From NCBI GenBank assembly GCA_020854105.1, contig JADZGB010000043.1, positions 186,001 to 250,000 of the forward strand: a stretch of 64,000 nucleotides of DNA, read 5' to 3'. This DNA is from Burkholderiales bacterium. GTDB lineage: Bacteria > Pseudomonadota > Gammaproteobacteria > Burkholderiales > SHXO01. The notes under the pieces are model-generated. The model was not told where the DNA came from. It saw nothing but the letters and a program-made list of their open reading frames with translations, and did no database searches. Below are positions 1 through 64,000 of the stretch, one piece after another (positions within the stretch are counted from its first letter, which is position 1; each line of letters begins with the position of its first letter). The translations under genes were made by a program, and so were the position numbers.

Positions 1-179
1 GCGCTGATGCCCAGGTCGGGCAGGCCCAGTGAGCCCGCCGCCACTCCCCCGCCGGAAAGATAGATGGCCTTGTAGCCGGTGCGTTGCGCGAGCCGGGCGT
101 GATAGGCATTGATCGCACCGATCACCTGCAGCGGCTTCTCCGCCTGTACGGCGGCCCTGAATTTCGCTCCTGCTGACAT
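1..179 (-). CDS. prpB: methylisocitrate lyase, N-terminal part (cut by window edge)
   Basis: The 59 visible residues carry the typical PrpB N-terminus: [20 protein letters not shown], then a [17 protein letters not shown] stretch. PrpB cleaves 2-methylisocitrate to pyruvate and succinate in the methylcitrate cycle of propionate breakdown. The ATG at 179 has a GAGGA ribosome site about 5 bases upstream. It lies 8 bp behind the CoA-ester lyase gene and is the third gene of the mdh operon. The rest of the gene, including its active-site cysteine region, is outside the window. Confidence 0.93.
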
Positions 180-187
180 GTGGTTCC

Positions 188-1195
188 TCACCCTGTGGAT
201 CGTTGGTTGCCGAAGAACGCGGCCTCTGCCGCAGGCGGCAGTCCCGCTCCGCACGCTCTCGCCCGCTGCAACACCTGCCAGAAGTGGCGGTACGAGGCGC
301 GGTCGTGCATCTGGCCATCGTGCTTGATCGGACCCCAGCCCGCGGCCTGGCCCGCGAGCAGGATGTCGGCGCTGCGGCCGATCAGGGACAGCTCGGGCGT
401 CATCGCACGCACGATCGGTTCAATCTGGTTCGGATGGATGCTAACCATGCGCAGAAAACCGTACTCGCGCCTTGCGCGCGAGGCATCACGGTAGGCCGCC
501 TCCGGGTCACCGGTGTCCATGCAGATGGCGTGACAGGGGACGATGCCATGGGCGAGCGCCGCGGCAGCGAGGTCGGCCTTCGCGCGGATGATCAGCCGGT
601 GCTCGAACTGCCCGGGCGAGCGCATGGCTGACTCGTCGAGTGCGCCGCCGTGACTGCTGACGAAGTCGAGCAGTCCGAAGTCGAGCGTCTCCACCCAGGG
701 CAGGGCAGCGATGGACCAGGCGTCGTGCATCGCCCCGTGCGTTTCCATGAGGACGTGGACGGGGATCGCACGGCGAAGACCGAAGTGCAGTACGCGCGAC
801 CCGACGTAGCCGATGGCCGCTTCGGCTCGTGCCGCGGAAGCGACCTTCGGGATGGTCAGGTAGGCCAGACGCTCGCCCGCACGCGAGAGGAGCACGTCGA
901 TGTCATGGCTCCAGCTCGGATGATCCGGATCGTGCACCCGCACGCCGACCCGGCCGAAACGATTGTCCGCAGAAGCGACCAGCCCGGCGATCATCTCGAC
1001 GTGGGCAGCCTCGCTTCCGACCGGCGCCCCATCCTCGCAGTCACAGGTGAGGTCGAACACCGGGCCCAGCCGCTGCTGCAACTCGAGCGCCTTGCGCATC
1101 TGGCGCTCGTTCCCCGCGAAATGCTCGCACGGGGGCAGCGACGGAAGGGCTGTCCCGCCCGTCAGCGCGTCGTGCGGATGAATCGCGTCAGCCAT
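188..1195 (-). CDS. HpcH/HpaI aldolase / citrate lyase beta-type CoA-ester lyase
   Basis: 335 residues. The protein has the CitE/malyl-CoA-lyase fold signature: an acidic metal motif CDCEDGAP near residue 52, conserved Arg/His barrel-strand motifs ([33 protein letters not shown]) and a [12 protein letters not shown] motif near the C-terminus. Enzymes of this family cleave or make C-C bonds in 3-hydroxyacyl-CoA esters such as malyl-CoA, beta-methylmalyl-CoA or citryl-CoA, using Mg2+. It sits between mdh and prpB with gaps of 17 and 8 bp, so it is co-transcribed with malate and methylisocitrate metabolism. The exact substrate cannot be read from sequence; beta-methylmalyl-CoA or malyl-CoA is plausible from context. 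Confidence 0.85.
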
Positions 1196-1212
1196 TCGTT
1201 CCGGAAGGCCGC

Positions 1213-2202
1213 CTACTTCAGCATGCTGCTGACGGCGTCGCGCTCTTCCAGAAGCTCCTTGTGAGTGGCGTCCATGCGCGCGCGGCTGAACGCACTGATC
1301 TCGATTCCCTGGACGATCGAGTAGGTACCGTTGGCGCAGGTGACCGGATAACCGTAGATGACGCCCTCGGGAATGCCATAGCTGCCGTCGGACGGAACAC
1401 CCATGCTGACCCAGTCACCGCTGCGGGTGCCCCTGACCCAGTCGCGCACGTGGTCGATCGCCGCATTGGCGGCACTGGCCGCGGAGGACGCGCCACGGGC
1501 ATCGATGATCGCCGCGCCGCGCTTCTGCACGGTCGGGATGAAGCCGGTCTCGAGCCAAGGCTGGTCGTTGATCATGGGCCACAGCTTCTGACCGTCTGAT
1601 TGCGCCTGGAACAGGTCGGGGTACTGGGTGGCGGAGTGGTTGCCCCAGATGGTGACCCTGGTAATGCCGCCCACCGGGCGCTTGACCCTGGCGGCGGCCT
1701 GGGAGATGGCGCGGTTGTGATCCAGACGCATCATCGCGGTGAAATTGGCGGGCGCGAGTCCGGGCGCCATCTTCATCGCGATGTACGCATTGGTGTTCGC
1801 CGGATTGCCCACCACCAGCACCTTGACCCCGCGACTGGCCGATGCGTCCAGTGCACGCCCCTGTCCGACGAAGATCTTGGCGTTCTCCATCAGGAGGTCC
1901 TTGCGTTCCATGCCTGGGCCGCGGGGCCGCGCGCCGACCAGAAGGGCGATGTCGGCGTCCCTGAATGCCACCTTGGCATCGTCGGTGGCGACCATGCCTG
2001 CCAGCAGCGGAAAGGCGCAGTCGTCCAGTTCCATCATCACGCCTGTCAGGGCCTTCTGCGCCTTCTCGTTTGGGATCTCCAGGAGCTGGAGGATCACCGG
2101 CTGGTCGGCGCCGAGCATCTCTCCGGCGGCGATCCGGAACAGGAGGCTGTAGCCGATCTGGCCGGCGGCGCCGGTGACTGCTACGCGGACAGGTGCTTTC
2201 AT
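1213..2202 (-). CDS. mdh: malate dehydrogenase
   Basis: 329 residues, the length usual for betaproteobacterial NAD-dependent malate dehydrogenase. The N-terminal Rossmann motif is [17 protein letters not shown]; the catalytic His is in [13 protein letters not shown]; substrate arginines occur in [14 protein letters not shown]. It catalyses malate to oxaloacetate, closing the TCA cycle and feeding gltA on the opposite strand. It is the first gene of the operon with the CoA-ester lyase and prpB, and is transcribed divergently from gntR-sdh. The promoter and operator-like array lie at 2289-2349. Confidence 0.97.
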
Positions 2203-2288
2203 CGTATGGGCTCCGCAGTTCGACGGATGACTGGAACGGCCGTACCGGCCGCGGCGCGGGCAAGGCGGCCAGCACCAAAAAACGGCGC

Positions 2289-2318
2289 ATCATAGCCACG
2301 CGGCCGGGAGCGTGTCAA
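2289..2318 (-). promoter_or_regulatory. sigma70-type promoter of the mdh operon
   Basis: Read on the minus strand there is a perfect -35 TTGACA (2313-2318), an 18-base spacer and a -10 TATGAT (2289-2294), placing the transcription start near 2282, about 80 bases before the mdh ATG. The half-site array at 2324-2349 lies immediately upstream, from about -42 to -67, a typical activator-binding position for this direction. Confidence 0.65.
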
Positions 2319-2323
2319 ACCGG

Positions 2324-2349
2324 TCTTATGTCTTATATAAGATATCTTA
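2324..2349. promoter_or_regulatory. operator-like array of four TCTTA/TAAGA half-sites
   Basis: TCTTA starts at 2324, 2331 and 2345 and its complement TAAGA at 2338: four half-sites exactly 7 bp apart. They form two overlapping perfect 12-bp palindromes, TCTTATATAAGA (2331-2342) and TAAGATATCTTA (2338-2349). The array lies between divergent mdh and gntR, the usual site for an autoregulated GntR-family protein. Binding by the adjacent GntR protein is inference from position and symmetry. Confidence 0.7.
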
Positions 2350-2391
2350 ACTGGACGCGACGCACGCATTGTGCTAAAAATCGCCGGCCTC

Positions 2392-3150
2392 ATGAAAACA
2401 GCCGCACTCCCACGCCAGCAGCCGCCGGGCAAATCGCCCGCATTCCAGCCGCTGTACCGGCAGATCAAGGCGCTCATTACGCAGAGCCTGGTCACCGGTG
2501 AATGGCGGCCCGGCGAGCCCATTCCCAGCGAGATCGAACTGGCCGGGCGCTACAGCGTGAGCCAGGGAACGGTGCGCAAGGCGGTGGGCGAACTGGCCGA
2601 GGAACGGGTGCTGGTGCGACAGCAGGGCAAAGGCACCTTCGTGGCGACTTACGCCGAGGAGCGCAGCCAGTTTCCCTTCCTGAGCATAAACCCGGATGCC
2701 GAGCCCATGCGTGAGCTCGGCGCGGAGCTGCTCGGCCTCGAGCGCATGCGCGACCCCGTGTCGGCGCGCCTCCTCGGAATGAACGCGACCGCCAGCGTGT
2801 TCGTCCTCAGGCGGATCCTGAAGATCAACGAGCGTCCGGCCTGCTACGAGGAGATCCGCCTGCCCGCGGCCCGTTTCCGGGGGCTGACAACTGGCGTGGT
2901 CGAGCAGCACGAGTGCATGCTCTATAGCATGTACGAGGCACGCTTCGGCGTACGGATGCTGCAGGCCGAGGAGCGGGTGAAGGCGGTCGCTGCCCCGCCC
3001 GAGGTCGCCGCTGCCCTGCACCGGGTGCCGGGAACGCCGATGTTGCAGATCGAACGCGTGGCATTCACCTACGGCCGTGAGCCGTCCGAGCTGCGGCGCT
3101 GCTACTGCGACAGTCAGGAACATCATTACCGTAACGCCATTACCGGCTGA
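2392..3150 (+). CDS. GntR-family (HutC/UTRA) transcriptional regulator of the TCA gene cluster
   Basis: 252 residues from the ATG at 2392; an in-frame GTG at 2371 would add seven. Residues about 20-90 form the winged helix-turn-helix (PSEIELAGRYSVSQGTVRKA, then a wing QQGKGTFVA). The rest is a UTRA effector domain typical of the HutC subfamily (VLRRILKINERPACYEEIRL). It directly precedes sdhC and is divergent from mdh, so it likely controls both units through the half-site array at 2324-2349. The effector is unknown; a TCA or methylcitrate intermediate would fit. No convincing Shine-Dalgarno precedes either start, so the start is moderately certain. Confidence 0.88.
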   Translation: MKTAALPRQQPPGKSPAFQPLYRQIKALITQSLVTGEWRPGEPIPSEIELAGRYSVSQGTVRKAVGELAEERVLVRQQGKGTFVATYAEERSQFPFLSINPDAEPMRELGAELLGLERMRDPVSARLLGMNATASVFVLRRILKINERPACYEEIRLPAARFRGLTTGVVEQHECMLYSMYEARFGVRMLQAEERVKAVAAPPEVAAALHRVPGTPMLQIERVAFTYGREPSELRRCYCDSQEHHYRNAITG

Positions 3151-3181
3151 TGCCGCATCGGGAGGACGCGTGGAGTCATCC

Positions 3182-3556
3182 ATGACCAGACCAAGACCCA
3201 AATACCTCGACCTGATCCGCATCCGGCAGCCAGTGCCGGCAGTGGTGTCGATCCTGCATCGCATCAGCGGCTTCGGGCTGTTCCTGTTCCTGCCCTTCCT
3301 GCTCTACCTCCTGCATTCCAGCCTCGCCTCCCCGGACAGCTACGTGCGCTACCGGGCGGCAATCGACAATCCGCTGGTCAAGATCATCCTGCTCGGCCTG
3401 TTGTGGGCCTACCTGCACCACTTCTTCGCCGGCATCCGCTTCCTGTTCCTGGACGTGCACATCGGCGTCGCGCTGCAACCGGCGCGTCGGACCAGCCGGA
3501 TCGTGCTGGTCGTGAGCCTGGTCCTCACCGTGATTCTGGGGGTGTTCCTATGGTGA
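3182..3556 (+). CDS. sdhC: succinate dehydrogenase cytochrome b556 subunit
   Basis: 124 residues with three hydrophobic segments. [17 protein letters not shown] is the family signature at the first membrane helix, and the His pair in [16 protein letters not shown] supplies the likely haem b ligand. Together with SdhD it anchors the SdhAB catalytic dimer in the inner membrane and passes electrons to ubiquinone. The ATG at 3182 is chosen because GGAG lies 6 bases upstream; a GTG four codons earlier is too close to the stronger GGAGGA. The end overlaps sdhD by seven bases (ATGGTGA). Confidence 0.95.
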
Positions 3557-3897
3557 AGCGCGTGATCGTAGGGGCCCATTACGGCCTGCGCGACTGGCTG
3601 GTCCAGCGCATCACGGCGGTAGTCATGGTCCTGTACACGTTCCTGATTTTGGGCATCCTGCTGATGGCCCCGCCGAAGCACTACCTGGCCTGGAAGAACC
3701 TGTTCGCCAACCAGGCGATGAAGCTCGCCACCTTCCTGTTCCTGGCCAGCATCTTCGCGCATGCATGGGTGGGCATGCGCAACATCCTGATGGACTACGT
3801 GAAGCCGACGGGATGGCGGCTCGTCCTGGAGGCCGCGGTCGCGCTGGCGCTGTTCGCCTATGCGGGCTGGGCGCTTCAGATCCTGTGGAGCGTGTAA
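3550..3897 (+). CDS. sdhD: succinate dehydrogenase membrane anchor subunit
   Basis: 115 residues, three predicted membrane helices (starting near residues 20, 58 and 90). [16 protein letters not shown] is the conserved SdhD stretch containing the quinone/haem-site residues. Start and stop overlap its neighbours (ATGGTGA with sdhC, TAATG with sdhA), so the four subunits are translationally coupled. It forms the quinone-reducing membrane anchor of complex II. Confidence 0.95.
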
Positions 3898-5660
3898 TGG
3901 CAATCGCGATTCGAAAGTTCGACGCAGTCATCGTCGGGGCCGGAGGGGCCGGCATGCGGGCCGCCCTGCAACTGGCGGAAGCCGGTTTCAAGGTCGCGGT
4001 CGTGTCCAAGGTTTTCCCGACCCGGTCGCACACGGTCGCCGCCCAGGGCGGCATCGGCGCGGCACTGGGCAACATGGGCGAGGATAGCTGGCTGTGGCAC
4101 ATGTACGACACCATCAAGGGTTCCGATTACCTCGGGGACCAGGATGCGATCGAGTTCATGTGCCGCATGGCGCCGCAGGTCGTGCTCGAACTGGAGCACT
4201 TCGGCATGCCGTTCGACCGCAACGACAACGGCACGGTCTACCAGCGTCCCTTCGGCGGCCATTCGCAGAACTTCGGCGAGCGCCCCGTGCAGCGCAGCTG
4301 CTGTGCGGCGGACCGCACCGGCCATGCCATGCTGCACACCCTGTATCAGCGCAACGTGCGAGCCAACACCCATTTCTTCGTCGAGTGGATGGCACTGGAC
4401 CTGGTGCGCGATGCCGCAGGGCACGTGCTCGGCGTCACGGCGCTCGAGATGGAGACCGGCGAGATCTACCTGATGCAGGCGCGCGCGACCTTGTTCGCCA
4501 CCGGTGGCGCAGGGCGCATCTTCGCCGCCAGCACGAACGCCTTCATCAACACCGGAGACGGGCTCGGCATGGCCGCGCGCGCCGGCATTCCACTGGAGGA
4601 CATGGAGTTCTGGCAGTTCCATCCGACCGGCGTGGCCGGTGCCGGTGTACTGATCACCGAGGGTGTGCGCGGCGAGGGCGGGTATCTGCTGAACAGGAAC
4701 GGCGAGCGCTTCATGGAGCGCTATGCGCCGACCATGAAGGATCTGGCCAGCCGCGACGTCGTTTCCCGTGCGATGGCCACCGAGATCAAGGAGGGCCGGG
4801 GCTGCGGACCCGAAGCCGATCACGTGCTGCTCAAGCTCGATCACCTCGGCGTCGAGGTGGTGGAGAAGCGCCTGCCCGGCATCCGCGAGATCGCCCGGAA
4901 GTTCGCCAATGTCGACCCGGTCAAGCAACCCATTCCGGTAGTGCCGACCGCGCACTACCAGATGGGCGGCATCCCGACCAATTACCACGGAGAGGTGGTG
5001 GCGCCCCGGTCCGGCAATCCGGAAGCCGTCGTGCCCGGCTTCTACGCCGCCGGTGAATGCGCATGCGCCTCGGTACACGGCGCCAACCGCCTGGGCACCA
5101 ATTCGCTCACCGACCTGCTGGTGTTCGGGAAGGCCAGCGGAGAGCGCATGGCGCAGTTCCTGCGCGAGAACCCGGAACACAGGGATCTGCCGTCCGATGC
5201 CGCCGACCGCACGCTGATGCGCCTGGACCGTCTGGAGAGCCAGCGCAATGGAGAGAGCGTCCATCAGGTTGGGGCGGACATGCGCCGCACCATGCAGGCA
5301 CACTGCGGCGTGTTCCGTTTCCCCGACCTGCTGGTCGAGGGCGTGAGGAAGATCCTCGAGATCGCCGAGCGCGCCCAGCGCACGGAGATCAAGGACCACA
5401 GCAAGGTATTCAATACCGCGCGTACCGAGGCGCTGGAACTGGACAATCTGATCGAGGTTGCCCGCGCGACCATGATCTCGGCGGAGGCACGCAAGGAGAG
5501 CCGTGGCGCGCACGACCGCGAGGACTTCGCCAAGCGCGATGACGAGAACTGGCTCAAGCACACCCTGTGGTTCAAGGATGACGACCGGCTGGAGTACAAG
5601 CCGGTGCATCTGAAACCGCTCACCGCCGCGACGTTCGAGCCGAAGGTGCGGACTTACTGA
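3897..5660 (+). CDS. sdhA: succinate dehydrogenase flavoprotein subunit
   Basis: 587 residues, family length. The FAD-binding Rossmann motif is [20 protein letters not shown]; covalent FAD attaches to the His in [14 protein letters not shown]. Substrate residues are in [17 protein letters not shown] and [18 protein letters not shown]. It oxidises succinate to fumarate. The start overlaps the sdhD stop as TAATG. Flavinylation is assisted by SdhE, encoded at 6501. A 104-bp gap with an imperfect inverted repeat separates it from sdhB, unlike the tight coupling upstream. Confidence 0.98.
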
Positions 5661-5672
5661 AAACCGTTTCGT

Positions 5673-5740
5673 CACAGAGGGCATAGGGGTCACCGAGTCG
5701 GTCCCCTCTCCTGGTCACTGGATTCTTCGTGCCCTCCGTG
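5673..5740. repeat. imperfect inverted repeat between sdhA and sdhB
   Basis: CACAGAGGGCAT (5673-5684) is matched in inverted orientation by GTGCCCTCCGTG (5729-5740), 10 of 12 positions pairing. Inside it AGGGG (5685-5689) can pair with CCCCT (5703-5707), with ACC/GGT closing a short inner loop. CACGGAGGGCAC-like motifs resemble small dispersed repeats seen in environmental proteobacterial genomes. A transcript hairpin affecting sdhA/sdhB stoichiometry is possible but not shown. Confidence 0.45.
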
Positions 5741-5764
5741 TCGTCCGTGGCAAAGGACTTAATC

Positions 5765-6460
5765 ATGCACTTCCGAATCTACCGCTACGATCCCGACAAG
5801 GACGCGCAGCCGCGCATGCAGGATTACCAGGTCGACCTGGAGGCGAGCGATCGCATGCTCCTGGACGCCCTGGTGCGCATCAAGTCGATGGACGATTCGC
5901 TGGCGCTGCGCCGCTCCTGTCGCGAGGGCGTGTGCGGATCGGATGCGATGAACATCAACGGCAAGAACGGCCTGGCGTGCATCACCCGCCTGAGCGACCT
6001 GAAGGAGCCGGTCGAGATCCGGCCGCTGCCGGGGCTGCCGGTGATCCGCGATCTGATCGTGGACATGTCGCAGTTCTTCAAGCAGTACCACTCGATCAAG
6101 CCCTATCTGGTCAACAACGATCCGGCGCCGGAGAAGGAGCGGTTGCAGACCCCGGCCGAGCGTGAGGAACTCGATGGCCTGTACGAGTGCATCCTGTGCG
6201 CCTGTTGCAGCACCGCCTGTCCCTCGTTCTGGTGGAACCCGGACAAGTTCGTCGGCCCTGCCGGCCTGCTCCAGGCCTACCGGTTTCTGGCCGACACGCG
6301 CGATCAGGCAACCAGCGAGCGCCTCGATAATCTGGAGGATCCCTACCGGCTGTTCCGCTGCCATTCCATCATGAATTGCGTTGACGTCTGCCCGAAGGGC
6401 CTCAACCCCACCAAGGCGATCGGCAAGATCAAGGATCTGCTGGTTCGCAGGACCGCCTGA
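5765..6460 (+). CDS. sdhB: succinate dehydrogenase iron-sulfur subunit
   Basis: 231 residues. Cysteine motifs for all three clusters are visible: CREGVCGSDAMNING plus a later Cys for [2Fe-2S], CILCACCSTACPSFWWNPD for [4Fe-4S], and CHSIMNCVDVCPKGLNP completing [3Fe-4S]. It carries electrons from SdhA FAD to the quinone site. The ATG at 5765 has AAAGGA 7 bases upstream; an upstream in-frame ATG at 5729 has no ribosome site and lies in the repeat region. Confidence 0.97.
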   Translation: MHFRIYRYDPDKDAQPRMQDYQVDLEASDRMLLDALVRIKSMDDSLALRRSCREGVCGSDAMNINGKNGLACITRLSDLKEPVEIRPLPGLPVIRDLIVDMSQFFKQYHSIKPYLVNNDPAPEKERLQTPAEREELDGLYECILCACCSTACPSFWWNPDKFVGPAGLLQAYRFLADTRDQATSERLDNLEDPYRLFRCHSIMNCVDVCPKGLNPTKAIGKIKDLLVRRTA

Positions 6461-6500
6461 TCCAGGCCGGCATGGCAACCGGTCTTCTGGCGAGAAAGCG

Positions 6501-6737
6501 ATGAGCGAGGTCGATCGCATCCGCTGGCATTGCCGGCGGGGTCTGCTGGAACTCGATATCGTGCTGGCCCGTTTTCTAGACCGGCATCTCGACGACCTCG
6601 ACCGGATCGAACGCGAGGCCTTCAAGAGCCTCCTGATGCATTCCGATAATGACCTCTGGGACATGATTTCCGGGCGTGCCGAACCTCCGCCGGAAGGGGT
6701 GGAAGCGGGCGTTCTGGAACTGCTCCGGAACGTCTGA
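6501..6737 (+). CDS. sdhE: succinate dehydrogenase assembly factor (FAD flavinylation factor)
   Basis: 78 residues, the expected size of the SdhE/CptB (YgfY, SdhAF2) family. The family motif RRGLLELD occurs near residue 10, followed by acidic helices (DIVLARFLDRHLDDLD) and the SDNDLWDMISG segment. SdhE promotes covalent FAD attachment to SdhA, and its place directly after sdhB fits. The gap of 40 bp to sdhB and 83 bp to gltA suggests it is read in the sdh transcript. Confidence 0.93.
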   Translation: MSEVDRIRWHCRRGLLELDIVLARFLDRHLDDLDRIEREAFKSLLMHSDNDLWDMISGRAEPPPEGVEAGVLELLRNV

Positions 6738-6739
6738 TG

Positions 6740-6820
6740 TGCGAACGCACAATTCCTGGCCTAACCCCATAAACTTCCTATAGCATTGGGAATTTTACGA
6801 TTCCCAGGGTGGAGCAACCC
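6740..6820 (+). promoter_or_regulatory. gltA leader with successive inverted repeats over the ribosome site
   Basis: Three dyads follow one another: TGTGCG-AA-CGCACA (about 6739-6752), TGGGAAT-tttacg-ATTCCCA (6787-6806, 7-bp stem), and GGGT-ggagca-ACCC (6807-6820), whose loop contains the GGAG ribosome site of gltA. The last two can stack as one RNA structure ending at the start codon. No strong -35/-10 pair is recognisable. Confidence 0.45.
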
Positions 6821-8122
6821 ATGACACAGCAGCGCACGGCAACGATCAACTTCAACGACGGCACGCCGACCCTGGAACTGCCGATTCTGGCCGGCACGGT
6901 CGGACCCGACGTGGTCGATATCCGCCCGCTGTACGGCAAGACCGGGAAGTTCACGTACGACCCCGGCTTCATGTCCACCGCCTCCTGCAAGTCCGCCATC
7001 ACCTACATCGACGGCGACAACGGTATCCTGCTCTATCGCGGTTATCCGATCGAGCAACTGGCGCAGCACTGCGACTTCCTGGAGGTATGCCACCTCCTGC
7101 TGAAGGGCGAACTGCCCAAGGCAGCCGAGAAGAAGGAATGGGACGACCGCATCCGCAAGCACACCATGGTGCACGAGCAGCTGGCACGCTTCTACAGCGG
7201 CTTCCGGCGCGACGCGCACCCGATGGCCGTGATGGTCGGCGTGGTCGGCGCCCTGTCTGCCTTCTATCACGACAGCACCGACATCAATGACCCCGAGCAT
7301 CGCGAGATCTCCGCGATCCGCCTGCTGGCGAAGGTGCCCACCATCGCCGCGATGTCCTACAAGTACAACGTCGGCCAGCCCTTCATGCACCCGCGCAACA
7401 GCCTGAACTACGTGGAGAACTTCCTCCACATGATGTTCGGCACGCCATGCGAGGAGTACAGGCCGAATCCGGTGCTGGTGCGCGCCCTGGATCGCATCCT
7501 GATCCTGCACGCCGATCACGAACAGAACGCCTCCACCTCCACCGTGCGCCTGGCCGGGTCCTCGGGCGCCAATCCCTTCGCCTGCATTGCAGCTGGCATC
7601 GCCTGTCTCTGGGGACCCGCGCACGGCGGGGCAAACGAAGCCTGTCTGACCATGCTCGAGGAAATCGGCGACGTGTCGCGCATCGGACAGTACATCGCGC
7701 GGGCCAAGGACAAGAACGACGGCTTCCGCCTGATGGGCTTCGGCCACCGCGTGTACAAGCATTACGATCCGCGCGCGAAGCTCATGAGAGAGACGTGCCA
7801 CGAAGTCCTCGCCGAACTGGGACTACAGAACGACCGGCTGTTCAAGCTTGCCATGGAGCTGGAACGGATCGCCCTCGAAGACGACTACTTCGTCGACAAG
7901 AAGCTCTACCCCAACGTGGACTTCTACTCGGGGATCGTCCAGCGCGCGATGGGCATCCCGACCAGCATGTTCACCGCCATCTTCGCGCTGGCCCGTACGG
8001 TCGGCTGGGTGGCACAGTGGAACGAGATGATCAGCGACCCGGAGCAGAAGATCGGCCGTCCGCGGCAGCTGTTCACCGGCTCGCCCGAGCGCAACGTGGT
8101 GCCGATCGCCAGGCGCGGATAG
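6821..8122 (+). CDS. gltA: citrate synthase (type II, hexameric form)
   Basis: 433 residues. Active-site motifs are present: [12 protein letters not shown], the His of [32 protein letters not shown], and the loop [18 protein letters not shown] with the CoA-binding residues. It condenses oxaloacetate and acetyl-CoA and may also use propionyl-CoA weakly; a dedicated prpC is not in the window. The ATG at 6821 is preferred over an in-frame GTG at 6809 because GGAG lies 6 bases before it. It follows the sdh genes and precedes sucA. Confidence 0.97.
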
Positions 8123-8182
8123 GACAGCCGACAGGCCCGCGGCGGCGGGCAAGCATACAACCTCCAGTCGAGAAGGGGCCCC

Positions 8183-11026
8183 ATGGCGGCGCTGCTGAAG
8201 GAATACCTGGGAACATCCTACCTGTTCGGAGCCAACGCTCCGTTCATCGAGGAGCTCTACGAGACGTATCTGTCCGATCCGGATTCGGTACCTCAGGAGT
8301 GGCGGCGCTACTTCGATCAGCTTCAGCAGCTTCCGGGTGCAGCCGATGTCGCACACGAGCCGATCCGCCAATCGTTCGTGAAGCTGGTCAAGGCACCGCG
8401 ACAGGTTGCCGCCGATGCCGCAACGCCCTCCGTGGCCGCTGCCGCGAAGAAGCAGGTGTGGGTACTGCAGCTGGCCAACAACTACCGCCGCATGGGGTTG
8501 CGGCACGCGAACCTCGATCCGCTCAAGCGTTCCGAGAAGCCCGACGTGCCCGAGCTCGATCCGTCGTTCTACGGGCTCGAGGAATCCGACATGGAGCAGG
8601 TGTTCAACACCGCGTCGGTATTCGGTCCGGACAAGATGCCGCTGCGCGAGATCGTGCGTGCGCTGCGAGAGACCTACTGCGGCACCATCGGTACGGAGTT
8701 CTGGTTCATCGCGGACAGCGCGCAGCGCCGCTGGATCCAGCAGCGCCTCGAAGCCATCCGCTCGCAGCCGAACTATTCGAGCGACTTCAAGCGTTTCATC
8801 CTGGAGCGACTGACCGCCGCCGAGACCTTGGAGAAGTACCTGCATACGCGCTACGTCGGCCAGAAGCGCTTCTCCCTGGAAGGCGGGGACACGCTCATTC
8901 CGCTGCTCGATCACCTGCTGCAGCAGGCGGGCGAGAAGGGCGTGCAGGAGGCCGTGATCGGGATGGCGCACCGGGGACGGCTGAACGTCCTGGTAAACAC
9001 CATGGGCAAGATGCCCAAGGAGCTGTTCTCCGAGTTCGAGGGCAAGCACGCCGATCATCTTCCGTCGGGCGACGTGAAGTACCACATGGGCTTCTCGTCC
9101 GATATCAACACCCCGGGCGGCCCCATGCATCTGTCGCTCGCCTTCAACCCCTCGCACCTCGAGATCGTCAATCCGGTGGTGGAGGGTTCGGTGCGCGCGC
9201 GCCAGCACCGGCGCAAGGATCGCGAGGGCAGGCAGGTTCTGCCGGTCCTGATTCACGGCGACGCCGCGGTCGCGGGGCAGGGCGTGGTCATGGAGACGCT
9301 CAACCTGTCGCAGACCCGGGGCTATCGCACGGGCGGTACCGTGCATATCGTGGTGAACAACCAGATCGGCTTCACCACCTCGGACGTGCGCGACACCCGC
9401 TCGACGCTGTACTGCACCGACGTCATGAAGATGGTCGAGGCACCGGTGTTCCACGTCAATGCGGACGACCCGGAGGCGGTGTGCCTGGTAACGGAGATCG
9501 CGCTCGATTTCCGCACGCAGTTCCAGAAGGACGTCGTCATCGACCTCGTGTGCTTCCGCCGGCATGGACACAACGAGCAGGACGAGCCGATGGTCACGCA
9601 GCCGCTCATGTACAAGAGCGTGAGCGCACATCCGGGAACCCGGCGGCTGTATGCGGACCGCCTGGTGACCCAGGGCATCATCCGTGCCGAGGAAGCCGAC
9701 GAGATGGTGCAGACCTACCGTGGCACGCTCGAACAGGGCTATCACACCAACAAGAACGTCCTGACCAACTTCAATCCGCCGTATGCGGTGGACTGGAGCC
9801 GATTCAAGGGCAGCCGCTGGACCGATCCCTGCACCACGGCCGTGCCGCCGAACGATCTGCAGGCGCTGGGCGGGAAGCTCATCACCGTGCCCGGTGGCTT
9901 CAAGCTGCACTCGCGCGTGGAGAAGGTCATCGCCGACCGCAGGCAGATGATCCTGGGCAAGCTGCCACTGGACTGGGGCATGGCGGAGAACCTGGCCTAT
10001 GCCGCGCTGATCAAGGCCGGATATGGCGTGCGCCTGTCCGGGCAGGACACCGGCCGCGGCACGTTCTTCCATCGCCATGCCGTGCTTCACGACCAGGCAC
10101 GGGAACGCTGGGATGCAGGCAACCACATCCCGCTGCAGCACATCGCCGAGAACCAGCCCGACTTCGTCGCGATCGACTCCGTCCTGTCCGAGGAGGCGGT
10201 GCTCGGGTTCGAGTACGGCTACGCCACCGCCGAGCCGAACGAGCTGGTCGTGTGGGAGGCGCAGTTCGGCGACTTCGCGAATGGCGCACAGGTGGTCATC
10301 GACCAGTTCATCGCCTCGGGCGAAGTGAAGTGGGGGCGGCTGTGCGGGCTCGTCCTCATGCTGCCGCACGGCTACGAAGGCCAGGGGCCGGAGCATTCCT
10401 CGGCGCGCCTGGAGCGCTTCCTGCAACTGTGTGCGGACTACAACATGCAGGTCGTGGTGCCCTCCACGCCGGCTCAGATGTTCCATGTGCTGTGCCGGCA
10501 GATGCTGCGGCCGTTCCGCAAGCCCCTGGTCATCATGAGTCCGAAGAGCATGCTGCGCCACAAGGAGTCGGTATCCAGCCTGGAGGACCTGTCCGCCGGG
10601 GCGTTCCAGCCGGTGATCGGAGAGAGTGACGACATCGATCAGAGCAAGGTACGGCGGGTGGTGTTCTGCAGTGGAAAGGTGTACTACGACCTGCGCGCGG
10701 CGCGCCGCGAACGAGGCATGCAGGATGTCGCCATCGTGCGCATCGAACAGCTCTATCCCTTCCCGCACGACGACTACAAGGCGCAACTCGCGAAGTACCC
10801 GGACGCCCGGCAGGTGGTCTGGTGTCAGGAGGAACCGGGCAACCAGGGCGCCTGGCACCGCATACAGCACTACCTGCTGCGGCATCTGCCCGCGCACCAG
10901 AAGCTGGCCTACGCCTTGCGTCCGTCCTCCGCCTCGCCGGCCGTCGGTTATCTGGCCTTGCACAACGAGCAGCAGAAGGCGGTAATCGAAGCGGCTCTGG
11001 TCGGCACGCAACACAACGACGACTAG
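8183..11026 (+). CDS. sucA: 2-oxoglutarate dehydrogenase E1 component
   Basis: 947 residues, full length. The N-terminal TSYLFGANAPFIEELYE segment is the E2-binding part. The core has GMAHRGRLNVLVNTMGK and a thiamine-diphosphate region (VLIHGDAAVAGQGVVMETLN); the C-terminal half has LMLPHGYEGQGPEHSSARLE and MSPKSMLRHKESVSSLED. It decarboxylates 2-oxoglutarate and passes the succinyl group to the E2 lipoyl domain. Spacing to sucB is 50 bp. A GC-rich hairpin GCCCGC-ggcg-GCGGGC (8135-8150) lies in the 60-bp gap after gltA. Confidence 0.98.
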   Translation: MAALLKEYLGTSYLFGANAPFIEELYETYLSDPDSVPQEWRRYFDQLQQLPGAADVAHEPIRQSFVKLVKAPRQVAADAATPSVAAAAKKQVWVLQLANNYRRMGLRHANLDPLKRSEKPDVPELDPSFYGLEESDMEQVFNTASVFGPDKMPLREIVRALRETYCGTIGTEFWFIADSAQRRWIQQRLEAIRSQPNYSSDFKRFILERLTAAETLEKYLHTRYVGQKRFSLEGGDTLIPLLDHLLQQAGEKGVQEAVIGMAHRGRLNVLVNTMGKMPKELFSEFEGKHADHLPSGDVKYHMGFSSDINTPGGPMHLSLAFNPSHLEIVNPVVEGSVRARQHRRKDREGRQVLPVLIHGDAAVAGQGVVMETLNLSQTRGYRTGGTVHIVVNNQIGFTTSDVRDTRSTLYCTDVMKMVEAPVFHVNADDPEAVCLVTEIALDFRTQFQKDVVIDLVCFRRHGHNEQDEPMVTQPLMYKSVSAHPGTRRLYADRLVTQGIIRAEEADEMVQTYRGTLEQGYHTNKNVLTNFNPPYAVDWSRFKGSRWTDPCTTAVPPNDLQALGGKLITVPGGFKLHSRVEKVIADRRQMILGKLPLDWGMAENLAYAALIKAGYGVRLSGQDTGRGTFFHRHAVLHDQARERWDAGNHIPLQHIAENQPDFVAIDSVLSEEAVLGFEYGYATAEPNELVVWEAQFGDFANGAQVVIDQFIASGEVKWGRLCGLVLMLPHGYEGQGPEHSSARLERFLQLCADYNMQVVVPSTPAQMFHVLCRQMLRPFRKPLVIMSPKSMLRHKESVSSLEDLSAGAFQPVIGESDDIDQSKVRRVVFCSGKVYYDLRAARRERGMQDVAIVRIEQLYPFPHDDYKAQLAKYPDARQVVWCQEEPGNQGAWHRIQHYLLRHLPAHQKLAYALRPSSASPAVGYLALHNEQQKAVIEAALVGTQHNDD

Positions 11027-11076
11027 CCGCTCGGCCGGGCCGACAGCATCGAAGCGAATAGCGAACGGAGAAACGC

Positions 11077-12324
11077 ATGCTGGTTGAAGTCAGGGTTCCG
11101 CAGCTTTCGGAATCGGTTTCCGAGGCAACGCTTCTGACCTGGCACAAGAAGCCGGGAGAATACGTGCAACGCGACGAGAACCTCATCGACATCGAGACGG
11201 ACAAGGTGGTCCTGGAGTTGCCGGCGCCGGAAAGCGGCGTCCTGACCCGCATCGACAAGCCCGACGGGGGGACGGTCGTCAGCAACGAGCTGATTGCCAC
11301 CATCGACACCGAAGCCAGGGCGACTGCCCAGCCGGCTGCCGCCAAGGGCGCAGAAAAGCCGGCGGCGCCCGTCGCGGCCGTCGCCGCGCCGACGCCTGTC
11401 AAGGCGCCATCCTCGGCCTCGGCCGGCAGCCACGGCACGGAGAGCATCGTCATGCCGGCGGCGCGCAAGCTTGCCGCGGAGAAGAACGTCGACCTCGCCG
11501 CCATCCAGGGCAGCGGCCGCGGCGGCCGCATCACCAAGGAAGACGTGGTCGCGCAGATCGCCAGGCCGGCTTCGAAACCGGCACCGGTTGCGCCTCCGGT
11601 GGACGTCGGGCAGCTGCTCGGCGACCGTCCGGAGCAACGCGTCCCGATGTCCCGTCTGCGGCAGCGGGTCGCGGAACGCCTGGTCCAATCCCAGTCCACG
11701 GCTGCCATCCTCACCACGTTCAACGAGGTGAACATGCAGCCGGTGATGGAGATGCGCAAGAAGTACCAGGAGCGCTTCGAGAAGGAACACGGCGTGCGCC
11801 TGGGCTTCATGTCGTTCTTCGTGAAGGCGGCCGTCCATGCGCTCAGGAAGTACCCGCTGGTGAACGCCTCGGTGGACGGCAACGACATCGTCTACCACGG
11901 GTATTTCGACATCGGCATCGCGGTGGGCAGTCCGCGCGGCCTGGTGGTGCCGATCCTGCGCAATGCCGATCAGATGTCGCTGGCGGATATCGAGAAGCAG
12001 ATTGCCGATTTCGGCAAGCGCGCACAGGACGGCAAGCTCTCGATCGAGGAGCTGACCGGCGGCACGTTCTCCATTTCCAACGGCGGCGTGTTCGGTTCGA
12101 TGCTGTCCACGCCGATCATCAATCCGCCCCAGAGCGCGATCCTGGGTGTGCACGCGACCAAGGAACGCCCGGTGGTCGAGAACGGGCAGATCGTGATCCG
12201 GCCCATGAACTACCTCGCTTTATCCTATGATCACCGCATCATCGATGGCCGCGAGGCGGTGCTCAGCCTGGTGGCGATGAAGGACGCGCTGGAGGATCCG
12301 GCGCGGCTGCTGCTGGATATCTGA
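11077..12324 (+). CDS. sucB: dihydrolipoyllysine-residue succinyltransferase (2-oxoglutarate dehydrogenase E2)
   Basis: 415 residues. Residues 1-76 form one lipoyl domain with the lipoylated Lys in [16 protein letters not shown]. An Ala/Pro-rich linker (about 80-115) follows, then an E1/E3-binding domain ([32 protein letters not shown]). The remainder is the catalytic acyltransferase domain ending with the active-site [15 protein letters not shown] second Ala/Pro linker separates the last two. It transfers succinyl to CoA. It lies between sucA and lpdA in complex order. Confidence 0.98.
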
Positions 12325-12432
12325 CGGCCGTGATTCGCCCCGCGTGACTCGCCTGCGGCGCATGAACGAAGCGCGCGGCATCGGCGATCGCGGGAAGAAT
12401 GAATCACGGATCGAGAGTCACGACAAGAGACC

Positions 12433-13863
12433 ATGACCCAACAATTCGACGTGGCAGTGATCGGCGCGGGACCCGGCGGATATACCGCCGCGATCCGCGC
12501 GGCGCAGCTCGGCTTCAAGACCGTGTGCATCGACGACTGGAAGAACACCCAGGGCAATCCCAGCCTGGGCGGCACCTGCCTGAACGTCGGCTGCATCCCG
12601 TCGAAGGCGCTGCTGGAATCCTCCGAAAATTACGAGCGCGCCCTTCACAAGTTCGCCGATCACGGCATCCGCACCAAGGGTGTGAGCGTCGACATCGCGG
12701 CGATGCTGGCACGCAAGGACAAGATCGTCGATACCTTCACCGGCTCCATCGCCCTGCTGTTCAAGAAGAACAAGGTGGCGTCGCTGCACGGCCGGGGAAG
12801 TTTCGTGTCGGCCGGGGAGCGTTTCACTCTGCAGGTCAGGGACGGCGAGCGTGTCGAGGAGATCGAGGCGACGCACGTGATCATCGCCACCGGTTCGGTG
12901 GCACGCCAGCTTCCCGGCATAGCGCTCGACGGCGAGCGCGTGCTGGACAACGTCGGCGCCCTGTCGATGACCGAGATTCCAAGGAAGCTGGGCGTGGTGG
13001 GCGCCGGGGTCATCGGCCTGGAGATGGGCAGTGTGTGGCGTCGCCTGGGGTCGGAGGTCGCCATTCTGGAAGCCCTGCCGTCCTTCCTGCCGGCGGTGGA
13101 CGAGCAGATCGCCAAGGAGGCGTTCCGGGTATTCAACGGACCGCTCGATCTGAAGATCCACACGGGCGTGAGGATCGCCGACGTGAAGGCCGGAAAGAAG
13201 TCGGTGGCCGTGAGCTACGCGGACCGCGACGGCACCACCCACAATGTCGAGTTCGACAAGCTGATCATTGCCATCGGGCGCGTGCCGAACACCGCCGGCC
13301 TGAACAGCGACGCCATCGGGCTGCGGATCGACGCTCGCGGCTACATCGAGGTGGACGAGCACAACCACACCAGCGTGCCGAACGTCTACGCGATCGGCGA
13401 CGTGGTGCGCGGACCGATGCTGGCGCACAAATCCTCGGAGGAGGGCGTTGCCGTGGCAGAAACCATCGCCGGGGAGGCGAGCCACGTCAACATGGACACG
13501 ATTCCCTGGGTCATCTACACCTCGCCCGAGATCGCCTGGGTGGGCAAGACCGAGCAGCAGCTCAAATCGGAAGGCATTCCGTATCGTGCCGGACGATTCC
13601 CGTTCATCGCCAGCGGCCGCGCGCGGGCACTGGGCGAAACCGCGGGCTTCACCAAGATGCTGGCCCATGCGGAAACCGACCGCATTCTCGGCGTCCACAT
13701 CATCGGCCCGTACGCCTCCGAACTGATTGCCGAGGCCGTGGTCGCGATGGAGTTCGGCGCCAGCTCCGAGGATATCGCGCGCATCGTGCACGCCCATCCG
13801 ACCTTGTCGGAAGCGATGCACGAGGCCGCGCTGGGCGTGCACAAGCGCACCCTGAACATCTGA
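12433..13863 (+). CDS. lpdA: dihydrolipoyl dehydrogenase (E3)
   Basis: 476 residues. FAD-binding VIGAGPGGYTAAIRAAQLG at the N-terminus, the redox disulfide in GGTCLNVGCIPSKALLESSE, a NAD-binding GVVGAGVIGLEMGSVW near residue 190, and the dimerisation-domain catalytic His-Glu in HAHPTLSEAMHEAAL. It reoxidises dihydrolipoamide of SucB. The gene ends 31 bp before zapE. It lies in the sucAB operon, so it probably serves mainly the oxoglutarate complex; other E3 genes may exist elsewhere. Confidence 0.97.
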   Translation: MTQQFDVAVIGAGPGGYTAAIRAAQLGFKTVCIDDWKNTQGNPSLGGTCLNVGCIPSKALLESSENYERALHKFADHGIRTKGVSVDIAAMLARKDKIVDTFTGSIALLFKKNKVASLHGRGSFVSAGERFTLQVRDGERVEEIEATHVIIATGSVARQLPGIALDGERVLDNVGALSMTEIPRKLGVVGAGVIGLEMGSVWRRLGSEVAILEALPSFLPAVDEQIAKEAFRVFNGPLDLKIHTGVRIADVKAGKKSVAVSYADRDGTTHNVEFDKLIIAIGRVPNTAGLNSDAIGLRIDARGYIEVDEHNHTSVPNVYAIGDVVRGPMLAHKSSEEGVAVAETIAGEASHVNMDTIPWVIYTSPEIAWVGKTEQQLKSEGIPYRAGRFPFIASGRARALGETAGFTKMLAHAETDRILGVHIIGPYASELIAEAVVAMEFGASSEDIARIVHAHPTLSEAMHEAALGVHKRTLNI

Positions 13864-13894
13864 GTCCCTCCCCGGGGGACCGCGCGCCGGGCAC

Positions 13895-14983
13895 ATGAGC
13901 AGCGAGGCATTCCCCGAGCGCCTGTCCGCAATCGCCCGCGCACACGGCTTCGAACTCGACGAGGCGCAGCGCAAGGCCGCACGTGCTTTTGCCCGCCTCG
14001 ATCGGGAGCTGCGGGCCGCCCAGCCAGAACAGCGGAGACTGTTCGCCCGGTTCCGCAAGCCGCAACGGATCCGCGGAATCTATCTCTGGGGTTCTGTCGG
14101 GCGCGGCAAGAGCTTTCTGATGGACGCGTTCTTCCAGACGACCCCCGTGGCACGCCGGCAACGCGCGCACTTCCATCGTTTCATGCAGCACGTTCACCGG
14201 GAGTTGCGCCTGCTGCAGGGCCAGGAAGATCCGATGCGCACCGTCGCGCAGCGCATCGCCGATGCGGCGGTCCTGCTGTGCCTGGACGAATTCCACGTGG
14301 TGGATATCGGCGATGCCATGCTCATGCGCGGGCTGCTCGAAGGGCTGGCGCACGCGGGCGTGACGGTCGTGACTACTTCCAACCAGCATCCGGATCAGCT
14401 CTACCTGCACGGACTGCAGCGCGGCCAGTTCCTTCCCGCGATCGAGCACATCAAGCGCGACATGGAGGTGGTGGAGATGGCCGGCCCGGACGATTATCGG
14501 CTGCGCGCCCTCGAACAGGCCGGTGTGTATCACGTGCCGCTGGGAGAGGCTGCCGAGCGTGCCCAGCGCGTGGCATTCGAGGCCGTTGCCGGCGAGGCAG
14601 GCACGCCGGACGTGATGCTGGAGATCGATGGCCGCCGCATTGCGGCGCAGCGTGCCGCCGCCGGTGTCGCGTGGTTCGATTTCCACCAGCTGTGCGATGG
14701 TCCGCGCGGTACGGCGGATTACATAGAACTGGCGCGGCGGTACCATACGATCCTGGTATCTGGCGTTCCCAGGTTCGAGGCGCGCATGGCCGAGATCATC
14801 CGCCGCTTCACCTGGATGGTCGACGAGTTCTACGACAGGCGGGTCAAGCTGATCGTGTCCGCGGCAGCAGCGCCTTCGGAACTCTACGCCAGCGTACCGA
14901 CGCGACCCGAGATCGAGCGTACGGTAAGCCGCCTGATCGAGATGCAGACCAACCGCTACCTCAGTCAGCCGCATCTGGCGTAG
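13895..14983 (+). CDS. zapE: cell division protein ZapE (AFG1-family ATPase)
   Basis: 362 residues. Walker A is GSVGRGKSFLMDAF (about residue 68), Walker B LLCLDEFHVVDIGDAM, followed by TSNQHPDQLYLHGLQR, all typical of AFG1/ZapE. In E. coli ZapE interacts with FtsZ and destabilises its bundles under stress; the mitochondrial homologue has a role in respiratory-complex quality control. Placement directly behind sucAB-lpd is a recurrent betaproteobacterial arrangement. No clear ribosome site is visible before the ATG. Confidence 0.93.
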   Translation: MSSEAFPERLSAIARAHGFELDEAQRKAARAFARLDRELRAAQPEQRRLFARFRKPQRIRGIYLWGSVGRGKSFLMDAFFQTTPVARRQRAHFHRFMQHVHRELRLLQGQEDPMRTVAQRIADAAVLLCLDEFHVVDIGDAMLMRGLLEGLAHAGVTVVTTSNQHPDQLYLHGLQRGQFLPAIEHIKRDMEVVEMAGPDDYRLRALEQAGVYHVPLGEAAERAQRVAFEAVAGEAGTPDVMLEIDGRRIAAQRAAAGVAWFDFHQLCDGPRGTADYIELARRYHTILVSGVPRFEARMAEIIRRFTWMVDEFYDRRVKLIVSAAAAPSELYASVPTRPEIERTVSRLIEMQTNRYLSQPHLA

Positions 14984-15025
14984 AGGGTCTTTGGGCAGGT
15001 ACGGATAGAGAATCAAGGAAAACTC

Positions 15026-16018
15026 ATGACGACATTCAATGCGCTGCGCATCTTCAGCGACGACGGAAAGTCCGTGACGAGCCGCCTCGTGGAGATGCGA
15101 ATCGACGACCTGGACGCGGGAGAGGTGGTGATCAGGACCGCCTACTCGAGCGTCAACTTCAAGGATGCGCTCGCGGCTACCGGCAAGGGCCGGATCATCC
15201 GCCGCTTCCCGTGCGTGGGCGGCATCGACGGCTGCGGCACCGTGGTCAACTCGACCGACGCGCGCTTCGAGCCCGGAGACGAGGTCATCGCCACCTCCTA
15301 TGACATCGGCGTCGCGCACGATGGGGGATACGCCGGATACATGCGCCTGCCGGCCGACTGGATCGTCCCGCTGCCGGAGGGGATGAGTCTATTCGACGCG
15401 ATGGCCCTCGGCACTGCGGGATACACGGCCGGCCTGGCGGTGGAGCGCATGGAGCACGACGGCCTGCGTCCGGGCAACGGTCCGGTGCTGGTCAACGGCG
15501 CGACCGGCGGGGTAGGCAGCATCGCGATCGACATCCTTGCCGGCGCGGGCTACGAAGTGGTCGCCCTGACCGGCAAGGAAGCGCAGACCGACTACCTGAA
15601 GGGGCTGGGCGCCAAGGAAGTCATGTCTCGCAGCGCCCTGGACCCGAGCAGGATCAAACCCCTCGACAAGGCGACCTGGGCCGGGGCGGTGGACAATCTC
15701 GGCGGCGAGGCGCTGGCCTGGCTGGCGAGCACGATGCAGGTGGGCGGCACGCTGGCGAGCGTCGGGCTCGCGGCCAGCCACACGCTGAACACCACGGTCA
15801 TGCCTTTCATCCTGCGTGGCGTCAGCCTGCTGGGCATCGATTCTGTGAACACGGCGATGGACGTGCGGCGTAAGGTGTGGAAGCGACTGGCGAGCGACCT
15901 GCGGCCGCGCCATCTGGGCGCGATGACGCGTACGGTATCGCTGCAGGATCTACCGCCGGTGTTCGACGCGCTCATGGCGGTGCAGGCGAGGGGACGCACG
16001 GTGGTGCGGATCGATTGA
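15026..16018 (+). CDS. acuI: YhdH/AcuI-type NADPH quinone oxidoreductase / acrylyl-CoA reductase
   Basis: 330 residues. Medium-chain dehydrogenase/reductase without catalytic zinc; the NADPH-binding motif is VLVNGATGGVGSIAIDILAG, and the family-specific YSSVNFKDALAATGKGRIIR and DPSRIKPLDKATWAGAVDNL segments match the YhdH/YhfP/AcuI subfamily. AcuI reduces acrylyl-CoA to propionyl-CoA. The next gene makes propionyl-CoA from propionate, supporting a propionyl-CoA role. AAGGAA precedes the ATG by 6 bases. The symbol is by family and context; the substrate is inferred. Confidence 0.78.
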   Translation: MTTFNALRIFSDDGKSVTSRLVEMRIDDLDAGEVVIRTAYSSVNFKDALAATGKGRIIRRFPCVGGIDGCGTVVNSTDARFEPGDEVIATSYDIGVAHDGGYAGYMRLPADWIVPLPEGMSLFDAMALGTAGYTAGLAVERMEHDGLRPGNGPVLVNGATGGVGSIAIDILAGAGYEVVALTGKEAQTDYLKGLGAKEVMSRSALDPSRIKPLDKATWAGAVDNLGGEALAWLASTMQVGGTLASVGLAASHTLNTTVMPFILRGVSLLGIDSVNTAMDVRRKVWKRLASDLRPRHLGAMTRTVSLQDLPPVFDALMAVQARGRTVVRID

Positions 16019-16062
16019 CCGGGCCGGCATAGGCGGACACGGACGAGACAGGAGAGGGATCC

Positions 16063-17964
16063 ATGGCGGGCGAATACGCGGCGTTCCATCGACGGTCGAT
16101 CGAGCAGCGGGATGCATTCTGGCGCGAGCAGGCGCAACTGGTGCACTGGCATCGTCCGTTCAGCCAGGTGCTCGACTACAGCCGTCCGCCGTTCGCGCGC
16201 TGGTTCGTCGACGGGCAGACCAACCTCTGTTTCAACGCGATCGATCGGCACCTCGACACGCGAGCAGACCAGGCCGCGCTGGTCTACGTCTCGACGGAAG
16301 TCGATCAGGAGAAACGGTACAGCTTCGCCGAACTGCACGTGGAGGTGAATCGCTGCGCGGCAATCCTACAGTCGCTCGGCGTGGCCCGCGGAGACCGCGT
16401 GCTGGTGTACATGCCGATGATTCCCGAAGCGGTGTTCACCATGCTCGCCTGTGCACGCATCGGCGCGGTGCACTCCGTGGTGTTCGGCGGATTCGCCTCG
16501 CACAGCCTCGCTACCCGTATCGACGACGCACGGCCGAAGGTGGTAGTCTCGGCCGATGCCGGTATGCGCGCCGGCAAGGTGGTGCCCTACAAGCACCTGC
16601 TCGACGAGGCGATCCGGGCGAGCGCGCATCCGCCCGAGAAGGTAGTGCTGGTCGACCGGGGGCTCGACCCCGGCATGCCACGCACGCCGGGGCGCGATCT
16701 GGATTACGCGCAATTGCACGCCGCGCACGCGAACGCGGACGTGCCGGTCGTGTGGCAGGAATCGAACGAGCCCTCGTACATCCTGTATACGTCGGGAACC
16801 ACCGGCAAGCCCAAGGGGGTCCAGCGCGACGTCGGGGGCTATGCGGTGGCCCTGGCCGCGTCGATGAAACACGTCTACTGCGGCCGCCCCGGGCAGACCA
16901 TGTTCACCACCTCGGATATCGGATGGGTGGTCGGACACTCGTACATCGTCTACGGTCCGCTGATCGCCGGGATGACCACGATCCTGTACGAGGGCCTGCC
17001 GATCCGCCCTGATGCGGGCATCTGGTGGAGAATCGTCCAGGATTGCCGGGTGAACGTGATGTTCTCTTCACCGACTGCGATCAGAGTGCTCAAGAAGCAG
17101 GATGCCGCCCATCTGTCGCGTCATGACATCTCCTCGCTGGAGCGGTTGTTCCTGGCGGGCGAACCGCTGGACGAATCGACTCACAGATGGATCAGCGACG
17201 CGTTGCGGATTCCGGTCATCGACCATTACTGGCAGACCGAGACCGGATGGCCGATCCTGACCGCGGTGCCGGGCGTGGAACAGACGCCGATCAGGTTCGG
17301 CAGCCCGTCCTTCGCCGCCTTCGGCTATGACCTGCGTCTGCTCAGAGAAGCCGATGCGAGCGAGGCGGGCGTCGGCGAGAAGGGAGTGGTGGCGATCGTA
17401 CCGCCGCTCCCGCCGGGCTGCATGTCGACCATCTGGGGGGATGACGAGCGATTCGTGCGCACCTACTTCAGCACGTTCAGCACGCGTCAGGTGTATTCCA
17501 CCTTCGATTGGGGTGTTCGCGATGCCGACGGGTACCACTTCATCCTCGGGCGCACCGACGACGTGATCAACGTTGCCGGGCACCGGCTCGGGACGCGCGA
17601 GATCGAGGAGGCGATCAGCGCACATCCCAACGTGGCGGAGGTTGCCGTGGTCGGCATGGCCGATCAGTTGAAGGGCCAGTTGCCGATCGCCTTCGCAGTC
17701 GTGAAGGATGCCGCGCAGATCGCCGATGCCGCGCAATGCGCCGCGGCGGAGAAGGAGGTCATGGCGACCGTGGACCGGCTGCTCGGTGCGATTGCACGCC
17801 CGGGGCGCGTGCACTTCGTCAACATGCTGCCCAAGACACGCTCCGGCAAGCTGCTGCGCCGGAGCATCCAGGCACTGGCGGAGGGACGCGATCCCGGCGA
17901 TCTGACCACACTGGAGGATCCGACCGCCCTCGACCAGATCCGGGCGGCGCTGCAGGGCGGCTGA
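16063..17964 (+). CDS. prpE: propionate-CoA ligase (propionyl-CoA synthetase)
   Basis: 633 residues of the acyl-CoA synthetase (ANL) superfamily. The N-terminal ACAS domain (EYAAFHRRSIEQRDAFWREQ) is followed by the AMP-binding P-loop YTSGTTGKPKGVQRDVGG, HYWQTETGWPI, and the C-terminal TRSGKLLRRSIQAL with the catalytic and acetylation-regulated lysine. The pattern is that of PrpE rather than acetyl-CoA synthetase (VQRDVGGYAVALAASM). It activates propionate for the methylcitrate cycle (prpB at the window start). It ends only 2 bp from the convergent cupin gene. Confidence 0.92.
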   Translation: MAGEYAAFHRRSIEQRDAFWREQAQLVHWHRPFSQVLDYSRPPFARWFVDGQTNLCFNAIDRHLDTRADQAALVYVSTEVDQEKRYSFAELHVEVNRCAAILQSLGVARGDRVLVYMPMIPEAVFTMLACARIGAVHSVVFGGFASHSLATRIDDARPKVVVSADAGMRAGKVVPYKHLLDEAIRASAHPPEKVVLVDRGLDPGMPRTPGRDLDYAQLHAAHANADVPVVWQESNEPSYILYTSGTTGKPKGVQRDVGGYAVALAASMKHVYCGRPGQTMFTTSDIGWVVGHSYIVYGPLIAGMTTILYEGLPIRPDAGIWWRIVQDCRVNVMFSSPTAIRVLKKQDAAHLSRHDISSLERLFLAGEPLDESTHRWISDALRIPVIDHYWQTETGWPILTAVPGVEQTPIRFGSPSFAAFGYDLRLLREADASEAGVGEKGVVAIVPPLPPGCMSTIWGDDERFVRTYFSTFSTRQVYSTFDWGVRDADGYHFILGRTDDVINVAGHRLGTREIEEAISAHPNVAEVAVVGMADQLKGQLPIAFAVVKDAAQIADAAQCAAAEKEVMATVDRLLGAIARPGRVHFVNMLPKTRSGKLLRRSIQALAEGRDPGDLTTLEDPTALDQIRAALQGG

Positions 17965-17966
17965 GC

Positions 17967-18461
17967 CTACCGGCGCGGGTCGTCCTCGGACCGAACGTAC
18001 TGTATCGGGGTGGCAATCGGGCCGATGCCCGCTTCCTGGATCAGCACATCGGTCTCGGCCCAGGCGAAGTGCGGGACATCGGCTTCGGTGATGTAGTGAT
18101 CGCGCGGGCCGAAGCGCTTGAGCCGTTCCTGCACGAAGGTCTCGCCCGCTCCGCTCCAGTAGCTGCCCTCCAGGACGGTCACCTGGCGCTTGTCGGTGTG
18201 CCGATGCGGCGGCAGCTTGTAGCCAGCCGGAAACCACACCCGGAAAATGTAGGGACCGGCTTCGGCCGGACTGCCGTACACCATGATCATCCTGGTGCCG
18301 GCAGGAATGGCCTTGGGTTCACTCCACTGCAGATCCGCGGCCGCAGTGTCTGCATCCTTCATCAGCACGCGCAGCCCGCCGTCGGCGCACACCCGGCCCG
18401 GAAGTGCGAAGGCGGCCACGATGACACATGCGGCCGACAGGAGCGAAACCAGCCGGTTCAT
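17967..18461 (-). CDS. exported cupin-domain protein with intact metal-binding histidines
   Basis: 164 residues from the ATG at 18461, which has AGAGGA 9 bases upstream; an ATG at 18470 sits right on the ribosome site and is unlikely. Residues 1-26 are a signal peptide ending near RVCADG. The single cupin barrel has motif 1 PPHRHTDKRQVTVLEGSYW with an HxH pair and motif 2 ADVPHFAWAE with a third His. It resembles small periplasmic cupins of unknown substrate. It is adjacent to and about one-third identical by eye to the next gene, so a tandem duplication is likely. Confidence 0.75.
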   Translation of the reverse strand: MNRLVSLLSAACVIVAAFALPGRVCADGGLRVLMKDADTAAADLQWSEPKAIPAGTRMIMVYGSPAEAGPYIFRVWFPAGYKLPPHRHTDKRQVTVLEGSYWSGAGETFVQERLKRFGPRDHYITEADVPHFAWAETDVLIQEAGIGPIATPIQYVRSEDDPRR

Positions 18462-18536
18462 GCAGTCCATTCCTCTTGCGCTTGCTGCGCGATGCGAGGC
18501 GGCGTGCCCGGCTTCCGCGCCCGCCGCTCCAGGCGA

Positions 18537-19025
18537 TCAATGATTGCGCGGATCGTCGTCCGGGTTGACGTAGGTGACGGGATTGTCGATCGGGCCCCGT
18601 CCGGTCACCTGCAGTTCGACCCAGGTGCGCGCCCACTGGAAGTGCGGCGCTTCGGCCTTGGTCACGAACGTGCTGCCCGGTCCCAGTTCCTGCATCTTCA
18701 TCGGGTCGTAGCGTTCGCCTTCGCCGGCCCAAAGGGTGCCCTTCAGGATCGTCGTGACGCGCTCGTCGGGATACTTCAGCGGCGGCCACTTGTACCCCTG
18801 GGGAACCTTCACCCGGTATACGTACGGACCCGGCTTGGCCGGATCGCCCTCGAGGAGCATGATCCGCATGCCGTACGGCATTGCCTTGGTCTTCTCCCAC
18901 TGCTTGTCGGACGGGACTGCGGTGGTCATTCCCGCTGCGTTATCCTCCGCCATGGCCGGTAGCGTGACGCTCGCGGTCAGGACGGCGGCGAGCAGGCGGA
19001 TGGCGGTTCTGCGCGATGTCTGCAT
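18537..19025 (-). CDS. exported cupin-domain protein lacking the HxH metal motif
   Basis: 162 residues with a signal peptide (positively charged start, hydrophobic LLAAVLTASVTLP, cleavage near AMAED). The cupin core aligns with its downstream paralogue, but motif 1 reads PPLKYPDERVTTILKGTLW: both histidines are replaced (Leu, Tyr) and only the motif-2 His (EAPHFQWA) remains. It is therefore unlikely to bind metal in the usual way and may be a binding or scaffold protein. It lies 75 bp upstream of the paralogue on the same strand, probably in one transcript. Confidence 0.72.
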   Translation of the reverse strand: MQTSRRTAIRLLAAVLTASVTLPAMAEDNAAGMTTAVPSDKQWEKTKAMPYGMRIMLLEGDPAKPGPYVYRVKVPQGYKWPPLKYPDERVTTILKGTLWAGEGERYDPMKMQELGPGSTFVTKAEAPHFQWARTWVELQVTGRGPIDNPVTYVNPDDDPRNH

Positions 19026-19164
19026 GGTTCAGAAATCCTCTGACGGGTTCCTCGCTTCCTCGTGTACAGCGGGAATCTCCATGATTCTCCTGTGTTGCAA
19101 TCTTAGCATGCTGGTTTGAACGGCCGTCCGGCCTTGGCCGCGGTGCCTGCCACAGAGAGGACCC

Positions 19165-20040
19165 ATGAGGCTGCTCCCCCTGATCGTGTCGTGTGTCGTC
19201 GCAGCATTCCCCCCCACCCAGGCACTCGCGTTCGAGGGTATTCGTATCACGCTCCTGGGTACCGGCATGGCGGAGTCACCCGCCCCGCAGGGTGGACCGG
19301 GGATGGTGATCGAGTCCGGCGACGAAGTGCTGCTGTTCGACTGCGGACGGGGCAGCCTGGAGCGGCTCGAGCGCGCCGGCCTGCACGCATTCGACGTGAC
19401 GGCTGTGTTCCTCACTTCGCTGGATTCCGATCACGTCGACGGGTGCAGGGAGATCTGGCGCGCGGCGCTGCGCGGCAACCGATTCCAGGGATTCTCGGTC
19501 TGGGGGCCATCGGGCACCGTGCAGCTGTTCCGCCGGATCGACGATGAACTGGCGCTCGCGGGCGGCGTCGGCACGCGCGCATTCGACATCGCGGACAACA
19601 TCGTCTACCAACCCGAGTCGCTCACGGTGACTGCGTTCGTGGCCCGGGGCCCGACCGAGATCCGGCGTTTCGGTTATCGGGTGGATGCGCAGCGGCGCTC
19701 GGTGGCGCTGTCATCCGATGCCGGCGCCGCCGAAAACATCGCCCGCTATGCGCGCGGCGTGCAGGTCATGATGCAGGAAGTGTCGGGCCGCGAAGAATCC
19801 GAAGCATCCACCGAGGCGCGGCCTTCTCCGGAAGAGGCCGGCCGACTGTTCCGTGCTTCGCGTCCGTATCTGGCGCTGTACTCACATGTCATTGCGGAGG
19901 GCGCGACCGAGGAGCAACTCCTGCGCCGCACGCGGCGCAGCTACCGCGGTGCCGTTCAGGTCGGCCGCGACCTGATGGTCATCGAAGTGCAGAACGAAGT
20001 GCAGATCCGGTCCGCTCCGTCCGAACCGCGAATGAACTAG
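19165..20040 (+). CDS. exported metallo-beta-lactamase-fold protein with degenerate active site
   Basis: 291 residues. A signal peptide (about 1-22, ending ALAF) precedes a fold like tRNase Z / arylsulfatase-type MBL proteins: ITLLGTGMAESP, LLFDCGRGSLERLERAG, VFLTSLDSDHVDG, ALSSDAGAAENIARYARG, PYLALYSHVI. The metal motif normally HxHxDH reads SLDSDH here, so two histidines are lost while Asp and the last His remain. The later His of the usual IHE motif is Gln (VMMQEVS). Full zinc hydrolase activity is doubtful. An ATG with AGAGG 8 bases upstream marks the start. Confidence 0.75.
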   Translation: MRLLPLIVSCVVAAFPPTQALAFEGIRITLLGTGMAESPAPQGGPGMVIESGDEVLLFDCGRGSLERLERAGLHAFDVTAVFLTSLDSDHVDGCREIWRAALRGNRFQGFSVWGPSGTVQLFRRIDDELALAGGVGTRAFDIADNIVYQPESLTVTAFVARGPTEIRRFGYRVDAQRRSVALSSDAGAAENIARYARGVQVMMQEVSGREESEASTEARPSPEEAGRLFRASRPYLALYSHVIAEGATEEQLLRRTRRSYRGAVQVGRDLMVIEVQNEVQIRSAPSEPRMN

Positions 20041-20093
20041 TTCCACATCCCGGCGCGGCAAATTTCGACTCGCTAGCGTCGATGGCCTCTTGC

Positions 20094-20099
20094 TACAAT
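20094..20099 (+). promoter_or_regulatory. -10 element of the hupB promoter with GC discriminator
   Basis: TACAAT at 20094-20099 is followed directly by GCGCCC. No good -35 box at 16-18 bp is visible. If used, hupB has a leader of about 205 bases. The 270-bp gap before hupB otherwise shows no gene I can support; a 67-codon open frame in it has no family resemblance. Confidence 0.4.
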
Positions 20100-20310
20100 G
20101 CGCCCTCGCTTCAGACGGGGGTACGAGTTCGCAAGCGCGCTCGATGTGCGCACTGTCGTCCGCCCGCGACTCATCGACAGGGCCGCTTCACCTGGGTGCC
20201 CGGATGAATTCAGCGTCGAGACCTGCCAAGCCGGTCCTGCCGTCGAAGCCGAATGCGGGGAAGGCAAGGGGGCCGACCTGATCCATCTAATCGAGACGTA
20301 AGGAGAACAC

Positions 20311-20589
20311 ATGAACAAGGCGGAGTTGGTGGAAGCGATCGCGAAGAAGGCGGGCGGGACCAAGGTGGCGGCCGAGGCCACGCTGGACGCATTCATCGAC
20401 AGTGTCACCGCTGCACTTACCAAGGGTGACAGCGTGGCCTTGATAGGATTCGGGACGTTCTCGGTCTCCAAGCGTGCAGCGCGCAAGGGGCGCAATCCGG
20501 CGACCGGCGCGGAGATCAGGATTCCTGCTTCGAAGGTGGCCAAGTTCTCCGCCGGCGCGAAGCTCAAGAAGGCGGTGAATCGGCGCTGA
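20311..20589 (+). CDS. hupB: DNA-binding protein HU (beta-type)
   Basis: 92 residues. The sequence begins MNKAELVEAIAKKAGGTKVA and contains the HU/IHF signature GFGTFSVSKRAARKGRNPATG with the DNA-minor-groove arm. AAGGAG lies 7 bases before the ATG. HU is an abundant nucleoid protein that bends and compacts DNA. It has its own promoter and a clear terminator, so it is a single-gene unit. Confidence 0.97.
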   Translation: MNKAELVEAIAKKAGGTKVAAEATLDAFIDSVTAALTKGDSVALIGFGTFSVSKRAARKGRNPATGAEIRIPASKVAKFSAGAKLKKAVNRR

Positions 20590-20611
20590 CAGCCGGACGT
20601 CGTCGTTGATG

Positions 20612-20636
20612 AAGGGCGCGCAGGCGCCCTTTTTTC
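20612..20636 (+). terminator. rho-independent terminator of hupB
   Basis: AGGGCGC (20613-20619), loop GCAG, GCGCCCT (20624-20630), then a run of six T (20630-20635). It begins 23 bp after the hupB stop. Confidence 0.9.
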
Positions 20637-20637
20637 G

Positions 20638-20665
20638 TTTGCAGGCACAGGGCATCCGGTAGAAT
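20638..20665 (+). promoter_or_regulatory. tRNA-Leu promoter
   Basis: TTTGCA (20638-20643), 16-base spacer, TAGAAT (20660-20665), followed by the GC-rich discriminator GCCGC. The start would be near 20672, 19 bases before the tRNA. Confidence 0.55.
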
Positions 20666-20690
20666 GCCGCAACGCAGCGACCAGCCCACT

Positions 20691-20772
20691 GCCCGGATGG
20701 TGAAACTGGTAGACACAAGGGACTTAAAATCCCTCGGCGCAAGCCGTGCCGGTTCGAGTCCGGCTCCGGGCA
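20691..20772 (+). tRNA. tRNA-Leu (anticodon UAA)
   Basis: Acceptor GCCCGGA pairs with TCCGGGC; anticodon loop CTTAAAA has TAA at 20725-20727; the variable arm CTCGGCGCAAGCCGT is long as in class II tRNAs; the T loop is GTTCGAGTC. The discriminator A at 20772 is followed by CAT, so the 3' CCA is not encoded and must be added by nucleotidyltransferase. Confidence 0.97.
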
Positions 20773-20821
20773 CATGGCAGGGTCATCGCCCGCGCATGGA
20801 CTGGTCTTGTCCTGGATGACG

Positions 20822-22240
20822 ATGCAGCCAGTCGTAGCGCGACCTCTTCCCCGCTCGGTTCTCACCGGCCAGTTGCGCGAACCGGCACTCTGGGATGCCG
20901 TCATCATCGGCGGTGGCGCGACCGGCCTCGGAATCGCGGTGGACGTCGCGGCGCGCGGCCTGCGCGTGGCGCTCGTGGAGCGGGGCGACTTCGGCAGCGG
21001 AACTTCCAGTCGAAGCACCAAGCTGATACATGGGGGCGTACGCTACCTGGCCCAGGGAAACATCGCGCTCGTACGCGAGGCGCTCACCGAGCGCGCAGTG
21101 CTCGCACGCATCGCACCCGCACTGGTACGCCCACTCGAGTTCGTCGTGCCGTGCTACGGCCGGGGCGAGCGCGCCATTCTTCGGACGGGACTGGGCGTGT
21201 ACGATCTGCTCGCGGGCAGCGCGAGCCTGGGCCCGACCCGCTGGATGACGCGACGCGAGACCCTCGCCCGCATTCCGGGAGTGCGCGAGCAGGGCTTGCG
21301 AGGGGGTGTGTCGTACTGGGATGCGCAGTTCGACGATGCCGCGATGGCGATTTCCCTGATGCAGACCGCGTGCGCGCTGGGGGCTACCGCAGTGAACTAC
21401 GTCGCGTGCGAGGAACTGGTGTCTCGGGACGGTCGAATTGCCGAGGTGCTCGCGCGCGACGTCGAGACAGGGGAGCGCTTCGCGCTGAAGACCGGCTGCG
21501 TGTTCAACGCCGCCGGGGTCTGGGTCGACGCGATTCGTGCGCTTGCCTGCACTGCCGATGGGCCGCTTGCCACGGTGAGCCAGGGCTCCCACCTGGTGCT
21601 GGACCGGCGCTTCATGACGGGCGATGCCGCGATGCTGATACCGCGCACTTGCGACGGCCGCGTGCTGTTCGTGGTGCCATGGTACGGTGCTCTGCTGGTG
21701 GGCACCACCGATGTGCCGCGCGCGGACGCGCCGTTCGATCCACGCCCGGCCGCAGTCGAGGTCGAATTCCTCTTGCGCAGCGCCGGGGCATACCTGGCGG
21801 CCCGGCCCGACGAGGGCGACGTGCGCGCGAGCTTCAGCGGATTGCGTCCGCTGTTGCGCGGTTCGACGTTGCGCAGGACGGCCCGGATCTCGCGCGGACA
21901 CGCCGTGTTCATCGAAGCCGGCAATCTGGTATCCGTGGTGGGTGGCAAGTGGACGACGTATCGGCGCATGGCACAGGATGCGGTCGATGCGGCGCGGCGT
22001 GCGCGCCTGCTGCCCGCGTCGCCCGAATCCCCGACGCGCGAGGTGCTGCTGGTCCCGCCGCCCTTCGTCCCGGCGAGCGCCGATGACTTCCGTGAACGGG
22101 TTGCGGATGCCGCGTTCATCGGATGGGCGAGCAATTTTGCTCAGGCCCGGACCCTCGATGACATCCGGGCACGCCGGACACGCCTCGATTTCCTCGATAC
22201 CAGCAGCACCACCCCTGCCACGCCGAGCGGAGCGAGATAG
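20822..22240 (+). CDS. glpD: GlpD-like FAD-dependent glycerol-3-phosphate dehydrogenase, shortened C-terminus
   Basis: 472 residues from the ATG at 20822; in-frame ATGs at 20816 and 20774 are alternatives, and the last would begin 2 bp after tRNA-Leu. FAD-binding IIGGGATGLGIAVDVAARG is followed by the GlpD hallmark SSRSTKLIHGGVRYL, LLVGTTDVPRAD and VVGGKWTTYRRMAQDAV. It oxidises glycerol-3-phosphate to dihydroxyacetone phosphate at the membrane. The C-terminal accessory domain reaches the conserved ARRTRLDFLD but stops about nine residues later; relatives continue roughly 40-60 residues. The last 100 bp overlap the convergent gene, which suggests a deletion at the junction. Confidence 0.82.
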   Translation: MQPVVARPLPRSVLTGQLREPALWDAVIIGGGATGLGIAVDVAARGLRVALVERGDFGSGTSSRSTKLIHGGVRYLAQGNIALVREALTERAVLARIAPALVRPLEFVVPCYGRGERAILRTGLGVYDLLAGSASLGPTRWMTRRETLARIPGVREQGLRGGVSYWDAQFDDAAMAISLMQTACALGATAVNYVACEELVSRDGRIAEVLARDVETGERFALKTGCVFNAAGVWVDAIRALACTADGPLATVSQGSHLVLDRRFMTGDAAMLIPRTCDGRVLFVVPWYGALLVGTTDVPRADAPFDPRPAAVEVEFLLRSAGAYLAARPDEGDVRASFSGLRPLLRGSTLRRTARISRGHAVFIEAGNLVSVVGGKWTTYRRMAQDAVDAARRARLLPASPESPTREVLLVPPPFVPASADDFRERVADAAFIGWASNFAQARTLDDIRARRTRLDFLDTSSTTPATPSGAR

Positions 22241-23169
22241 TAGACCGCGCGATATGCCAGCAGTGCGGCCAGTATCTCGGAGGCGGAGACGGCGTGCCCC
22301 AGCAGGGCGATGAACACGCCTTCGAGAACGCCGAGACCGGCGGGGACATGGGCTACCGCTCCGGCGATCGCGGCGGCGAGGAAGACGCTGGTGACGAGCG
22401 CATAGTCGATCCTGCCGCCCAGAAGCACGTACACGATGCCGGCAGCCGCGAGCCAGTTGCACGATGACAGGCCAATCTGCAGCAAGGCCAGCCTCGTTCC
22501 CGGAAGCTCGAAGCTGCGCCCCCGCCAACGCAGGCTGTGCCCCTTGGACAGCACGCACGCCAGCAGATAGGCCGCGACCGCCGTCAGCAGGACGATGCCG
22601 ATGGTGCGCAGCCTCGCGTCGGAGAACGCCCAGTCCGCAGGTACGCGGGGTGGCCTGAGCAGGAACAGCGCACCGCCTACCAGGCAGTAGCCGACCCAGT
22701 TGGTGAGGATGCTTAGCGCAAGCACGCGCGAAGTCACCGATGCGCGCAACCCGTACTGTGCGTACAGACGGAAGCGGAATCCCACGCCTCCCACGAGAGC
22801 GCCGAAATTGAGGTTGAACGCATAGTTGACGAACCCTACCGCCAGCGTCCGAGGCACGGGGAGGCGGTGACGCGTCTGATGGCGCCCGATCAGGTCGAAC
22901 GTGGCGTACAGCCCATGGCTGGCAGCCGCGAGGACCGCGGCCAGCGCGAGGTCCACCGGCGCCACCGCCCCGAGGGCCTTGCCCACCGCGGGCCAATCCA
23001 TTTTCAGTGCATGGCGCGCGACCAGCACCGCGACGGCACCCAGGAACGCCCAGGACAGCAGCCGGCGCAGCAGCCGCCAGCGCGAGTTTTCTTGCGCACC
23101 GGCCCGTGCCGTGCCATCAGCGGGCCGGGCCGGTCCGGAACCCGTATGCGAAGGAGTGGCGGCGGCCAT
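22141..23169 (-). CDS. lysylphosphatidylglycerol-synthase-type membrane protein (UPF0104/YbhN family)
   Basis: 342 residues, about eight hydrophobic segments. The family signature is in GFVNYAFNLNFGALVGGVGF, RFRLYAQYGL and AHVPAGLGVLEGVFIALLG. Proteins of this family form the flippase-like membrane part of MprF or stand alone (AglD, YbhN) in lipid or glycolipid transport. The first 35 residues are polar and poorly conserved, so the true start may lie a little further in. The Arg/Ser-rich last 20 residues are read from DNA that also encodes the GlpD end and look unconserved. Confidence 0.8.
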   Translation of the reverse strand: MAAATPSHTGSGPARPADGTARAGAQENSRWRLLRRLLSWAFLGAVAVLVARHALKMDWPAVGKALGAVAPVDLALAAVLAAASHGLYATFDLIGRHQTRHRLPVPRTLAVGFVNYAFNLNFGALVGGVGFRFRLYAQYGLRASVTSRVLALSILTNWVGYCLVGGALFLLRPPRVPADWAFSDARLRTIGIVLLTAVAAYLLACVLSKGHSLRWRGRSFELPGTRLALLQIGLSSCNWLAAAGIVYVLLGGRIDYALVTSVFLAAAIAGAVAHVPAGLGVLEGVFIALLGHAVSASEILAALLAYRAVYYLAPLGVAGVVLLVSRKSRRVRRARMSSRVRA

Positions 23170-23248
23170 GGTCCGCCTCCCGGCAACGCGTGTGCCGGCA
23201 GCCCCGGAACCGACGCGGCAAGGCAGGCACAGCGCCCGGTCCGTGACT

Positions 23249-23276
23249 AAAGTTCACGTCGTGCCGCTCCGTTAAA
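23249..23276 (+). promoter_or_regulatory. FliA (sigma28) type flagellar promoter before motA
   Basis: TAAAGTTC (23249-23256), 12-base spacer, TCCGTTAA (23269-23276), compared with the sigma28 consensus TAAAGTTT-N11-GCCGATAA: seven of eight and six of eight matches. It places the start about 70 bases before the motA ATG. Confidence 0.65.
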
Positions 23277-23355
23277 GACTGCGAGCGCCTCAGTGCGGCG
23301 CGCGTGTCCACGAGCTTCTTCCGCGCTGACCCGGCAGGGTGGCGATCCCGAACTC

Positions 23356-24216
23356 ATGTCAGTAATCGTCGGCTACATCGTCATCCTTGCCGCGTGCCTG
23401 GGCGGCTTCTCCATGGCCGGCGGGCACCTGAACTCGCTGTTCCAGCCCGTCGAACTGGTCATTATCTTCGGCGCGGCGATGGGTGCGTTCATCGTCGCGA
23501 ACACCGGCAAGGTCATCAAGGGCACGCTCAAGGCCCTGCCCACCGTCCTCAAGGGCTCCAAGTACACCAAGGCGTTGTACATGGAACTGCTGTCCCTGCT
23601 CTATGACATCCTGTCCAAGGTGCGCAAGGAAGGGCTGATGTCGATCGAGTCGGACGTGGACAACCCGCCGCAGAGCCCGATCTTCAGCAAGTACCCGAAG
23701 ATCCTGGCCGATCACCACGCGATGGAATTCATCACCGACTATCTGCGTCTGATGGTCGGAGGCAACCTGAATGCCTTCGAGATCGAGAACCTGATGGACG
23801 TGGAGATCGAAACACATCACCATGAGGGAGAGATCCCCGCCACGGCGGTGAACAAGCTGGCCGATGGCCTGCCTGCGTTCGGCATCGTGGCCGCAGTAAT
23901 GGGCGTGGTGCACACCATGGAATCGGTGGGTTTGCCTCCGGCCGAGCTGGGCAAGCTGATCGCTGCGGCCTTGGTCGGCACCTTCCTCGGCATCCTGATG
24001 GCGTACGGCTTCGTGGGTCCGCTCGCGACCCTGCTCGAGCACAAGCTCAACGAGGCGACCAAGATGCTCCAGTGCATCAAGGTAACCCTGCTCGCGAGCC
24101 TGAACGGATACGCGCCGCAGGTGGCGGTGGAGTTCGGTCGGAAGGTTCTGTATTCGACGGAACGACCCAGCTTCAGCGAGCTGGAAGAAGAAGTGAAACA
24201 GCGCAAGGGCAAGTAG
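23356..24216 (+). CDS. motA: flagellar motor stator protein MotA
   Basis: 286 residues with four membrane segments. The cytoplasmic loop and TM3-4 region show the MotA signature KLADGLPAFGIVAAVMGVVH and VGTFLGILMAYGFVGPLA. MotA and MotB form the proton-conducting stator that drives flagellar rotation. The ATG at 23356 is selected because MSVIVGYIVILAACLGGF is the family N-terminus; no strong ribosome site is visible. A FliA-like promoter lies upstream and motB follows after 9 bp. Confidence 0.97.
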   Translation: MSVIVGYIVILAACLGGFSMAGGHLNSLFQPVELVIIFGAAMGAFIVANTGKVIKGTLKALPTVLKGSKYTKALYMELLSLLYDILSKVRKEGLMSIESDVDNPPQSPIFSKYPKILADHHAMEFITDYLRLMVGGNLNAFEIENLMDVEIETHHHEGEIPATAVNKLADGLPAFGIVAAVMGVVHTMESVGLPPAELGKLIAAALVGTFLGILMAYGFVGPLATLLEHKLNEATKMLQCIKVTLLASLNGYAPQVAVEFGRKVLYSTERPSFSELEEEVKQRKGK

Positions 24217-24225
24217 GGCCTGGGC

Positions 24226-25188
24226 ATGAGCGACGATTCACAGCGGCCCATCATCGTCAAGCGCATCAAGAAGGGCGGCCATGCTCACCATGGCGGCGCC
24301 TGGAAGATCGCGTATGCGGACTTCGTGACCGCGATGATGGCCTTCTTCCTGCTGATGTGGCTGCTGGGATCCACCACTCGCGCGGACCTCCAGGGAATCT
24401 CTGAGTATTTCCAGACGCCGCTGAAGGTGTCCCTGATGGGCGGCTCCGGCGCGGGCGACACGACCTCGATCATCAAGGGAGGTGGCAGCGATCTCACCCG
24501 CGCTGACGGTCAGAGGAAGGCGGGCGACAGCACCGACGGGCGCAAGGTGACGGACACCAGGCAGGCGGAGGCCGAGCTGGCCCGTGCCGAGATGGCGAAG
24601 TTGCGCCTGCTGAAGGAAAAGGTCGAAGCCGCCATCGCGGCAAATCCGATCCTCAGCCAGTTCCGTCATCAGCTGCTCATCGACATCACGACCGAGGGAC
24701 TGCGCATCCAGATCGTGGACGAGCAGAACCGCCCGATGTTCGCGATCGGCAGCGCCGAGCTGCAACCCTACACACGCGAAATCGTGCGCGAGATCGGAGC
24801 CCTGCTCGACGACGTGCCCAATCGAATCGGCCTGTCCGGCCACACTGACGCCACGCGGTACTACGGTGGCGAGCGCGGGTACAGCAACTGGGAACTCTCG
24901 GCCGATCGTGGCAACGCCGTGCGCCGTGAACTGCTCGTCGGCGGGATGCAGGAGCAGCGTATCGCCCGCGTGATCGGTCTGGCCTCGTCGGTGCTGCTCA
25001 ATCCGAACGATGCGCATGATCCGGTCAACCGCCGCGTCAGCATCATCGTGATGAACAAGAAGGCCGAAGAGGCAGCGATGAACGACGGCGGTGTGGTGGA
25101 GGCCGAGAAGCCCGCCGCTATCCAGGTCACTCCTCAGGGCATCATCGCCCCTGCCGAACCACCCGATGTCGATGCACCCCACGGCTGA
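24226..25188 (+). CDS. motB: flagellar motor stator protein MotB
   Basis: 320 residues. An N-terminal cytoplasmic basic stretch is followed by one membrane helix carrying the proton-binding Asp in AYADFVTAMMAFFLLMWLLG. A plug/linker region follows, then an OmpA-like peptidoglycan-binding domain (LSGHTDATRYYGGERGYSNW, ADRGNAVRRELL). The 3' end overlaps the methyltransferase start by about 20 bp, indicating translational coupling. Confidence 0.97.
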   Translation: MSDDSQRPIIVKRIKKGGHAHHGGAWKIAYADFVTAMMAFFLLMWLLGSTTRADLQGISEYFQTPLKVSLMGGSGAGDTTSIIKGGGSDLTRADGQRKAGDSTDGRKVTDTRQAEAELARAEMAKLRLLKEKVEAAIAANPILSQFRHQLLIDITTEGLRIQIVDEQNRPMFAIGSAELQPYTREIVREIGALLDDVPNRIGLSGHTDATRYYGGERGYSNWELSADRGNAVRRELLVGGMQEQRIARVIGLASSVLLNPNDAHDPVNRRVSIIVMNKKAEEAAMNDGGVVEAEKPAAIQVTPQGIIAPAEPPDVDAPHG

Positions 25189-25951
25189 TCTCGCGGCGCA
25201 CAACGCCCCCCTGCGAGCGCCGGCCGCACCGGTGGTCGTCGCCGCGCTCTCACACGCGGGCGCGATGGCGGCCGTGGCCCTGGTTCCGCTTGCGGGGCTG
25301 GCGCTTCCGCTGCCGATCGTGGCGCTTGCCGAAGGAATCGCCGCGGCCACGCTCGGCCGCCTGCTCGGGCTGCCCGCGTGGTGGGTGCCGATCAATCTGC
25401 TGTTCGTGCCGCTGGCGCTGCTGCTCAGCGGCCAGCAGCTGGCACCGCTCTGGTACCTCGCCGGTTTCGTGGTACTCGGTCTGACCTTCTGGAGCGTGCT
25501 CCGAACGCGAGTGCCGCTGTATCCGAGCAGCCGCGAGGCGTGCGGCGCTCTGGTGCACATCATCCCGCCGGGAAGGATCCGGGTGATCGACATGGGGTGC
25601 GGCTTTGGTGGTGTGCTGGCGCGCGCCGCCGCATCCCGGCCCGACGCGCAGTTCACCGGGCTGGAACTGGCACCGCTGCCCGCGCTCCTGGCATTGCTGC
25701 GGCTGCGCGGGATGTCGAACGCGGCCGCGCGCCACGCCGACTTCTGGAAGCACGACATCAGTGACTACGACGTCGTCTACGCCTTCCTGTCACCGGTGGC
25801 CATGGTGCCGCTGTGGCACAAGGCACGCACGCAGATGAAGCCGGGCAGCCTGCTCGTGAGCAACAGCTTCGCCGTCGACGGCGTGCGGCCCGATCGCGTC
25901 ATCGCGCTGCCGGGCAGGGACTCGCGTGCGCTGTACGTCTGGCACATGTGA
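25166..25951 (+). CDS. membrane-anchored class I SAM-dependent methyltransferase
   Basis: 261 residues from the ATG at 25166 (25172 also possible), overlapping motB. About the first 115 residues contain three to four hydrophobic segments (VVVAALSHAGAMAAVALVPL, WWVPINLLFVPLALLL, LWYLAGFVVLGLTFWS). The catalytic domain follows with the SAM motif VIDMGCGFGGVLARAA and an acidic ribose-binding LGLEL-type turn (FTGLELAPLP). The target is unknown. Its position between motB and the HDOD gene, behind the flagellar promoter, suggests a motility-linked role, but this is inference. Confidence 0.72.
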   Translation: MSMHPTADLAAHNAPLRAPAAPVVVAALSHAGAMAAVALVPLAGLALPLPIVALAEGIAAATLGRLLGLPAWWVPINLLFVPLALLLSGQQLAPLWYLAGFVVLGLTFWSVLRTRVPLYPSSREACGALVHIIPPGRIRVIDMGCGFGGVLARAAASRPDAQFTGLELAPLPALLALLRLRGMSNAAARHADFWKHDISDYDVVYAFLSPVAMVPLWHKARTQMKPGSLLVSNSFAVDGVRPDRVIALPGRDSRALYVWHM

Positions 25952-25961
25952 GGCCGGAACG

Positions 25962-27389
25962 ATGCAGGGGCTCGCCAACTGGGTCTCGCGACTGGGCGGA
26001 TACCGGATCCCGATTCTCGCCGCGACGGCGGGTCGACTGAAGCAGCTGCGCGCGGACGAGGATCGCGTCACCGCGCGCGACCTCGCTGCGGCCGTGCTGC
26101 GCGACCCGCTGATGACCCTGAGCGTGCTGCGCTTCTCGCAATCGCGGCTGCGCGCACGCCAGCCCATCGAGATCACCACCGTCGAGCATGCCATCATGAT
26201 GCACGGCGTCGGCCCGTTCTTCCGGCAATTCGACCAGCCGCTCGTCCTCGAGGACGTCCTCGCCCAGCACCCCGAAGCACTGACAGGTGCGCGGGCCGTG
26301 ATCAGCCGCGCATACCAGGCCGCGCTCACGGCCAGGCACTTCTCGGCTCTGCGGCACGACATGGAGACCGAGGAGGTCACCATCGCCGCGCTGCTGCACG
26401 ATCTCTCCGAGATGCTCATGTGGTGCACGATACCCGAGGTCACGCTGCAGCTCGAACGCATGCTGGCCTGCCATCCCGGGCTGCGCAGCGCCGCGGCGCA
26501 GCGGGTCGTCCTCGGCTTCTCGCTAGCGGAGTTGCAGCTGGCCCTGGCGCACCAGTGGCGCCTGCCGCAGCTGCTGCAACGGCTGATGGACGACGCGCAT
26601 TCCGACCACGCGCGTGTGCAGACGGTGCGCTACAGCGTCGCTCTGGCGCGCCACAGCGCGCACGGCTGGCACGACGCAGCGCTTCCCGACGACTACAAGG
26701 GGTTGGAGAAAGTCGTCGGCCTGCCGCCGGATCAGGTCAGACGCGCGCTGCGCCAGTGCGTCCTCCAGGCCGCCCGCAACTGGCGCGCCTATGGCGTGCA
26801 GCCAGCCGCGAGCTGGATTCCGATGCTGCCCGGCACGTGGCCGGCACAGGCCTCCCGGCACGTCGTGCGAAGCGACATCGCCCGGGAGGCAATGCTCGTC
26901 CGTTGTCTGGACCAGCTCGGAAGCGGACACACAGGCGAAGGAATGGCGCGCGCATTCGTCGCCGTGGCGTTCTACGCGCTGGAGCACGCACTTGGTCTGC
27001 GCCGCATCTGGATGGGGCTGTGCAATCCGCGCACCAGGCGCGTGGAGCCGGCACATGTCCTCATGCTCGATGGCGGGTTGCTTCCCGGAGAGTTGAGCTT
27101 CGAGGCGGGCGACGGCACCATGTTCGACCGGCTGCGCGAGAAGAGTCAGGCGCTGTGGTATCGCCCCGACCAGACCGGCAAGCTGAAATCGCTGCTGCCG
27201 CCCAGTCTGCGCGACCGTCTGGGGGAGCGATCCTTCTATGCCATGGGTCTGCATGGCAACGGCCTGCCGGACGCGATCCTGTTCGCGGACACCGGCGCGG
27301 CATCCGACGCACTCGACGAGACGGGCTACAATGCCTTCAAGACCATCGCATTGTCCCTGTCACGGGCACTTCAGAAGGCACGCAGTTGA
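25962..27389 (+). CDS. HDOD-domain signalling protein
   Basis: 475 residues from the ATG at 25962. Residues about 20-210 form an HDOD domain: RDPLMTLSVLRFSQSRLRAR, HGVGPFFRQFDQP, IAALLHDLSEMLMW and SLAELQLALAHQWRLPQLL. The C-terminal half has an undefined region that could be GAF-like. HDOD proteins lack full HD-GYP catalysis and act as regulators of c-di-GMP, chemotaxis or stress pathways. The TGATG overlap with the next gene shows coupling. Function here is unassigned. Confidence 0.75.
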   Translation: MQGLANWVSRLGGYRIPILAATAGRLKQLRADEDRVTARDLAAAVLRDPLMTLSVLRFSQSRLRARQPIEITTVEHAIMMHGVGPFFRQFDQPLVLEDVLAQHPEALTGARAVISRAYQAALTARHFSALRHDMETEEVTIAALLHDLSEMLMWCTIPEVTLQLERMLACHPGLRSAAAQRVVLGFSLAELQLALAHQWRLPQLLQRLMDDAHSDHARVQTVRYSVALARHSAHGWHDAALPDDYKGLEKVVGLPPDQVRRALRQCVLQAARNWRAYGVQPAASWIPMLPGTWPAQASRHVVRSDIAREAMLVRCLDQLGSGHTGEGMARAFVAVAFYALEHALGLRRIWMGLCNPRTRRVEPAHVLMLDGGLLPGELSFEAGDGTMFDRLREKSQALWYRPDQTGKLKSLLPPSLRDRLGERSFYAMGLHGNGLPDAILFADTGAASDALDETGYNAFKTIALSLSRALQKARS

Positions 27390-27928
27390 TGCAAACCCCG
27401 CTTCCGGCCTCCGCCCGGCTGTGGTACGTGCGCCATGCCGAAGCCATATCCGGTCCGTTCCCGGTCGGCGCCCTGGTACAGGAGGATGCGCTGGGCCGCC
27501 TGGCTGGCGCCAGTGGCGTGAGCGTCGATGGCGAGCGGTGGCTTCAGCCGGCCCAGTTTCACGCAATCCTGCGTGACGCCGATCCCGTGTTGCGCGACGC
27601 GAACTCGGCCTGTCCGGCGGACGAGTGGTCCGGTCAGCGCGCCATGGCCCGCGCGCGCTGGGCGGATCAGCGCAGCGGCGCCGATCGGCGCGCCTGCCGT
27701 GCATCCGTGTCCTCCGACCGGAGGGCAACACCGGATCGACGTGCGCAAAGCGCGGGCACGCGCATACCGCTACCGCCACGCCGGGACGACATCGCCGTGG
27801 ACCGGGGGCAGCGCGGCACGCTGGTCATTGCACTGCTGCTCGTGGCTGCGGTGGCCCTGGCGGCGGCATCCTACGGTCCGAGCAATCCAGTCGCCGTAGC
27901 GCTGCACGTGCGACCCCTGCCGCGGTAG
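27389..27928 (+). CDS. GYF-like domain protein with C-terminal membrane anchor
   Basis: 179 residues, start ATG overlapping the HDOD stop (TGATG). Residues about 11-55 (LWYVRHAEAISGPFPVGAL, then GVSVDGERWLQPAQF) resemble the GYF_2/DUF4339 module that binds short peptides or sits on membrane proteins. A basic low-complexity stretch with repeated DRR units (GADRRACR, SSDRRATPDRRAQ) follows. A single hydrophobic helix near the end (TLVIALLLVAAVALAAASYG) gives a tail-anchored topology. I do not recognise a specific function. Confidence 0.6.
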   Translation: MQTPLPASARLWYVRHAEAISGPFPVGALVQEDALGRLAGASGVSVDGERWLQPAQFHAILRDADPVLRDANSACPADEWSGQRAMARARWADQRSGADRRACRASVSSDRRATPDRRAQSAGTRIPLPPRRDDIAVDRGQRGTLVIALLLVAAVALAAASYGPSNPVAVALHVRPLPR

Positions 27929-27934
27929 GCAGGT

Positions 27935-28744
27935 TTGAGACGGCTCCAGTCACGCGACAACCCGCAGTACAGGCGCATCGCCCGAGTCGCGTCCTCTGCG
28001 CGCGAGCGTCGCAATCAGGGGTCGATCCTGCTCGACGGTCCGCATCTGGTGGATGCGTACCTGAGCGCGTTCGGCACGGCGGGTGTCACGCTCATCGTAC
28101 GTGAGCACGCCGCTGACGATGCCGAGACCCGTGCGCTGATGGCGCGGGTCGACGCTGAACACTCGCTGACGATGACGGACCGGCTGTTCGATGCGCTCTC
28201 ACCGGTGGACACCCCGACCGGCATCATGGCCGTGGCGCGAAGGCCTGATGCGTTGCCTGCGATCCATCCGGAAGGCTTTACCGTTCTGCTGGACGGAATC
28301 CAGGATCCGGGCAACCTCGGCGCCATTCTGCGCAGCGCCGCCGCTGCGGGATGCAGGGAAGCGTACCTGACATCCGCCTGCGCCGACCCCTGGTCGCCGC
28401 GCTGCCTGCGCGGAGGAATGGGCGCCCAGTTCGTGCTACCGATTCATACCAGGCAGTCCCTGCGCGAAGTTGCACAGGCCTTCCGTGGACAGGTGGTCGC
28501 TGCGGCTGCCGCCGGGGAGAGCGAACTGTTCGACGTATCGCTTCCAGCCCAGTGCGCCTTCGTCATCGGCGCCGAGGGAAAGGGCGTCTCCTCCGAACTT
28601 CTCGCCTGCGCGGGCGCGCGCGTTCGCATCCCGATGGCGCGCGGAATCGAATCGCTGAATGCCGCTTCGGCGGCGACGCTCCTGTTCTACGAGTGGGCGC
28701 GACGACATCGGGCGCACTCGGCCGTGTGCGCGCCGCACACATGA
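27935..28744 (+). CDS. TrmH/SpoU-family RNA 2'-O-methyltransferase
   Basis: 269 residues, TTG start at 27935. The N-terminal substrate-binding domain begins with the typical ITSRDNPQ-like LQSRDNPQYRRIARVAS and SILLDGPHLVDAY. The SPOUT catalytic domain has the three motifs LLDGIQDPGNLGAILRSAAA, FVIGAEGKGVSSEL and IPMARGIESLNAASAATLL, forming the knotted SAM site. Targets in this group are rRNA or tRNA riboses; which one cannot be told. It is 6 bp behind the GYF-like gene. Confidence 0.88.
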   Translation: MRRLQSRDNPQYRRIARVASSARERRNQGSILLDGPHLVDAYLSAFGTAGVTLIVREHAADDAETRALMARVDAEHSLTMTDRLFDALSPVDTPTGIMAVARRPDALPAIHPEGFTVLLDGIQDPGNLGAILRSAAAAGCREAYLTSACADPWSPRCLRGGMGAQFVLPIHTRQSLREVAQAFRGQVVAAAAAGESELFDVSLPAQCAFVIGAEGKGVSSELLACAGARVRIPMARGIESLNAASAATLLFYEWARRHRAHSAVCAPHT

Positions 28745-28764
28745 TCCCCGGTAGTATGCTGGTG

Positions 28765-28789
28765 CACAGAGGCGCGCAAGCGCCCTGTG
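28765..28789 (+). promoter_or_regulatory. hairpin with GCAA tetraloop before the acyl-CoA dehydrogenase gene
   Basis: CACAG-a-GGCGC-GCAA-GCGCC-CTGTG: a 10-bp stem with one bulged A and a GNRA loop. No T run follows, so it is not an obvious terminator. A TAGTAT box at 28752-28757 would start transcription at the foot of the hairpin. Confidence 0.5.
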
Positions 28790-28826
28790 GCTCCCACCCT
28801 CACGTCGTTCAACGTGTGAAGCGCTC

Positions 28827-29963
28827 ATGATCCTTACGCAAGAACAGCAGCTGATCCGCGACGCCATGCGTCAGTTCGCCCGCGAGCGGCTCACGCCGAA
28901 TGCTGCCCGATGGGATCGCGATCACGCGTTTCCGCGCGATGCCCTGAAGGAACTCGGGTCGCTCGGCGCGATGGGAATGGTTGTGCCGGAGGAGTGGGAC
29001 GGGGCGGGACTGGACTATCTTTCACTGGTGGTCGCCCTCGAGGAGATCGCGGCCGGCGACGGCGCGACCTCGACCATCGTCTCCGTGCAGAACTCGCTCG
29101 CCTGCGGCATCACCTTGCGATTCGGCTCCGAGGACCAGAAGGCGCAGTACCTGCGGCCATTGGCGCGCGGCGACATGCTCGGTTGCTTCTGCCTGACCGA
29201 ACCCCATGTCGGCTCGGATGCCTCGGCGATCCGCACTTCGGCGGTGCGCGATGCGGATGGCTGGCTGCTCAATGGCGTGAAGCAGTTCATTACCACCGGG
29301 AAGGAAGCGGACGTCGCGATCGTCGTCGCGGTCACCGATCGCGATGCCGGCAAAAACGGCATCTCCTGCTTCCTGGTGCCGACCGATGCGCCGGGATACA
29401 TCGTGGGCCGGCTGGAGGAGAAGATGGGCCAGCGCGCCTCCGACACCGCCCAGATCCTGTTCGAGAACTGCAGGATTCCGCTCGATCACCTTCTGGGTGC
29501 GGAGGGGGAAGGCTACCGCATTGCACTATCCAATCTGGAGGCCGGACGCATCGGCATTGCGGCGCAGGCCGTGGGCATGGCGCGCTCCGCGTTCGAGGCG
29601 GCCCATGCCTACGCGCACGCGCGTGAAGCCTTCGGCAAGCCAATCTTCGAGCATCAGGCCGTCGCCTTCCGGCTGGCGGACATGGCAACGCGACTGGAGG
29701 CGGCGCGGCAGCTGGTGTGGCACGCGGCGGCACTCAAGGATGCAGGACAGCCGTGCCTGATGGAGGCGTCCATGGCAAAGCTGTTCGCGTCCGAGATGGC
29801 GGAGAAGGTCTGCTCGGACGCGATCCAGATCCACGGAGGATACGGCTACGTGAGCGATTTTCCGGTCGAGCGCATCTACCGCGACGTGCGCGTGACGCAG
29901 ATCTACGAGGGCGCGAGCGACATCCAGCGACTGGTCATCGCCCGCCAGCTCGGTGCGGCGTGA
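28827..29963 (+). CDS. acyl-CoA dehydrogenase
   Basis: 378 residues. FAD-binding signature [20 protein letters not shown], the region [19 protein letters not shown], and the C-terminal [20 protein letters not shown] with the catalytic-type Glu in [17 protein letters not shown]. The profile is that of short-chain or branched-chain acyl-CoA dehydrogenases (butyryl/isobutyryl type). It introduces a 2,3-double bond and passes electrons to ETF. It ends 16 bp from the convergent hypothetical gene. The chain-length preference is not deducible. Confidence 0.9.
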
Positions 29964-29979
29964 GGGACGCCGCTGCCGA

Positions 29980-30612
29980 TCAGAGTTGTTCGATGCCCCA
30001 TTCGGCCGCGGCCTCGCGCAGCACGTTCGCGCGCAGTGCCTCCACGCCGCCAAGCGCGAACTTCCAGGACTTTCCGTTGCCGGGATTGACGAATTCGATG
30101 CGATCGAAGCCTGCCTGGCGGGCAGAGGCGGGGAGATCGGTCTCGGTGGCGAGCTTCTTCGCGAGGCTGTCGTGCATTTGCGCGAAATCGACGAAGGCCA
30201 CCCATGCGCCGCGCTCCTCGCGGGCGCGAACATGCATGCCCAGTCCTTGTGCGGACAGGGCGCTTCCGACTCGCTGCACCCAGGTGTCGGCGGCGAGACG
30301 GATGCGCTGTTCGGCGGCCGCCGCCGCGTCCTTGCGTACGAACGCTTCCACCTGCACCTTGAAAGCACGAGCGATCTCGGTGCGATCGGGGGAGACGGGC
30401 AGGGACTTGAGTGTCCGGGCAATCTCAAGTGCGTGCAATTGCCACTCGACGGATGCGCTGGGAAGGCTGCGCAGCGCGACCACCTTCTCGTGCAGAATAG
30501 CGGCCTCGCTGCTCGCCCTGGCGACCGTGCCGGGGACGAGAAGCGGGAGGGCGAAGATGGCCAGCGACAGAGCGCGCAACGTGCGCAGGACGGCGGTAGC
30601 AGTGCGTGCCAT
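29980..30612 (-). CDS. exported protein of unknown function
   Basis: 210 residues; ATG at 30612 with GGAGG 6 bases upstream. A twin-basic start and hydrophobic stretch (SLAIFALPLLVPGTVA) form a signal peptide ending near ARASS. The mature part is helical and charged, with Ala/Arg-rich segments (RKDAAAAAEQRIRLAADTW) and ends in AEWGIEQL. I recognise no domain. It is divergent from the hydroxyacid dehydrogenase operon and convergent with the acyl-CoA dehydrogenase. Confidence 0.6.
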   Translation of the reverse strand: MARTATAVLRTLRALSLAIFALPLLVPGTVARASSEAAILHEKVVALRSLPSASVEWQLHALEIARTLKSLPVSPDRTEIARAFKVQVEAFVRKDAAAAAEQRIRLAADTWVQRVGSALSAQGLGMHVRAREERGAWVAFVDFAQMHDSLAKKLATETDLPASARQAGFDRIEFVNPGNGKSWKFALGGVEALRANVLREAAAEWGIEQL

Positions 30613-30705
30613 GGGATGCCTCCGGTTCGACAGTGCACACCGACTATCGGCGCACGTAGGACGATGTTGAGTCGGATGCAGCACTCGAGGAGCGCAGGGG
30701 CAGAC

Positions 30706-31617
30706 GTGAGCACGGAGATCGGATTCATCGGCCTGGGCGCCATGGGGCAGGGGATGGCGCTCAACCTGCAACGCAAGGGATTCAGCCTGGTCGTCTACGA
30801 CCTTCGTCAGCAGCCCGTGGCAAAGCTGACCGCTGCCGGGGCACGGGCCGGCGAGTCGGTCGCCGATGTCGCCCGCCAGTGCAGAATCGTCGTCACGATG
30901 CTGCCCGGATCCGCGGAAGTCGAGCAGATCATCCTGGGCGACGACGGTGTGCTCGCGAATTCCGCATCGGGCACGCTGGTGATGGACATGAGTACCGTCG
31001 ACCCGGCCACGACCGATGCACTCGAGACGCGGTTGCGCCAGTCCGGGATGCGCTTCGTCGATGCGCCGGTGGGGCGGCTGGCGAGCCACGCGCAGGCTGG
31101 AGAGAGCCTGTTCATGGTCGGCGCGTCGCCGGAGGACTTCATCGTGGTGCGTCCCCTGCTGGAGGCGATGGGCACGACCATTCACCACTGCGGTGCCCCC
31201 GGAACAGGCATCCGGACCAAGCTGGTCAACAACTTCCTCGCCATCGGTCTGTGCCAGATGAACGCCGAGGCGCTGACACTGGCTGCGCGCTTCGGCCTCG
31301 ATCTCGAGACCACGCTGGCCGTGCTGGGCGGCACAACGGCCACGAACGGCCAGCTCAGGCTCAATTACACGTCCAAGGTGCTGCGCGGCGACGTCGAGCC
31401 GGGCTTCACCGTCGACTTGGCGCACAAGGACATGTCCCTGGTGGTCAATGCGGCGAACGCCGCCAGCGTGCCGCTGCCCAGTGCTGCCATCGTACGCGAA
31501 TCGCTGTCACTGGCCCGTGCCGGCGGCTTCGGGAACAAGGATTTCTCGGCCCTGCTGGACCATTGGTGCGAGCGTGCTCGCGTCGCACCGGTTCGATTGA
31601 AAGGAGAGCATCGGTGA
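30706..31617 (+). CDS. beta-hydroxyacid dehydrogenase (3-hydroxyisobutyrate / sulfolactaldehyde reductase family)
   Basis: 303 residues from the GTG at 30706, with AGGGG 5 bases upstream; ATGs at 30664 and 30676 would add a tail without similarity. The N-terminal Rossmann motif is IGFIGLGAMGQGMALNLQRK; the substrate-loop DAPVGRLASHAQAGESLFMV and the catalytic-Lys segment GTGIRTKLVNNFLAIG follow. The stop overlaps the next gene (GTGA). In the same operon lie the two halves of a sulfopyruvate-decarboxylase-like enzyme, so a C3 sulfonate or related hydroxyacid is a plausible substrate. Confidence 0.82.
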   Translation: MSTEIGFIGLGAMGQGMALNLQRKGFSLVVYDLRQQPVAKLTAAGARAGESVADVARQCRIVVTMLPGSAEVEQIILGDDGVLANSASGTLVMDMSTVDPATTDALETRLRQSGMRFVDAPVGRLASHAQAGESLFMVGASPEDFIVVRPLLEAMGTTIHHCGAPGTGIRTKLVNNFLAIGLCQMNAEALTLAARFGLDLETTLAVLGGTTATNGQLRLNYTSKVLRGDVEPGFTVDLAHKDMSLVVNAANAASVPLPSAAIVRESLSLARAGGFGNKDFSALLDHWCERARVAPVRLKGEHR

Positions 31618-32144
31618 GTTCAGGCTTCACGTTCGCGCGCGACGACTGGCGTGCGGAGATATTCGCGGCACTCGGGCGCCAGAACGTCGTGCAGGTCGCC
31701 TACGTGCCGGATGCCGGCCATGCCAGCCTGATCCAGGCGGCACATGCGGATCCGCAGAAGAAGGTGACCGTCCTCACCACCGAGGAGGAGGGCGTCGCGC
31801 TGCTGGCCGGCGCGGATCTCGGCGGCGAGCGCGGAGTGCTGCTGATGCAGTCCTCCGGGGTGGGCAACTGCGTCAACATGTTCTCGCTCCTGCGCAGCTG
31901 CGGCTTTCCCTTGGTGACCATCGTGACGATGCGCGGCGAATGGGCCGAGTTCAATCCCTGGCAGATTCCCATGGGGCAGGGCACGCCGAAGACCTTCGAG
32001 CATGCCGGGTTCATCGTCTATCGTGTCGACCAGCCGGAGGATGTCGGTCCGGTGACCGAATCGGCCATCCGGATCGCCTACGAGTGTGTCCAGCCGGTGG
32101 CCATTCTGCTGTCGCAACGCCTCATCGGTGCGAAGAAGTTCTGA
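31614..32144 (+). CDS. sulfopyruvate/phosphonopyruvate decarboxylase-like alpha subunit (TPP enzyme N-terminal domain)
   Basis: 176 residues, GTG start with AAGGAG 7 bases upstream. It is the isolated pyrimidine-binding domain of a thiamine-diphosphate decarboxylase: the cofactor-activating Glu is in TTEEEGVALLAGADLGGER, followed by LLMQSSGVGNCVNMFSLL and TMRGEWAEFNPWQIPMG. This resembles ComD and the N-terminal half of phosphonopyruvate decarboxylase. The partner domain is encoded by the next gene 17 bp on. The substrate is inferred only by family. Confidence 0.75.
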   Translation: MSSGFTFARDDWRAEIFAALGRQNVVQVAYVPDAGHASLIQAAHADPQKKVTVLTTEEEGVALLAGADLGGERGVLLMQSSGVGNCVNMFSLLRSCGFPLVTIVTMRGEWAEFNPWQIPMGQGTPKTFEHAGFIVYRVDQPEDVGPVTESAIRIAYECVQPVAILLSQRLIGAKKF

Positions 32145-32161
32145 TTCGGAGAAACGGGAAC

Positions 32162-32728
32162 ATGCTCGAACGCAGACACACGGTGGCCACGCTGCTGGCC
32201 GATCGTTCGTCCGACCTGCTGGTGGTGCCAGGCCTCGGATCCTCCACCTACGACGTGGCTGCCGCGGGGGATCATCCGCACAATTTCTATCTCTGGGGTG
32301 CGATGGGCGGAGCGGTGTGCATCGGCCTCGGACTGGCTCTCGCTCAACCGAAGCGGCGAGTGCTCGTGATCACCGGCGACGGTGAACTGCTGATGGGATT
32401 GGGAAGCCTTGCCACGGTGGGCGCAAGGTGCGTTTCTAACCTCGCGATCGCCGTCCTGGACAACGAGGTGTACGGCGAGACCGGCGGCCAGTCCAGCCAT
32501 ACCGCGCTCGGCACCGACCTGGCGGCGGTCGCCCTGGCTTGCCGGTTCCGTGCCGCGAGCACCATCCGGTCGGCTCAGGAACTGCCGGCGCTGCGGGAGA
32601 TGCTGCTGCAGGCGGCCGGGCCCGTGCTGGGTGTGATCAAGATCGCATCGAGCGAAGTGCCCCGCTTTCTTCCCGAGAGGGACGGCCACGCGATTCGAAC
32701 GCGGTTTCGCGGCAGCCTGCTGGGCTGA
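32162..32728 (+). CDS. sulfopyruvate/phosphonopyruvate decarboxylase-like beta subunit (TPP-binding domain)
   Basis: 188 residues. The thiamine diphosphate/Mg motif is [19 protein letters not shown] with the downstream [16 protein letters not shown], the spacing expected of GDG-X25-N. It aligns with ComE and with the C-terminal half of phosphonopyruvate decarboxylase. Together with the preceding gene it should form an alpha2beta2-type decarboxylase. No sulfoacetaldehyde acetyltransferase (Xsc) or phosphoenolpyruvate mutase gene is present in the window, so the pathway stays open. Confidence 0.75.
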
Positions 32729-32882
32729 GTCGATCCAGCGCGCGTCCCGCGCATGCCGTGGACGACGACATGACAGGCCCCAGCTGCACCGGACGCTCAA
32801 TTCCCACCCGAGCGAGTCGATACCTGGGAACCCAGAGAGCGTCGCTGACGACGCCTGTTCTTGTCATCCTGTCCGAGGATCC

Positions 32883-34769
32883 ATGCGAACTCTGTCGTCC
32901 CGTCTCATCGGCTTCGTCGTCGTTTCAGTCGCAGGCGTAGCCCTGCTGCTCACTGCGTTCTCCTATACCCGCATGCGCGATCAAGTGCTGTCTGCACTCG
33001 ATCGCGAAGTCGATCAGGTGGCTGCACTGCAGGCGGCCAGGATCGCGGCCTGGCTCGATTCCAAGCGCCGCCTGATCGACACTGCGGCGAAGGCGGCCGC
33101 GAGCGAGGACGAGGCGCTGCGTGCCATGCTGCTGCGTACCAGGCTGGCTGGGGATTTCTCGTACTCCTACATGGGGTTCCCGGACAAGCGGCTGGTTCAC
33201 GGGGACGACACCCCGGTGCCTGCAGGCTTCGATCCCACGATTCGCCCCTGGTACAAGATGGCGATGGAGCGCGGCAAGGTGTCGGTGACCGCGCCGTTCA
33301 TGAGCGTGTCGGACCACGCACTCATCGTATCGGTTGCCGCGCCGGTGCAGCGCAATGGCCAGTTCCTCGGCGTGGTCTCGGCGAACGTGGTCCTGGAGAA
33401 GATGGTCGGCAGCGTGCTGGGACTGAAGCTGGTCGGTGACAGCCACGCATTCCTGGTCTCGAAGGACGGCGTGGTGATCGGTCACCGGCAGGCGGACGCC
33501 GCCCTCGGATCGGTATCGAAGCTGATTGCCGGACTGACAGCCGACAGCCTGGCGGCCCTGGCAACGCAATCGCGCTCCGCCGAGGTCGCCTATGCCGACG
33601 GAACGCCCTATCTGCTCACGGTCCGCGCAATTCCGGATTCGGACTGGCTGGTCGCCGTGATGGTCGACCGGAACGCTGCCCTTGCGCCGCTGCGCGAACT
33701 GCTCATCACGTTGATGGCAGCGGCGCTGATCGCCATCGCTGTCGCCGCTGGCCTGGGTGTATTTGCCTCTCGCGCCCTGCTGGGCGGATTGCGCTCGTTG
33801 CGCGACGCAATGGCCGACATCTCCGGTGGTGAGGGCGATCTCACCGTCCGGCTCGAGGTGCGTGGCGAGGACGAGGTCGGCCAGGCGGCCGGTGCCTTCA
33901 ACCAGTTCCTCCAGCGGCTGCACGGCATGTTCCAGGACGTGCAGGCACGCGCCCACCAGGTCACGGGCGACGTCGCCCGGGCAGCGCAGACCACCACGGA
34001 AGTGAGCAGGAACGTGGCACGCCAGTCGGAGGACCTCGGCGCAACCGCAGCGTCCATCGAGGAAGTCACGGTCAGCATCACGCATATCGCCGATGTGGTC
34101 AAGGACGCCGAATCGGTGCTGGCGAGCGCCGATGTGCGCTCGTCCGAGAGCGTGGAGTCGGTCGAGCGGGTGAAGCAGGAGATCGCGCGGGTGGCCGGCA
34201 CGATGGGACAACTGTCCACGGTCGTGGATCGTCTGGGCAGCCGCTCGAAGGAGATCTCCGGCATCGTCGATGCAATCAAGGACATAGCCGATCAGACCAA
34301 CCTACTTGCACTGAATGCGGCAATCGAAGCGGCACGCGCAGGTGAACAGGGACGCGGCTTCGCCCTGGTCGCGGACGAGGTGCGCAAGCTGGCGGAGCGC
34401 ACCGCGCAGGCAACCGTCGAGATCGGCCACATGATCGAGGCCATTCGCAGCGACATGGACAGTGCGGTCGTCGGGATGGGTACGACGCAGCAGAACGTGT
34501 TCTCGAGCGTCTCGCTGGTGGAGGTGGCGTCCGACGGGATCCGCGGGATCCGCATGCAGATGAGCGACGTGGTGTCACGCATGAAGGACATCTCGAGCGC
34601 AACCGCAGAGCAAGCAGCCGCAACGAACGAGATGGCACGCCGTGCAGAGCAGATCAACGCGGTGTCGCAAGCCAGCAGCGCCGCGCTGCACGAGACCGAA
34701 TCGTCGCTGCGCGCGACCAGCGCGCTGGCTGAGAGCCTGGGCAGATCGGTGGCGCGGTTTCGGCTGTGA
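32883..34769 (+). CDS. methyl-accepting chemotaxis protein with periplasmic Cache domain
   Basis: 628 residues. TM1 about 8-28, a periplasmic double-Cache sensor about 35-265 ([19 protein letters not shown] is the Cache signature), TM2 about 275-297, HAMP about 300-352, then a long coiled-coil signalling domain. The CheA/CheW-binding tip ([20 protein letters not shown], then [20 protein letters not shown]) is at about 465-510. The C-terminus lacks a CheR-binding pentapeptide. Cache receptors usually detect amino or organic acids; the ligand is unknown. The 154 bp upstream show no FliA box I would defend. Confidence 0.93.
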
Positions 34770-34882
34770 GTTCTCCGCTGGCTGCGCCTTCTCCAGCACA
34801 CTCCGGATGAAACCGAAATACGTTGCGCGATACAGGCGGTTCGGCCGGTGTGGTCGCGTCCGAGAGCTTTCGAGTGGAGCTG

Positions 34883-34918
34883 GCCGCAGTTAATTTAACA
34901 TAATACAGATTATGCGGC
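34883..34918. other. AT-rich nested dyad between convergent chemoreceptor and tatD genes
   Basis: GCCGCA (34883-34888) and TGCGGC (34913-34918) flank an AT-rich core with CATAAT-acag-ATTATG (34899-34914) and TTAAATTAA-like symmetry. Local composition is far from the GC-rich surroundings. It may act as a bidirectional terminator or protein site. Confidence 0.4.
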
Positions 34919-34945
34919 TTCGCAGTGCTGACCGGATCCGACCAC

Positions 34946-35719
34946 TCAGGTCTGCAGACGTAGGCCAAACAGTCGCTGGAAGTTCTCCGTCGTGGCAGCC
35001 GCCAGCGCCTCCAGACTCATGCCGCGCAGTTCGGCGACGTGCTCGGCGACATGGCGGACAAAGGCCGGTTCGTTGCGCTTTCCGCGGTGCGGCACCGGCG
35101 CCAGGTAGGGAGCGTCGGTTTCCACCAGGATCCGGTTCAGCGGCACTCGCCTGGCGACTTCCTTCAGCGCCACGGCGTTCCTGAAGGTCACGATTCCCGA
35201 GAAGGAGATGTGGAAGCCAAGATCGAGAGCAGCATTGGCGACATCCATCGTCTCCGTGAAGCAGTGCATGACGCCTCCCACTTCGTCGGCGCGTTCGGTC
35301 CGCATGATCTCGATGGTGTCGGCGGAGGCCGAGCGGGTGTGGACCACGAGCGGCTTCCGGCACGCACGCGCCGCCCGGATGTGCGTCCGGAAGCGCTCGC
35401 GTTGCCACTCCAGGTTGCCGGTCAGGCGGTAGTAATCCAGGCCGGTCTCGCCGATTGCCACGACTTTGGCCGTACCCGCCAGTTCGACGAGCTCCTGCAC
35501 GCCGGGTTCGCGCGCCCCGGCTTCATCCGGGTGGACGCCCACGGTCATGGAGATCTGGTCGTTCGCCTCCGCCAGGGCGCGCACCCGTGCCCAGTTCTCC
35601 AGCGTCACGCCGATGCACACGGCATGTACGACTTCGTTCTCGCGCATGCGCTGGAGCAATTGTTCGATCTCGCCCGACAGATCGGGAAAATCGAGATGGC
35701 AGTGTGAATCGACCAGCAT
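34946..35719 (-). CDS. tatD: TatD-family metal-dependent hydrolase (DNase)
   Basis: 257 residues. Metal-binding motifs DSHCHLDFP at the N-terminus, AIGETGLDYYRLTGN, PLVVHTRSASADTIE, GVMHCFTETMDVANAAL and LVETDAPYLAPVPHRGKRN. The family (YcfH/TatD) is a two-metal 3'-exonuclease in DNA repair and degradation. It is the last gene of the 10-kb minus-strand run, 11 bp after pilZ. AGGCGG precedes its ATG. Confidence 0.94.
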   Translation of the reverse strand: MLVDSHCHLDFPDLSGEIEQLLQRMRENEVVHAVCIGVTLENWARVRALAEANDQISMTVGVHPDEAGAREPGVQELVELAGTAKVVAIGETGLDYYRLTGNLEWQRERFRTHIRAARACRKPLVVHTRSASADTIEIMRTERADEVGGVMHCFTETMDVANAALDLGFHISFSGIVTFRNAVALKEVARRVPLNRILVETDAPYLAPVPHRGKRNEPAFVRHVAEHVAELRGMSLEALAAATTENFQRLFGLRLQT

Positions 35720-35730
35720 GCCGCCTGGGC

Positions 35731-36099
35731 TCAGAGCGTATGAGTCGGCCGGGCCGATTGCAGGTGTCCGCCGAGAAGACCCTCGATGCGTCGGCGTGCC
35801 TGAATGCCGCTCTCGTCCTCCTTGAACTGGACGCCGACGCCCTGCACCCGATTCCCATGGCAGCCGGCGGGTGTCACCCAGACCACCCTGCCTGCGACAG
35901 GCAGCTTGGTCGGATCGTCCGACAGACTGATGAGCATGAAGATCTCGTCCCCAAGCCTGTAGGGGCGCGCAGTCGGAATGAAGATCCCGCCACCCTTCAC
36001 GTAGCCCATGTAGGCCGCATACAGAATGGCCTTGTCTTTGATATTCAGCGAGATGGCGCCCGGCCGTGGCCCGCCCATCGCGGTTTCCGAAACCGTCAC
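35731..36099 (-). CDS. pilZ: type IV pilus assembly protein PilZ
   Basis: 122 residues from the GTG at 36099, which has GGAGG 6 bases upstream and lies 1 bp after the holB stop. The stretch LNIKDKAILYAAYMGYVKGG and FIPTARPYRLGDEIFMLISL is that of the PilZ orthologue needed for twitching. Its N-terminus lacks the RxxxR c-di-GMP motif, as is usual for this orthologue. Location between holB and tatD is a conserved proteobacterial arrangement. Confidence 0.9.
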   Translation of the reverse strand: MTVSETAMGGPRPGAISLNIKDKAILYAAYMGYVKGGGIFIPTARPYRLGDEIFMLISLSDDPTKLPVAGRVVWVTPAGCHGNRVQGVGVQFKEDESGIQARRRIEGLLGGHLQSARPTHTL

Positions 36100-36100
36100 C

Positions 36101-40118
<4,018 letters not shown>

Positions 40119-40137
40119 GGCGGTACCGTCGGAGAGA

Positions 40138-40377
40138 TTACTGCTTGAGATGAGTGTTGATGTAGTCGATGGCCTGCTGCACCGACGTGATCTTCTCCGC
40201 TTCCTCGTCGGGGATCTCGCACTCGAACTCTTCCTCGAGGGCCATGACCAGTTCGACCGTGTCGAGGGAGTCAGCGCCGAGGTCATCAACGAACGTCGAC
40301 TCAAGCTTCACGTCCGCTTCGTTGACGCCGAGTTGCTCGGCAACGATCTTCTTGACGCGTTGTTCGATGGTTTCCAT
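40138..40377 (-). CDS. acpP: acyl carrier protein
   Basis: 79 residues, highly acidic. The phosphopantetheine Ser is in [25 protein letters not shown] precedes the ATG at 40377; a TTG one codon upstream is less likely. ACP carries the growing acyl chain for FabD, FabH, FabG and FabF, encoded around it. The 177-bp gap upstream holds its own promoter (see 40516). Confidence 0.98.
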
Positions 40378-40515
40378 CAAGTTGCCCTTCCTGGTTAGAT
40401 GAAAGTTCGGGCGGCGAATGCGCCCTAGGCTGCCGGCCGCCGCTGACCGGCGGAGAAACGCGGCGAGATGCTTCGAAACGATCTAGTTGCCGGCAAGCAC
40501 CGAAAGCGACGGCGC

Positions 40516-40521
40516 ATTCTA
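40516..40521 (-). promoter_or_regulatory. -10 element of an acpP promoter
   Basis: On the minus strand TAGAAT (40516-40521) is preceded by GG and followed by GCGCCG, the same context as before tRNA-Leu and the aminotransferase gene. No good -35 at 16-18 bp is seen. The leader to acpP would be about 130 bases. Confidence 0.4.
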
Positions 40522-40554
40522 CCAAAATTGCATAGCACGAGGCTGTCTCCGCGT

Positions 40555-41301
40555 CTAGCGCATCAGCAGCCCGCCGTTGACGTCCAGCGTCGCGCCCGTG
40601 ATGTAGCCGGCACCGGGCCACGCCAGGAAGGCCACGCAGGCGGCGATCTCCTCGGGCCTGCCGAATCGCCCCAATGGAACGTGCTGCGCAGCCTGCATGC
40701 GCTGCGACTCGGACAGCGCGCGCGTCATGTCGGTCTCGACAAAACCCGGGGCGACGCAATTGACGGTGATGTTCCTGCTGGCGATCTCGCGCGCGAGCGA
40801 CTTGCTGAAGCCGACAACCCCGGCCTTGGCCGCCGCGTAATTCGTCTGCCCGGCATTGCCCATTTCGCCCGAGATGGATGTCACGTTGATGATGCGACCC
40901 TCGCGAGCCTTCATCATGTCGCGCACTGCCATGCGGCACAGGCGAAACACCGACGTCAGATTCGTGAGCAGGATCTCGTCCCACTCTTCGTCCTTCATGC
41001 GCATGAGCAGGTTGTCGCGTGTGATTCCGGCATTGTTGACGAGCGCGTACAGGCGACCGAGGTCCGTCTGCACCGCGTCGAGGACGGTCTGCATTTGCTT
41101 CGCGTCGGTGACGTTCAACACGTAACCCAGGCCCTTGCCACCGACCTTCTCCAGGGCGGCGGAGATCGCGCGTGCGCCGCTGTCGCTGGTTGCGGTACCG
41201 GCAACGATCGCCCCCTGACGTGCGAACTCCAGCGCGATCGCCTGCCCGATTCCCCGGCTCGCTCCCGTGATCAGGGCCACCTTGCCTTCCAGAGGTCTCA
41301 T
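40555..41301 (-). CDS. fabG: 3-oxoacyl-[acyl-carrier-protein] reductase
   Basis: 248 residues from the ATG at 41301 with GAGG 5 bases upstream; an ATG at 41316 would overlap fabD by 8 bp. Short-chain dehydrogenase: NADPH motif ALITGASRGIGQAIALEF, the NNAG motif, and the Ser-Tyr-Lys triad in TSISGEMGNAGQTNYAAAKA. It reduces 3-oxoacyl-ACP. It is 7 bp after fabD. Confidence 0.96.
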   Translation of the reverse strand: MRPLEGKVALITGASRGIGQAIALEFARQGAIVAGTATSDSGARAISAALEKVGGKGLGYVLNVTDAKQMQTVLDAVQTDLGRLYALVNNAGITRDNLLMRMKDEEWDEILLTNLTSVFRLCRMAVRDMMKAREGRIINVTSISGEMGNAGQTNYAAAKAGVVGFSKSLAREIASRNITVNCVAPGFVETDMTRALSESQRMQAAQHVPLGRFGRPEEIAACVAFLAWPGAGYITGATLDVNGGLLMR

Positions 41302-41308
41302 CCCGGCC

Positions 41309-42256
41309 TCATCCATTTCCCAGTCCCTGGGCGAGTTCACGCACCTGGACGGCATCCTTCAATGCGACGCATTGCGCATCCGGCACGATGCGCTTGTTGA
41401 GTGCGGTCAGCACGCCGCCGGGACCGCACTCGACGATATGTCCGATTCCACGTGCAGCCATCTCGCGCACCACCTCGACCCAGCGAACCGGCGCGTGCAT
41501 CTGCCGCACCAGACTGTCCCGGATCGCCGCTGCGTCCGGCGGTGACTGAACGTCGACGTTGTTGATCAGGGCGACGCCGGGTGGACGGATGGCAATCCCC
41601 TCCAGCCGCTCACGCACTCGCTCCGCCGCCGGCTTCATCAGGCTGCAGTGCGAGGGTGCGCTCATGGGCAGCATCATGGCGCGCTTGGCACCCCGCTCCT
41701 TCGCGAGGGCCATCCCGCGCTCGACCGCAGTGCGATGACCGGCGATCACGATCTGACCCGGTGCGTTCAGGTTGGCAGGCTCGAGCACTTCGCCCCGGGC
41801 GGCCTCGGCGCAGACGGATCGGATGGCATCTTCCTCCAGACCCAGAATGGCGGCGATGCCACCGGTCCCTTCCGGAACTGCCTCCTGCATGCACTGGGCA
41901 CGAAAGCGAACCAGGCGCATCGCGTCCGCGAAGTCGAGGGCGCCCGCCGCCACGAGGGCGCTGTACTCGCCAAGGCTGTGCCCGGCGACGGCGGTAGGTT
42001 CCTCACCGCCGCTGGCGCGCCACGCCCGCAGCACCGCGACACCCGCCACCAGCATGGCCGGCTGGGTGTTCACCGTCCGGTTCAGTTCCTCCGCCGGTCC
42101 CTCCTCCACCAACCGCCACATGTCCAGCGACAACGCAGCACTCGCTTCTTCGAAGGTCTCGCGCACGGCGGGCAGACCGGCATACGCCTGCATCATGCCG
42201 ACCGACTGCGACCCCTGACCCGGAAAGACCAGTGCAAACGCCACCCCTACCCCCAT
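41309..42256 (-). CDS. fabD: malonyl-CoA-ACP transacylase
   Basis: 315 residues from the ATG at 42256 (a GTG at 42244 preceded by GGGGGTAGGG is a close alternative). FVFPGQGSQ-type start [18 protein letters not shown], nucleophile in [14 protein letters not shown], the catalytic His in [12 protein letters not shown] and the malonate-binding Arg in [13 protein letters not shown]. It loads malonate on ACP. It overlaps the end of fabH by 10 bp. Confidence 0.95.
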
Positions 42257-43209
42257 TTGATCAGACATGCACCCCAGGTGAAACCACCCCCCACCGCCTC
42301 CAACAGCACGTGCTGTCCGGCGCGGATACGCCCGTCGCGCACCGCCTCGTCCAGGGCAAGCGGAACCGAAGCTGCGGACGTATTCGCGTGGCGGTCCACG
42401 GTCACCACCACACGCTCCATCGGCAGGCCAAGCTTGCGTGCCGTGGCCTCGATGATGCGCACGTTCGCCTGGTGCGGGATGAACCAGTCCACCTGCTCCA
42501 GCGGCAGGCCGGCCCGTTCCAGCACCTCCGCGGCGACTTCGGTCAGCACCTTCACCGCGAACTTGAAGACCGCCTGCCCTTCCATGGTGACGAAAGGCTT
42601 GCCGGCGATGTTGCCGCCGCACACGCGGGCGGGCACCGCTAGAATGTCGGTGTACCGTCCGTCCGTATGCAGGCGCGTCGCCAGAATGCCGGGCTCCTGA
42701 GATGGTAGCAGCACGACCGCGCCGGCTCCGTCTCCGAAGAGAACGCAGGTGGAGCGATCGTTCCAGTCGAGGATCCCCGAGTAGACCTCGGTGCCGACGA
42801 CCAGCGCGCAGCGGCTCTGTCCGCTGCGCACGAACATGTCCGCGATCGACAAGGCATAGACGAATCCGCTGCACACTGCCTGGACGTCGAACGCCGCACC
42901 GCGCGTCACACCCAGCTTTGCCTGAAGGATGCAGGCGACGCCTGGAAAGATCATGTCAGGCGTGGTGGTGGCGACGACGATCAGATCGACTTCGGACACG
43001 TCCCTGCCGGCTGCCTGCAGCGCACGGCGGCATGCCTGCATGGCCAGATCGCTGGACAGTTCGCCCTCTGCAGCGAAGTGGCGCTCGCGGATCCCGGTGC
43101 GCGTGCGGATCCACTCGTCCGACGTATCGACGCGCTTTTCCAGGTCGCTGTTGGTTACCACGGTGGCCGGCAGATAGCTGCCGGTACCTGCGATGCGCGA
43201 ATAAAGCAT
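42247..43209 (-). CDS. fabH: 3-oxoacyl-[acyl-carrier-protein] synthase III
   Basis: 320 residues. Active-site Cys in [18 protein letters not shown], His in [18 protein letters not shown], Asn in [16 protein letters not shown]. It starts fatty-acid synthesis with acetyl-CoA and malonyl-ACP. ATG at 43209 overlaps the plsX stop (TGATG). Confidence 0.97.
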
Positions 43210-44243
43210 CAACCTGCCTTCTGCATCGGCGAAGCAGCTTCGGGGATCTGCGGAAGGTGCTCGCTGATGCGTTCGAGGATGCCGCTCGCCGCTTCATCGT
43301 AGGCCCGCTGTACCGCAACCGAGAAGGAGAAGCTGTCGGCGGAGCCGTGACTCTTCACCACGATGCCGCGCAATCCGAGCAGACTGGCACCATTGTGCCG
43401 GCGCGGATCGACGCGCTTCTTGAATGCATTGATTACCGGCAGTCCGATCAATCCGAGCAGCCTGGTGAACGCGCTGCGGCGGAATTCCTCGTTGAGATAG
43501 ACCGCCAGCATCTTCGCCAGCCCTTCGGAGGACTTCAGAAAGGTATTGCCGACGAACCCGTCGCAGACGACCACGTCGGTCGTCCCCTTGTAGATGTCAT
43601 CGCCTTCCACGTTTCCGAAGTAGTTCAGTCCGCTGCCCTTCAACAACTCGCCGGCTTGCTTGACCACTTCATTGCCCTTGATGTCCTCCTCGCCGATGTT
43701 GAGAAGGCCGACGGTCGGACGCTCGACCTTCCCGACGATCGAGTACAGCGCGGAACCCATCACCGCGAACTGCAGCAGATGCAGCGCGGAGCAATCGACG
43801 TTCGCCCCCAGATCCAGAACGCAACAGCGGCCGCGCATGGTCGGAACCATCGAGGCGATGGCCGGCCGCTCCACGCCCGGCAGCATCTTCAGCACGAACC
43901 GGGAAATGGCCATCAGCGCGCCGGTATTGCCGGCACTCACGCACGCATGGGCTTCTCCGGACTTGACCAGTTCGATGGCCATGCGCATGGAGGAATTTCG
44001 CTTGGAGCGCAGCGCAGAGGCAGGCGGCTCGTCCATGCCGACGACTTCCGTCGCATGAAGAACCCGCACCCGATGGTCTTGCGCGATGCCGGCAGCGTCG
44101 AGTTGCGCGCGAACCGCGGCTTCGTCGCCCACCAGGACCACCTGCGCCCCGGGCTGCTGCTCGAGGAAACGTGCCGCCGCGGGAACGGTGACGGAAGGAC
44201 CGTGGTCTCCGCCCATGCAATCGAGTGCGACGACGATCGCCAT
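43209..44243 (-). CDS. plsX: phosphate acyltransferase PlsX
   Basis: 344 residues. Family start [20 protein letters not shown], then [40 protein letters not shown] and [20 protein letters not shown]. It makes acyl-phosphate from acyl-ACP for phospholipid synthesis. AGG motifs precede the ATG. An upstream extension of 24 codons has no similarity. Confidence 0.96.
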
Positions 44244-44364
44244 CACGCGCCTGCCTGCCGGGGATCGGCCGTCGTCGATGAACGGTCCATCAGGACTGCC
44301 CGGCAGGCTGTCCATTGCACGTGACGGATGGAAGACCGGCAGTCCCGACTCATCAGTCAGTGGT

Positions 44365-44544
44365 TCAGTCTTCGCGCGTCTTGACGACCTTCTTGCCGCG
44401 ATAGAAACCGTTCGGGCTCACGTGGTGGCGCAGATGCACTTCGCCCGAACCCGGCTCGACCGCGAGGGCGGGGGCGCCGAGCGCGTCATGCGCGCGCCTC
44501 ATGTTGCGTCGCGAAGGCGACTTCTTGTTCTGCTGTACCGCCAT
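44365..44544 (-). CDS. rpmF: 50S ribosomal protein L32
   Basis: 59 residues. The typical [20 protein letters not shown] start and the [12 protein letters not shown] end are present. AGGAG lies 9 bases before the ATG at 44544. It lies between yceD and plsX as in most proteobacteria. No zinc-binding CxxC pairs are present. Confidence 0.97.
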
Positions 44545-44592
44545 GTTGCATCACTCCTGTAAAAGATGCTTCCATCCATCAGCGCTGCGCGC

Positions 44593-45093
44593 TCAGTCCT
44601 TCTTCAGCCTGCTCAGTGCCGCAAAGGGCGATAGCCGGGCCGCAGACAACGGGTCCTCGCCGGAGACGTCGGGTGCCGCGCACTCGTCGTGGTGAGCTGC
44701 AAGGGGCATCGCCAGCAGCAACTCGTCCTCGACCAGTTCCCGGATATCGAGCCGGGCGACCTCCGGAATGATGTCTTCCGTGTCGCTCTCGTCCTCCGGC
44801 TGGGCGAACTCATCCGCCCCGGGCACCAGCACGATTTCTCGGCTGGAATCCAGCTGCTGCGTCAACCCTTCGAGGCAGCGATTGCACACCAGACCGACGG
44901 CGGCGCTGACGCTCAGCCGAAGACCGATGTGGCCCTTGGACGTGATGAAACCACTGATCTCGTACGACACCTCGCCGCTGCCTGGCTGAACCGCTTCGGC
45001 AAGACGCGGCAGCGCATCGACTGCAAGCCTTCCCGCAAGCTTCCGGCCTTCGCGCGCAAACCGAGCCGGTTCTATTACGAGCTGTTCGGACAT
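44593..45093 (-). CDS. yceD: large rRNA accumulation protein YceD (DUF177)
   Basis: 166 residues. Family start LVIEPARFAREGRKLAG, the Cys pair in GLVCNRCLEGLTQQLDS, the acidic middle region and a C-terminal LSPFAALSRLKKD. YceD is needed for normal 23S rRNA accumulation. It is the first gene of the rpmF-plsX-fab run. No ribosome site precedes the ATG, and the predicted promoter sits so close that the transcript may be leaderless. Confidence 0.92.
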   Translation of the reverse strand: MSEQLVIEPARFAREGRKLAGRLAVDALPRLAEAVQPGSGEVSYEISGFITSKGHIGLRLSVSAAVGLVCNRCLEGLTQQLDSSREIVLVPGADEFAQPEDESDTEDIIPEVARLDIRELVEDELLLAMPLAAHHDECAAPDVSGEDPLSAARLSPFAALSRLKKD

Positions 45094-45102
45094 AAACCGC
45101 GC

Positions 45103-45131
45103 ATGGTAGTATTTTTGTCTCGCACTGTCAA
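45103..45131 (-). promoter_or_regulatory. promoter of the yceD-rpmF-plsX-fab operon
   Basis: On the minus strand TTGACA (45126-45131), a 17-base spacer and TACCAT (45103-45108), followed by GCGCGG. Transcription would start near 45096, only about 3 bases before the yceD ATG at 45093. Confidence 0.6.
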
Positions 45132-45185
45132 AATCTTAAGCGGTTTTCCAGCAGTGCATGCGCTCGCCTCCGCTCATCATTTCAG

Positions 45186-45758
45186 ATGCTCGTTCTAGCT
45201 TCCACCTCGCGCTATCGGCGCGAGCTGCTGTCCAGGCTCCAGCTCGACTTCAGCGTGGCCGCACCGGACGTCGACGAAACTCCGCTGCCCGGTGAAAGCC
45301 CGTCGCAGACGGCGCTGCGACTGGCCCTGGCCAAGGCCGAGGCGGTCGCCAAGGCGTATCCGGCCGCCCTGGTGATCGGGGCCGATCAGGTCGCCGAGTG
45401 CGACGGTCTGCGACTGGACAAACCCGGTACGCACGAACGTGCCGCAGCCCAGTTGTCGATGCTGAGCGGTCACCGCGCCGTCTTCCACACCGCGATCGTT
45501 CTGCTGCACGCACCCAGCAGGCGCCTGCATACGCGCCTAGTTCCCGTCACGGTGTCGTTCCGCACCTTCGGTGCCGGGGAGATCGAATCCTATCTGCGCA
45601 AGGAACAGCCGTACGACTGCGCCGGAAGCGCCAAGTCCGAAGGACTCGGGATTGCCTTGATCGCGTCGATGGACTGTCCTGACCCGACTGCGCTCATCGG
45701 CCTGCCGTTGATCGCGCTGGTCTCGATGCTCGAGGCCGAAGGGGTGCGGGTTGTCTGA
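45186..45758 (+). CDS. Maf-family nucleotide pyrophosphatase (YceF type)
   Basis: 190 residues. Motifs LASTSRYRRELLSRLQLDF, GADQVAECDG, KPGTHERAAAQLSMLSG and the YceF-type signature YDCAGSAKSEGLGIALI. YceF hydrolyses 7-methyl-GTP and similar modified nucleotides. It is divergent from yceD, the usual arrangement. Its stop overlaps the next gene by 8 bp. Confidence 0.93.
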   Translation: MLVLASTSRYRRELLSRLQLDFSVAAPDVDETPLPGESPSQTALRLALAKAEAVAKAYPAALVIGADQVAECDGLRLDKPGTHERAAAQLSMLSGHRAVFHTAIVLLHAPSRRLHTRLVPVTVSFRTFGAGEIESYLRKEQPYDCAGSAKSEGLGIALIASMDCPDPTALIGLPLIALVSMLEAEGVRVV

Positions 45759-46482
45759 CACGGACGTGCGGGGCGGCGCACTCTATCTGGTGCCGACCCT
45801 GCTTGGCCAGGCGCCGGTCGAGCACACCCTGCCCACAGCGGTCCTGCAGTGCGTTCGTGGCCTGGATGCATTCATCGCCGAGAGCGCCAAGAGTGCCCGG
45901 CATTTCCTCAAGGCTGCAGGATATCCACGGCCGCTTGCGCAGGTATCCATCTCCGAATTGAACGAGCACACCTCGCACGATGCACTGCCTGCACTGCTCG
46001 AACCAGTCGCATCGGGCCGGCGCGTAGGCCTCATGTCCGAGGCGGGCTGCCCGGCGATCGCGGATCCGGGCGCCAGCCTAGTCGCGCTGGCGCACGAGCG
46101 CGGCATCCGAGTGGTGCCTCTGGTCGGTCCCTCCTCCCTGCTGCTGGCCCTGATGGCCTCGGGCCTGGAAGGACAGCGCTTCTGCTTCCATGGCTATCTG
46201 CCGGTGGAGCGCACGGCACGGGAGGAGGCGATCAGGCAGCTGGAATCCGACTCGAGGCGGGCCCGGCAGACCCAGCTCGTCATCGAGACGCCTTACCGGA
46301 ACGAGCGCTTGTTCCGATCCCTGCTGGAGATCTGTCATCCATCCACGCGATTGTGCCTGGCCACGGATCTCACGCTGACGAACGAATCGATCTCGACGCG
46401 AACCATCGGCCAGTGGCGCCTCGTCCCCCCGCCGAACATCGACAAGCACCCGACCGTATTCCTGCTGCTCGCCGCATCCTAG
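45751..46482 (+). CDS. RsmI-like SAM-dependent methyltransferase (tetrapyrrole methylase family)
   Basis: 243 residues from a TTG at 45751. Family features: ALYLVPTLLG start, ESAKSARHFLKAAG, GLMSEAGCPAIADPGA with the glycine-rich SAM loop, LVGPSSLLLALMASGL and IETPYRNERLF. It resembles a second paralogue of RsmI found beside maf in betaproteobacteria; RsmI modifies C1402 of 16S rRNA. Substrate unproven. Confidence 0.82.
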   Translation: MSDTDVRGGALYLVPTLLGQAPVEHTLPTAVLQCVRGLDAFIAESAKSARHFLKAAGYPRPLAQVSISELNEHTSHDALPALLEPVASGRRVGLMSEAGCPAIADPGASLVALAHERGIRVVPLVGPSSLLLALMASGLEGQRFCFHGYLPVERTAREEAIRQLESDSRRARQTQLVIETPYRNERLFRSLLEICHPSTRLCLATDLTLTNESISTRTIGQWRLVPPPNIDKHPTVFLLLAAS

Positions 46483-46505
46483 GAGGGCGGTTCGGGCCGA
46501 ACCGG

Positions 46506-47498
46506 TCAGCGGATGCCAGCGCCACCGAAGCGGACGAACGCTTCCGCCGCAGCCACGCCAAACCGGCGCGCCAACCGTTCGGCGATGTTCTCGGAGCGCG
46601 TGAAGTCGACCACGTGCTCGGCCTTGATGACCTCGCGTGCCACGTAGTTGACACTGCCCATCTCGTCGGCAAGTCCCATCTCGATGCTGCGCGAGCCGGT
46701 CCACACCAGTCCGCTGAAGACCGCAGGATCGTTCTTGAGACGATTGCCGCGCCCTTCACGCACGGTCGTGATGAACTGCTGGTGGATCTCGTCGAGCAAC
46801 CGCTGGGCATATTCGCGCTCGTCGGGATCCACCGGCGAGAACGGATCGAGAAAGCCCTTGTTCTCGCCCGCGGTCAGCAGGCGCCGTTCGACACCGAGCT
46901 TCTCCATCGTTCCGGTGAAGCCGAAGCCGTTCATCAACACGCCGATGGACCCGACCAGGCTAGCCTGATCCACGTAGATGCGATCGGCCGCCGCCGCGAC
47001 GTAGTAGCCGCCGGAGGCGCAGATATCCTCCACCACCGCATACAGCGGCGTATCCGGATACATCTTGCGCAGGCGGCGCATCTCCTGATTGATCTGTCCG
47101 GCCTGCACCGGACTGCCGCCTGGGCTGTTGATGCGCACGATGACGCCGACGGTGTTGCGGTCCTCGAATGCCTCCTTCAGCCCGCGGCTCACCCGCTCTG
47201 CACTGGCATCGCTGTCCGGGGCAATCATCCCGTCCACCGAAACGACCGCGGTATGCCTGCCGGTCGTCCCCGGTTCGCCCTTTCCTATCCAGCCGAACCC
47301 GATGAACAGCAGGGCGAACAGGTAGACGAACGTGAGGGTCTTGAAGAAGATGCCCCAATGGCGCGCCCTGCGCTGTTCGTCCAGGGCAGAACGGGCGAGA
47401 CGCTCGAGGACCTGGCGTTCCCAGGCGGTTCCGGCCTGACGCGATGGCAGATTCGACTGCGCACCGTCCGGTTGCCGAGAGGAAGTGGGATCAGTCAA
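46506..47498 (-). CDS. sppA: signal peptide peptidase, S49 family (SppA)
   Basis: 330 residues from a TTG at 47498. N-terminal membrane helix (residues about 48-68: GIFFKTLTFVYLFALLFIGF). The catalytic Ser is in DICASGGYYVAAAADRIYVD; the SIGVLMNGFGFTGTMEKLGV segment and a downstream catalytic Lys follow. It degrades cleaved signal peptides in the membrane. The start overlaps the Rieske stop by 8 bp; AAGGTG lies 7 bases before. Confidence 0.92.
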   Translation of the reverse strand: MTDPTSSRQPDGAQSNLPSRQAGTAWERQVLERLARSALDEQRRARHWGIFFKTLTFVYLFALLFIGFGWIGKGEPGTTGRHTAVVSVDGMIAPDSDASAERVSRGLKEAFEDRNTVGVIVRINSPGGSPVQAGQINQEMRRLRKMYPDTPLYAVVEDICASGGYYVAAAADRIYVDQASLVGSIGVLMNGFGFTGTMEKLGVERRLLTAGENKGFLDPFSPVDPDEREYAQRLLDEIHQQFITTVREGRGNRLKNDPAVFSGLVWTGSRSIEMGLADEMGSVNYVAREVIKAEHVVDFTRSENIAERLARRFGVAAAEAFVRFGGAGIR

Positions 47499-47835
47499 TG
47501 CAATACACCTTGCCGTCGAGTTCTTCGACTGCCACGCGCGTCAGGCTCTGCCCCTTGCAGGGACCGCGTATGCAGAATCCGGATTCGGGATGATAGGTCG
47601 CTCCGTGCGTGGAGCAAATCAAGTATAACCCGCCGGAATCGAAGAACCGCCCTTCCTGCCAGTCCATCTCCACCGGAATATGCGCGCAGCGGTTCAGGAA
47701 GCCATGCACGAGGCCACCGAATCGGACGACGAATGCCGACAGCTCCTCGTCGCCTCGCCGTACGGTGAACCGGACACCCTCGCCACCTTCGACCAGCGCC
47801 GCGGCGTCGCAGATCAGGCGTTTTCCCGCAGCCAC
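47491..47835 (-). CDS. Rieske [2Fe-2S] ferredoxin-like protein
   Basis: 114 residues from the GTG at 47835 with GGAG 8 bases upstream. The Rieske motifs are FLNRCAHIPVEMDW (C-x-H) and LICSTHGATYHPESGFCIRG (C-x2-H). It is a soluble Rieske protein of unknown partner. It overlaps the HAD gene by 22 bp and sppA by 8 bp, so it is a firm member of the operon. Confidence 0.88.
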   Translation of the reverse strand: MAAGKRLICDAAALVEGGEGVRFTVRRGDEELSAFVVRFGGLVHGFLNRCAHIPVEMDWQEGRFFDSGGLYLICSTHGATYHPESGFCIRGPCKGQSLTRVAVEELDGKVYCID

Positions 47836-48470
47836 GTCGACAGCTCCGCACAGGAGTGGACACACGTCAGCGGTTCCAGCGCGTACAGCGCTTCCTTCTC
47901 GTGCGCTCCGTACGCCACCGCCACGGCGCTCACGCCCGCATTGAGCGCCATCTGCAGATCGTGCGTGGTATCGCCGATCATCAACGTGCGCTCGTGCGAC
48001 ACGTCGAGCGACTCCATCAACGTCAGCAGCATGTCGGGATGAGGCTTCGAGAAACCCTCGTCCGCGCAGCGCGACAGGTGGAAGTAGCGCCCCAGGCCGG
48101 TATCGGAGAAGGCACGGTCGAGTCCGCGGCGGCTCTTCCCGGTGGCCACCGCGAGCAGGAATCCGCGCGAATGCAGCTCGGCCAGCACCTCGACCATGCC
48201 GGCGAACGGCTCGACCGCCTGGTCGCCGGCGATGAAGTGATAGCGGTATCGTTCCACCAGTCGGGGATAATCCGATGCAGGAAGATCCGGCAGCAGATAG
48301 TTCATCGCGTCCTGCAGCCCGAGACCGATGATATACCGTGCCCGCCGCTCCTCCGGGCACGGCAGCCCGATGTCGCGGCAAGCGGCCTGGAGAGAGCCGA
48401 CGATGTGCGCGGCCGAATCGACGACCGTGCCGTCCCAGTCGAACACCAGCAGGCCGAAAGTCGACGCCAT
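47814..48470 (-). CDS. HAD-superfamily phosphatase (phosphoglycolate-phosphatase like)
   Basis: 218 residues. The HAD nucleophile motif is LVFDWDGTVVDSAAHI, motif II LLAVATGKSRRGLDRAF and the Asp pair IGDTTHDLQMALNAG. HAD-IA proteins of this Gph-like group dephosphorylate small metabolites. It is 5 bp after rluC. Substrate unassigned. Confidence 0.88.
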   Translation of the reverse strand: MASTFGLLVFDWDGTVVDSAAHIVGSLQAACRDIGLPCPEERRARYIIGLGLQDAMNYLLPDLPASDYPRLVERYRYHFIAGDQAVEPFAGMVEVLAELHSRGFLLAVATGKSRRGLDRAFSDTGLGRYFHLSRCADEGFSKPHPDMLLTLMESLDVSHERTLMIGDTTHDLQMALNAGVSAVAVAYGAHEKEALYALEPLTCVHSCAELSTWLRENA

Positions 48471-48475
48471 GGCCG

Positions 48476-49450
48476 TCAGGCAACTGCCTGGGCGGTGCCC
48501 GGCAGCCGCGCCAAAAACGCAGCGAGATCGGCCGCCAGCGGCGCCCGGAGCAGGGTCCATTGCGCCGAGGCCGGATGTTCGAATCCGAACTCGGCTGCAT
48601 GCAGGAACATGCGCTTGAGTCCCTGGCTGGCGAGTGCACGGTTCAGGGCGAAGTCGCCGTACTTGTCGTCTCCGGCGATGGGGAAGCCCAGGTGCGCCAG
48701 GTGCACCCGGATCTGGTGCGTGCGCCCCGTCTTCAGTTCAGCCCCGAGCAGGGTGAATCCCTCCAGCGCACGCTCCCGGATGAACAGCGTATGCGCGTGC
48801 TGCCCGTCGACCTGCACGTTGACGCGCCGCTCTCCCTCCGTAGTCACGTACTTGTGCAGGGGCAGCCTCACGTGCCGCCGCGTGTCGCGCCAGGCCCCGC
48901 GCACCAGCGTCAGGTAAGTCTTGGAAGTTCGCCCCTCGCGGATCTGTGCATGCAGCGCGGTGAGTGCGCTGCGCTTCTTGGCAAGGAGCAGGACACCGGA
49001 GGTCTCGCGATCCAGGCGGTGGACCAGCTCCAGAAATCGCAGTTCCGGCCGTTCCTGGCGGAGCTGCTCGATGACTCCTAGGCTGATGCCGCTCCCCCCA
49101 TGCACGGCAACTCCGGCCGGCTTGTCCAGTGCCGCGATCCAGTCGTCCTCGAACAGCACGTGTCTGGACAAATTGGTGCGCCGGGCAGAGGCGATCGCGG
49201 GCGGCGCAGCGGTACGGACGGGGGGTACACGGACACGGTCGCCGGGGGCGAGCCGGTAGCCGGCATCGACCCGACCGCTGTTGACGCGCACCTCGCCGGT
49301 TCGCAGCATCCGATACACGTGGCTCTTGGGAACTCCCTTGAGAATCCGCACGAGGAAGTTGTCCAGGCGCTGTCCAGCCCCCCCCTCGTCCACCTCGAGG
49401 GTCGATGCGGCACTCGGACCGGGATTTTGGTCTTTCCTTAACCCTTTCAT
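48476..49450 (-). CDS. rluC: 23S rRNA pseudouridine synthase (RluC type)
   Basis: 324 residues. An N-terminal S4 domain (QRLDNFLVRILKGVPKSHVY) is followed by the RluA-family catalytic Asp in ELVHRLDRETSGVLLLAKKR. GAELKTGRTHQIRVHLAHLG and GDDKYGDFALN follow. RluC forms pseudouridines in 23S rRNA. No ribosome site is visible before the ATG at 49450. It is divergent from rne, the usual arrangement. Confidence 0.93.
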   Translation of the reverse strand: MKGLRKDQNPGPSAASTLEVDEGGAGQRLDNFLVRILKGVPKSHVYRMLRTGEVRVNSGRVDAGYRLAPGDRVRVPPVRTAAPPAIASARRTNLSRHVLFEDDWIAALDKPAGVAVHGGSGISLGVIEQLRQERPELRFLELVHRLDRETSGVLLLAKKRSALTALHAQIREGRTSKTYLTLVRGAWRDTRRHVRLPLHKYVTTEGERRVNVQVDGQHAHTLFIRERALEGFTLLGAELKTGRTHQIRVHLAHLGFPIAGDDKYGDFALNRALASQGLKRMFLHAAEFGFEHPASAQWTLLRAPLAADLAAFLARLPGTAQAVA

Positions 49451-49812
49451 TTTGCTTATACTATTTCAACCGCGTGGCGGCAGTCCGAATGCGCACGCTG
49501 CAGTGGAGACCGAATCAACCGCGCAGACGCGGGCGGCTCCCCAGGGTCGTGGCCTGAAAAATCATGACGGGTTAACTTCGCTGACCCGATCCAACTAGCG
49601 ATACGACCTGATAACGCGCTCGACACCGAGTCAGCCACCCCTCCCGGCGCCGCCGCAAGGGGTTCGGGATCGGCACGGCAAACGCCCACGTTAACTGTTC
49701 GGTGAGGTTCCCATTATGAACGCTGCTTTGGCCGAATAGTACCCATCCGGGGGGCGCGCACATTGCGCCCGATGTTTGCCCTGCCCGCGGTCTGAGCGCG
49801 GGGGCAAATCAA
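49451..49812 (+). promoter_or_regulatory. intergenic rluC/rne region: rne promoter and structured leader
   Basis: This 362-bp gap holds no gene. A TATACT box (49457-49462) is a candidate rne -10. Near the start codon two hairpins follow: GGGCGC-gcacatt-GCGCCC (49752-49770), then TTTGCC-ctg-CCCGCG-gtctgag-CGCGGG-GGCAAA (49775-49808), ending 4 bases before the rne ATG and covering its G-rich ribosome site. E. coli RNase E controls its own mRNA through 5' UTR structure, so autoregulation is likely here. Confidence 0.65.
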
Positions 49813-52557
49813 ATGAAACGCATGCTGTTCAATGCGACCCAGGCCGAAGAGCTTCGGGTTGCAATCGTCGATGGTCAGAAGCTCATCGACCTCGACATCG
49901 AAACTGCAGGAAAAGAGCAACGCAAGGGCAACATCTACAAAGGAGTCATCACCCGGGTCGAACCGAGCCTGGAAGCGGCATTCGTCGACTACGGCAATGA
50001 ACGGCACGGCTTCCTTCCGTTCAAGGAGATCGGTCGCGCGTACTTCCACTCCGAAATGGATGCCGCGCGCGCGCGCATCCAGGACGTGGTGCGGGACGGA
50101 CAGGAACTGATCGTCCAGGTCGACAAGGACGAGCGCGGCAGCAAGGGCGCCGCCCTCACCACTTTCGTCAGCCTCGCCGGGCGCTACCTGGTGCTCATGC
50201 CCAACAATCCTCGCGGCGGCGGCGTCTCGCGCCGTGTCGAAGGGGAAGAGCGCAACGAACTGCGCGATCTCATCGGGCAACTCGAGATGCCCGAAGGGAT
50301 GAGCATCATCGGGCGCACCGCCGGGCTGGGGCGCAATCTCGACGAGTTGCAGTGGGATCTGAATTACCTGCTGCAGCTCTGGCGCGCCATCGAGAACGCG
50401 TCCAGGCAGCAGAGCGGCGCCTTCCTGATCTACCAGGAATCGAGCCTGGTGATTCGGGCGATCCGTGACTACTTTCACCAGGACATCGGCGAGATCCTGA
50501 TCGATACGGAGAGCATCTACGAACAGGCGCGGCAGTTCATGGCGCACGTGATGCCCGCCAATGTCAACCGCGTGAAGCTCTACCGGGACGATGTCCCGCT
50601 GTTCTCGCGCTTCCAGATAGAACACCAGATCGAGACGGCGTACGCGCGAACCGTACCCTTGCCGTCCGGTGGCGCCGTCGTGATCGACCACACCGAGGCC
50701 ATGGTGGCCATCGACGTCAACTCGGCGCGTGCCACGCGCGGGGCCGACATCGAGGAGACCGCATTACGCACCAATTGCGAGGCGGCCGACGAGATCGCAC
50801 GGCAGCTGCGGCTGCGCGACCTGGGCGGACTGGTGGTGATCGACTTCATCGACATGGAGAACAGCCGCAACCAGCGCGAGGTCGAGAACCGCCTGCGTGA
50901 TGCCCTGCGTTACGATCGTGCACGCGTACAGATGGGCAAGATCTCGCGATTCGGGCTGATGGAGTTGTCGCGCCAGCGTCTGCAGACTTCCCTCGGCGAA
51001 ACCAGCCACATGACCTGCCCGCGGTGCAACGGAATCGGTCACATCCGCAGCGTCGAGTCCTCTTCGCTGCACATCCTGCGCATCCTGCAGGAGGAGGCGA
51101 TGAAGGAAAACACCGCGGCCGTGCACGCACAGGTTCCGGTGGACGTCGCGACCTTCCTGCTCAACGAGAAGCGTTCGGAATTCCATGCCATCGAGCAGCG
51201 CCTGAAGGTCAACGTGGTGCTCATTCCGAACATGCACCTGGAGACCCCCAACTACGCCGTCTCCAGACTTCGCCACGACGAACTGAATCAGATGGAGCCT
51301 TTGCCGGCGAGCTACCGGATGGTCGAGCAGCCGTCCGAGCCGCGCGAGGTCGAGGTGTCGGAGGCCAAGCCGGCGCGACCGCAGGCGGCGGTGCAAGGCG
51401 TCACACCCGAGCAGCCGGCCCCCATGCCGGCGGCCGTATCCGAATCGCCTGCGGTCCGCCCGTCGATTCTGCAGAAGATCTTCGGCTGGTTGACGCGCAA
51501 GCCCGAGGAGATCGCCGAACCGGTCAAGGCCAAGCCGCGCGAGCCGCGTCGGTCGCAGCGGGAAGCACCACAGCGCCGGGATCGGCGTCCCGGCCGTGAC
51601 CGCGAGGAAGGCGGCGCACAAGGCCAGGGTGCACGGCAACACGGCGGCGAAGGCCGTCGGCCGCAACAGGGTGGAGGACAGCAGCAACGCCGGCCTGAAC
51701 GCGAGCGTGGACACGGCGAGCGCCCCGAACGGGCAACCAGGGCCGACCGCGGCGATCGCGGAGAGCGGCCCGAGCGCAACGCGCAGGGCCTGCTCGAGGG
51801 CGGAGCACGAGCTGACACCGGTGCACGTATCGACACCGGAGCACGAACCGATGCTGGCGGCCCGACCCAGTCCGAGCGGCGCGAGCGACCCGAACGACCT
51901 GAACGGCCGGAGCGCGGCGCACGGCAGGATCGGGAACGACCGGATCGAGCCGATCGCGCCGAGCGGCAGGAGTATCCCCGGGCCGAGCAGTCGCTGCAGG
52001 ACGAGGCCGCAAGTGGCGAAGGACGCGGGCGGCGTCGGCGCGGGCGGCGCGGACGGGGCGAAGGCGGCGAGGCGCGCTCTGTCGATCAGGGCGACATCGC
52101 CGTGGCTGCCGGCGCGAGGGCAGCTGCGGATCAAGTCGCGGAGAGCGTGGATACGCCGGCCGAAGAACAGCGGGCAGACGCGAGCGTGACCAGCGAGGCG
52201 CCCGTTCCGGTCCTTTCTCCGACACTGGAGGTGCAGGAATCTGTCGACTACGGCACGACGCTGGCCGTTGCCCCGCAGGACATGCCTGCTCAGGAAGAGA
52301 CCCTGCAGATCCCGGCACCACCACCGGCACCTCCGGCCCCGATCATCCTGGCCGATGCCGGAATCGTGCGGGCAGTCCCGATCTCGTATGCCCTTCCACC
52401 CGATATGGAGCAGATCGAAACCAGCCGTGCGCAGAACGCGGATACGCCTGAGCCGCAACTCGAAGAGCCGCGGCAGCCACGGCGGTCGCGCCGGCCCCGG
52501 CCCGAGCCGCTTCCCCAGGAACCGATGGTGCAGATCGAGACACGGAACGAACCCTGA
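49813..52557 (+). CDS. rne: ribonuclease E
   Basis: 914 residues. The catalytic half comprises an S1 domain ([19 protein letters not shown], residues about 37-120), the 5' sensor/RNase H part, the DNase I-like active site with Asp in [14 protein letters not shown] and [16 protein letters not shown], and the Zn-link CPRCNGIGH (about 402). Residues about 510-914 are disordered and rich in Arg, Glu, Pro and Asp with repeated ERPER/DRADR units, the scaffold for RNA and degradosome partners. It degrades mRNA and processes rRNA/tRNA. Confidence 0.96.
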
Positions 52558-52570
52558 ACCCCTGGGGTCG

Positions 52571-52603
52571 ACGACATGGGGCCGGGCATCCGGCCCCTGT
52601 CGT
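52571..52603. terminator. hairpin between convergent rne and phosphatase genes
   Basis: ACGACA-t-GGGGCCGG-gcat-CCGGCCCC-TGTCGT: a 14-bp stem with one bulged T. No T run on either side, so it may be a bidirectional terminator or 3'-end-protecting structure. It fills the whole 48-bp gap. Confidence 0.6.
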
Positions 52604-52605
52604 AT

Positions 52606-53097
52606 CTAATCCTTGCGCGCCGCGGAGCCGAGGTCCGCGTGCACGCGCTGAAGCAGGCCGTGCGCAGCCGCCTCCACCAGATCCAGAACCAGCTCGAAGC
52701 CGGAATTGTCTCCGTAGTAGGGGTCAGGAACTTCCCGGTGCTCCAGCTGTGGTGCGAAATCCATGAACAGACGGATCTTGTCCCGATGCTCGGGCGGACT
52801 GTCGCGCAGCATGATCGAAAGGTGGCCGCGGTCCATCGCCAGGAGATGGTCGAAGCGACCGTAGTCCTCCGCCCGCAGTCTGCGGGCGCGGAGCCTGGAC
52901 AGGTCATATGCGCGTCGTGCCGCAACCGCCAGCGATCGAGGATCCGGACGATCACCGACGTGATACCCGTGGGTACCGGCTGAATCCACCTGGATGAATT
53001 GGTGCAGGCCGGCTCGGTGAATCATGTGAAGGAACACCCCTTCGGCAGTCGGGGACCGGCAGATATTGCCCGTGCAGACGAACAGCACCCTGGTCAT
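52606..53097 (-). CDS. low-molecular-weight protein-tyrosine phosphatase
   Basis: 163 residues. The active-site loop is [19 protein letters not shown] at the N-terminus and the general-acid Asp is in [13 protein letters not shown]. The family dephosphorylates tyrosine-phosphorylated proteins, often bacterial tyrosine kinases of exopolysaccharide systems, or arsenate as relatives do. It overlaps the uvrB stop (ATGA). Confidence 0.94.
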
Positions 53098-55235
53098 TCG
53101 CGCTGCTTCCTGCGTGTCCGCGCCCCGCCCGGCCTCGCACGCGCGCTTGCGCGCGCCGTATCCGACGGTGCCGTCCGCTCGCCCTGCTCAACGCCGAACA
53201 GTTCCTCCTTGAGCGCACGGATGCGGTCGCGCACGTTTCCGGCCTGCTCGAATTCCAGATTGCGGGCGAGTTCCATCATCTCCTTCTCGAGTCGGCGGAT
53301 CTCCTTCGCCAGTTCACCTTCGTTCATCGCCGAATAATCCGTTGCGCTCTGCGCGGCCTTCAATTCCCTCTGCGCCCCACGCGGATCGTAGACGCCGTCG
53401 ATGATGTCGCGGATACGCTTGCTGACACCGCGCGGCGTGATGTCGTGCGCTTGGTTGAAGGCGATCTGCTTGGAGCGCCGGCGATTGGTTTCCTCGATAG
53501 CGCGGTGCATGGATCCGGTCATCTGGTCGGCATAGAGAATTGCCGTGCCGTGCAGGTGCCGGGCGGCCCGTCCGATGGTCTGGATGAGCGAGCGCTCCGA
53601 GCGCAGGAAGCCTTCCTTGTCCGCGTCGAGGATCGCCACGAGCGAGACCTCGGGAATGTCCAGGCCTTCACGCAGAAGATTGATGCCCACCAGAACATCG
53701 AACTCCCCCAGCCGCAGATCGCGGATGATCTCCACGCGCTCCACCGTATCGATGTCGGAGTGCAGATAACGTACCTTCACACCGTGCTCGGCGAGATAAT
53801 CTGTGAGGTCCTCGGCCATGCGCTTGGTGAGCGTGGTGACCAGCACCCGCTCGCGACGCTGCACGCGCACGTTCACCTCCGACAGCAGATCGTCGACCTG
53901 ACTTCCGGCCGGCCGCACGATCACTTCCGGATCCACCAGTCCGGTCGGCCGCACCACTTGCTCCACCACCTGTCCCTGGTGCCTGGCTTCATAGTCGCCG
54001 GGTGTCGCGGAAACGAAGATCGACTGCGGCATCATTGCCTCGAATTCCTCGAACGTCAGCGGCCGGTTGTCGACCGCCGAGGGCAGGCGGAAGCCGTAAT
54101 CGACCAGGTTCTCCTTGCGCGCACGATCGCCTCGGAACATTCCGCCGACCTGTGGAATCGTCACGTGACTCTCGTCGATGATCATCAGTGAATTGGCAGG
54201 CAGGTAGTCGATCAGCGTAGGAGGCGGTTCTCCCGCGCGTCGTCCCGACAGATGACGCGAGTAGTTCTCGATGCCCTTGCAGAATCCGAGCTCGGCGAGC
54301 ATCTCCAGGTCGAAGCGCGTGCGCTGCTCTATGCGTTGCGCCTCGATCAGCTTCCCCTCCTTCTGAAAGGTCTCGATGCGATCGCTCAATTCGGCCTTGA
54401 TGGCCTCGATCGCGCGCAGGATCGTGTCACGGGGCGTGACGTAGTGACTGGACGGGTAGATCGTGTAGCGGCTCACCTTCTGCAGCACCTGCCCCGTGAG
54501 CGGATCGAACAGCGCCAGATCCTCCACCTCGTCATCGAACAGGCTCACGCGCACTGCCAGTTCCGAGTTCTCGGCGGGGAACACGTCCAGCACGTCGCCG
54601 CGCACACGGAACGTTCCGCGGCGGAACTCCAGTTCGTTACGCTGGTATTGCATCTCGGCAAGCCGGCGGATCACCTCGCGCTGCGGCGCGCGCTCCCGCG
54701 TGCGCAGGTGCAGGACCATGCTGTGATAATCGACCGGATCGCCGATGCCGTAGATGCAGGACACCGTGGCCACGATCACCGTATCGGGACGCTCGAGGAG
54801 CGATTTCGTCGCGGACAGACGCATCTGCTCGATGTGCTCGTTGATGCTCGAGTCCTTCTCGATGTAGAGATCGCGCGACGGTACGTAGGCCTCGGGCTGG
54901 TAATAGTCGTAGTAGGAGACGAAGTACTCGATCGCGTTGTCCGGAAAGAACTCGCGCATCTCGGAGTAGAGCTGCGCCGCCAGCGTCTTGTTCGGTGCCA
55001 TGATCAGTGTGGGTCGGCCCACGCGCGCGATCACGTTCGCCATGGTGTACGTCTTGCCGGATCCGGTGACGCCGAGCAATGTCTGGTAGGACAGCCCGTC
55101 GCCGATGCCCTCGACCAGCTTGTCGATGGCTTCAACCTGGTCACCGGCCGGCAGGAATGGCTGGTGGAGCCGGAACGGGCTGTCGGGAAAGACGAGCGGA
55201 GGCCGAGGACGGGGAAGCGGATCGGGAGCGGTCAT
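53094..55235 (-). CDS. uvrB: excinuclease ABC subunit B
   Basis: 713 residues. Walker [20 protein letters not shown], the beta-hairpin [19 protein letters not shown], the helicase motifs [18 protein letters not shown] and [20 protein letters not shown], and a C-terminal UVR domain ([18 protein letters not shown]). It opens damaged DNA with UvrA and loads UvrC in nucleotide excision repair. No strong ribosome site is visible. Confidence 0.97.
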
Positions 55236-55316
55236 GGTCTGGGCTGGCGCTCACGCGATTTTCCCACAAGCCGCCGGTGGCCGGGACACGAGCCCCGGGA
55301 TGCGGGCCGCCTCCGG

Positions 55317-55322
55317 TAGAAT
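55317..55322 (+). promoter_or_regulatory. -10 element before the aminotransferase gene
   Basis: TAGAAT (55317-55322) preceded by GG and followed by GCGCTG. -35 not evident. A start near 55329 would leave a 48-base leader. Confidence 0.4.
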
Positions 55323-55376
55323 GCGCTGCGTTCGGCTCTTTTTCTCGGCCCACTACCAATACTGCCACCTTCGCCC

Positions 55377-56579
55377 ATGACTGCATCCATCCTTGCCCGC
55401 GTCGAAATGGCGCCGCGCGATCCGATTCTCGGAGTGACCGAAGCCTTCAACGCCGACCCCAATTCCCGCAAGGTCAATCTCGGAGTAGGCGTCTACTACG
55501 ACGACAACGGCAAGGTTCCGCTGCTTCGCTGCGTGCAGCAGGCCGAGCGCCAGATCCTCGAGGCCTCCCCGCCGCGTGCCTACCTTCCCATCGACGGCCT
55601 GGCCGACTACGACCGGGCCGTGCAAGCATTGGTGTTTGGCGATTGCGCGGCACGCAATGAGGGCAGGATCATCACGGTCCAGGCACTGGGAGGAACCGGC
55701 GGCCTGAAGGTCGGCGCGGATTTCCTGCGCCGGCTGCAACCGCAGGCCGAAGTGTGGATCAGCGATCCGAGCTGGGAGAACCACCGCGCGCTGTTCGAAA
55801 ATGCTGGATTCGTCGTCAAGACATATCCGTACTACGATCCTGCCACGCGCGGTGTGGATTTTCCCGCGATGACCCGCACCCTACGCGCCATGGCGCCGGG
55901 AACGATCGTCGTTCTGCACGCGTGCTGCCACAATCCCACGGGCGCGGATCTCACCCATGATCAGTGGAACGAAGTCATCGCGATCGTGCGTGAGCGCGAG
56001 CTGATTCCGTTCCTCGATATCGCCTATCAGGGCTTTGCCGAGGGGCTGGACGCGGACGCACAGCCGGTCCGGCGCTTCGCCGACGCCGGCATGGTGGTCT
56101 TCGTCTCGAACTCGTTCTCGAAGTCGTTCTCGCTCTACGGCGAACGCGTCGGCGCTCTCAGCGTGGTGACCGGCTCGCCGGATGAAGCGGCGCGTCTGCT
56201 CAGTCAGATCAAGCGCATCGTGCGCACCAACTACTCGAACCCGCCCACGCACGGAGGCAAGGTGGTCGCGACCGTGCTGGCAAGCACGGAACTCAGGGCG
56301 ATCTGGGAACAGGAACTGGGGCAGATGCGGGCGCGCATCCGCGACATGCGCGAACAGCTGGTCGAGCAGATCCACGTGCGCGTCCCCGGGCACGACTTTT
56401 CGTTCGTCGTACGTCAGCGCGGCATGTTCTCCTACTCCGGGCTGACCAAGGAGCAGGTCACGCGTCTGCGTGAGGAGTACTCCGTGTATGCGATCGACTC
56501 GGGCCGCATCTGCGTCGCGGCACTGAATTCGCGCAACATCGGCTACGTCGCCGAGGCGATCGCGGCGGTCATGGGCTAG
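55377..56579 (+). CDS. aspartate/aromatic amino acid aminotransferase (class I)
   Basis: 400 residues. PLP-binding Lys in SNSFSKSFSLYGERVGALS, HACCHNPTGADLTHDQW, the substrate Arg region near the C-terminus (DSGRICVAALNSRNI) and the GVYYDDNGKVPLL start typical of AspC/TyrB. It exchanges amino groups between aspartate, aromatic amino acids and 2-oxoglutarate. Its end overlaps the convergent AsmA-like gene by 11 bp. Confidence 0.93.
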   Translation: MTASILARVEMAPRDPILGVTEAFNADPNSRKVNLGVGVYYDDNGKVPLLRCVQQAERQILEASPPRAYLPIDGLADYDRAVQALVFGDCAARNEGRIITVQALGGTGGLKVGADFLRRLQPQAEVWISDPSWENHRALFENAGFVVKTYPYYDPATRGVDFPAMTRTLRAMAPGTIVVLHACCHNPTGADLTHDQWNEVIAIVRERELIPFLDIAYQGFAEGLDADAQPVRRFADAGMVVFVSNSFSKSFSLYGERVGALSVVTGSPDEAARLLSQIKRIVRTNYSNPPTHGGKVVATVLASTELRAIWEQELGQMRARIRDMREQLVEQIHVRVPGHDFSFVVRQRGMFSYSGLTKEQVTRLREEYSVYAIDSGRICVAALNSRNIGYVAEAIAAVMG

Positions 56580-57936
56580 AGGGGCTTGATCGATCGCGGA
56601 TGGCGGGAGCGCGCGGCCGGCTGCGCAGCGACCCCAGCATGTCCTCCGCCCACTGCCCGGCGCGAACACCGAGAGCCGTGCCCACGCCCGGCATCAGGGC
56701 GGAGCCGATCGCAGCCCCGGCCACTGCCCCGGCAGTTGGCGCCAGCCGCGGATCGTCCACCGTGCCGGAGACACGCAGCGGCACGGCGAGCAGACCGGCG
56801 CCCTCTCCCATCTGCGCATCGAGACGTCCGCTGAGAGAACGGTCGGCGCCTACGGATACGTGCCCGCTCGCCATCAGGGCGCCGGTGCGTGCCTCCAGGC
56901 CGGTGAACTCCAGGCTGCCGCTGCGCAGCGCCACGTGACCCGAGATGCGTTCGAACCGCGTCTCGCGCACGCCGGATCGGGGCTTGGCCCGCGCGCTGCT
57001 GGCAACCTGCAGGTCGACCTTGCGCACGACTGCATCGCTGACCACGAAGTCCGAGGCGAGTTGCAGTCGCGCCAACAGCCTGTCCGCCTGTGGAGCTCGT
57101 GCGACGAAGCGCGGTGCTGCCTGGAGCACGCCCTCCAAGGCAGGCGGCGTCTTGCCGGCAGCCTGAAGGCGTGCCAGCGGAACATCGCGCAGGGAGAACT
57201 CGCCGGTTGCGATCCAGTCGGATTTCCAGCGTACCGACAGGAATCCGAATGCCGAGCCGCGCCCGACCCTTGCCTGCACGTTCCACGCTTCCAGGCGGTG
57301 TGCCTCCAGAATCGCCGTGGCGTGCACCTCGTCGAGACGGGTGCGCGGTGGCGCGGGCAGCGTCCAGTCATGTGCCTGCAACGCGAGTTGAAGTGCGCCG
57401 CTCGCCGTCGGCAGGATTTCGAGGCGCACGCGCACGCCGTCCATGCTGGCGTGAATGCGGCGCGGACGCCCGTCCGGGCCGAGAAGGATGTCCGCGTCGA
57501 TGTCCGGCAGCACCACTGGGCCTGCGATCAAGGTGGCATCGTCCACCCGGATCGCTTGTACCACGAGGCGAGCGGGCTCCGGCGCGGGTTTGCGGCGCAG
57601 CAACGAGGCCAGTGACGTGGAGTCCATCCGGATACCCTCCAGTTGCAGCTGGCGCACGACAATCCGTTCGCGCAGCAGGCTGGCGACGATGGGATGAGCA
57701 CGCATGCGTGCCACTGTGAGGCCCCCGCGCACGAACTCGACATCCTCTGCCAGCAGCTGCGCACGCGGCAGCAGCGTCACGTAGAGTCGCCCGATGCGCA
57801 CCGGTTGGCCGAGGGCGACACTGAGCTGCTTTTCAAGCGTCTGCCGCCAGCTGTCGGTGGGAATGGCGGCCGGAGCCAGGATAAGGGCGACCAGGCATAT
57901 GGCTGCTGCCAGCAAGCCCTTGGTTATCGTCGTCAT
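56569..57936 (-). CDS. AsmA-like outer-membrane lipid homeostasis protein
   Basis: 455 residues from the ATG at 57936. An N-terminal membrane helix (GLLAAAICLVALILAPAAI) is followed by an AsmA/TamB-type chorein-like repeat region (LGQPVRIGRLYVTLLPRAQL). The last 70 residues hold a Gly/Ala-rich turn (AGAVAGAAIGSALMPGVGTA). AsmA-like proteins bridge the periplasm and carry phospholipids. The 3' end overlaps the convergent aminotransferase gene. Confidence 0.78.
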   Translation of the reverse strand: MTTITKGLLAAAICLVALILAPAAIPTDSWRQTLEKQLSVALGQPVRIGRLYVTLLPRAQLLAEDVEFVRGGLTVARMRAHPIVASLLRERIVVRQLQLEGIRMDSTSLASLLRRKPAPEPARLVVQAIRVDDATLIAGPVVLPDIDADILLGPDGRPRRIHASMDGVRVRLEILPTASGALQLALQAHDWTLPAPPRTRLDEVHATAILEAHRLEAWNVQARVGRGSAFGFLSVRWKSDWIATGEFSLRDVPLARLQAAGKTPPALEGVLQAAPRFVARAPQADRLLARLQLASDFVVSDAVVRKVDLQVASSARAKPRSGVRETRFERISGHVALRSGSLEFTGLEARTGALMASGHVSVGADRSLSGRLDAQMGEGAGLLAVPLRVSGTVDDPRLAPTAGAVAGAAIGSALMPGVGTALGVRAGQWAEDMLGSLRSRPRAPAIRDRSSPSSP

Positions 57937-57952
57937 TCGTCTTGGCCACACG

Positions 57953-57981
57953 TTGACCGCCCCTCGAGCCGTCGTTACAAT
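57953..57981 (+). promoter_or_regulatory. tRNA-Asn promoter
   Basis: TTGACC (57953-57958), exactly 17 bases, then TACAAT (57976-57981). Start near 57988, 10 bases before the tRNA. Confidence 0.75.
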
Positions 57982-57997
57982 TGCGAGCCTTGCCAGT

Positions 57998-58073
57998 TCC
58001 CCGATAGCTCAGTCGGTAGAGCGACGGACTGTTAATCCGCAGGTCCCTGGTTCGAGCCCAGGTCGGGGAGCCA
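57998..58073 (+). tRNA. tRNA-Asn (anticodon GUU)
   Basis: Acceptor TCCCCGA pairs with TCGGGGA; anticodon GTT at 58031-58033; T loop TTCGAGC. The discriminator G at 58070 is followed by an encoded CCA (58071-58073), in contrast to tRNA-Leu in this window. The 172 bp to map show no further gene. Confidence 0.97.
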
Positions 58074-58245
58074 TCTTCATCGCGTCGTCGCGCGGCAATG
58101 CTGCGGTCGACGGCGCCGTCCAGCCCATCCCGAATCAAGTTTCGGGCCACGGAAGCCCTGCTGGACCACCGTTGACGGGGTTGAACCTCGTGCATGCCGA
58201 ACTCGCGGCCATCTGCCATGCTGCCCCGGCACCACTCGTGATCCC

Positions 58246-59046
58246 ATGTCCGTAATAATCAAGAGCGCCAACGACATCGAGAAGATGCGCATCGCCGGCA
58301 GACTGGCGAGCGAGGTTCTCGATTTCATCGCACCGCACGTCAGGCCAGGTGCCACCACCGAGCAGCTGGATGCGCTTTGCCACGATTTCATGGTGGAAGA
58401 GCAAGGTTGCATTCCCGCTCCGCTCGATTACGCCCCGCCGGGCTATCCGCCCTATCCGAAATCGGTCTGTACGTCCGTCAATCACGTGGTGTGTCACGGC
58501 GTGCCGGGCAGCAAGCGACTCAAGAACGGCGACATCGTCAACATCGACATCACCGTCATCAAGGACGGATTTCATGGCGATACGAGCCGCATGTTCTACG
58601 TCGGCGAGCCCCCCATCCAGGCGCGTCGACTGGTGGAGGCAACCTACGAGTGCATGTGGCGTGGGATCGCCTGCGTGCGGCCGGGTGCCTGCCTGGGCGA
58701 CATCGGATACGCGATCCAGTCTCATGCGGAGCGCAACGGTTTCAGCGTGGTGCGCGAGTTCTGCGGACACGGGATCGGCCGCAAGTTCCACGAGGAGCCG
58801 CAGGTCCTGCACTACGGCAGACCACACACCGGCTTGAAACTGCAGGCAGGCATGACCTTCACCGTCGAGCCGATGATCAATGCAGGCAAAGCCGGTATCC
58901 GTCAGCTGGCGGACGGCTGGACCATCGTCACGAAGGACCATAGCCTGTCGGCGCAATGGGAGCACACGGTTCTGGTGACCAACAGCGGACACGAAGTACT
59001 GACCGTTTCCGCAGGCACTCCCGAGCCGATCGTGCTGGCAGGCTAG
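58246..59046 (+). CDS. map: methionine aminopeptidase (type I)
   Basis: 266 residues. Metal ligands in VNIDITVIKDGFHGDTSRMF (two Asp), CGHGIGRKFHEEPQVLHYG (His), MTFTVEPMINAGKAG (Glu) and WEHTVLVTNSGHEVLT (Glu). It removes the N-terminal Met of new proteins. glnD follows after 5 bp, as in many betaproteobacteria. Confidence 0.97.
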   Translation: MSVIIKSANDIEKMRIAGRLASEVLDFIAPHVRPGATTEQLDALCHDFMVEEQGCIPAPLDYAPPGYPPYPKSVCTSVNHVVCHGVPGSKRLKNGDIVNIDITVIKDGFHGDTSRMFYVGEPPIQARRLVEATYECMWRGIACVRPGACLGDIGYAIQSHAERNGFSVVREFCGHGIGRKFHEEPQVLHYGRPHTGLKLQAGMTFTVEPMINAGKAGIRQLADGWTIVTKDHSLSAQWEHTVLVTNSGHEVLTVSAGTPEPIVLAG

Positions 59047-59051
59047 CTCAC

Positions 59052-61637
59052 ATGGCGTCTCGTCCGCGGACGCCACGACCAAGCGAACTTGCAAGGTTGC
59101 GCGAGCGGCTCGCGCATGGCCGAGCGACCCTCGAATCCCGGTACCGCACCCGGGCCCACCCGCGGCAATATCTGGCTCGCCACAGCGCACTGGTGGATCG
59201 GGTATTGCGCGAGGTGTGGCGCATCGACGCGCTCCCCCCCGCGCTGACCCTGGCCGCAGTCGGCGGATACGGACGCCAGGGTCTCTTCCCCCATTCGGAC
59301 GTCGACGTGCTGGTGCTCCTGCCCGAGCACTGCAGCCAGGTCATGCGCGAATCGGCAGCGTCCCTGGTGAGCAGACTGTGGGATGTCGGAGTGGAACTCG
59401 CGCACAGCGTGCGCACCATCGAGGAGTGCCTGCAGGAGGCGGCACAGGATGTCACGGTGCAGACCAACCTCACCGAGGCACGCTGGGTCGCCGGAGACAA
59501 GAAGTTGTTCTCGGACTTCATGCATGCGATGCGCGGTGCTCTGGATCCGCGCGCATTCATGGAGGCCAAGCTGCTCGAGCAGCAGCAGCGCCATAACCGT
59601 TTCCAGGAAACGGCCTACAACCTGGAGCCAAATCTGAAGGAAGGTCCAGGAGGACTGCGCGATCTGATCAACATCCTCTGGATCAGCAGTACGACCGGCC
59701 ACGGCTCGACGTGGCGCGCGCTGGCGGATCACGACATCGTCACGCACGAGGAGGCGGCACGGATCGGCCGGCGCGAGCAGGTGCTGCAGGACCTCCGGAT
59801 CCGGCTGCATATGCACGCGCGCCGGCGCGAGGATCGCCTGCTGTTCGATCTCCAGACACCCCTCGCGCTCGAGATGGGGTATTCCGATACGCGGAGTCGT
59901 CGTGCGAGCGAGCGCCTGATGCAGCGGTACTACCGTACGGCCAGGGCGGTCACTCAGCTCAACGAGATCATCCTCCAGAATCTGCGTACAGCCGAGATGC
60001 ACACGCAGCCGGTACACGCACGTGCACTGAACGACAGGTTCGAAGTCCGCAACGAGCTGCTCGCTGCCATCGACGCGCCTCTGTTCGAGTGCGACCCTCG
60101 GGCAATTCTCGAGGTGTTCGAGTTGATGCAGCGCCATCCCGAATTGAAGGGGATCGAGGGCACGACCCTGCGGGCGCTATGGCGAGCGGCCCGCGCAATC
60201 GATGAACAGTTCCGGGGGGATCCGGTGAACCACGCCCGCTTCCTCGGGATGTTCCGCCACGGCCAAGGTCTCACGCACGCGTTGCGCAGGATGAACCGCT
60301 ACGACGTGCTTGGCCGCTATCTCCCGGTGTTCGGGCGTATCGTCGGCCAGATGCAGCACGATCTCTTCCACGTCTACACGGTGGACGAGCACATCCTGAT
60401 GGTGGTGCGCAACCTTCGTCGCTTCGCCGTGCCCGAGATGGCGCACGAATACCCTCTCTGCAGCCGGCTCATCAGCGAGTTCGACAAGCCGGAACTGCTG
60501 TACATCGCCGGATTGTTCCACGACATCGCCAAGGGCCGGGGTGGCGACCACTCGCAGCTTGGACAGGCCGACGCGCGCGCGTTCTGCGTGGAACATGGAC
60601 TGGCGCAGGAGGAATCCGATCTGGTGTCCTGGCTGGTGGAACAGCATCTGCACATGTCGTCGGTGGCGCAGAAGCGAGACCTGTCCGATCCTGCCGTGAT
60701 CGCCGACTTCGCGCACGTGGTGCAGACCGAACGCAGGCTGGTTGCCCTGTATCTGCTCACGGTAGCCGATGTACGCGGCACCAGCCCCAAGGTATGGAAC
60801 GCATGGAAAGGCAAGCTTCTCGAGGATCTGTTCTGGTCGACCCGGCGCTTCCTGGGCGGCGATACCGACCCTGCCGGCAGCCGCCTGCAAGCCCGACAGG
60901 CGCTGGCGCTGGAGAAGCTGCGGCTGTACGCCGTACCCGAAGGCGCACACGAGAAGCTGTGGCGCACGCTCGATACGCCGTATTTCCTGCGGCATGATGC
61001 ACGCGAGATCGCATGGCACGCGCGGCTGCTCAACTATCGGGTGGATACGAAAACACCGGTGGTGAAGGCGCGCCTGAGCCCGGTGGGCGAAGGGCTGCAG
61101 GTACTCATCTACGCCGCGGACCAGCCGAGCCTGTTCGCGCGCATCTGCTCGTTCTTCGAGCGCACGAGCCTGAGCATCGCCGAAGCGAAGATCTACACGA
61201 CCACGACCGGCTACGCCCTCGACACCTTCCAGGTGCTCGACCCCAGCCGCGCGCTGGGCGAGTATCGCGACATCATCGCTTATGTCGAGCATGAACTGAC
61301 TGCCCAGCTGACCACGGGCGGCCCGCTGCCGCCACCAGTTCGCGGGCGTGTCAGCCGTCGGGTGCGAAGCTTTCCGATGGTCCCCGAAGTCAGCATCCGG
61401 CCGGATGAACGAGGCAACGCCTGGTATCTCTCCTTCACCGCCGGGGATCGCCCCGGACTGCTTTCTTCCGTGGCCCGCGTGCTGGTCGATTACGACATCA
61501 GCGTGCAGACGGCCAAGATCAATACGCTGGGTGAGCGCGCCGAGGACAGCTTCGTCGTGACCGGCGAGGCGTTGCACGAGACGCGCAACGTGATCAAGCT
61601 CGAGAGCGATCTGATTGCTCAGCTCGCGACGAACTAG
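59052..61637 (+). CDS. glnD: bifunctional PII uridylyltransferase / uridylyl-removing enzyme
   Basis: 861 residues. Nucleotidyltransferase motif VGGYGRQGLFPHSDVDVLVL, PII-UTase helical region with ETAYNLEPNLKEGPGGLRDL, an HD phosphohydrolase (GLFHDIAKGRGGDHSQLG), and two C-terminal ACT domains (AADQPSLFARICSFFERTSL and FTAGDRPGLLSSVARVLVDY). It reads glutamine and uridylylates PII to set nitrogen metabolism. It ends 3 bp from the convergent fhlB-like gene. Confidence 0.97.
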   Translation: MASRPRTPRPSELARLRERLAHGRATLESRYRTRAHPRQYLARHSALVDRVLREVWRIDALPPALTLAAVGGYGRQGLFPHSDVDVLVLLPEHCSQVMRESAASLVSRLWDVGVELAHSVRTIEECLQEAAQDVTVQTNLTEARWVAGDKKLFSDFMHAMRGALDPRAFMEAKLLEQQQRHNRFQETAYNLEPNLKEGPGGLRDLINILWISSTTGHGSTWRALADHDIVTHEEAARIGRREQVLQDLRIRLHMHARRREDRLLFDLQTPLALEMGYSDTRSRRASERLMQRYYRTARAVTQLNEIILQNLRTAEMHTQPVHARALNDRFEVRNELLAAIDAPLFECDPRAILEVFELMQRHPELKGIEGTTLRALWRAARAIDEQFRGDPVNHARFLGMFRHGQGLTHALRRMNRYDVLGRYLPVFGRIVGQMQHDLFHVYTVDEHILMVVRNLRRFAVPEMAHEYPLCSRLISEFDKPELLYIAGLFHDIAKGRGGDHSQLGQADARAFCVEHGLAQEESDLVSWLVEQHLHMSSVAQKRDLSDPAVIADFAHVVQTERRLVALYLLTVADVRGTSPKVWNAWKGKLLEDLFWSTRRFLGGDTDPAGSRLQARQALALEKLRLYAVPEGAHEKLWRTLDTPYFLRHDAREIAWHARLLNYRVDTKTPVVKARLSPVGEGLQVLIYAADQPSLFARICSFFERTSLSIAEAKIYTTTTGYALDTFQVLDPSRALGEYRDIIAYVEHELTAQLTTGGPLPPPVRGRVSRRVRSFPMVPEVSIRPDERGNAWYLSFTAGDRPGLLSSVARVLVDYDISVQTAKINTLGERAEDSFVVTGEALHETRNVIKLESDLIAQLATN

Positions 61638-61640
61638 GCC

Positions 61641-61934
61641 TCATACCTGCGGGGGCGGCAGGGATTCGCCAGCCTCGACCCGATACAGCCACGCGAGCAG
61701 CTCGGCCACGGCGAGGTAGAGCTGAGGCGGGATGCGCTCGTCCATGTCCACCTGCATGAGCAACGCCACCAGCTCGGGCGATTCGTGCACGTAGACGCCT
61801 GCATCGCGCGCGTGTTCTATGATGGTCCGGGCGATCTGGCCCCGCCCCTTCGCCACGACCCGGGGCGCACCGTCCTCCTGCTGGTACGCGAGCGCCACGG
61901 CCAGCGGCGATCGCTCGGCATCAGTCGGAGACAT
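61641..61934 (-). CDS. FlhB C-terminal-domain-like flagellar export protein (FhlB/YlqH type)
   Basis: 97 residues. It corresponds to the cytoplasmic end of FlhB/YscU (ALAYQQEDGAPRVVAKGRGQ, VHESPELVALLMQVDMDERI, LYLAVAELLAWLYRVE) without membrane domain or the NPTH autocleavage site. Such stand-alone proteins can partly replace the FlhB C-terminus in substrate switching. It overlaps fliK by 14 bp. Confidence 0.82.
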   Translation of the reverse strand: MSPTDAERSPLAVALAYQQEDGAPRVVAKGRGQIARTIIEHARDAGVYVHESPELVALLMQVDMDERIPPQLYLAVAELLAWLYRVEAGESLPPPQV

Positions 61935-62982
61935 CGAACCCCACCAGGATCAGTTGCACATCGCTTAGCTGATCGACGAGGGCCGGGTGACCCTCCCGCA
62001 GCTCGGCGACGGCTGCGGGCGCATTTGCACTCATGCGCACGCGCAGCTGCTGGCCGGACATCTGCAGCACGGCCTCCACGCTCCCCAGCCGCGGCAGCTC
62101 GAGCCTCAGGCGCGAGGTCCAAACGTGTTCGACGTCGGCATCGCCCTGCGCATGACTGTCCTCCTCGATCTCCATGCGCAGATCCTGACCAGGCCACGCC
62201 TGGCCCTGCCATGCGATCTGTCCGGTATGCAACGCCTCGAGCTGCGCCTTCACTTGCGGCAGTGCAGCCGGGTGCACGGGCTCGTGCGCAGCGTCGTCGC
62301 TCTGCGTCGCGGGTGCGGCCAGCCGGTCCGATGACGTCGTCGATGCCTCCGAGAGCGGCGCCGCGTGCCTGGAACTGCTGTCGGGAACAGGAATGCGGCC
62401 TTGGGGCTCCTTGCGAAGGTACTCCAGCGCCAGCCGCCCTTGCGCCCAATGCTCGAGGTGCGATTCGTAGAACATTCCGCTGCGCGTGACGTGTTCCTGC
62501 AGCGCGGAGGCAAGCGAACGGGTATCCAGGGGAAGCCCGGGTACGAGCGGCTTCGCCTCTTTCGCGGCGGGAGCCTCCACCCTGCTCTCGTCGACAAGCG
62601 CCGTGACCAGCGATTCGAGCCGCCGTGCTGCAGCGCTGATATCCACCTGCCTGCCGGCACCGCTTGCCTGCGGGCTTGCCTGTTCGGAAGCGCCGCCGTC
62701 AAGGGCAAAGGTCACTCGGGGAGACGCCGACACGAAGACGAGGTCGAGCTTCTGCCCTGCGAATGCGCCAGGCGGAGCGGGCGTATCGAACACGAAGTTG
62801 CCCACGCGCAGGATCGCACGCTCGGTGCCGCGAAGAGACTCTATGGTGGCGGCGACTCGATCGCCGGGCCTCCAGGGAAGTTCCGCCGCATCGCCGCGCC
62901 GGATGGCGGTATCCGTGCGCAGCTGGCCTTCGAGCGATCCGCGCAGAAGCTGGATTTGGGCAGCGAGTAACCGATCAGCCAT
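61921..62982 (-). CDS. fliK: flagellar hook-length control protein FliK-like
   Basis: 353 residues from the ATG at 62982. A low-complexity middle is followed by the FliK C-terminal domain (LRLELPRLGSVEAVLQMSGQ, VRMSANAPAAVAELREG, VDQLSDVQLILVGFDV). It controls hook length and the export switch with FlhB. The start is uncertain: an ATG at 63135 would add 51 residues without similarity. The 241 bp upstream hold only a TACAAT box on the minus strand (63158-63163). Confidence 0.72.
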   Translation of the reverse strand: MADRLLAAQIQLLRGSLEGQLRTDTAIRRGDAAELPWRPGDRVAATIESLRGTERAILRVGNFVFDTPAPPGAFAGQKLDLVFVSASPRVTFALDGGASEQASPQASGAGRQVDISAAARRLESLVTALVDESRVEAPAAKEAKPLVPGLPLDTRSLASALQEHVTRSGMFYESHLEHWAQGRLALEYLRKEPQGRIPVPDSSSRHAAPLSEASTTSSDRLAAPATQSDDAAHEPVHPAALPQVKAQLEALHTGQIAWQGQAWPGQDLRMEIEEDSHAQGDADVEHVWTSRLRLELPRLGSVEAVLQMSGQQLRVRMSANAPAAVAELREGHPALVDQLSDVQLILVGFDVSD

Positions 62983-63223
62983 TGCGCGTGCAGAGGTCAG
63001 GACGTCAACCGGGGCGACGGGCCCGGCGGATCGAAGCGAACAGAGGCAAAGCTCTTGCGGCGTCGCGACGGCCAGCCGGGCTGCGCCTTGCGGGAATCCC
63101 GGCTTGGCTCGGCACCTGGCTCGCCATGCTTCCATGGCATGCGGGTTCCGACGCGTGATTGTACGGCGGACGGAAAGTCGAGGCGTCGCAGCGTAGCACC
63201 CGGGAATCAGTGCGCCAGGCCGG

Positions 63224-63544
63224 TCAGGAGCCGTAGGTGCGACTCAGGCGCTGCTCCGTACTGACGCTGTTGAGGATATCGCGCAGCTCGTGCATCCAGT
63301 CCTGCGACAGGAGCTGGATTTCCTCGTCCATCTTCAGGATCTGCGCGACGATATCGCGTTTGCGAGATGCCGTGCCATCGCGTGCGGGGGACGGATCGTG
63401 AGTACGCAGATCGTCGATGACCCGGCTGCGGTCAGACTCGAACTTCACGAGATTGTCCCAGTCACCGTTGCGCGCGAACGTAAGCATGTCGCGCGTCAAC
63501 GACAACGCGTGCTCGTATGCAGCGAGCACGCCCATTCCGTTCAC
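63224..63544 (-). CDS. fliT: flagellar chaperone FliT
   Basis: 106 residues, all-helical. AYEHALSLTRDMLTFARNGD and ILKMDEEIQLLSQDWMHELR match the FliT family, the chaperone of the filament cap FliD that also restrains FlhDC. It is 4 bp behind fliS, as in other flagellar operons. Sequence conservation is low, so the call leans on position too. Confidence 0.8.
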   Translation of the reverse strand: MNGMGVLAAYEHALSLTRDMLTFARNGDWDNLVKFESDRSRVIDDLRTHDPSPARDGTASRKRDIVAQILKMDEEIQLLSQDWMHELRDILNSVSTEQRLSRTYGS

Positions 63545-63548
63545 GAGA

Positions 63549-64000
63549 TCAGGCCCGACCGTAGCTCATTGCAGGCACGCGTTCCGGGTCCGGCTTCTGG
63601 TCGGGGGAAGCAGCGCGCCGGGTATCGCGCTCGAGCTGTTCCCAGGCACCGCGCAAGTCGATCATCAGCTTCATCGCCTCGTCGACCGAGGCTTCGTGCC
63701 CCTTAAGGTTGGCATACAGCAGTCTGTTGCTGATGTAATCGTAGAGGTTGGCGAGATTCTCCGCGATGTCGCCGCCGATCTGCCGGTCCAGCACTGCCGA
63801 CAGTCCCTCGTCGATGATGGCGATCGCTTTCGACAGTGCTTCGCCTCGCGCACTGACGTCCCCGCTCGCGAACGCCGCCTTCGACTGCATCATCGCCCGG
63901 ATGGCTCCGTCGTACAGCATGATGACCAGACGTTGCGGACTCGCAGCCTCTACTCCGGTTTCCAGGTCCGTGCGTGCATACCTGTCGACCCCACGAGCGG
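63549..64000 (-). CDS. fliS: flagellin chaperone FliS (N-terminus cut by window edge)
   Basis: At least 149 residues; the frame stays open to the window edge with ARGVDRYARTDLETGVEAAS, then PQRLVIMLYDGAIRAM, so the start is just outside. The helical core (LANLYDYISNRLLYANLKGH, LMIDLRGAWEQLE) is FliS. It binds flagellin C-termini and prevents early polymerisation. The ATG at 63920 is internal, not the start. Confidence 0.93.
   Translation of the reverse strand, partial: ARGVDRYARTDLETGVEAASPQRLVIMLYDGAIRAMMQSKAAFASGDVSARGEALSKAIAIIDEGLSAVLDRQIGGDIAENLANLYDYISNRLLYANLKGHEASVDEAMKLMIDLRGAWEQLERDTRRAASPDQKPDPERVPAMSYGRA

Follow-up and report, generated by a model that had tools for sequence, protein, structure and literature searches.

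Our results suggest that the array of TCTTA and TAAGA boxes between mdh and the divergent GntR-type gene very probably serves as operator for the regulator encoded beside it, SdhR. The evidence, all of it read from sequence, comprises the array itself, its single copy in the genome, the way it is conserved and placed, and the promoter elements that flank it. Within the window (the whole stretch of DNA analysed, 64 kb), positions 2321-2351 read CGGTCTTATGTCTTATATAAGATATCTTAAC and carry TCTTA at 2324-2328, 2331-2335 and 2345-2349 and TAAGA at 2338-2342, with an exact period of 7 bp. These boxes form two perfect 12-bp palindromes, TCTTATATAAGA at 2331-2342 and TAAGATATCTTA at 2338-2349. The original prediction had described both the four half-sites in exact 7-bp register and the overlapping palindromes; each description is borne out, and the array is unique in the 4.07-Mb genome.

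Such boxes are scarce in this GC-rich DNA. The window holds six TCTTA or TAAGA pentamers in total, four of them in the array, and the expected number of runs of four boxes at 7-bp spacing is about 5e-12 per 64-kb window. The three-box pattern TCTTANNTCTTANNTAAGA, searched with up to three mismatches, gave three matches, all inside the array, where 0.06 were expected. A scan of the 4.07-Mb genome for the palindrome, a check that had been proposed with the prediction, found only this copy of TCTTATATAAGA at zero or one mismatch. Single occurrences in the genome, again at the array, were also found for the direct repeat TCTTANNTCTTA and for TAAGANNTCTTA, the outward-facing pair; the reversed control for the latter gave one match. 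Three further core sites with two mismatches were set aside; the reversed control gives more of these (nine), and the three lie in or among mechanically called open reading frames, with no gene of the tricarboxylic acid (TCA) cycle recognised alongside.

SdhR was reportedly defined by Suvorova, Ravcheev and Gelfand in 2012 (J Bacteriol 194:3234). The motif published for this HutC-subfamily regulator is a 'palindrome with additional symmetry', TCTTATGTCTTATATAAGACATAAGA (PMC4494728), with which the array agrees at 22 of 26 bases and, over boxes 1 to 3, at 19 of 19. The core of the SdhR operator, formed by half-sites 2 and 3 and taken as the putative dimer site, is matched at 12 of 12 positions, and the outer half-site TCTTATG (plus strand, 2324-2330), a direct repeat lying 7 bp to the left of the core, is exact. 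The mismatch falls in box 4 (minus strand, 2345-2349), which is in register but reads TCTTA where the consensus has TAAGA; the symmetric right outer half-site, (CA)TAAGA, is absent here and TATCTTA stands in its place. The present site thus shares with the SdhR operator a HutC-subfamily regulator, the core, the left half-site, the 7-bp register and a succinate dehydrogenase neighbourhood, and differs from it in the inverted right outer box and in being the only site in its genome.

The suggestion that such an array would be exceptional among GntR operators is not supported by this comparison, as the SdhR motif was already published and 23 GntR orthologous groups have been reported to carry additional half-sites at 7-12 nt from the centre of the palindrome (PMC4494728). 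The extra boxes of these other operators are weaker than the true half-sites, whereas in the present array, with its period of exactly 7 bp, the outer box matches the core boxes in strength. The NagQ and FarR operators of the HutC subfamily also use direct repeats, but these are described without a central palindrome (PMC4494728), while the SdhR site combines a palindrome with a direct repeat. In Neisseria, the GntR-like regulator NMB1563 affects the methylcitrate genes prpB-prpC, but this circuit works through the sRNA Bns1 (PMC4423775); as a different locus, it was rejected as a match. A literature search on GntR and methylcitrate found no paper containing the motif string. The array is a site of an already described kind, very probably an SdhR operator, in which only the flipped fourth box is unusual.

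The gene at 2392-3150 (plus strand) encodes a protein of 252 aa with an N-terminal GntR helix-turn-helix (PF00392) and a C-terminal UTRA domain (PF07702). It is not HutC proper, scoring 103.5 bits against NCBIfam TIGR02018, for which the cut-off is 220. Orthology to SdhR was judged from similarity and synteny, and synteny and motif agree: the neighbourhood is of the SdhR type (mdh <- -> sdhR-sdhCDAB), and the operator is placed upstream of sdhR-sdhCDAB. Downstream of sdhR lies a cluster of sdhCDAB, gltA, sucA, sucB and lpd (3184-13863, plus strand), in which sdhD, sdhA and sdhB were assigned by Pfam and the remaining genes by place and translation. On the other side, mdh (1213-2202, minus strand) is the first gene of a divergent cluster that continues with citE-like, prpB, prpC, prpD and acnA genes, mostly outside the 64-kb window. 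The spacer therefore separates most genes of the oxidative TCA cycle from mdh and the methylcitrate cycle genes, and the earlier assignment of these genes to divergent TCA and mdh-methylcitrate operons was correct. The gene between mdh and prpB (188-1195, minus strand) is HpcH/HpaI family lyase-like and is kept there in many relatives; it has weak similarity to the itaconate C-C lyase RipC (45.9 bits, cut-off 375).

Features of the protein are also consistent with an operator of this form. In the recognition helix, Gln58 occupies the place that the G-contacting Arg45 holds in FadR, and 75 of 75 syntenic orthologues keep this residue. Position 48, which corresponds to Arg35 of FadR, carries a residue other than Arg in the orthologue types listed. 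We infer that these residues would fit an operator that departs from the usual GT-N4-AC spacing. The exact core is present in 31 of 41 genomes with an SdhR orthologue and in 3 of 19 without one (Fisher p = 2e-5; presence classes read by hand). Motif match, neighbourhood and this co-occurrence together make it very probable that the GntR protein at 2392 binds the array, as had been proposed. No binding or expression data for SdhR were found in the literature.

Relatives of the protein were gathered from genome contigs and whole genomes of the order, and 72 SdhR loci had mdh or sdh neighbours and a core matching at 10 or more of 12 positions; these were dereplicated to 40 for the half-site statistics. 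The motif is thus conserved in orthologous mdh/gntR spacers, as had been predicted, and the core hardly varies in front of SdhR orthologues. Of 160 genomes of the order, 84 have the core, compared with 15 for a reversed control pattern (hand-counted). Among the 40 loci, TCTTA at offset -7 has a mean of 3.58 matches out of 5 (shuffled null 1.34, sd 0.155) and TAAGA at +14 a mean of 2.77 (shuffled 1.35, sd 0.156), with no enrichment of half-sites at -14 or +21. At a threshold of four or more matches, the left TCTTA is present at 24 of the 40 loci, the right TAAGA at 13 and both at 5. The right TAAGA box hence belongs to the consensus without being present at every site, and the usual form of the operator is a core with a single outer box, more commonly the one facing mdh. 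A right TCTTA at +14 was found at only 2 of the 40 loci, one of which is the present locus. Positions 2343-2349 are identical (7/7) in an 86%-identical congener (L003/L084), in which the promoter spacers are about 57-72% identical; the fourth box is GCTTA in a second congener (G002), and nothing similar is present in a third (G001). The inverted fourth box is thus conserved only within the genus, a lineage feature whose role is uncertain.

What is new here is the position of the operator, which is enclosed by the conserved -35 boxes of two back-to-back promoters, both placed by consensus matching. On the minus strand, TTGACA (2313-2318) and TATGAT (2289-2294), separated by 18 bp, form a predicted mdh promoter scoring 11/12; both boxes are conserved, and transcription is predicted to start near 2282. 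On the plus strand, the predicted sdhR promoter (2352-2380) is the weaker of the two, yet its sequence and position are both conserved: its -35 box TGGACG (2352-2357; TGGACG or TAGACG in relatives) is followed after 17 bp by TAAAAA with an upstream TG, an extended -10 element (TGC TAAAAA, 2372-2380), with transcription predicted to start near 2387. Over the 40 loci, the mdh and sdhR promoters outscore shuffled flanks (Wilcoxon p 7e-10 and 4e-8). TATAAG at 2336-2341 was dropped as the -10 box of gntR, as the element further down is the conserved one. The predicted -35 boxes are 33 bp apart, a gap filled by the 26-bp array, whose edges lie 5 bp from that of mdh and 2 bp from that of sdhR. In relatives with the left outer box, the mdh -35 is 11-19 bp from the core, mostly 11-13, whereas in those that lack it this distance is often 3-6 bp (p = 0.004, present vs missing), as if the mdh -35 abuts the edge of the operator. 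The sdhR gene lacks a Shine-Dalgarno sequence, and only 11 nt separate the -10 box from the ATG (2375-2394; mostly 4-9 nt in relatives); a leaderless or nearly leaderless mRNA is therefore predicted.

In relatives, further core sites occur before aceA, aceB, icd, acnB, acs and prpE, which form one pathway group, and, less certainly, at dctP and hppA. The core is found just upstream of the predicted -35 at aceA and at most acnB loci, matching its position at mdh and sdhR, while at icd (L148, L167, L224, L168), acs (L159, L231) and hppA it lies just downstream of the predicted -10; the distance from core to -10 is similar at icd and acs. Core matches in one genome (G042; L170, L171) were not counted as targets, as they fall within or next to long repeated open reading frames. 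A 7-Mb relative (G158) has six exact cores (L204-L209), including those at mdh/sdhR, aceA and acnB, and has apparently expanded its regulon. In the present genome aceA and icd are divergent neighbours (L177/L179, contig C2, 238745-241732), and many relatives carry a core between them. A scan of this spacer for a degenerate site found no convincing SdhR site, the best match being 8/12; as any other core-like sequence in the genome also has two or more mismatches, the regulon here seems to be confined to one control region.

We consider it likely that the array acts as an SdhR operator from which both divergent promoters are repressed, and here we infer the binding of SdhR, repression rather than activation, and control by an effector. 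One SdhR dimer would occupy the core palindrome at 2331-2342, with a further subunit or a second dimer on the outer half-site at 2324-2328; in this genus, the inverted box at 2345-2349 might also be used. As the array lies between the two -35 boxes, bound SdhR could keep sigma and the C-terminal domain of alpha off both promoters. The mdh-prp-acn and sdhR-sdh-gltA-suc genes would then be repressed together, with sdhR autoregulated, until a metabolite binds the UTRA domain.

The proposed sign of this control calls for caution. Sites just upstream of a predicted -35 (mdh, sdhR, aceA, most acnB) are equally usual for activators, which counts against repression, and SdhR could instead be a dual regulator that activates from such sites (mdh, sdhR-sdh, aceA, acnB) and represses from those downstream of the -10 (icd, acs, hppA). 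Two classes of placement against predicted promoters do exist in relatives, and the operator's near edge in most cases falls immediately upstream of the mdh -35. However, growth on acetate needs acs as well as aceA, and the two would then receive opposite signs; as they should share one, a repressor at all sites is the simplest reading. A core that follows a predicted -10, as at icd, acs and hppA, is most naturally read as a site of repression. HutC-subfamily proteins are mostly repressors, and annotated repressors, DasR and YvoA, are among the solved full-length relatives. We regard a dual role as rather unlikely. A related scheme, a four-box lattice with one flippable box on which SdhR activates an abutting -35 and represses from behind a -10, is decidedly unlikely in our view; if true, one site between back-to-back promoters would set most of the TCA and methylcitrate cycles.

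The geometry of binding is also open to other readings. In the original prediction, two dimers on 2331-2342 and 2338-2349 would share or compete for the box at 2338 and so produce a sharp switch. In its favour, neither palindrome has a mismatch, the nearest congener keeps the fourth box and TAAGANNTCTTA occurs nowhere else in the genome; outside the genus, however, the outward-facing palindrome shows no conservation, and an AT-rich promoter flank could hold the fourth box by chance. As a functional unit the overlapping palindromes are not supported: the second, which is not the general recognition unit, rests on the inverted box, whose orientation is opposite to that of the consensus (TAAGA at 13 and TCTTA at 2 of the 40 loci), and we judge a switch of this kind very doubtful. 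With its AT-rich composition and its position upstream of each -35 box, the array could be taken for an UP-like element or an RNA structure; a reading with no protein operator is, however, extremely improbable given the exact register, the near-invariance of the core across many families, its co-occurrence with SdhR and its recurrence at other metabolic promoters in relatives. An RNA structure is further opposed by the predicted transcripts, which begin outside the array, such that it would not be transcribed from these promoters.

In summary, we tie a lone GntR gene to a named and widely conserved regulator of central metabolism and give exact promoter and operator coordinates for SdhR. While relatives have several sites, this lineage has a regulon apparently limited to one divergent control region. 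That single region carries most of the TCA and methylcitrate genes.

Follow-up and report, generated by a model that had tools for sequence, protein, structure and literature searches.

Two-subunit ThDP decarboxylases are called rare in the cited part of a 2025 report, which names only those of rhizocticin and coenzyme M biosynthesis as known before LumKL (PMC12746152). Three members were found described: the ComDE pair (sulfopyruvate decarboxylase), the heteromeric phosphonopyruvate decarboxylase RhiEF (PDB 9IZ3/9IZ4; in the cited part of PMC12141560), and LumKL, a quinoxaline carboxylate decarboxylase of lumichrome catabolism that, as far as its source describes it, sits in a catabolic cluster and has a heterocyclic substrate and no aldehyde product (PMC12746152).

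The locus analysed here lies in a window of 64,000 nucleotides from a Burkholderiales bacterium, in which three same-strand genes, H, A and B (the last two together termed AB), are confirmed from their open reading frames as an operon at 30706-32728 (Table 1). The preliminary description had read it as a compact operon of a hydroxyacid dehydrogenase and a split sulfopyruvate-decarboxylase-like enzyme with ComD/ComE-like halves, and both the genes and the families are borne out. The overlap of H and A likely reflects translational coupling, whereas 17 nt separate the stop of A from the ATG of B, with GGAGA upstream of the B start. A and B share with ComDE the features of the class, i.e., two small, separate, adjacent genes for the PYR and PP halves, a conserved Glu and GDG-X-N; the column of E57 in A we take to be that of the catalytic PYR-domain glutamate. 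The reported absence of xsc and ppm also stands for the neighbourhood: neither Ppm nor Xsc is found among the seven proteins scanned with Pfam and NCBIfam models between 27935 and 34769, and a genome-wide search adds that no Xsc exceeds the model cut-off in the organism's own genome.

Table 1. Features of the H-A-B operon (positions within the window)
Feature	Position	Strand	Description
H	30706..31617	+	303 aa; GTG start 30706, TGA 31615-31617; beta-hydroxyacid dehydrogenase
H domains	30706..31617	+	NAD_binding_2 + NAD_binding_11; motif DAPVGRLASH
A	31614..32144	+	176 aa; GTG start 31614; ComD-like subunit, predicted PYR half of a ThDP-dependent decarboxylase
B	32162..32728	+	188 aa; ATG start 32162; ComE-like subunit, predicted PP half, GDG...N motif
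GTGA	31614..31617	+	4-nt overlap of A start with H stop
VPD motif of A	31704..31712	+	D in 117/117 clade members; VPC in compared ComD, Ppd-like and RhiE
E57 of A	31782..31784	+	E in all 137 sequences compared
GDG of B	32375..32383	+	part of the ThDP/Mg-binding GDG-X(n)-N motif

By Pfam and NCBIfam models, H falls in the 6PGDH/HIBADH superfamily, that of 3-hydroxyisobutyrate dehydrogenase, tartronate semialdehyde reductase and 2-hydroxymethylglutarate dehydrogenase, which act on semialdehyde/hydroxy acid pairs. Its best NCBIfam model is sulfolactaldehyde 3-reductase (PRK15461, NF012005; 275.5 bits, below the cut-off of 348), and it also stays below the cut-offs of the HIBADH and tartronate semialdehyde reductase models (TIGR01692, 195.2 against 291.6; TIGR01505, 223.3 against 340.75). 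These enzymes give lower scores with H, and GarR and Hgd have PVSGG where H has PVGR. The 3-hydroxyisobutyrate/sulfolactaldehyde-reductase type first assigned to H is retained, since its clade is sister to that of the sulfolactaldehyde reductase YihU (PDB 6SM7), the nearest characterised one, with 99 SH-aLRT, though a long branch splits them. Both have the PVGR motif, the Arg of which, in H, could presumably bind a sulfonate. However, YihU is only about 40% identical to H, and no sulfoquinovose gene occurs among the scanned neighbours.

A and B match the ComD and ComE models below cut-off (TIGR03845, 104.9 bits against 147.95; TIGR03846, 120.8 against 221.5), whereas a control ComDE pair exceeds both (160.4 and 231.9). 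B likewise remains under the cut-off of PRK06163 (142.3 against 240), as do both subunits under that of the fused-chain Ppd model TIGR03297 (A 52.8 and B 106 against 312.5). The closest solved structures are RhiEF (9iz3), the best PDB match of B and one of three for A, and the pair 9u8q/r; a literature search found no paper on the identity of 9u8q/r/s. AB would resemble RhiEF in being a heteromeric ThDP decarboxylase, but RhiE has VPC and QNSG where A has VPD and QSSG, and no phosphonate gene was seen among the scanned neighbours of AB.

Adjacent A-like and B-like pairs recur more than chance would allow: 163 retrieved loci have one, a figure that covers ComDE-type pairs and counts some loci twice. 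In a quickly searched tree, which has no bootstrap values and no archaeal ComDE and whose outgroup branches are long, all 46 rows of the AB clade separate from all 11 others with 99 SH-aLRT; bacterial ComDE, the fused Ppd-like sequences (L189 and L191, so called from their long open frames) and a Priestia phosphonate-type pair all fall outside. Against an A profile, itself built from clade members, the clade scores 235-297 and the other sequences 128 or less. Three columns are fixed, with D and S in A (D33 and S80 in this operon) and E in B in 117/117 members against C, N and S in 12/12 ComDE/Ppd-type sequences, so that VPD, QSS and ETG stand where VPC, QN and STG are fixed in the nine bacterial ComDE compared (six of the nine sequences called ComD exceed the TIGR03845 cut-off and three lie just below). 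The GDG-X-N motif is found in 117/117 B and the PYR-domain Glu in 117/117 A.

Against the stated rarity of such enzymes, AB-clade pairs occur in 17 of 80 relatives, in the 117 sequences compared and on catabolic plasmids; Herbaspirillum robiniae and Methylobacterium nonmethylotrophicum are among the carriers. The count of 17 leaves out G054 and G029, whose hits are just 33-35% identical (the G054 pair groups with the outgroups in the tree); the A-like hit of G002 contains an internal stop, and the G002 and G003 genomes are incomplete. Across named genomes, a scan turned up 582 relatives of A, some of which may lie outside the clade, and a search with A1 also covered 396 actinobacterial genomes. 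The clade is large and mainly proteobacterial, and its sequences set it apart from the sulfopyruvate and phosphonopyruvate decarboxylases in the comparison. Annotations of its genes read phosphonopyruvate decarboxylase, aldehyde dehydrogenase or simply thiamine pyrophosphate-binding protein, and VPD, QSS and ETG are an easy marker that such pairs should not be named sulfo- or phosphonopyruvate decarboxylases. Among the literature matches listed, no report of the clade was found, nor was any proven substrate found for the clade in which both subunits fall. Of the undescribed C3 hydroxyacid or sulfonate route that had been suggested for the operon, "undescribed" therefore survives within that search, whereas the sulfonate part is not supported, as discussed below.

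A clue to the product of AB comes from an aldehyde dehydrogenase (ALDH). Among the 80 relatives, an ortholog of at least 69% identity is carried by 14/17 AB genomes and 1/63 others (Fisher P 6e-12, a genome-level test inflated by phylogenetic relatedness), or, by family, by 8/10 with AB and 0/40 without (P 8e-8). Orthology was judged by identity alone, for ALDH as for H, and one 50% hit (G059) is not counted; AB occurs without the ortholog in G005, G013 and G061, and the ortholog without AB in G067. In 10 of the 14 genomes with both, ALDH lies on another contig than A, and thus the co-occurrence is not due to linkage. The copy in the organism's own genome (73% identical) is on contig C48, and in 17 of 76 dereplicated loci ALDH lies within 6 kb of AB. 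The co-occurrence makes ALDH a concrete assay partner in the search for the substrate.

Within the same distance of AB, the 76 loci also contain acyl-CoA dehydrogenase (ACAD, 15), CaiB (13), TctC (11), MaoC (9) and MmgE/PrpD (8) genes, as counted by tblastn with hand-set identity thresholds, by which genes outside the reference set go unseen. Some neighbourhoods were called with a home-made gene caller that sometimes chose shadow frames and did not call L261. For the CaiB neighbours that were scanned, the resemblance is to oxalate, glutarate and mesaconate CoA-transferases and to the lyases RipC/CitE, in every case below the curated cut-offs. A glutaryl-CoA route (2-oxoadipate to glutarate) was rejected, as the AB-linked ACAD reaches 206-219 bits in the four scanned, far under the cut-off of 470; one such ACAD searched against the PDB matched no chain at E 1e-60. 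The acyl-CoA dehydrogenase of the window itself (28827-29963) was likewise set aside as a functional partner of the operon: it is only 34-36% identical to the AB-linked ACAD, an opposite-strand gene separates it from H, and it is absent at the sister-species locus. A PEP-mutase-family annotation was met in 1 of 12 plasmid regions, that of Priestia, which is itself outside the AB clade.

H also recurs beside AB. Genes of the H subfamily (57-62% identity) are found no more than 4 kb from AB at 7 of the 80 named loci, as well as on two plasmids, whereas random placement would give roughly 0.2 such loci among 80; these named loci are the ones closest to A, and the frequencies describe that neighbourhood rather than the whole clade. 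Three arrangements are seen, i.e., upstream on the same strand, divergent, and downstream together with ALDH. On the tree, the H+AB label requires seven changes, at least five of them forced by starred branches, compared with an average of 9.4 for shuffled labels. A close H copy occurs in just 3/80 relatives, and at the same locus of the sister species (G003) A is present and H is missing, which indicates that H is not essential. In none of the 76 loci was H seen to co-occur with CaiB or the AB-linked ACAD, so the carboxylate context belongs to AB loci other than those that bear H.

It seems reasonable, and on balance somewhat probable, to assume that AB decarboxylates a carboxylated 2-oxo acid, that ALDH oxidises the resulting semialdehyde and that H links this aldehyde reversibly to a hydroxy acid. 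A and B would together form one two-subunit ThDP-dependent enzyme that converts a 2-oxo acid, most likely with a further carboxylate, to CO2 and a semialdehyde; the C48 ALDH could oxidise this aldehyde to the acid, and H might use NAD(P) to convert that semialdehyde, or a close relative of it, to and from the corresponding hydroxy acid. Because of this interconversion, H could serve either as a second entry into the pool, by oxidation of the hydroxy acid, or as a redox outlet. We infer that the AB substrate bears a carboxylate and not a sulfonate. A more specific version, which we consider rather unlikely, would have AB and ALDH make up a catabolic module that is widespread yet undescribed. 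Branched 2-oxo dicarboxylates (for example 4-methylene- or 4-methyl-2-oxoglutarate) would there yield C5 semialdehydes and then itaconate- or methylsuccinate-type acids, which would enter a path of CaiB, ACAD, MaoC and a CoA lyase, with H as a recurrent redox side branch at the same semialdehyde. 4-Methyleneglutamate is known from peanut, and the AB cluster on plasmids of peanut-associated Bradyrhizobium includes a glutamate-dehydrogenase-like gene, which would fit this amino acid as the source.

Among the alternatives, the sulfonate route survives best, although we regard it as unlikely. In that case, AB would be a sulfopyruvate decarboxylase that has diverged, H would act as a reductase of sulfolactaldehyde/DHPS or of sulfoacetaldehyde, and isethionate or sulfoacetate would be excreted because the genome lacks Xsc. 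The position and motif of H next to YihU, its best model, and the sub-threshold ComD/ComE matches of A and B are consistent with this, as is a weak positive association with Xsc, found in 4/17 AB genomes and 3/63 others (P 0.03), and in 4/10 families with AB and 3/40 without (P 0.02). A search of 26 AB genomes finds Xsc in 9; the cut-off is exceeded by 0/14 named control genomes and by some of the 26 AB genomes and 80 relatives. However, AB lies outside the ComDE clade and has replaced C by D, N by S and S by E at fixed positions, and the neighbours in relatives belong to carboxylate/CoA pathways. Xsc (at least 40% identity over 200 aa) is in no AB locus examined, as in no ComDE locus, and three genus mates, two of them just 68-78% complete, also have none over the cut-off. 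The organism's own UxaA-family proteins match the galactarate dehydratase model only, and the control ComDE pair (the one pair annotated) adjoins genes for an aldolase, an aldehyde dehydrogenase and a 2-hydroxyacid dehydrogenase, all of which are missing from the H-A-B locus. Score, tree, residues and context thus all speak against AB as a sulfopyruvate decarboxylase, an identity that can probably be rejected; the resemblance is superficial, and AB is unlikely to be that enzyme. Several points nonetheless count against the carboxylate model: of the three two-subunit relatives that have been characterised, two use phosphonate or sulfonate substrates, and H is closest to a sulfolactaldehyde reductase and keeps the PVGR Arg. 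The rarity of H, its absence at the sister locus and from loci with CaiB or the AB-linked ACAD, the exceptions to the ALDH co-occurrence and the weak Xsc association count against the model as well.

A further alternative, which we hold to be quite improbable, would make AB a two-subunit decarboxylase of heterocyclic or aromatic compounds, like LumKL, and give H a role in some unrelated reaction. LumKL, compared here by its description in the cited part of the source, shares the two-subunit ThDP architecture and takes a keto-acid-like heterocyclic carboxylate (PMC12746152), and the VPD aspartate is common to 8/8 other non-ComDE pairs; yet nothing sets AB near LumKL, the neighbours of AB include ALDH, CaiB, ACAD and TctC genes, and the ALDH link predicts an aldehyde product. 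A carboligase or aldehyde-oxidising ThDP enzyme whose ketol product is reduced by H would fit the weak matches of B to enzymes of the same fold, including acetolactate synthase and other ligases, but is very improbable, given that ComDE, RhiEF and LumKL are all decarboxylases in the cited parts of their sources (PMC12141560, PMC12746152) and that an aldehyde product accounts for the ALDH link.

A chemoreceptor gene lies downstream of the operon (32883-34769). Chemoreceptor annotations or matches also flank the loci L024, L066, L085 and L088, but within 6 kb of AB only the present locus scored for one.

The three genes lie on one strand as a compact operon, in agreement with the preliminary description in coordinates and families: a beta-hydroxyacid dehydrogenase (H) is followed by the ComD-like (A, PYR) and ComE-like (B, PP) halves of a split ThDP enzyme (AB). 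A overlaps the H stop by 4 nt, and a gap of 17 nt separates A from B. None of the three proteins reaches the specific NCBIfam models listed for it. Among solved structures, H is best matched by 3-sulfolactaldehyde reductase 6sm7 and B by RhiF; for A the best match is RhiE in a single-sequence search and 9u8r in a profile search. The contig (C43) belongs to a 4.07-Mb genome, which was compared with 80 relatives from 50 families of one order. An acyl-CoA dehydrogenase (ACAD) gene upstream of the operon is missing, together with H, at the same locus of a sister species (G003), and a dCache-domain chemoreceptor gene follows immediately downstream.

Coordinates of the operon and of loci mentioned in the text
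Feature	Location	Position	Strand	Domain or model
H	window	30706-31617	+	NAD_binding_2 plus NAD_binding_11
A	window	31614-32144	+	ComD-like (NCBIfam); TPP_enzyme_N (Pfam), sub-threshold
B	window	32162-32728	+	TPP_enzyme_C, above Pfam cut-off
ACAD	window	28827-29963		
Chemoreceptor	window	32883-34769	+	dCache
AB cluster, Bradyrhizobium guangxiense plasmid	L028	57-16017		
Region of the ThDP pair, Priestia megaterium plasmid	L032 (NZ_CP085446.1)	5882-14570		
Region of the AB-like pair, Salinigranum rubrum plasmid	L162	3691-9128		
Control ComDE operon	L194 (G145:C1:388000-402000)	176-8150		
Region of the second ALDH homologue	L242 (G000:C41)	8956-13016		
Region of the split UxaA-family pair	L244 (G000:C2)	5506-8401		

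An alignment of 16 A proteins, used to scan named genomes, yielded 582 relatives at E 1e-3, of which the best 80 (55-73% identity) served as named loci; 40 plasmid records also hold a match. HMM-based pairing placed an A-like gene next to a B-like one in 163 fetched loci, a figure that includes duplicates as well as ComDE-type pairs, and A-profile scores were 235-297 in the clade of AB-type pairs versus at most 128 for the remaining pairs. Dereplication left 57 A+B rows for a quick maximum-likelihood tree, 46 of the 117 clade members and 11 of the 20 other pairs. In it, a branch with an SH-aLRT of 99 separates the clade from ComDE of bacteria, fused Ppd-like proteins, a Priestia pair and a second Bradyrhizobium-type lineage. 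At aligned positions, all 117 members carry the D of VPD, the S of QSS and the E of ETG, whereas ComDE (9/9) and Ppd-type enzymes (3/3) carry C, N and S; RhiE also differs, having VPC and QNSG, and eight other pairs have the D in common with the clade and lack the E. AB represents a genuine branch of putative split ThDP decarboxylases, which is widespread, often carries loose annotations and recurrently has a dehydrogenase as partner. Among the literature matches listed, which largely exclude subscription papers, none concerns this clade or the H-A-B operon; RhiEF (phosphonopyruvate decarboxylase) and ComDE (sulfopyruvate decarboxylase) are reviewed in PMC12141560, the quinoxaline carboxylate decarboxylase LumKL is reported in PMC12746152, which calls two-subunit ThDP decarboxylases rare, and the context of the sulfolactaldehyde 3-reductase YihU is given in PMC11489063. 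The region of the Priestia pair, outside the clade, holds two ATP-grasp proteins, an ornithine-carbamoyltransferase gene and a PEP-mutase-family gene, a set resembling a phosphonate peptide biosynthesis cluster. A distant AB-like pair in Salinigranum lies near MmgE/PrpD, a HIBADH-type oxidoreductase and an annotated tricarballylate dehydrogenase, TcuA.

An aldehyde dehydrogenase (ALDH) gene, like LysR genes, repeatedly adjoins AB in annotated plasmid regions. A 6-kb range around A was examined in 76 dereplicated clade loci, 54 of which have 5 kb or more of sequence to either side; it contained ALDH 17 times, ACAD 15, LysR 13, CaiB 13, TctC 11, MaoC 9, MmgE/PrpD 8 and H 8 (window counted). With a Variovorax ALDH as query, the 80 relatives gave 15 orthologs at 69-74% identity and one further match at 50%; the orthologs occur in 14 of 17 AB genomes versus 1 of 63 others (Fisher P 6e-12), or by family in 8/10 versus 0/40. 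ALDH lies on a different contig from A in 10 of the 14 genomes and within 6 kb of it in G015, G021, G048 and G062. The window genome's own copy (73% identity, C48) is near a zinc alcohol dehydrogenase, a PanE-like reductase and an RraA-like aldolase; across 12 ALDH regions (one without usable gene calls), an alcohol dehydrogenase recurs in six and a PanE-like gene in five. The Variovorax ALDH that accompanies H has a 62% homologue on C41 of the window genome, where the second gene downstream encodes a full-length acetolactate-synthase-like ThDP enzyme. On the B. guangxiense plasmid, AB occurs with a glutamate-dehydrogenase-like gene, ALDH, CaiB, MaoC, MmgE/PrpD and an annotated cysteine dioxygenase; a glutamate-dehydrogenase-like gene also adjoins ALDH in another genome (G067, L257).

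H-subfamily genes (57-62% identity, GRLA motif) lie no more than 4 kb from AB in seven of the 80 named loci (L049, L054, L070, L092, L102, L108 and L112), against a rough chance expectation of about 0.2 (80 genomes of 5 Mb, one H each), and at the same range on Methylobacterium currus and Paracoccus yeei plasmids. H is upstream on the same strand in the window, L108 and L029, divergent in L024 and L049, L054, L092 and L112, and downstream together with ALDH in L070 and L102. On the AB tree the H label requires seven changes, at least five of them forced (shuffles: mean 9.4, as low in 14/500). Where the fetched flanks lack AB, H-subfamily genes adjoin ALDH, ABC or TctC transport, or acyl-CoA genes. 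A single group (21 rows, 99 SH-aLRT) unites H and its relatives with YihU, and in it the two YihU-type rows sit on a long branch. PVGR is present in 6sm7 and in the YihU-type row of L254; the second such row (L255) was not picked up by the motif pattern. PVSGG occurs instead in most other superfamily members of the set. All four genomes of the genus have an AB-type A (with an internal stop in G002) and ALDH, and a close H was found in the window species only, two of the other three genomes being incomplete. In G003 the same locus retains the flanking genes and A, with B mostly past the contig end, and has neither H nor ACAD.

It is reasonable to propose that AB removes CO2 from a 2-oxo acid and that ALDH would oxidise the resulting aldehyde, the two forming the core, with H as an optional partner fitting the same aldehyde pool. 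The CaiB, MaoC, RipC/CitE-like lyase, TctC and MmgE/PrpD genes of other AB loci suggest that the substrate is a carboxylate; this neighbourhood presumably resembles the Pseudomonas itaconate cluster. Since H was not found together with CaiB or AB-linked ACAD among the 76 loci, the substrate of the window AB may differ from that of the CoA-linked clusters.

The sulfonate route proposed earlier for AB with H appears unlikely, given the tree, the fixed residues and the genome: xsc had been noted as missing beside these genes, and in a genome search no protein exceeded the Xsc cut-off (best 314 versus 676 bits). Xsc is found in none of the four genus members, the window species included. Nevertheless, it exceeds the cut-off in 9 of 26 AB genomes searched, including two (L049, L092) of the six searched whose AB loci also hold H (none in L070, L102, L108 and L112), and among the 80 relatives in 4/17 AB genomes versus 3/63 others (P 0.03; by family 4/10 versus 3/40, P 0.02), a weak association that speaks for the sulfonate reading or for larger catabolic genomes. 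At a threshold of at least 40% identity over 200 aa, Xsc is absent from every AB locus searched; because it is absent from ComDE loci too, this alone is weak evidence. The suggested check for suyAB found two UxaA-family proteins in the window genome, one being the large half (399 aa; small half 110 aa) of a split pair adjoining an enolase-superfamily sugar-acid dehydratase; as they match no model other than that of galactarate dehydratase, and score under its cut-off, SuyAB is not established, and the split pair is a formal possibility. In the positive control, an alphaproteobacterial operon and the sole ComDE locus annotated, ComD and ComE both exceed their cut-offs. Upstream of them lie a tagatose-bisphosphate-aldolase-like gene, an SSADH-like ALDH (slightly under its threshold) and a 2-hydroxyacid dehydrogenase, and the operon possibly encodes a sulfolactaldehyde to sulfoacetaldehyde route. 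Its ComDE genes are followed by genes resembling, by eye, peptide-type ABC transport.
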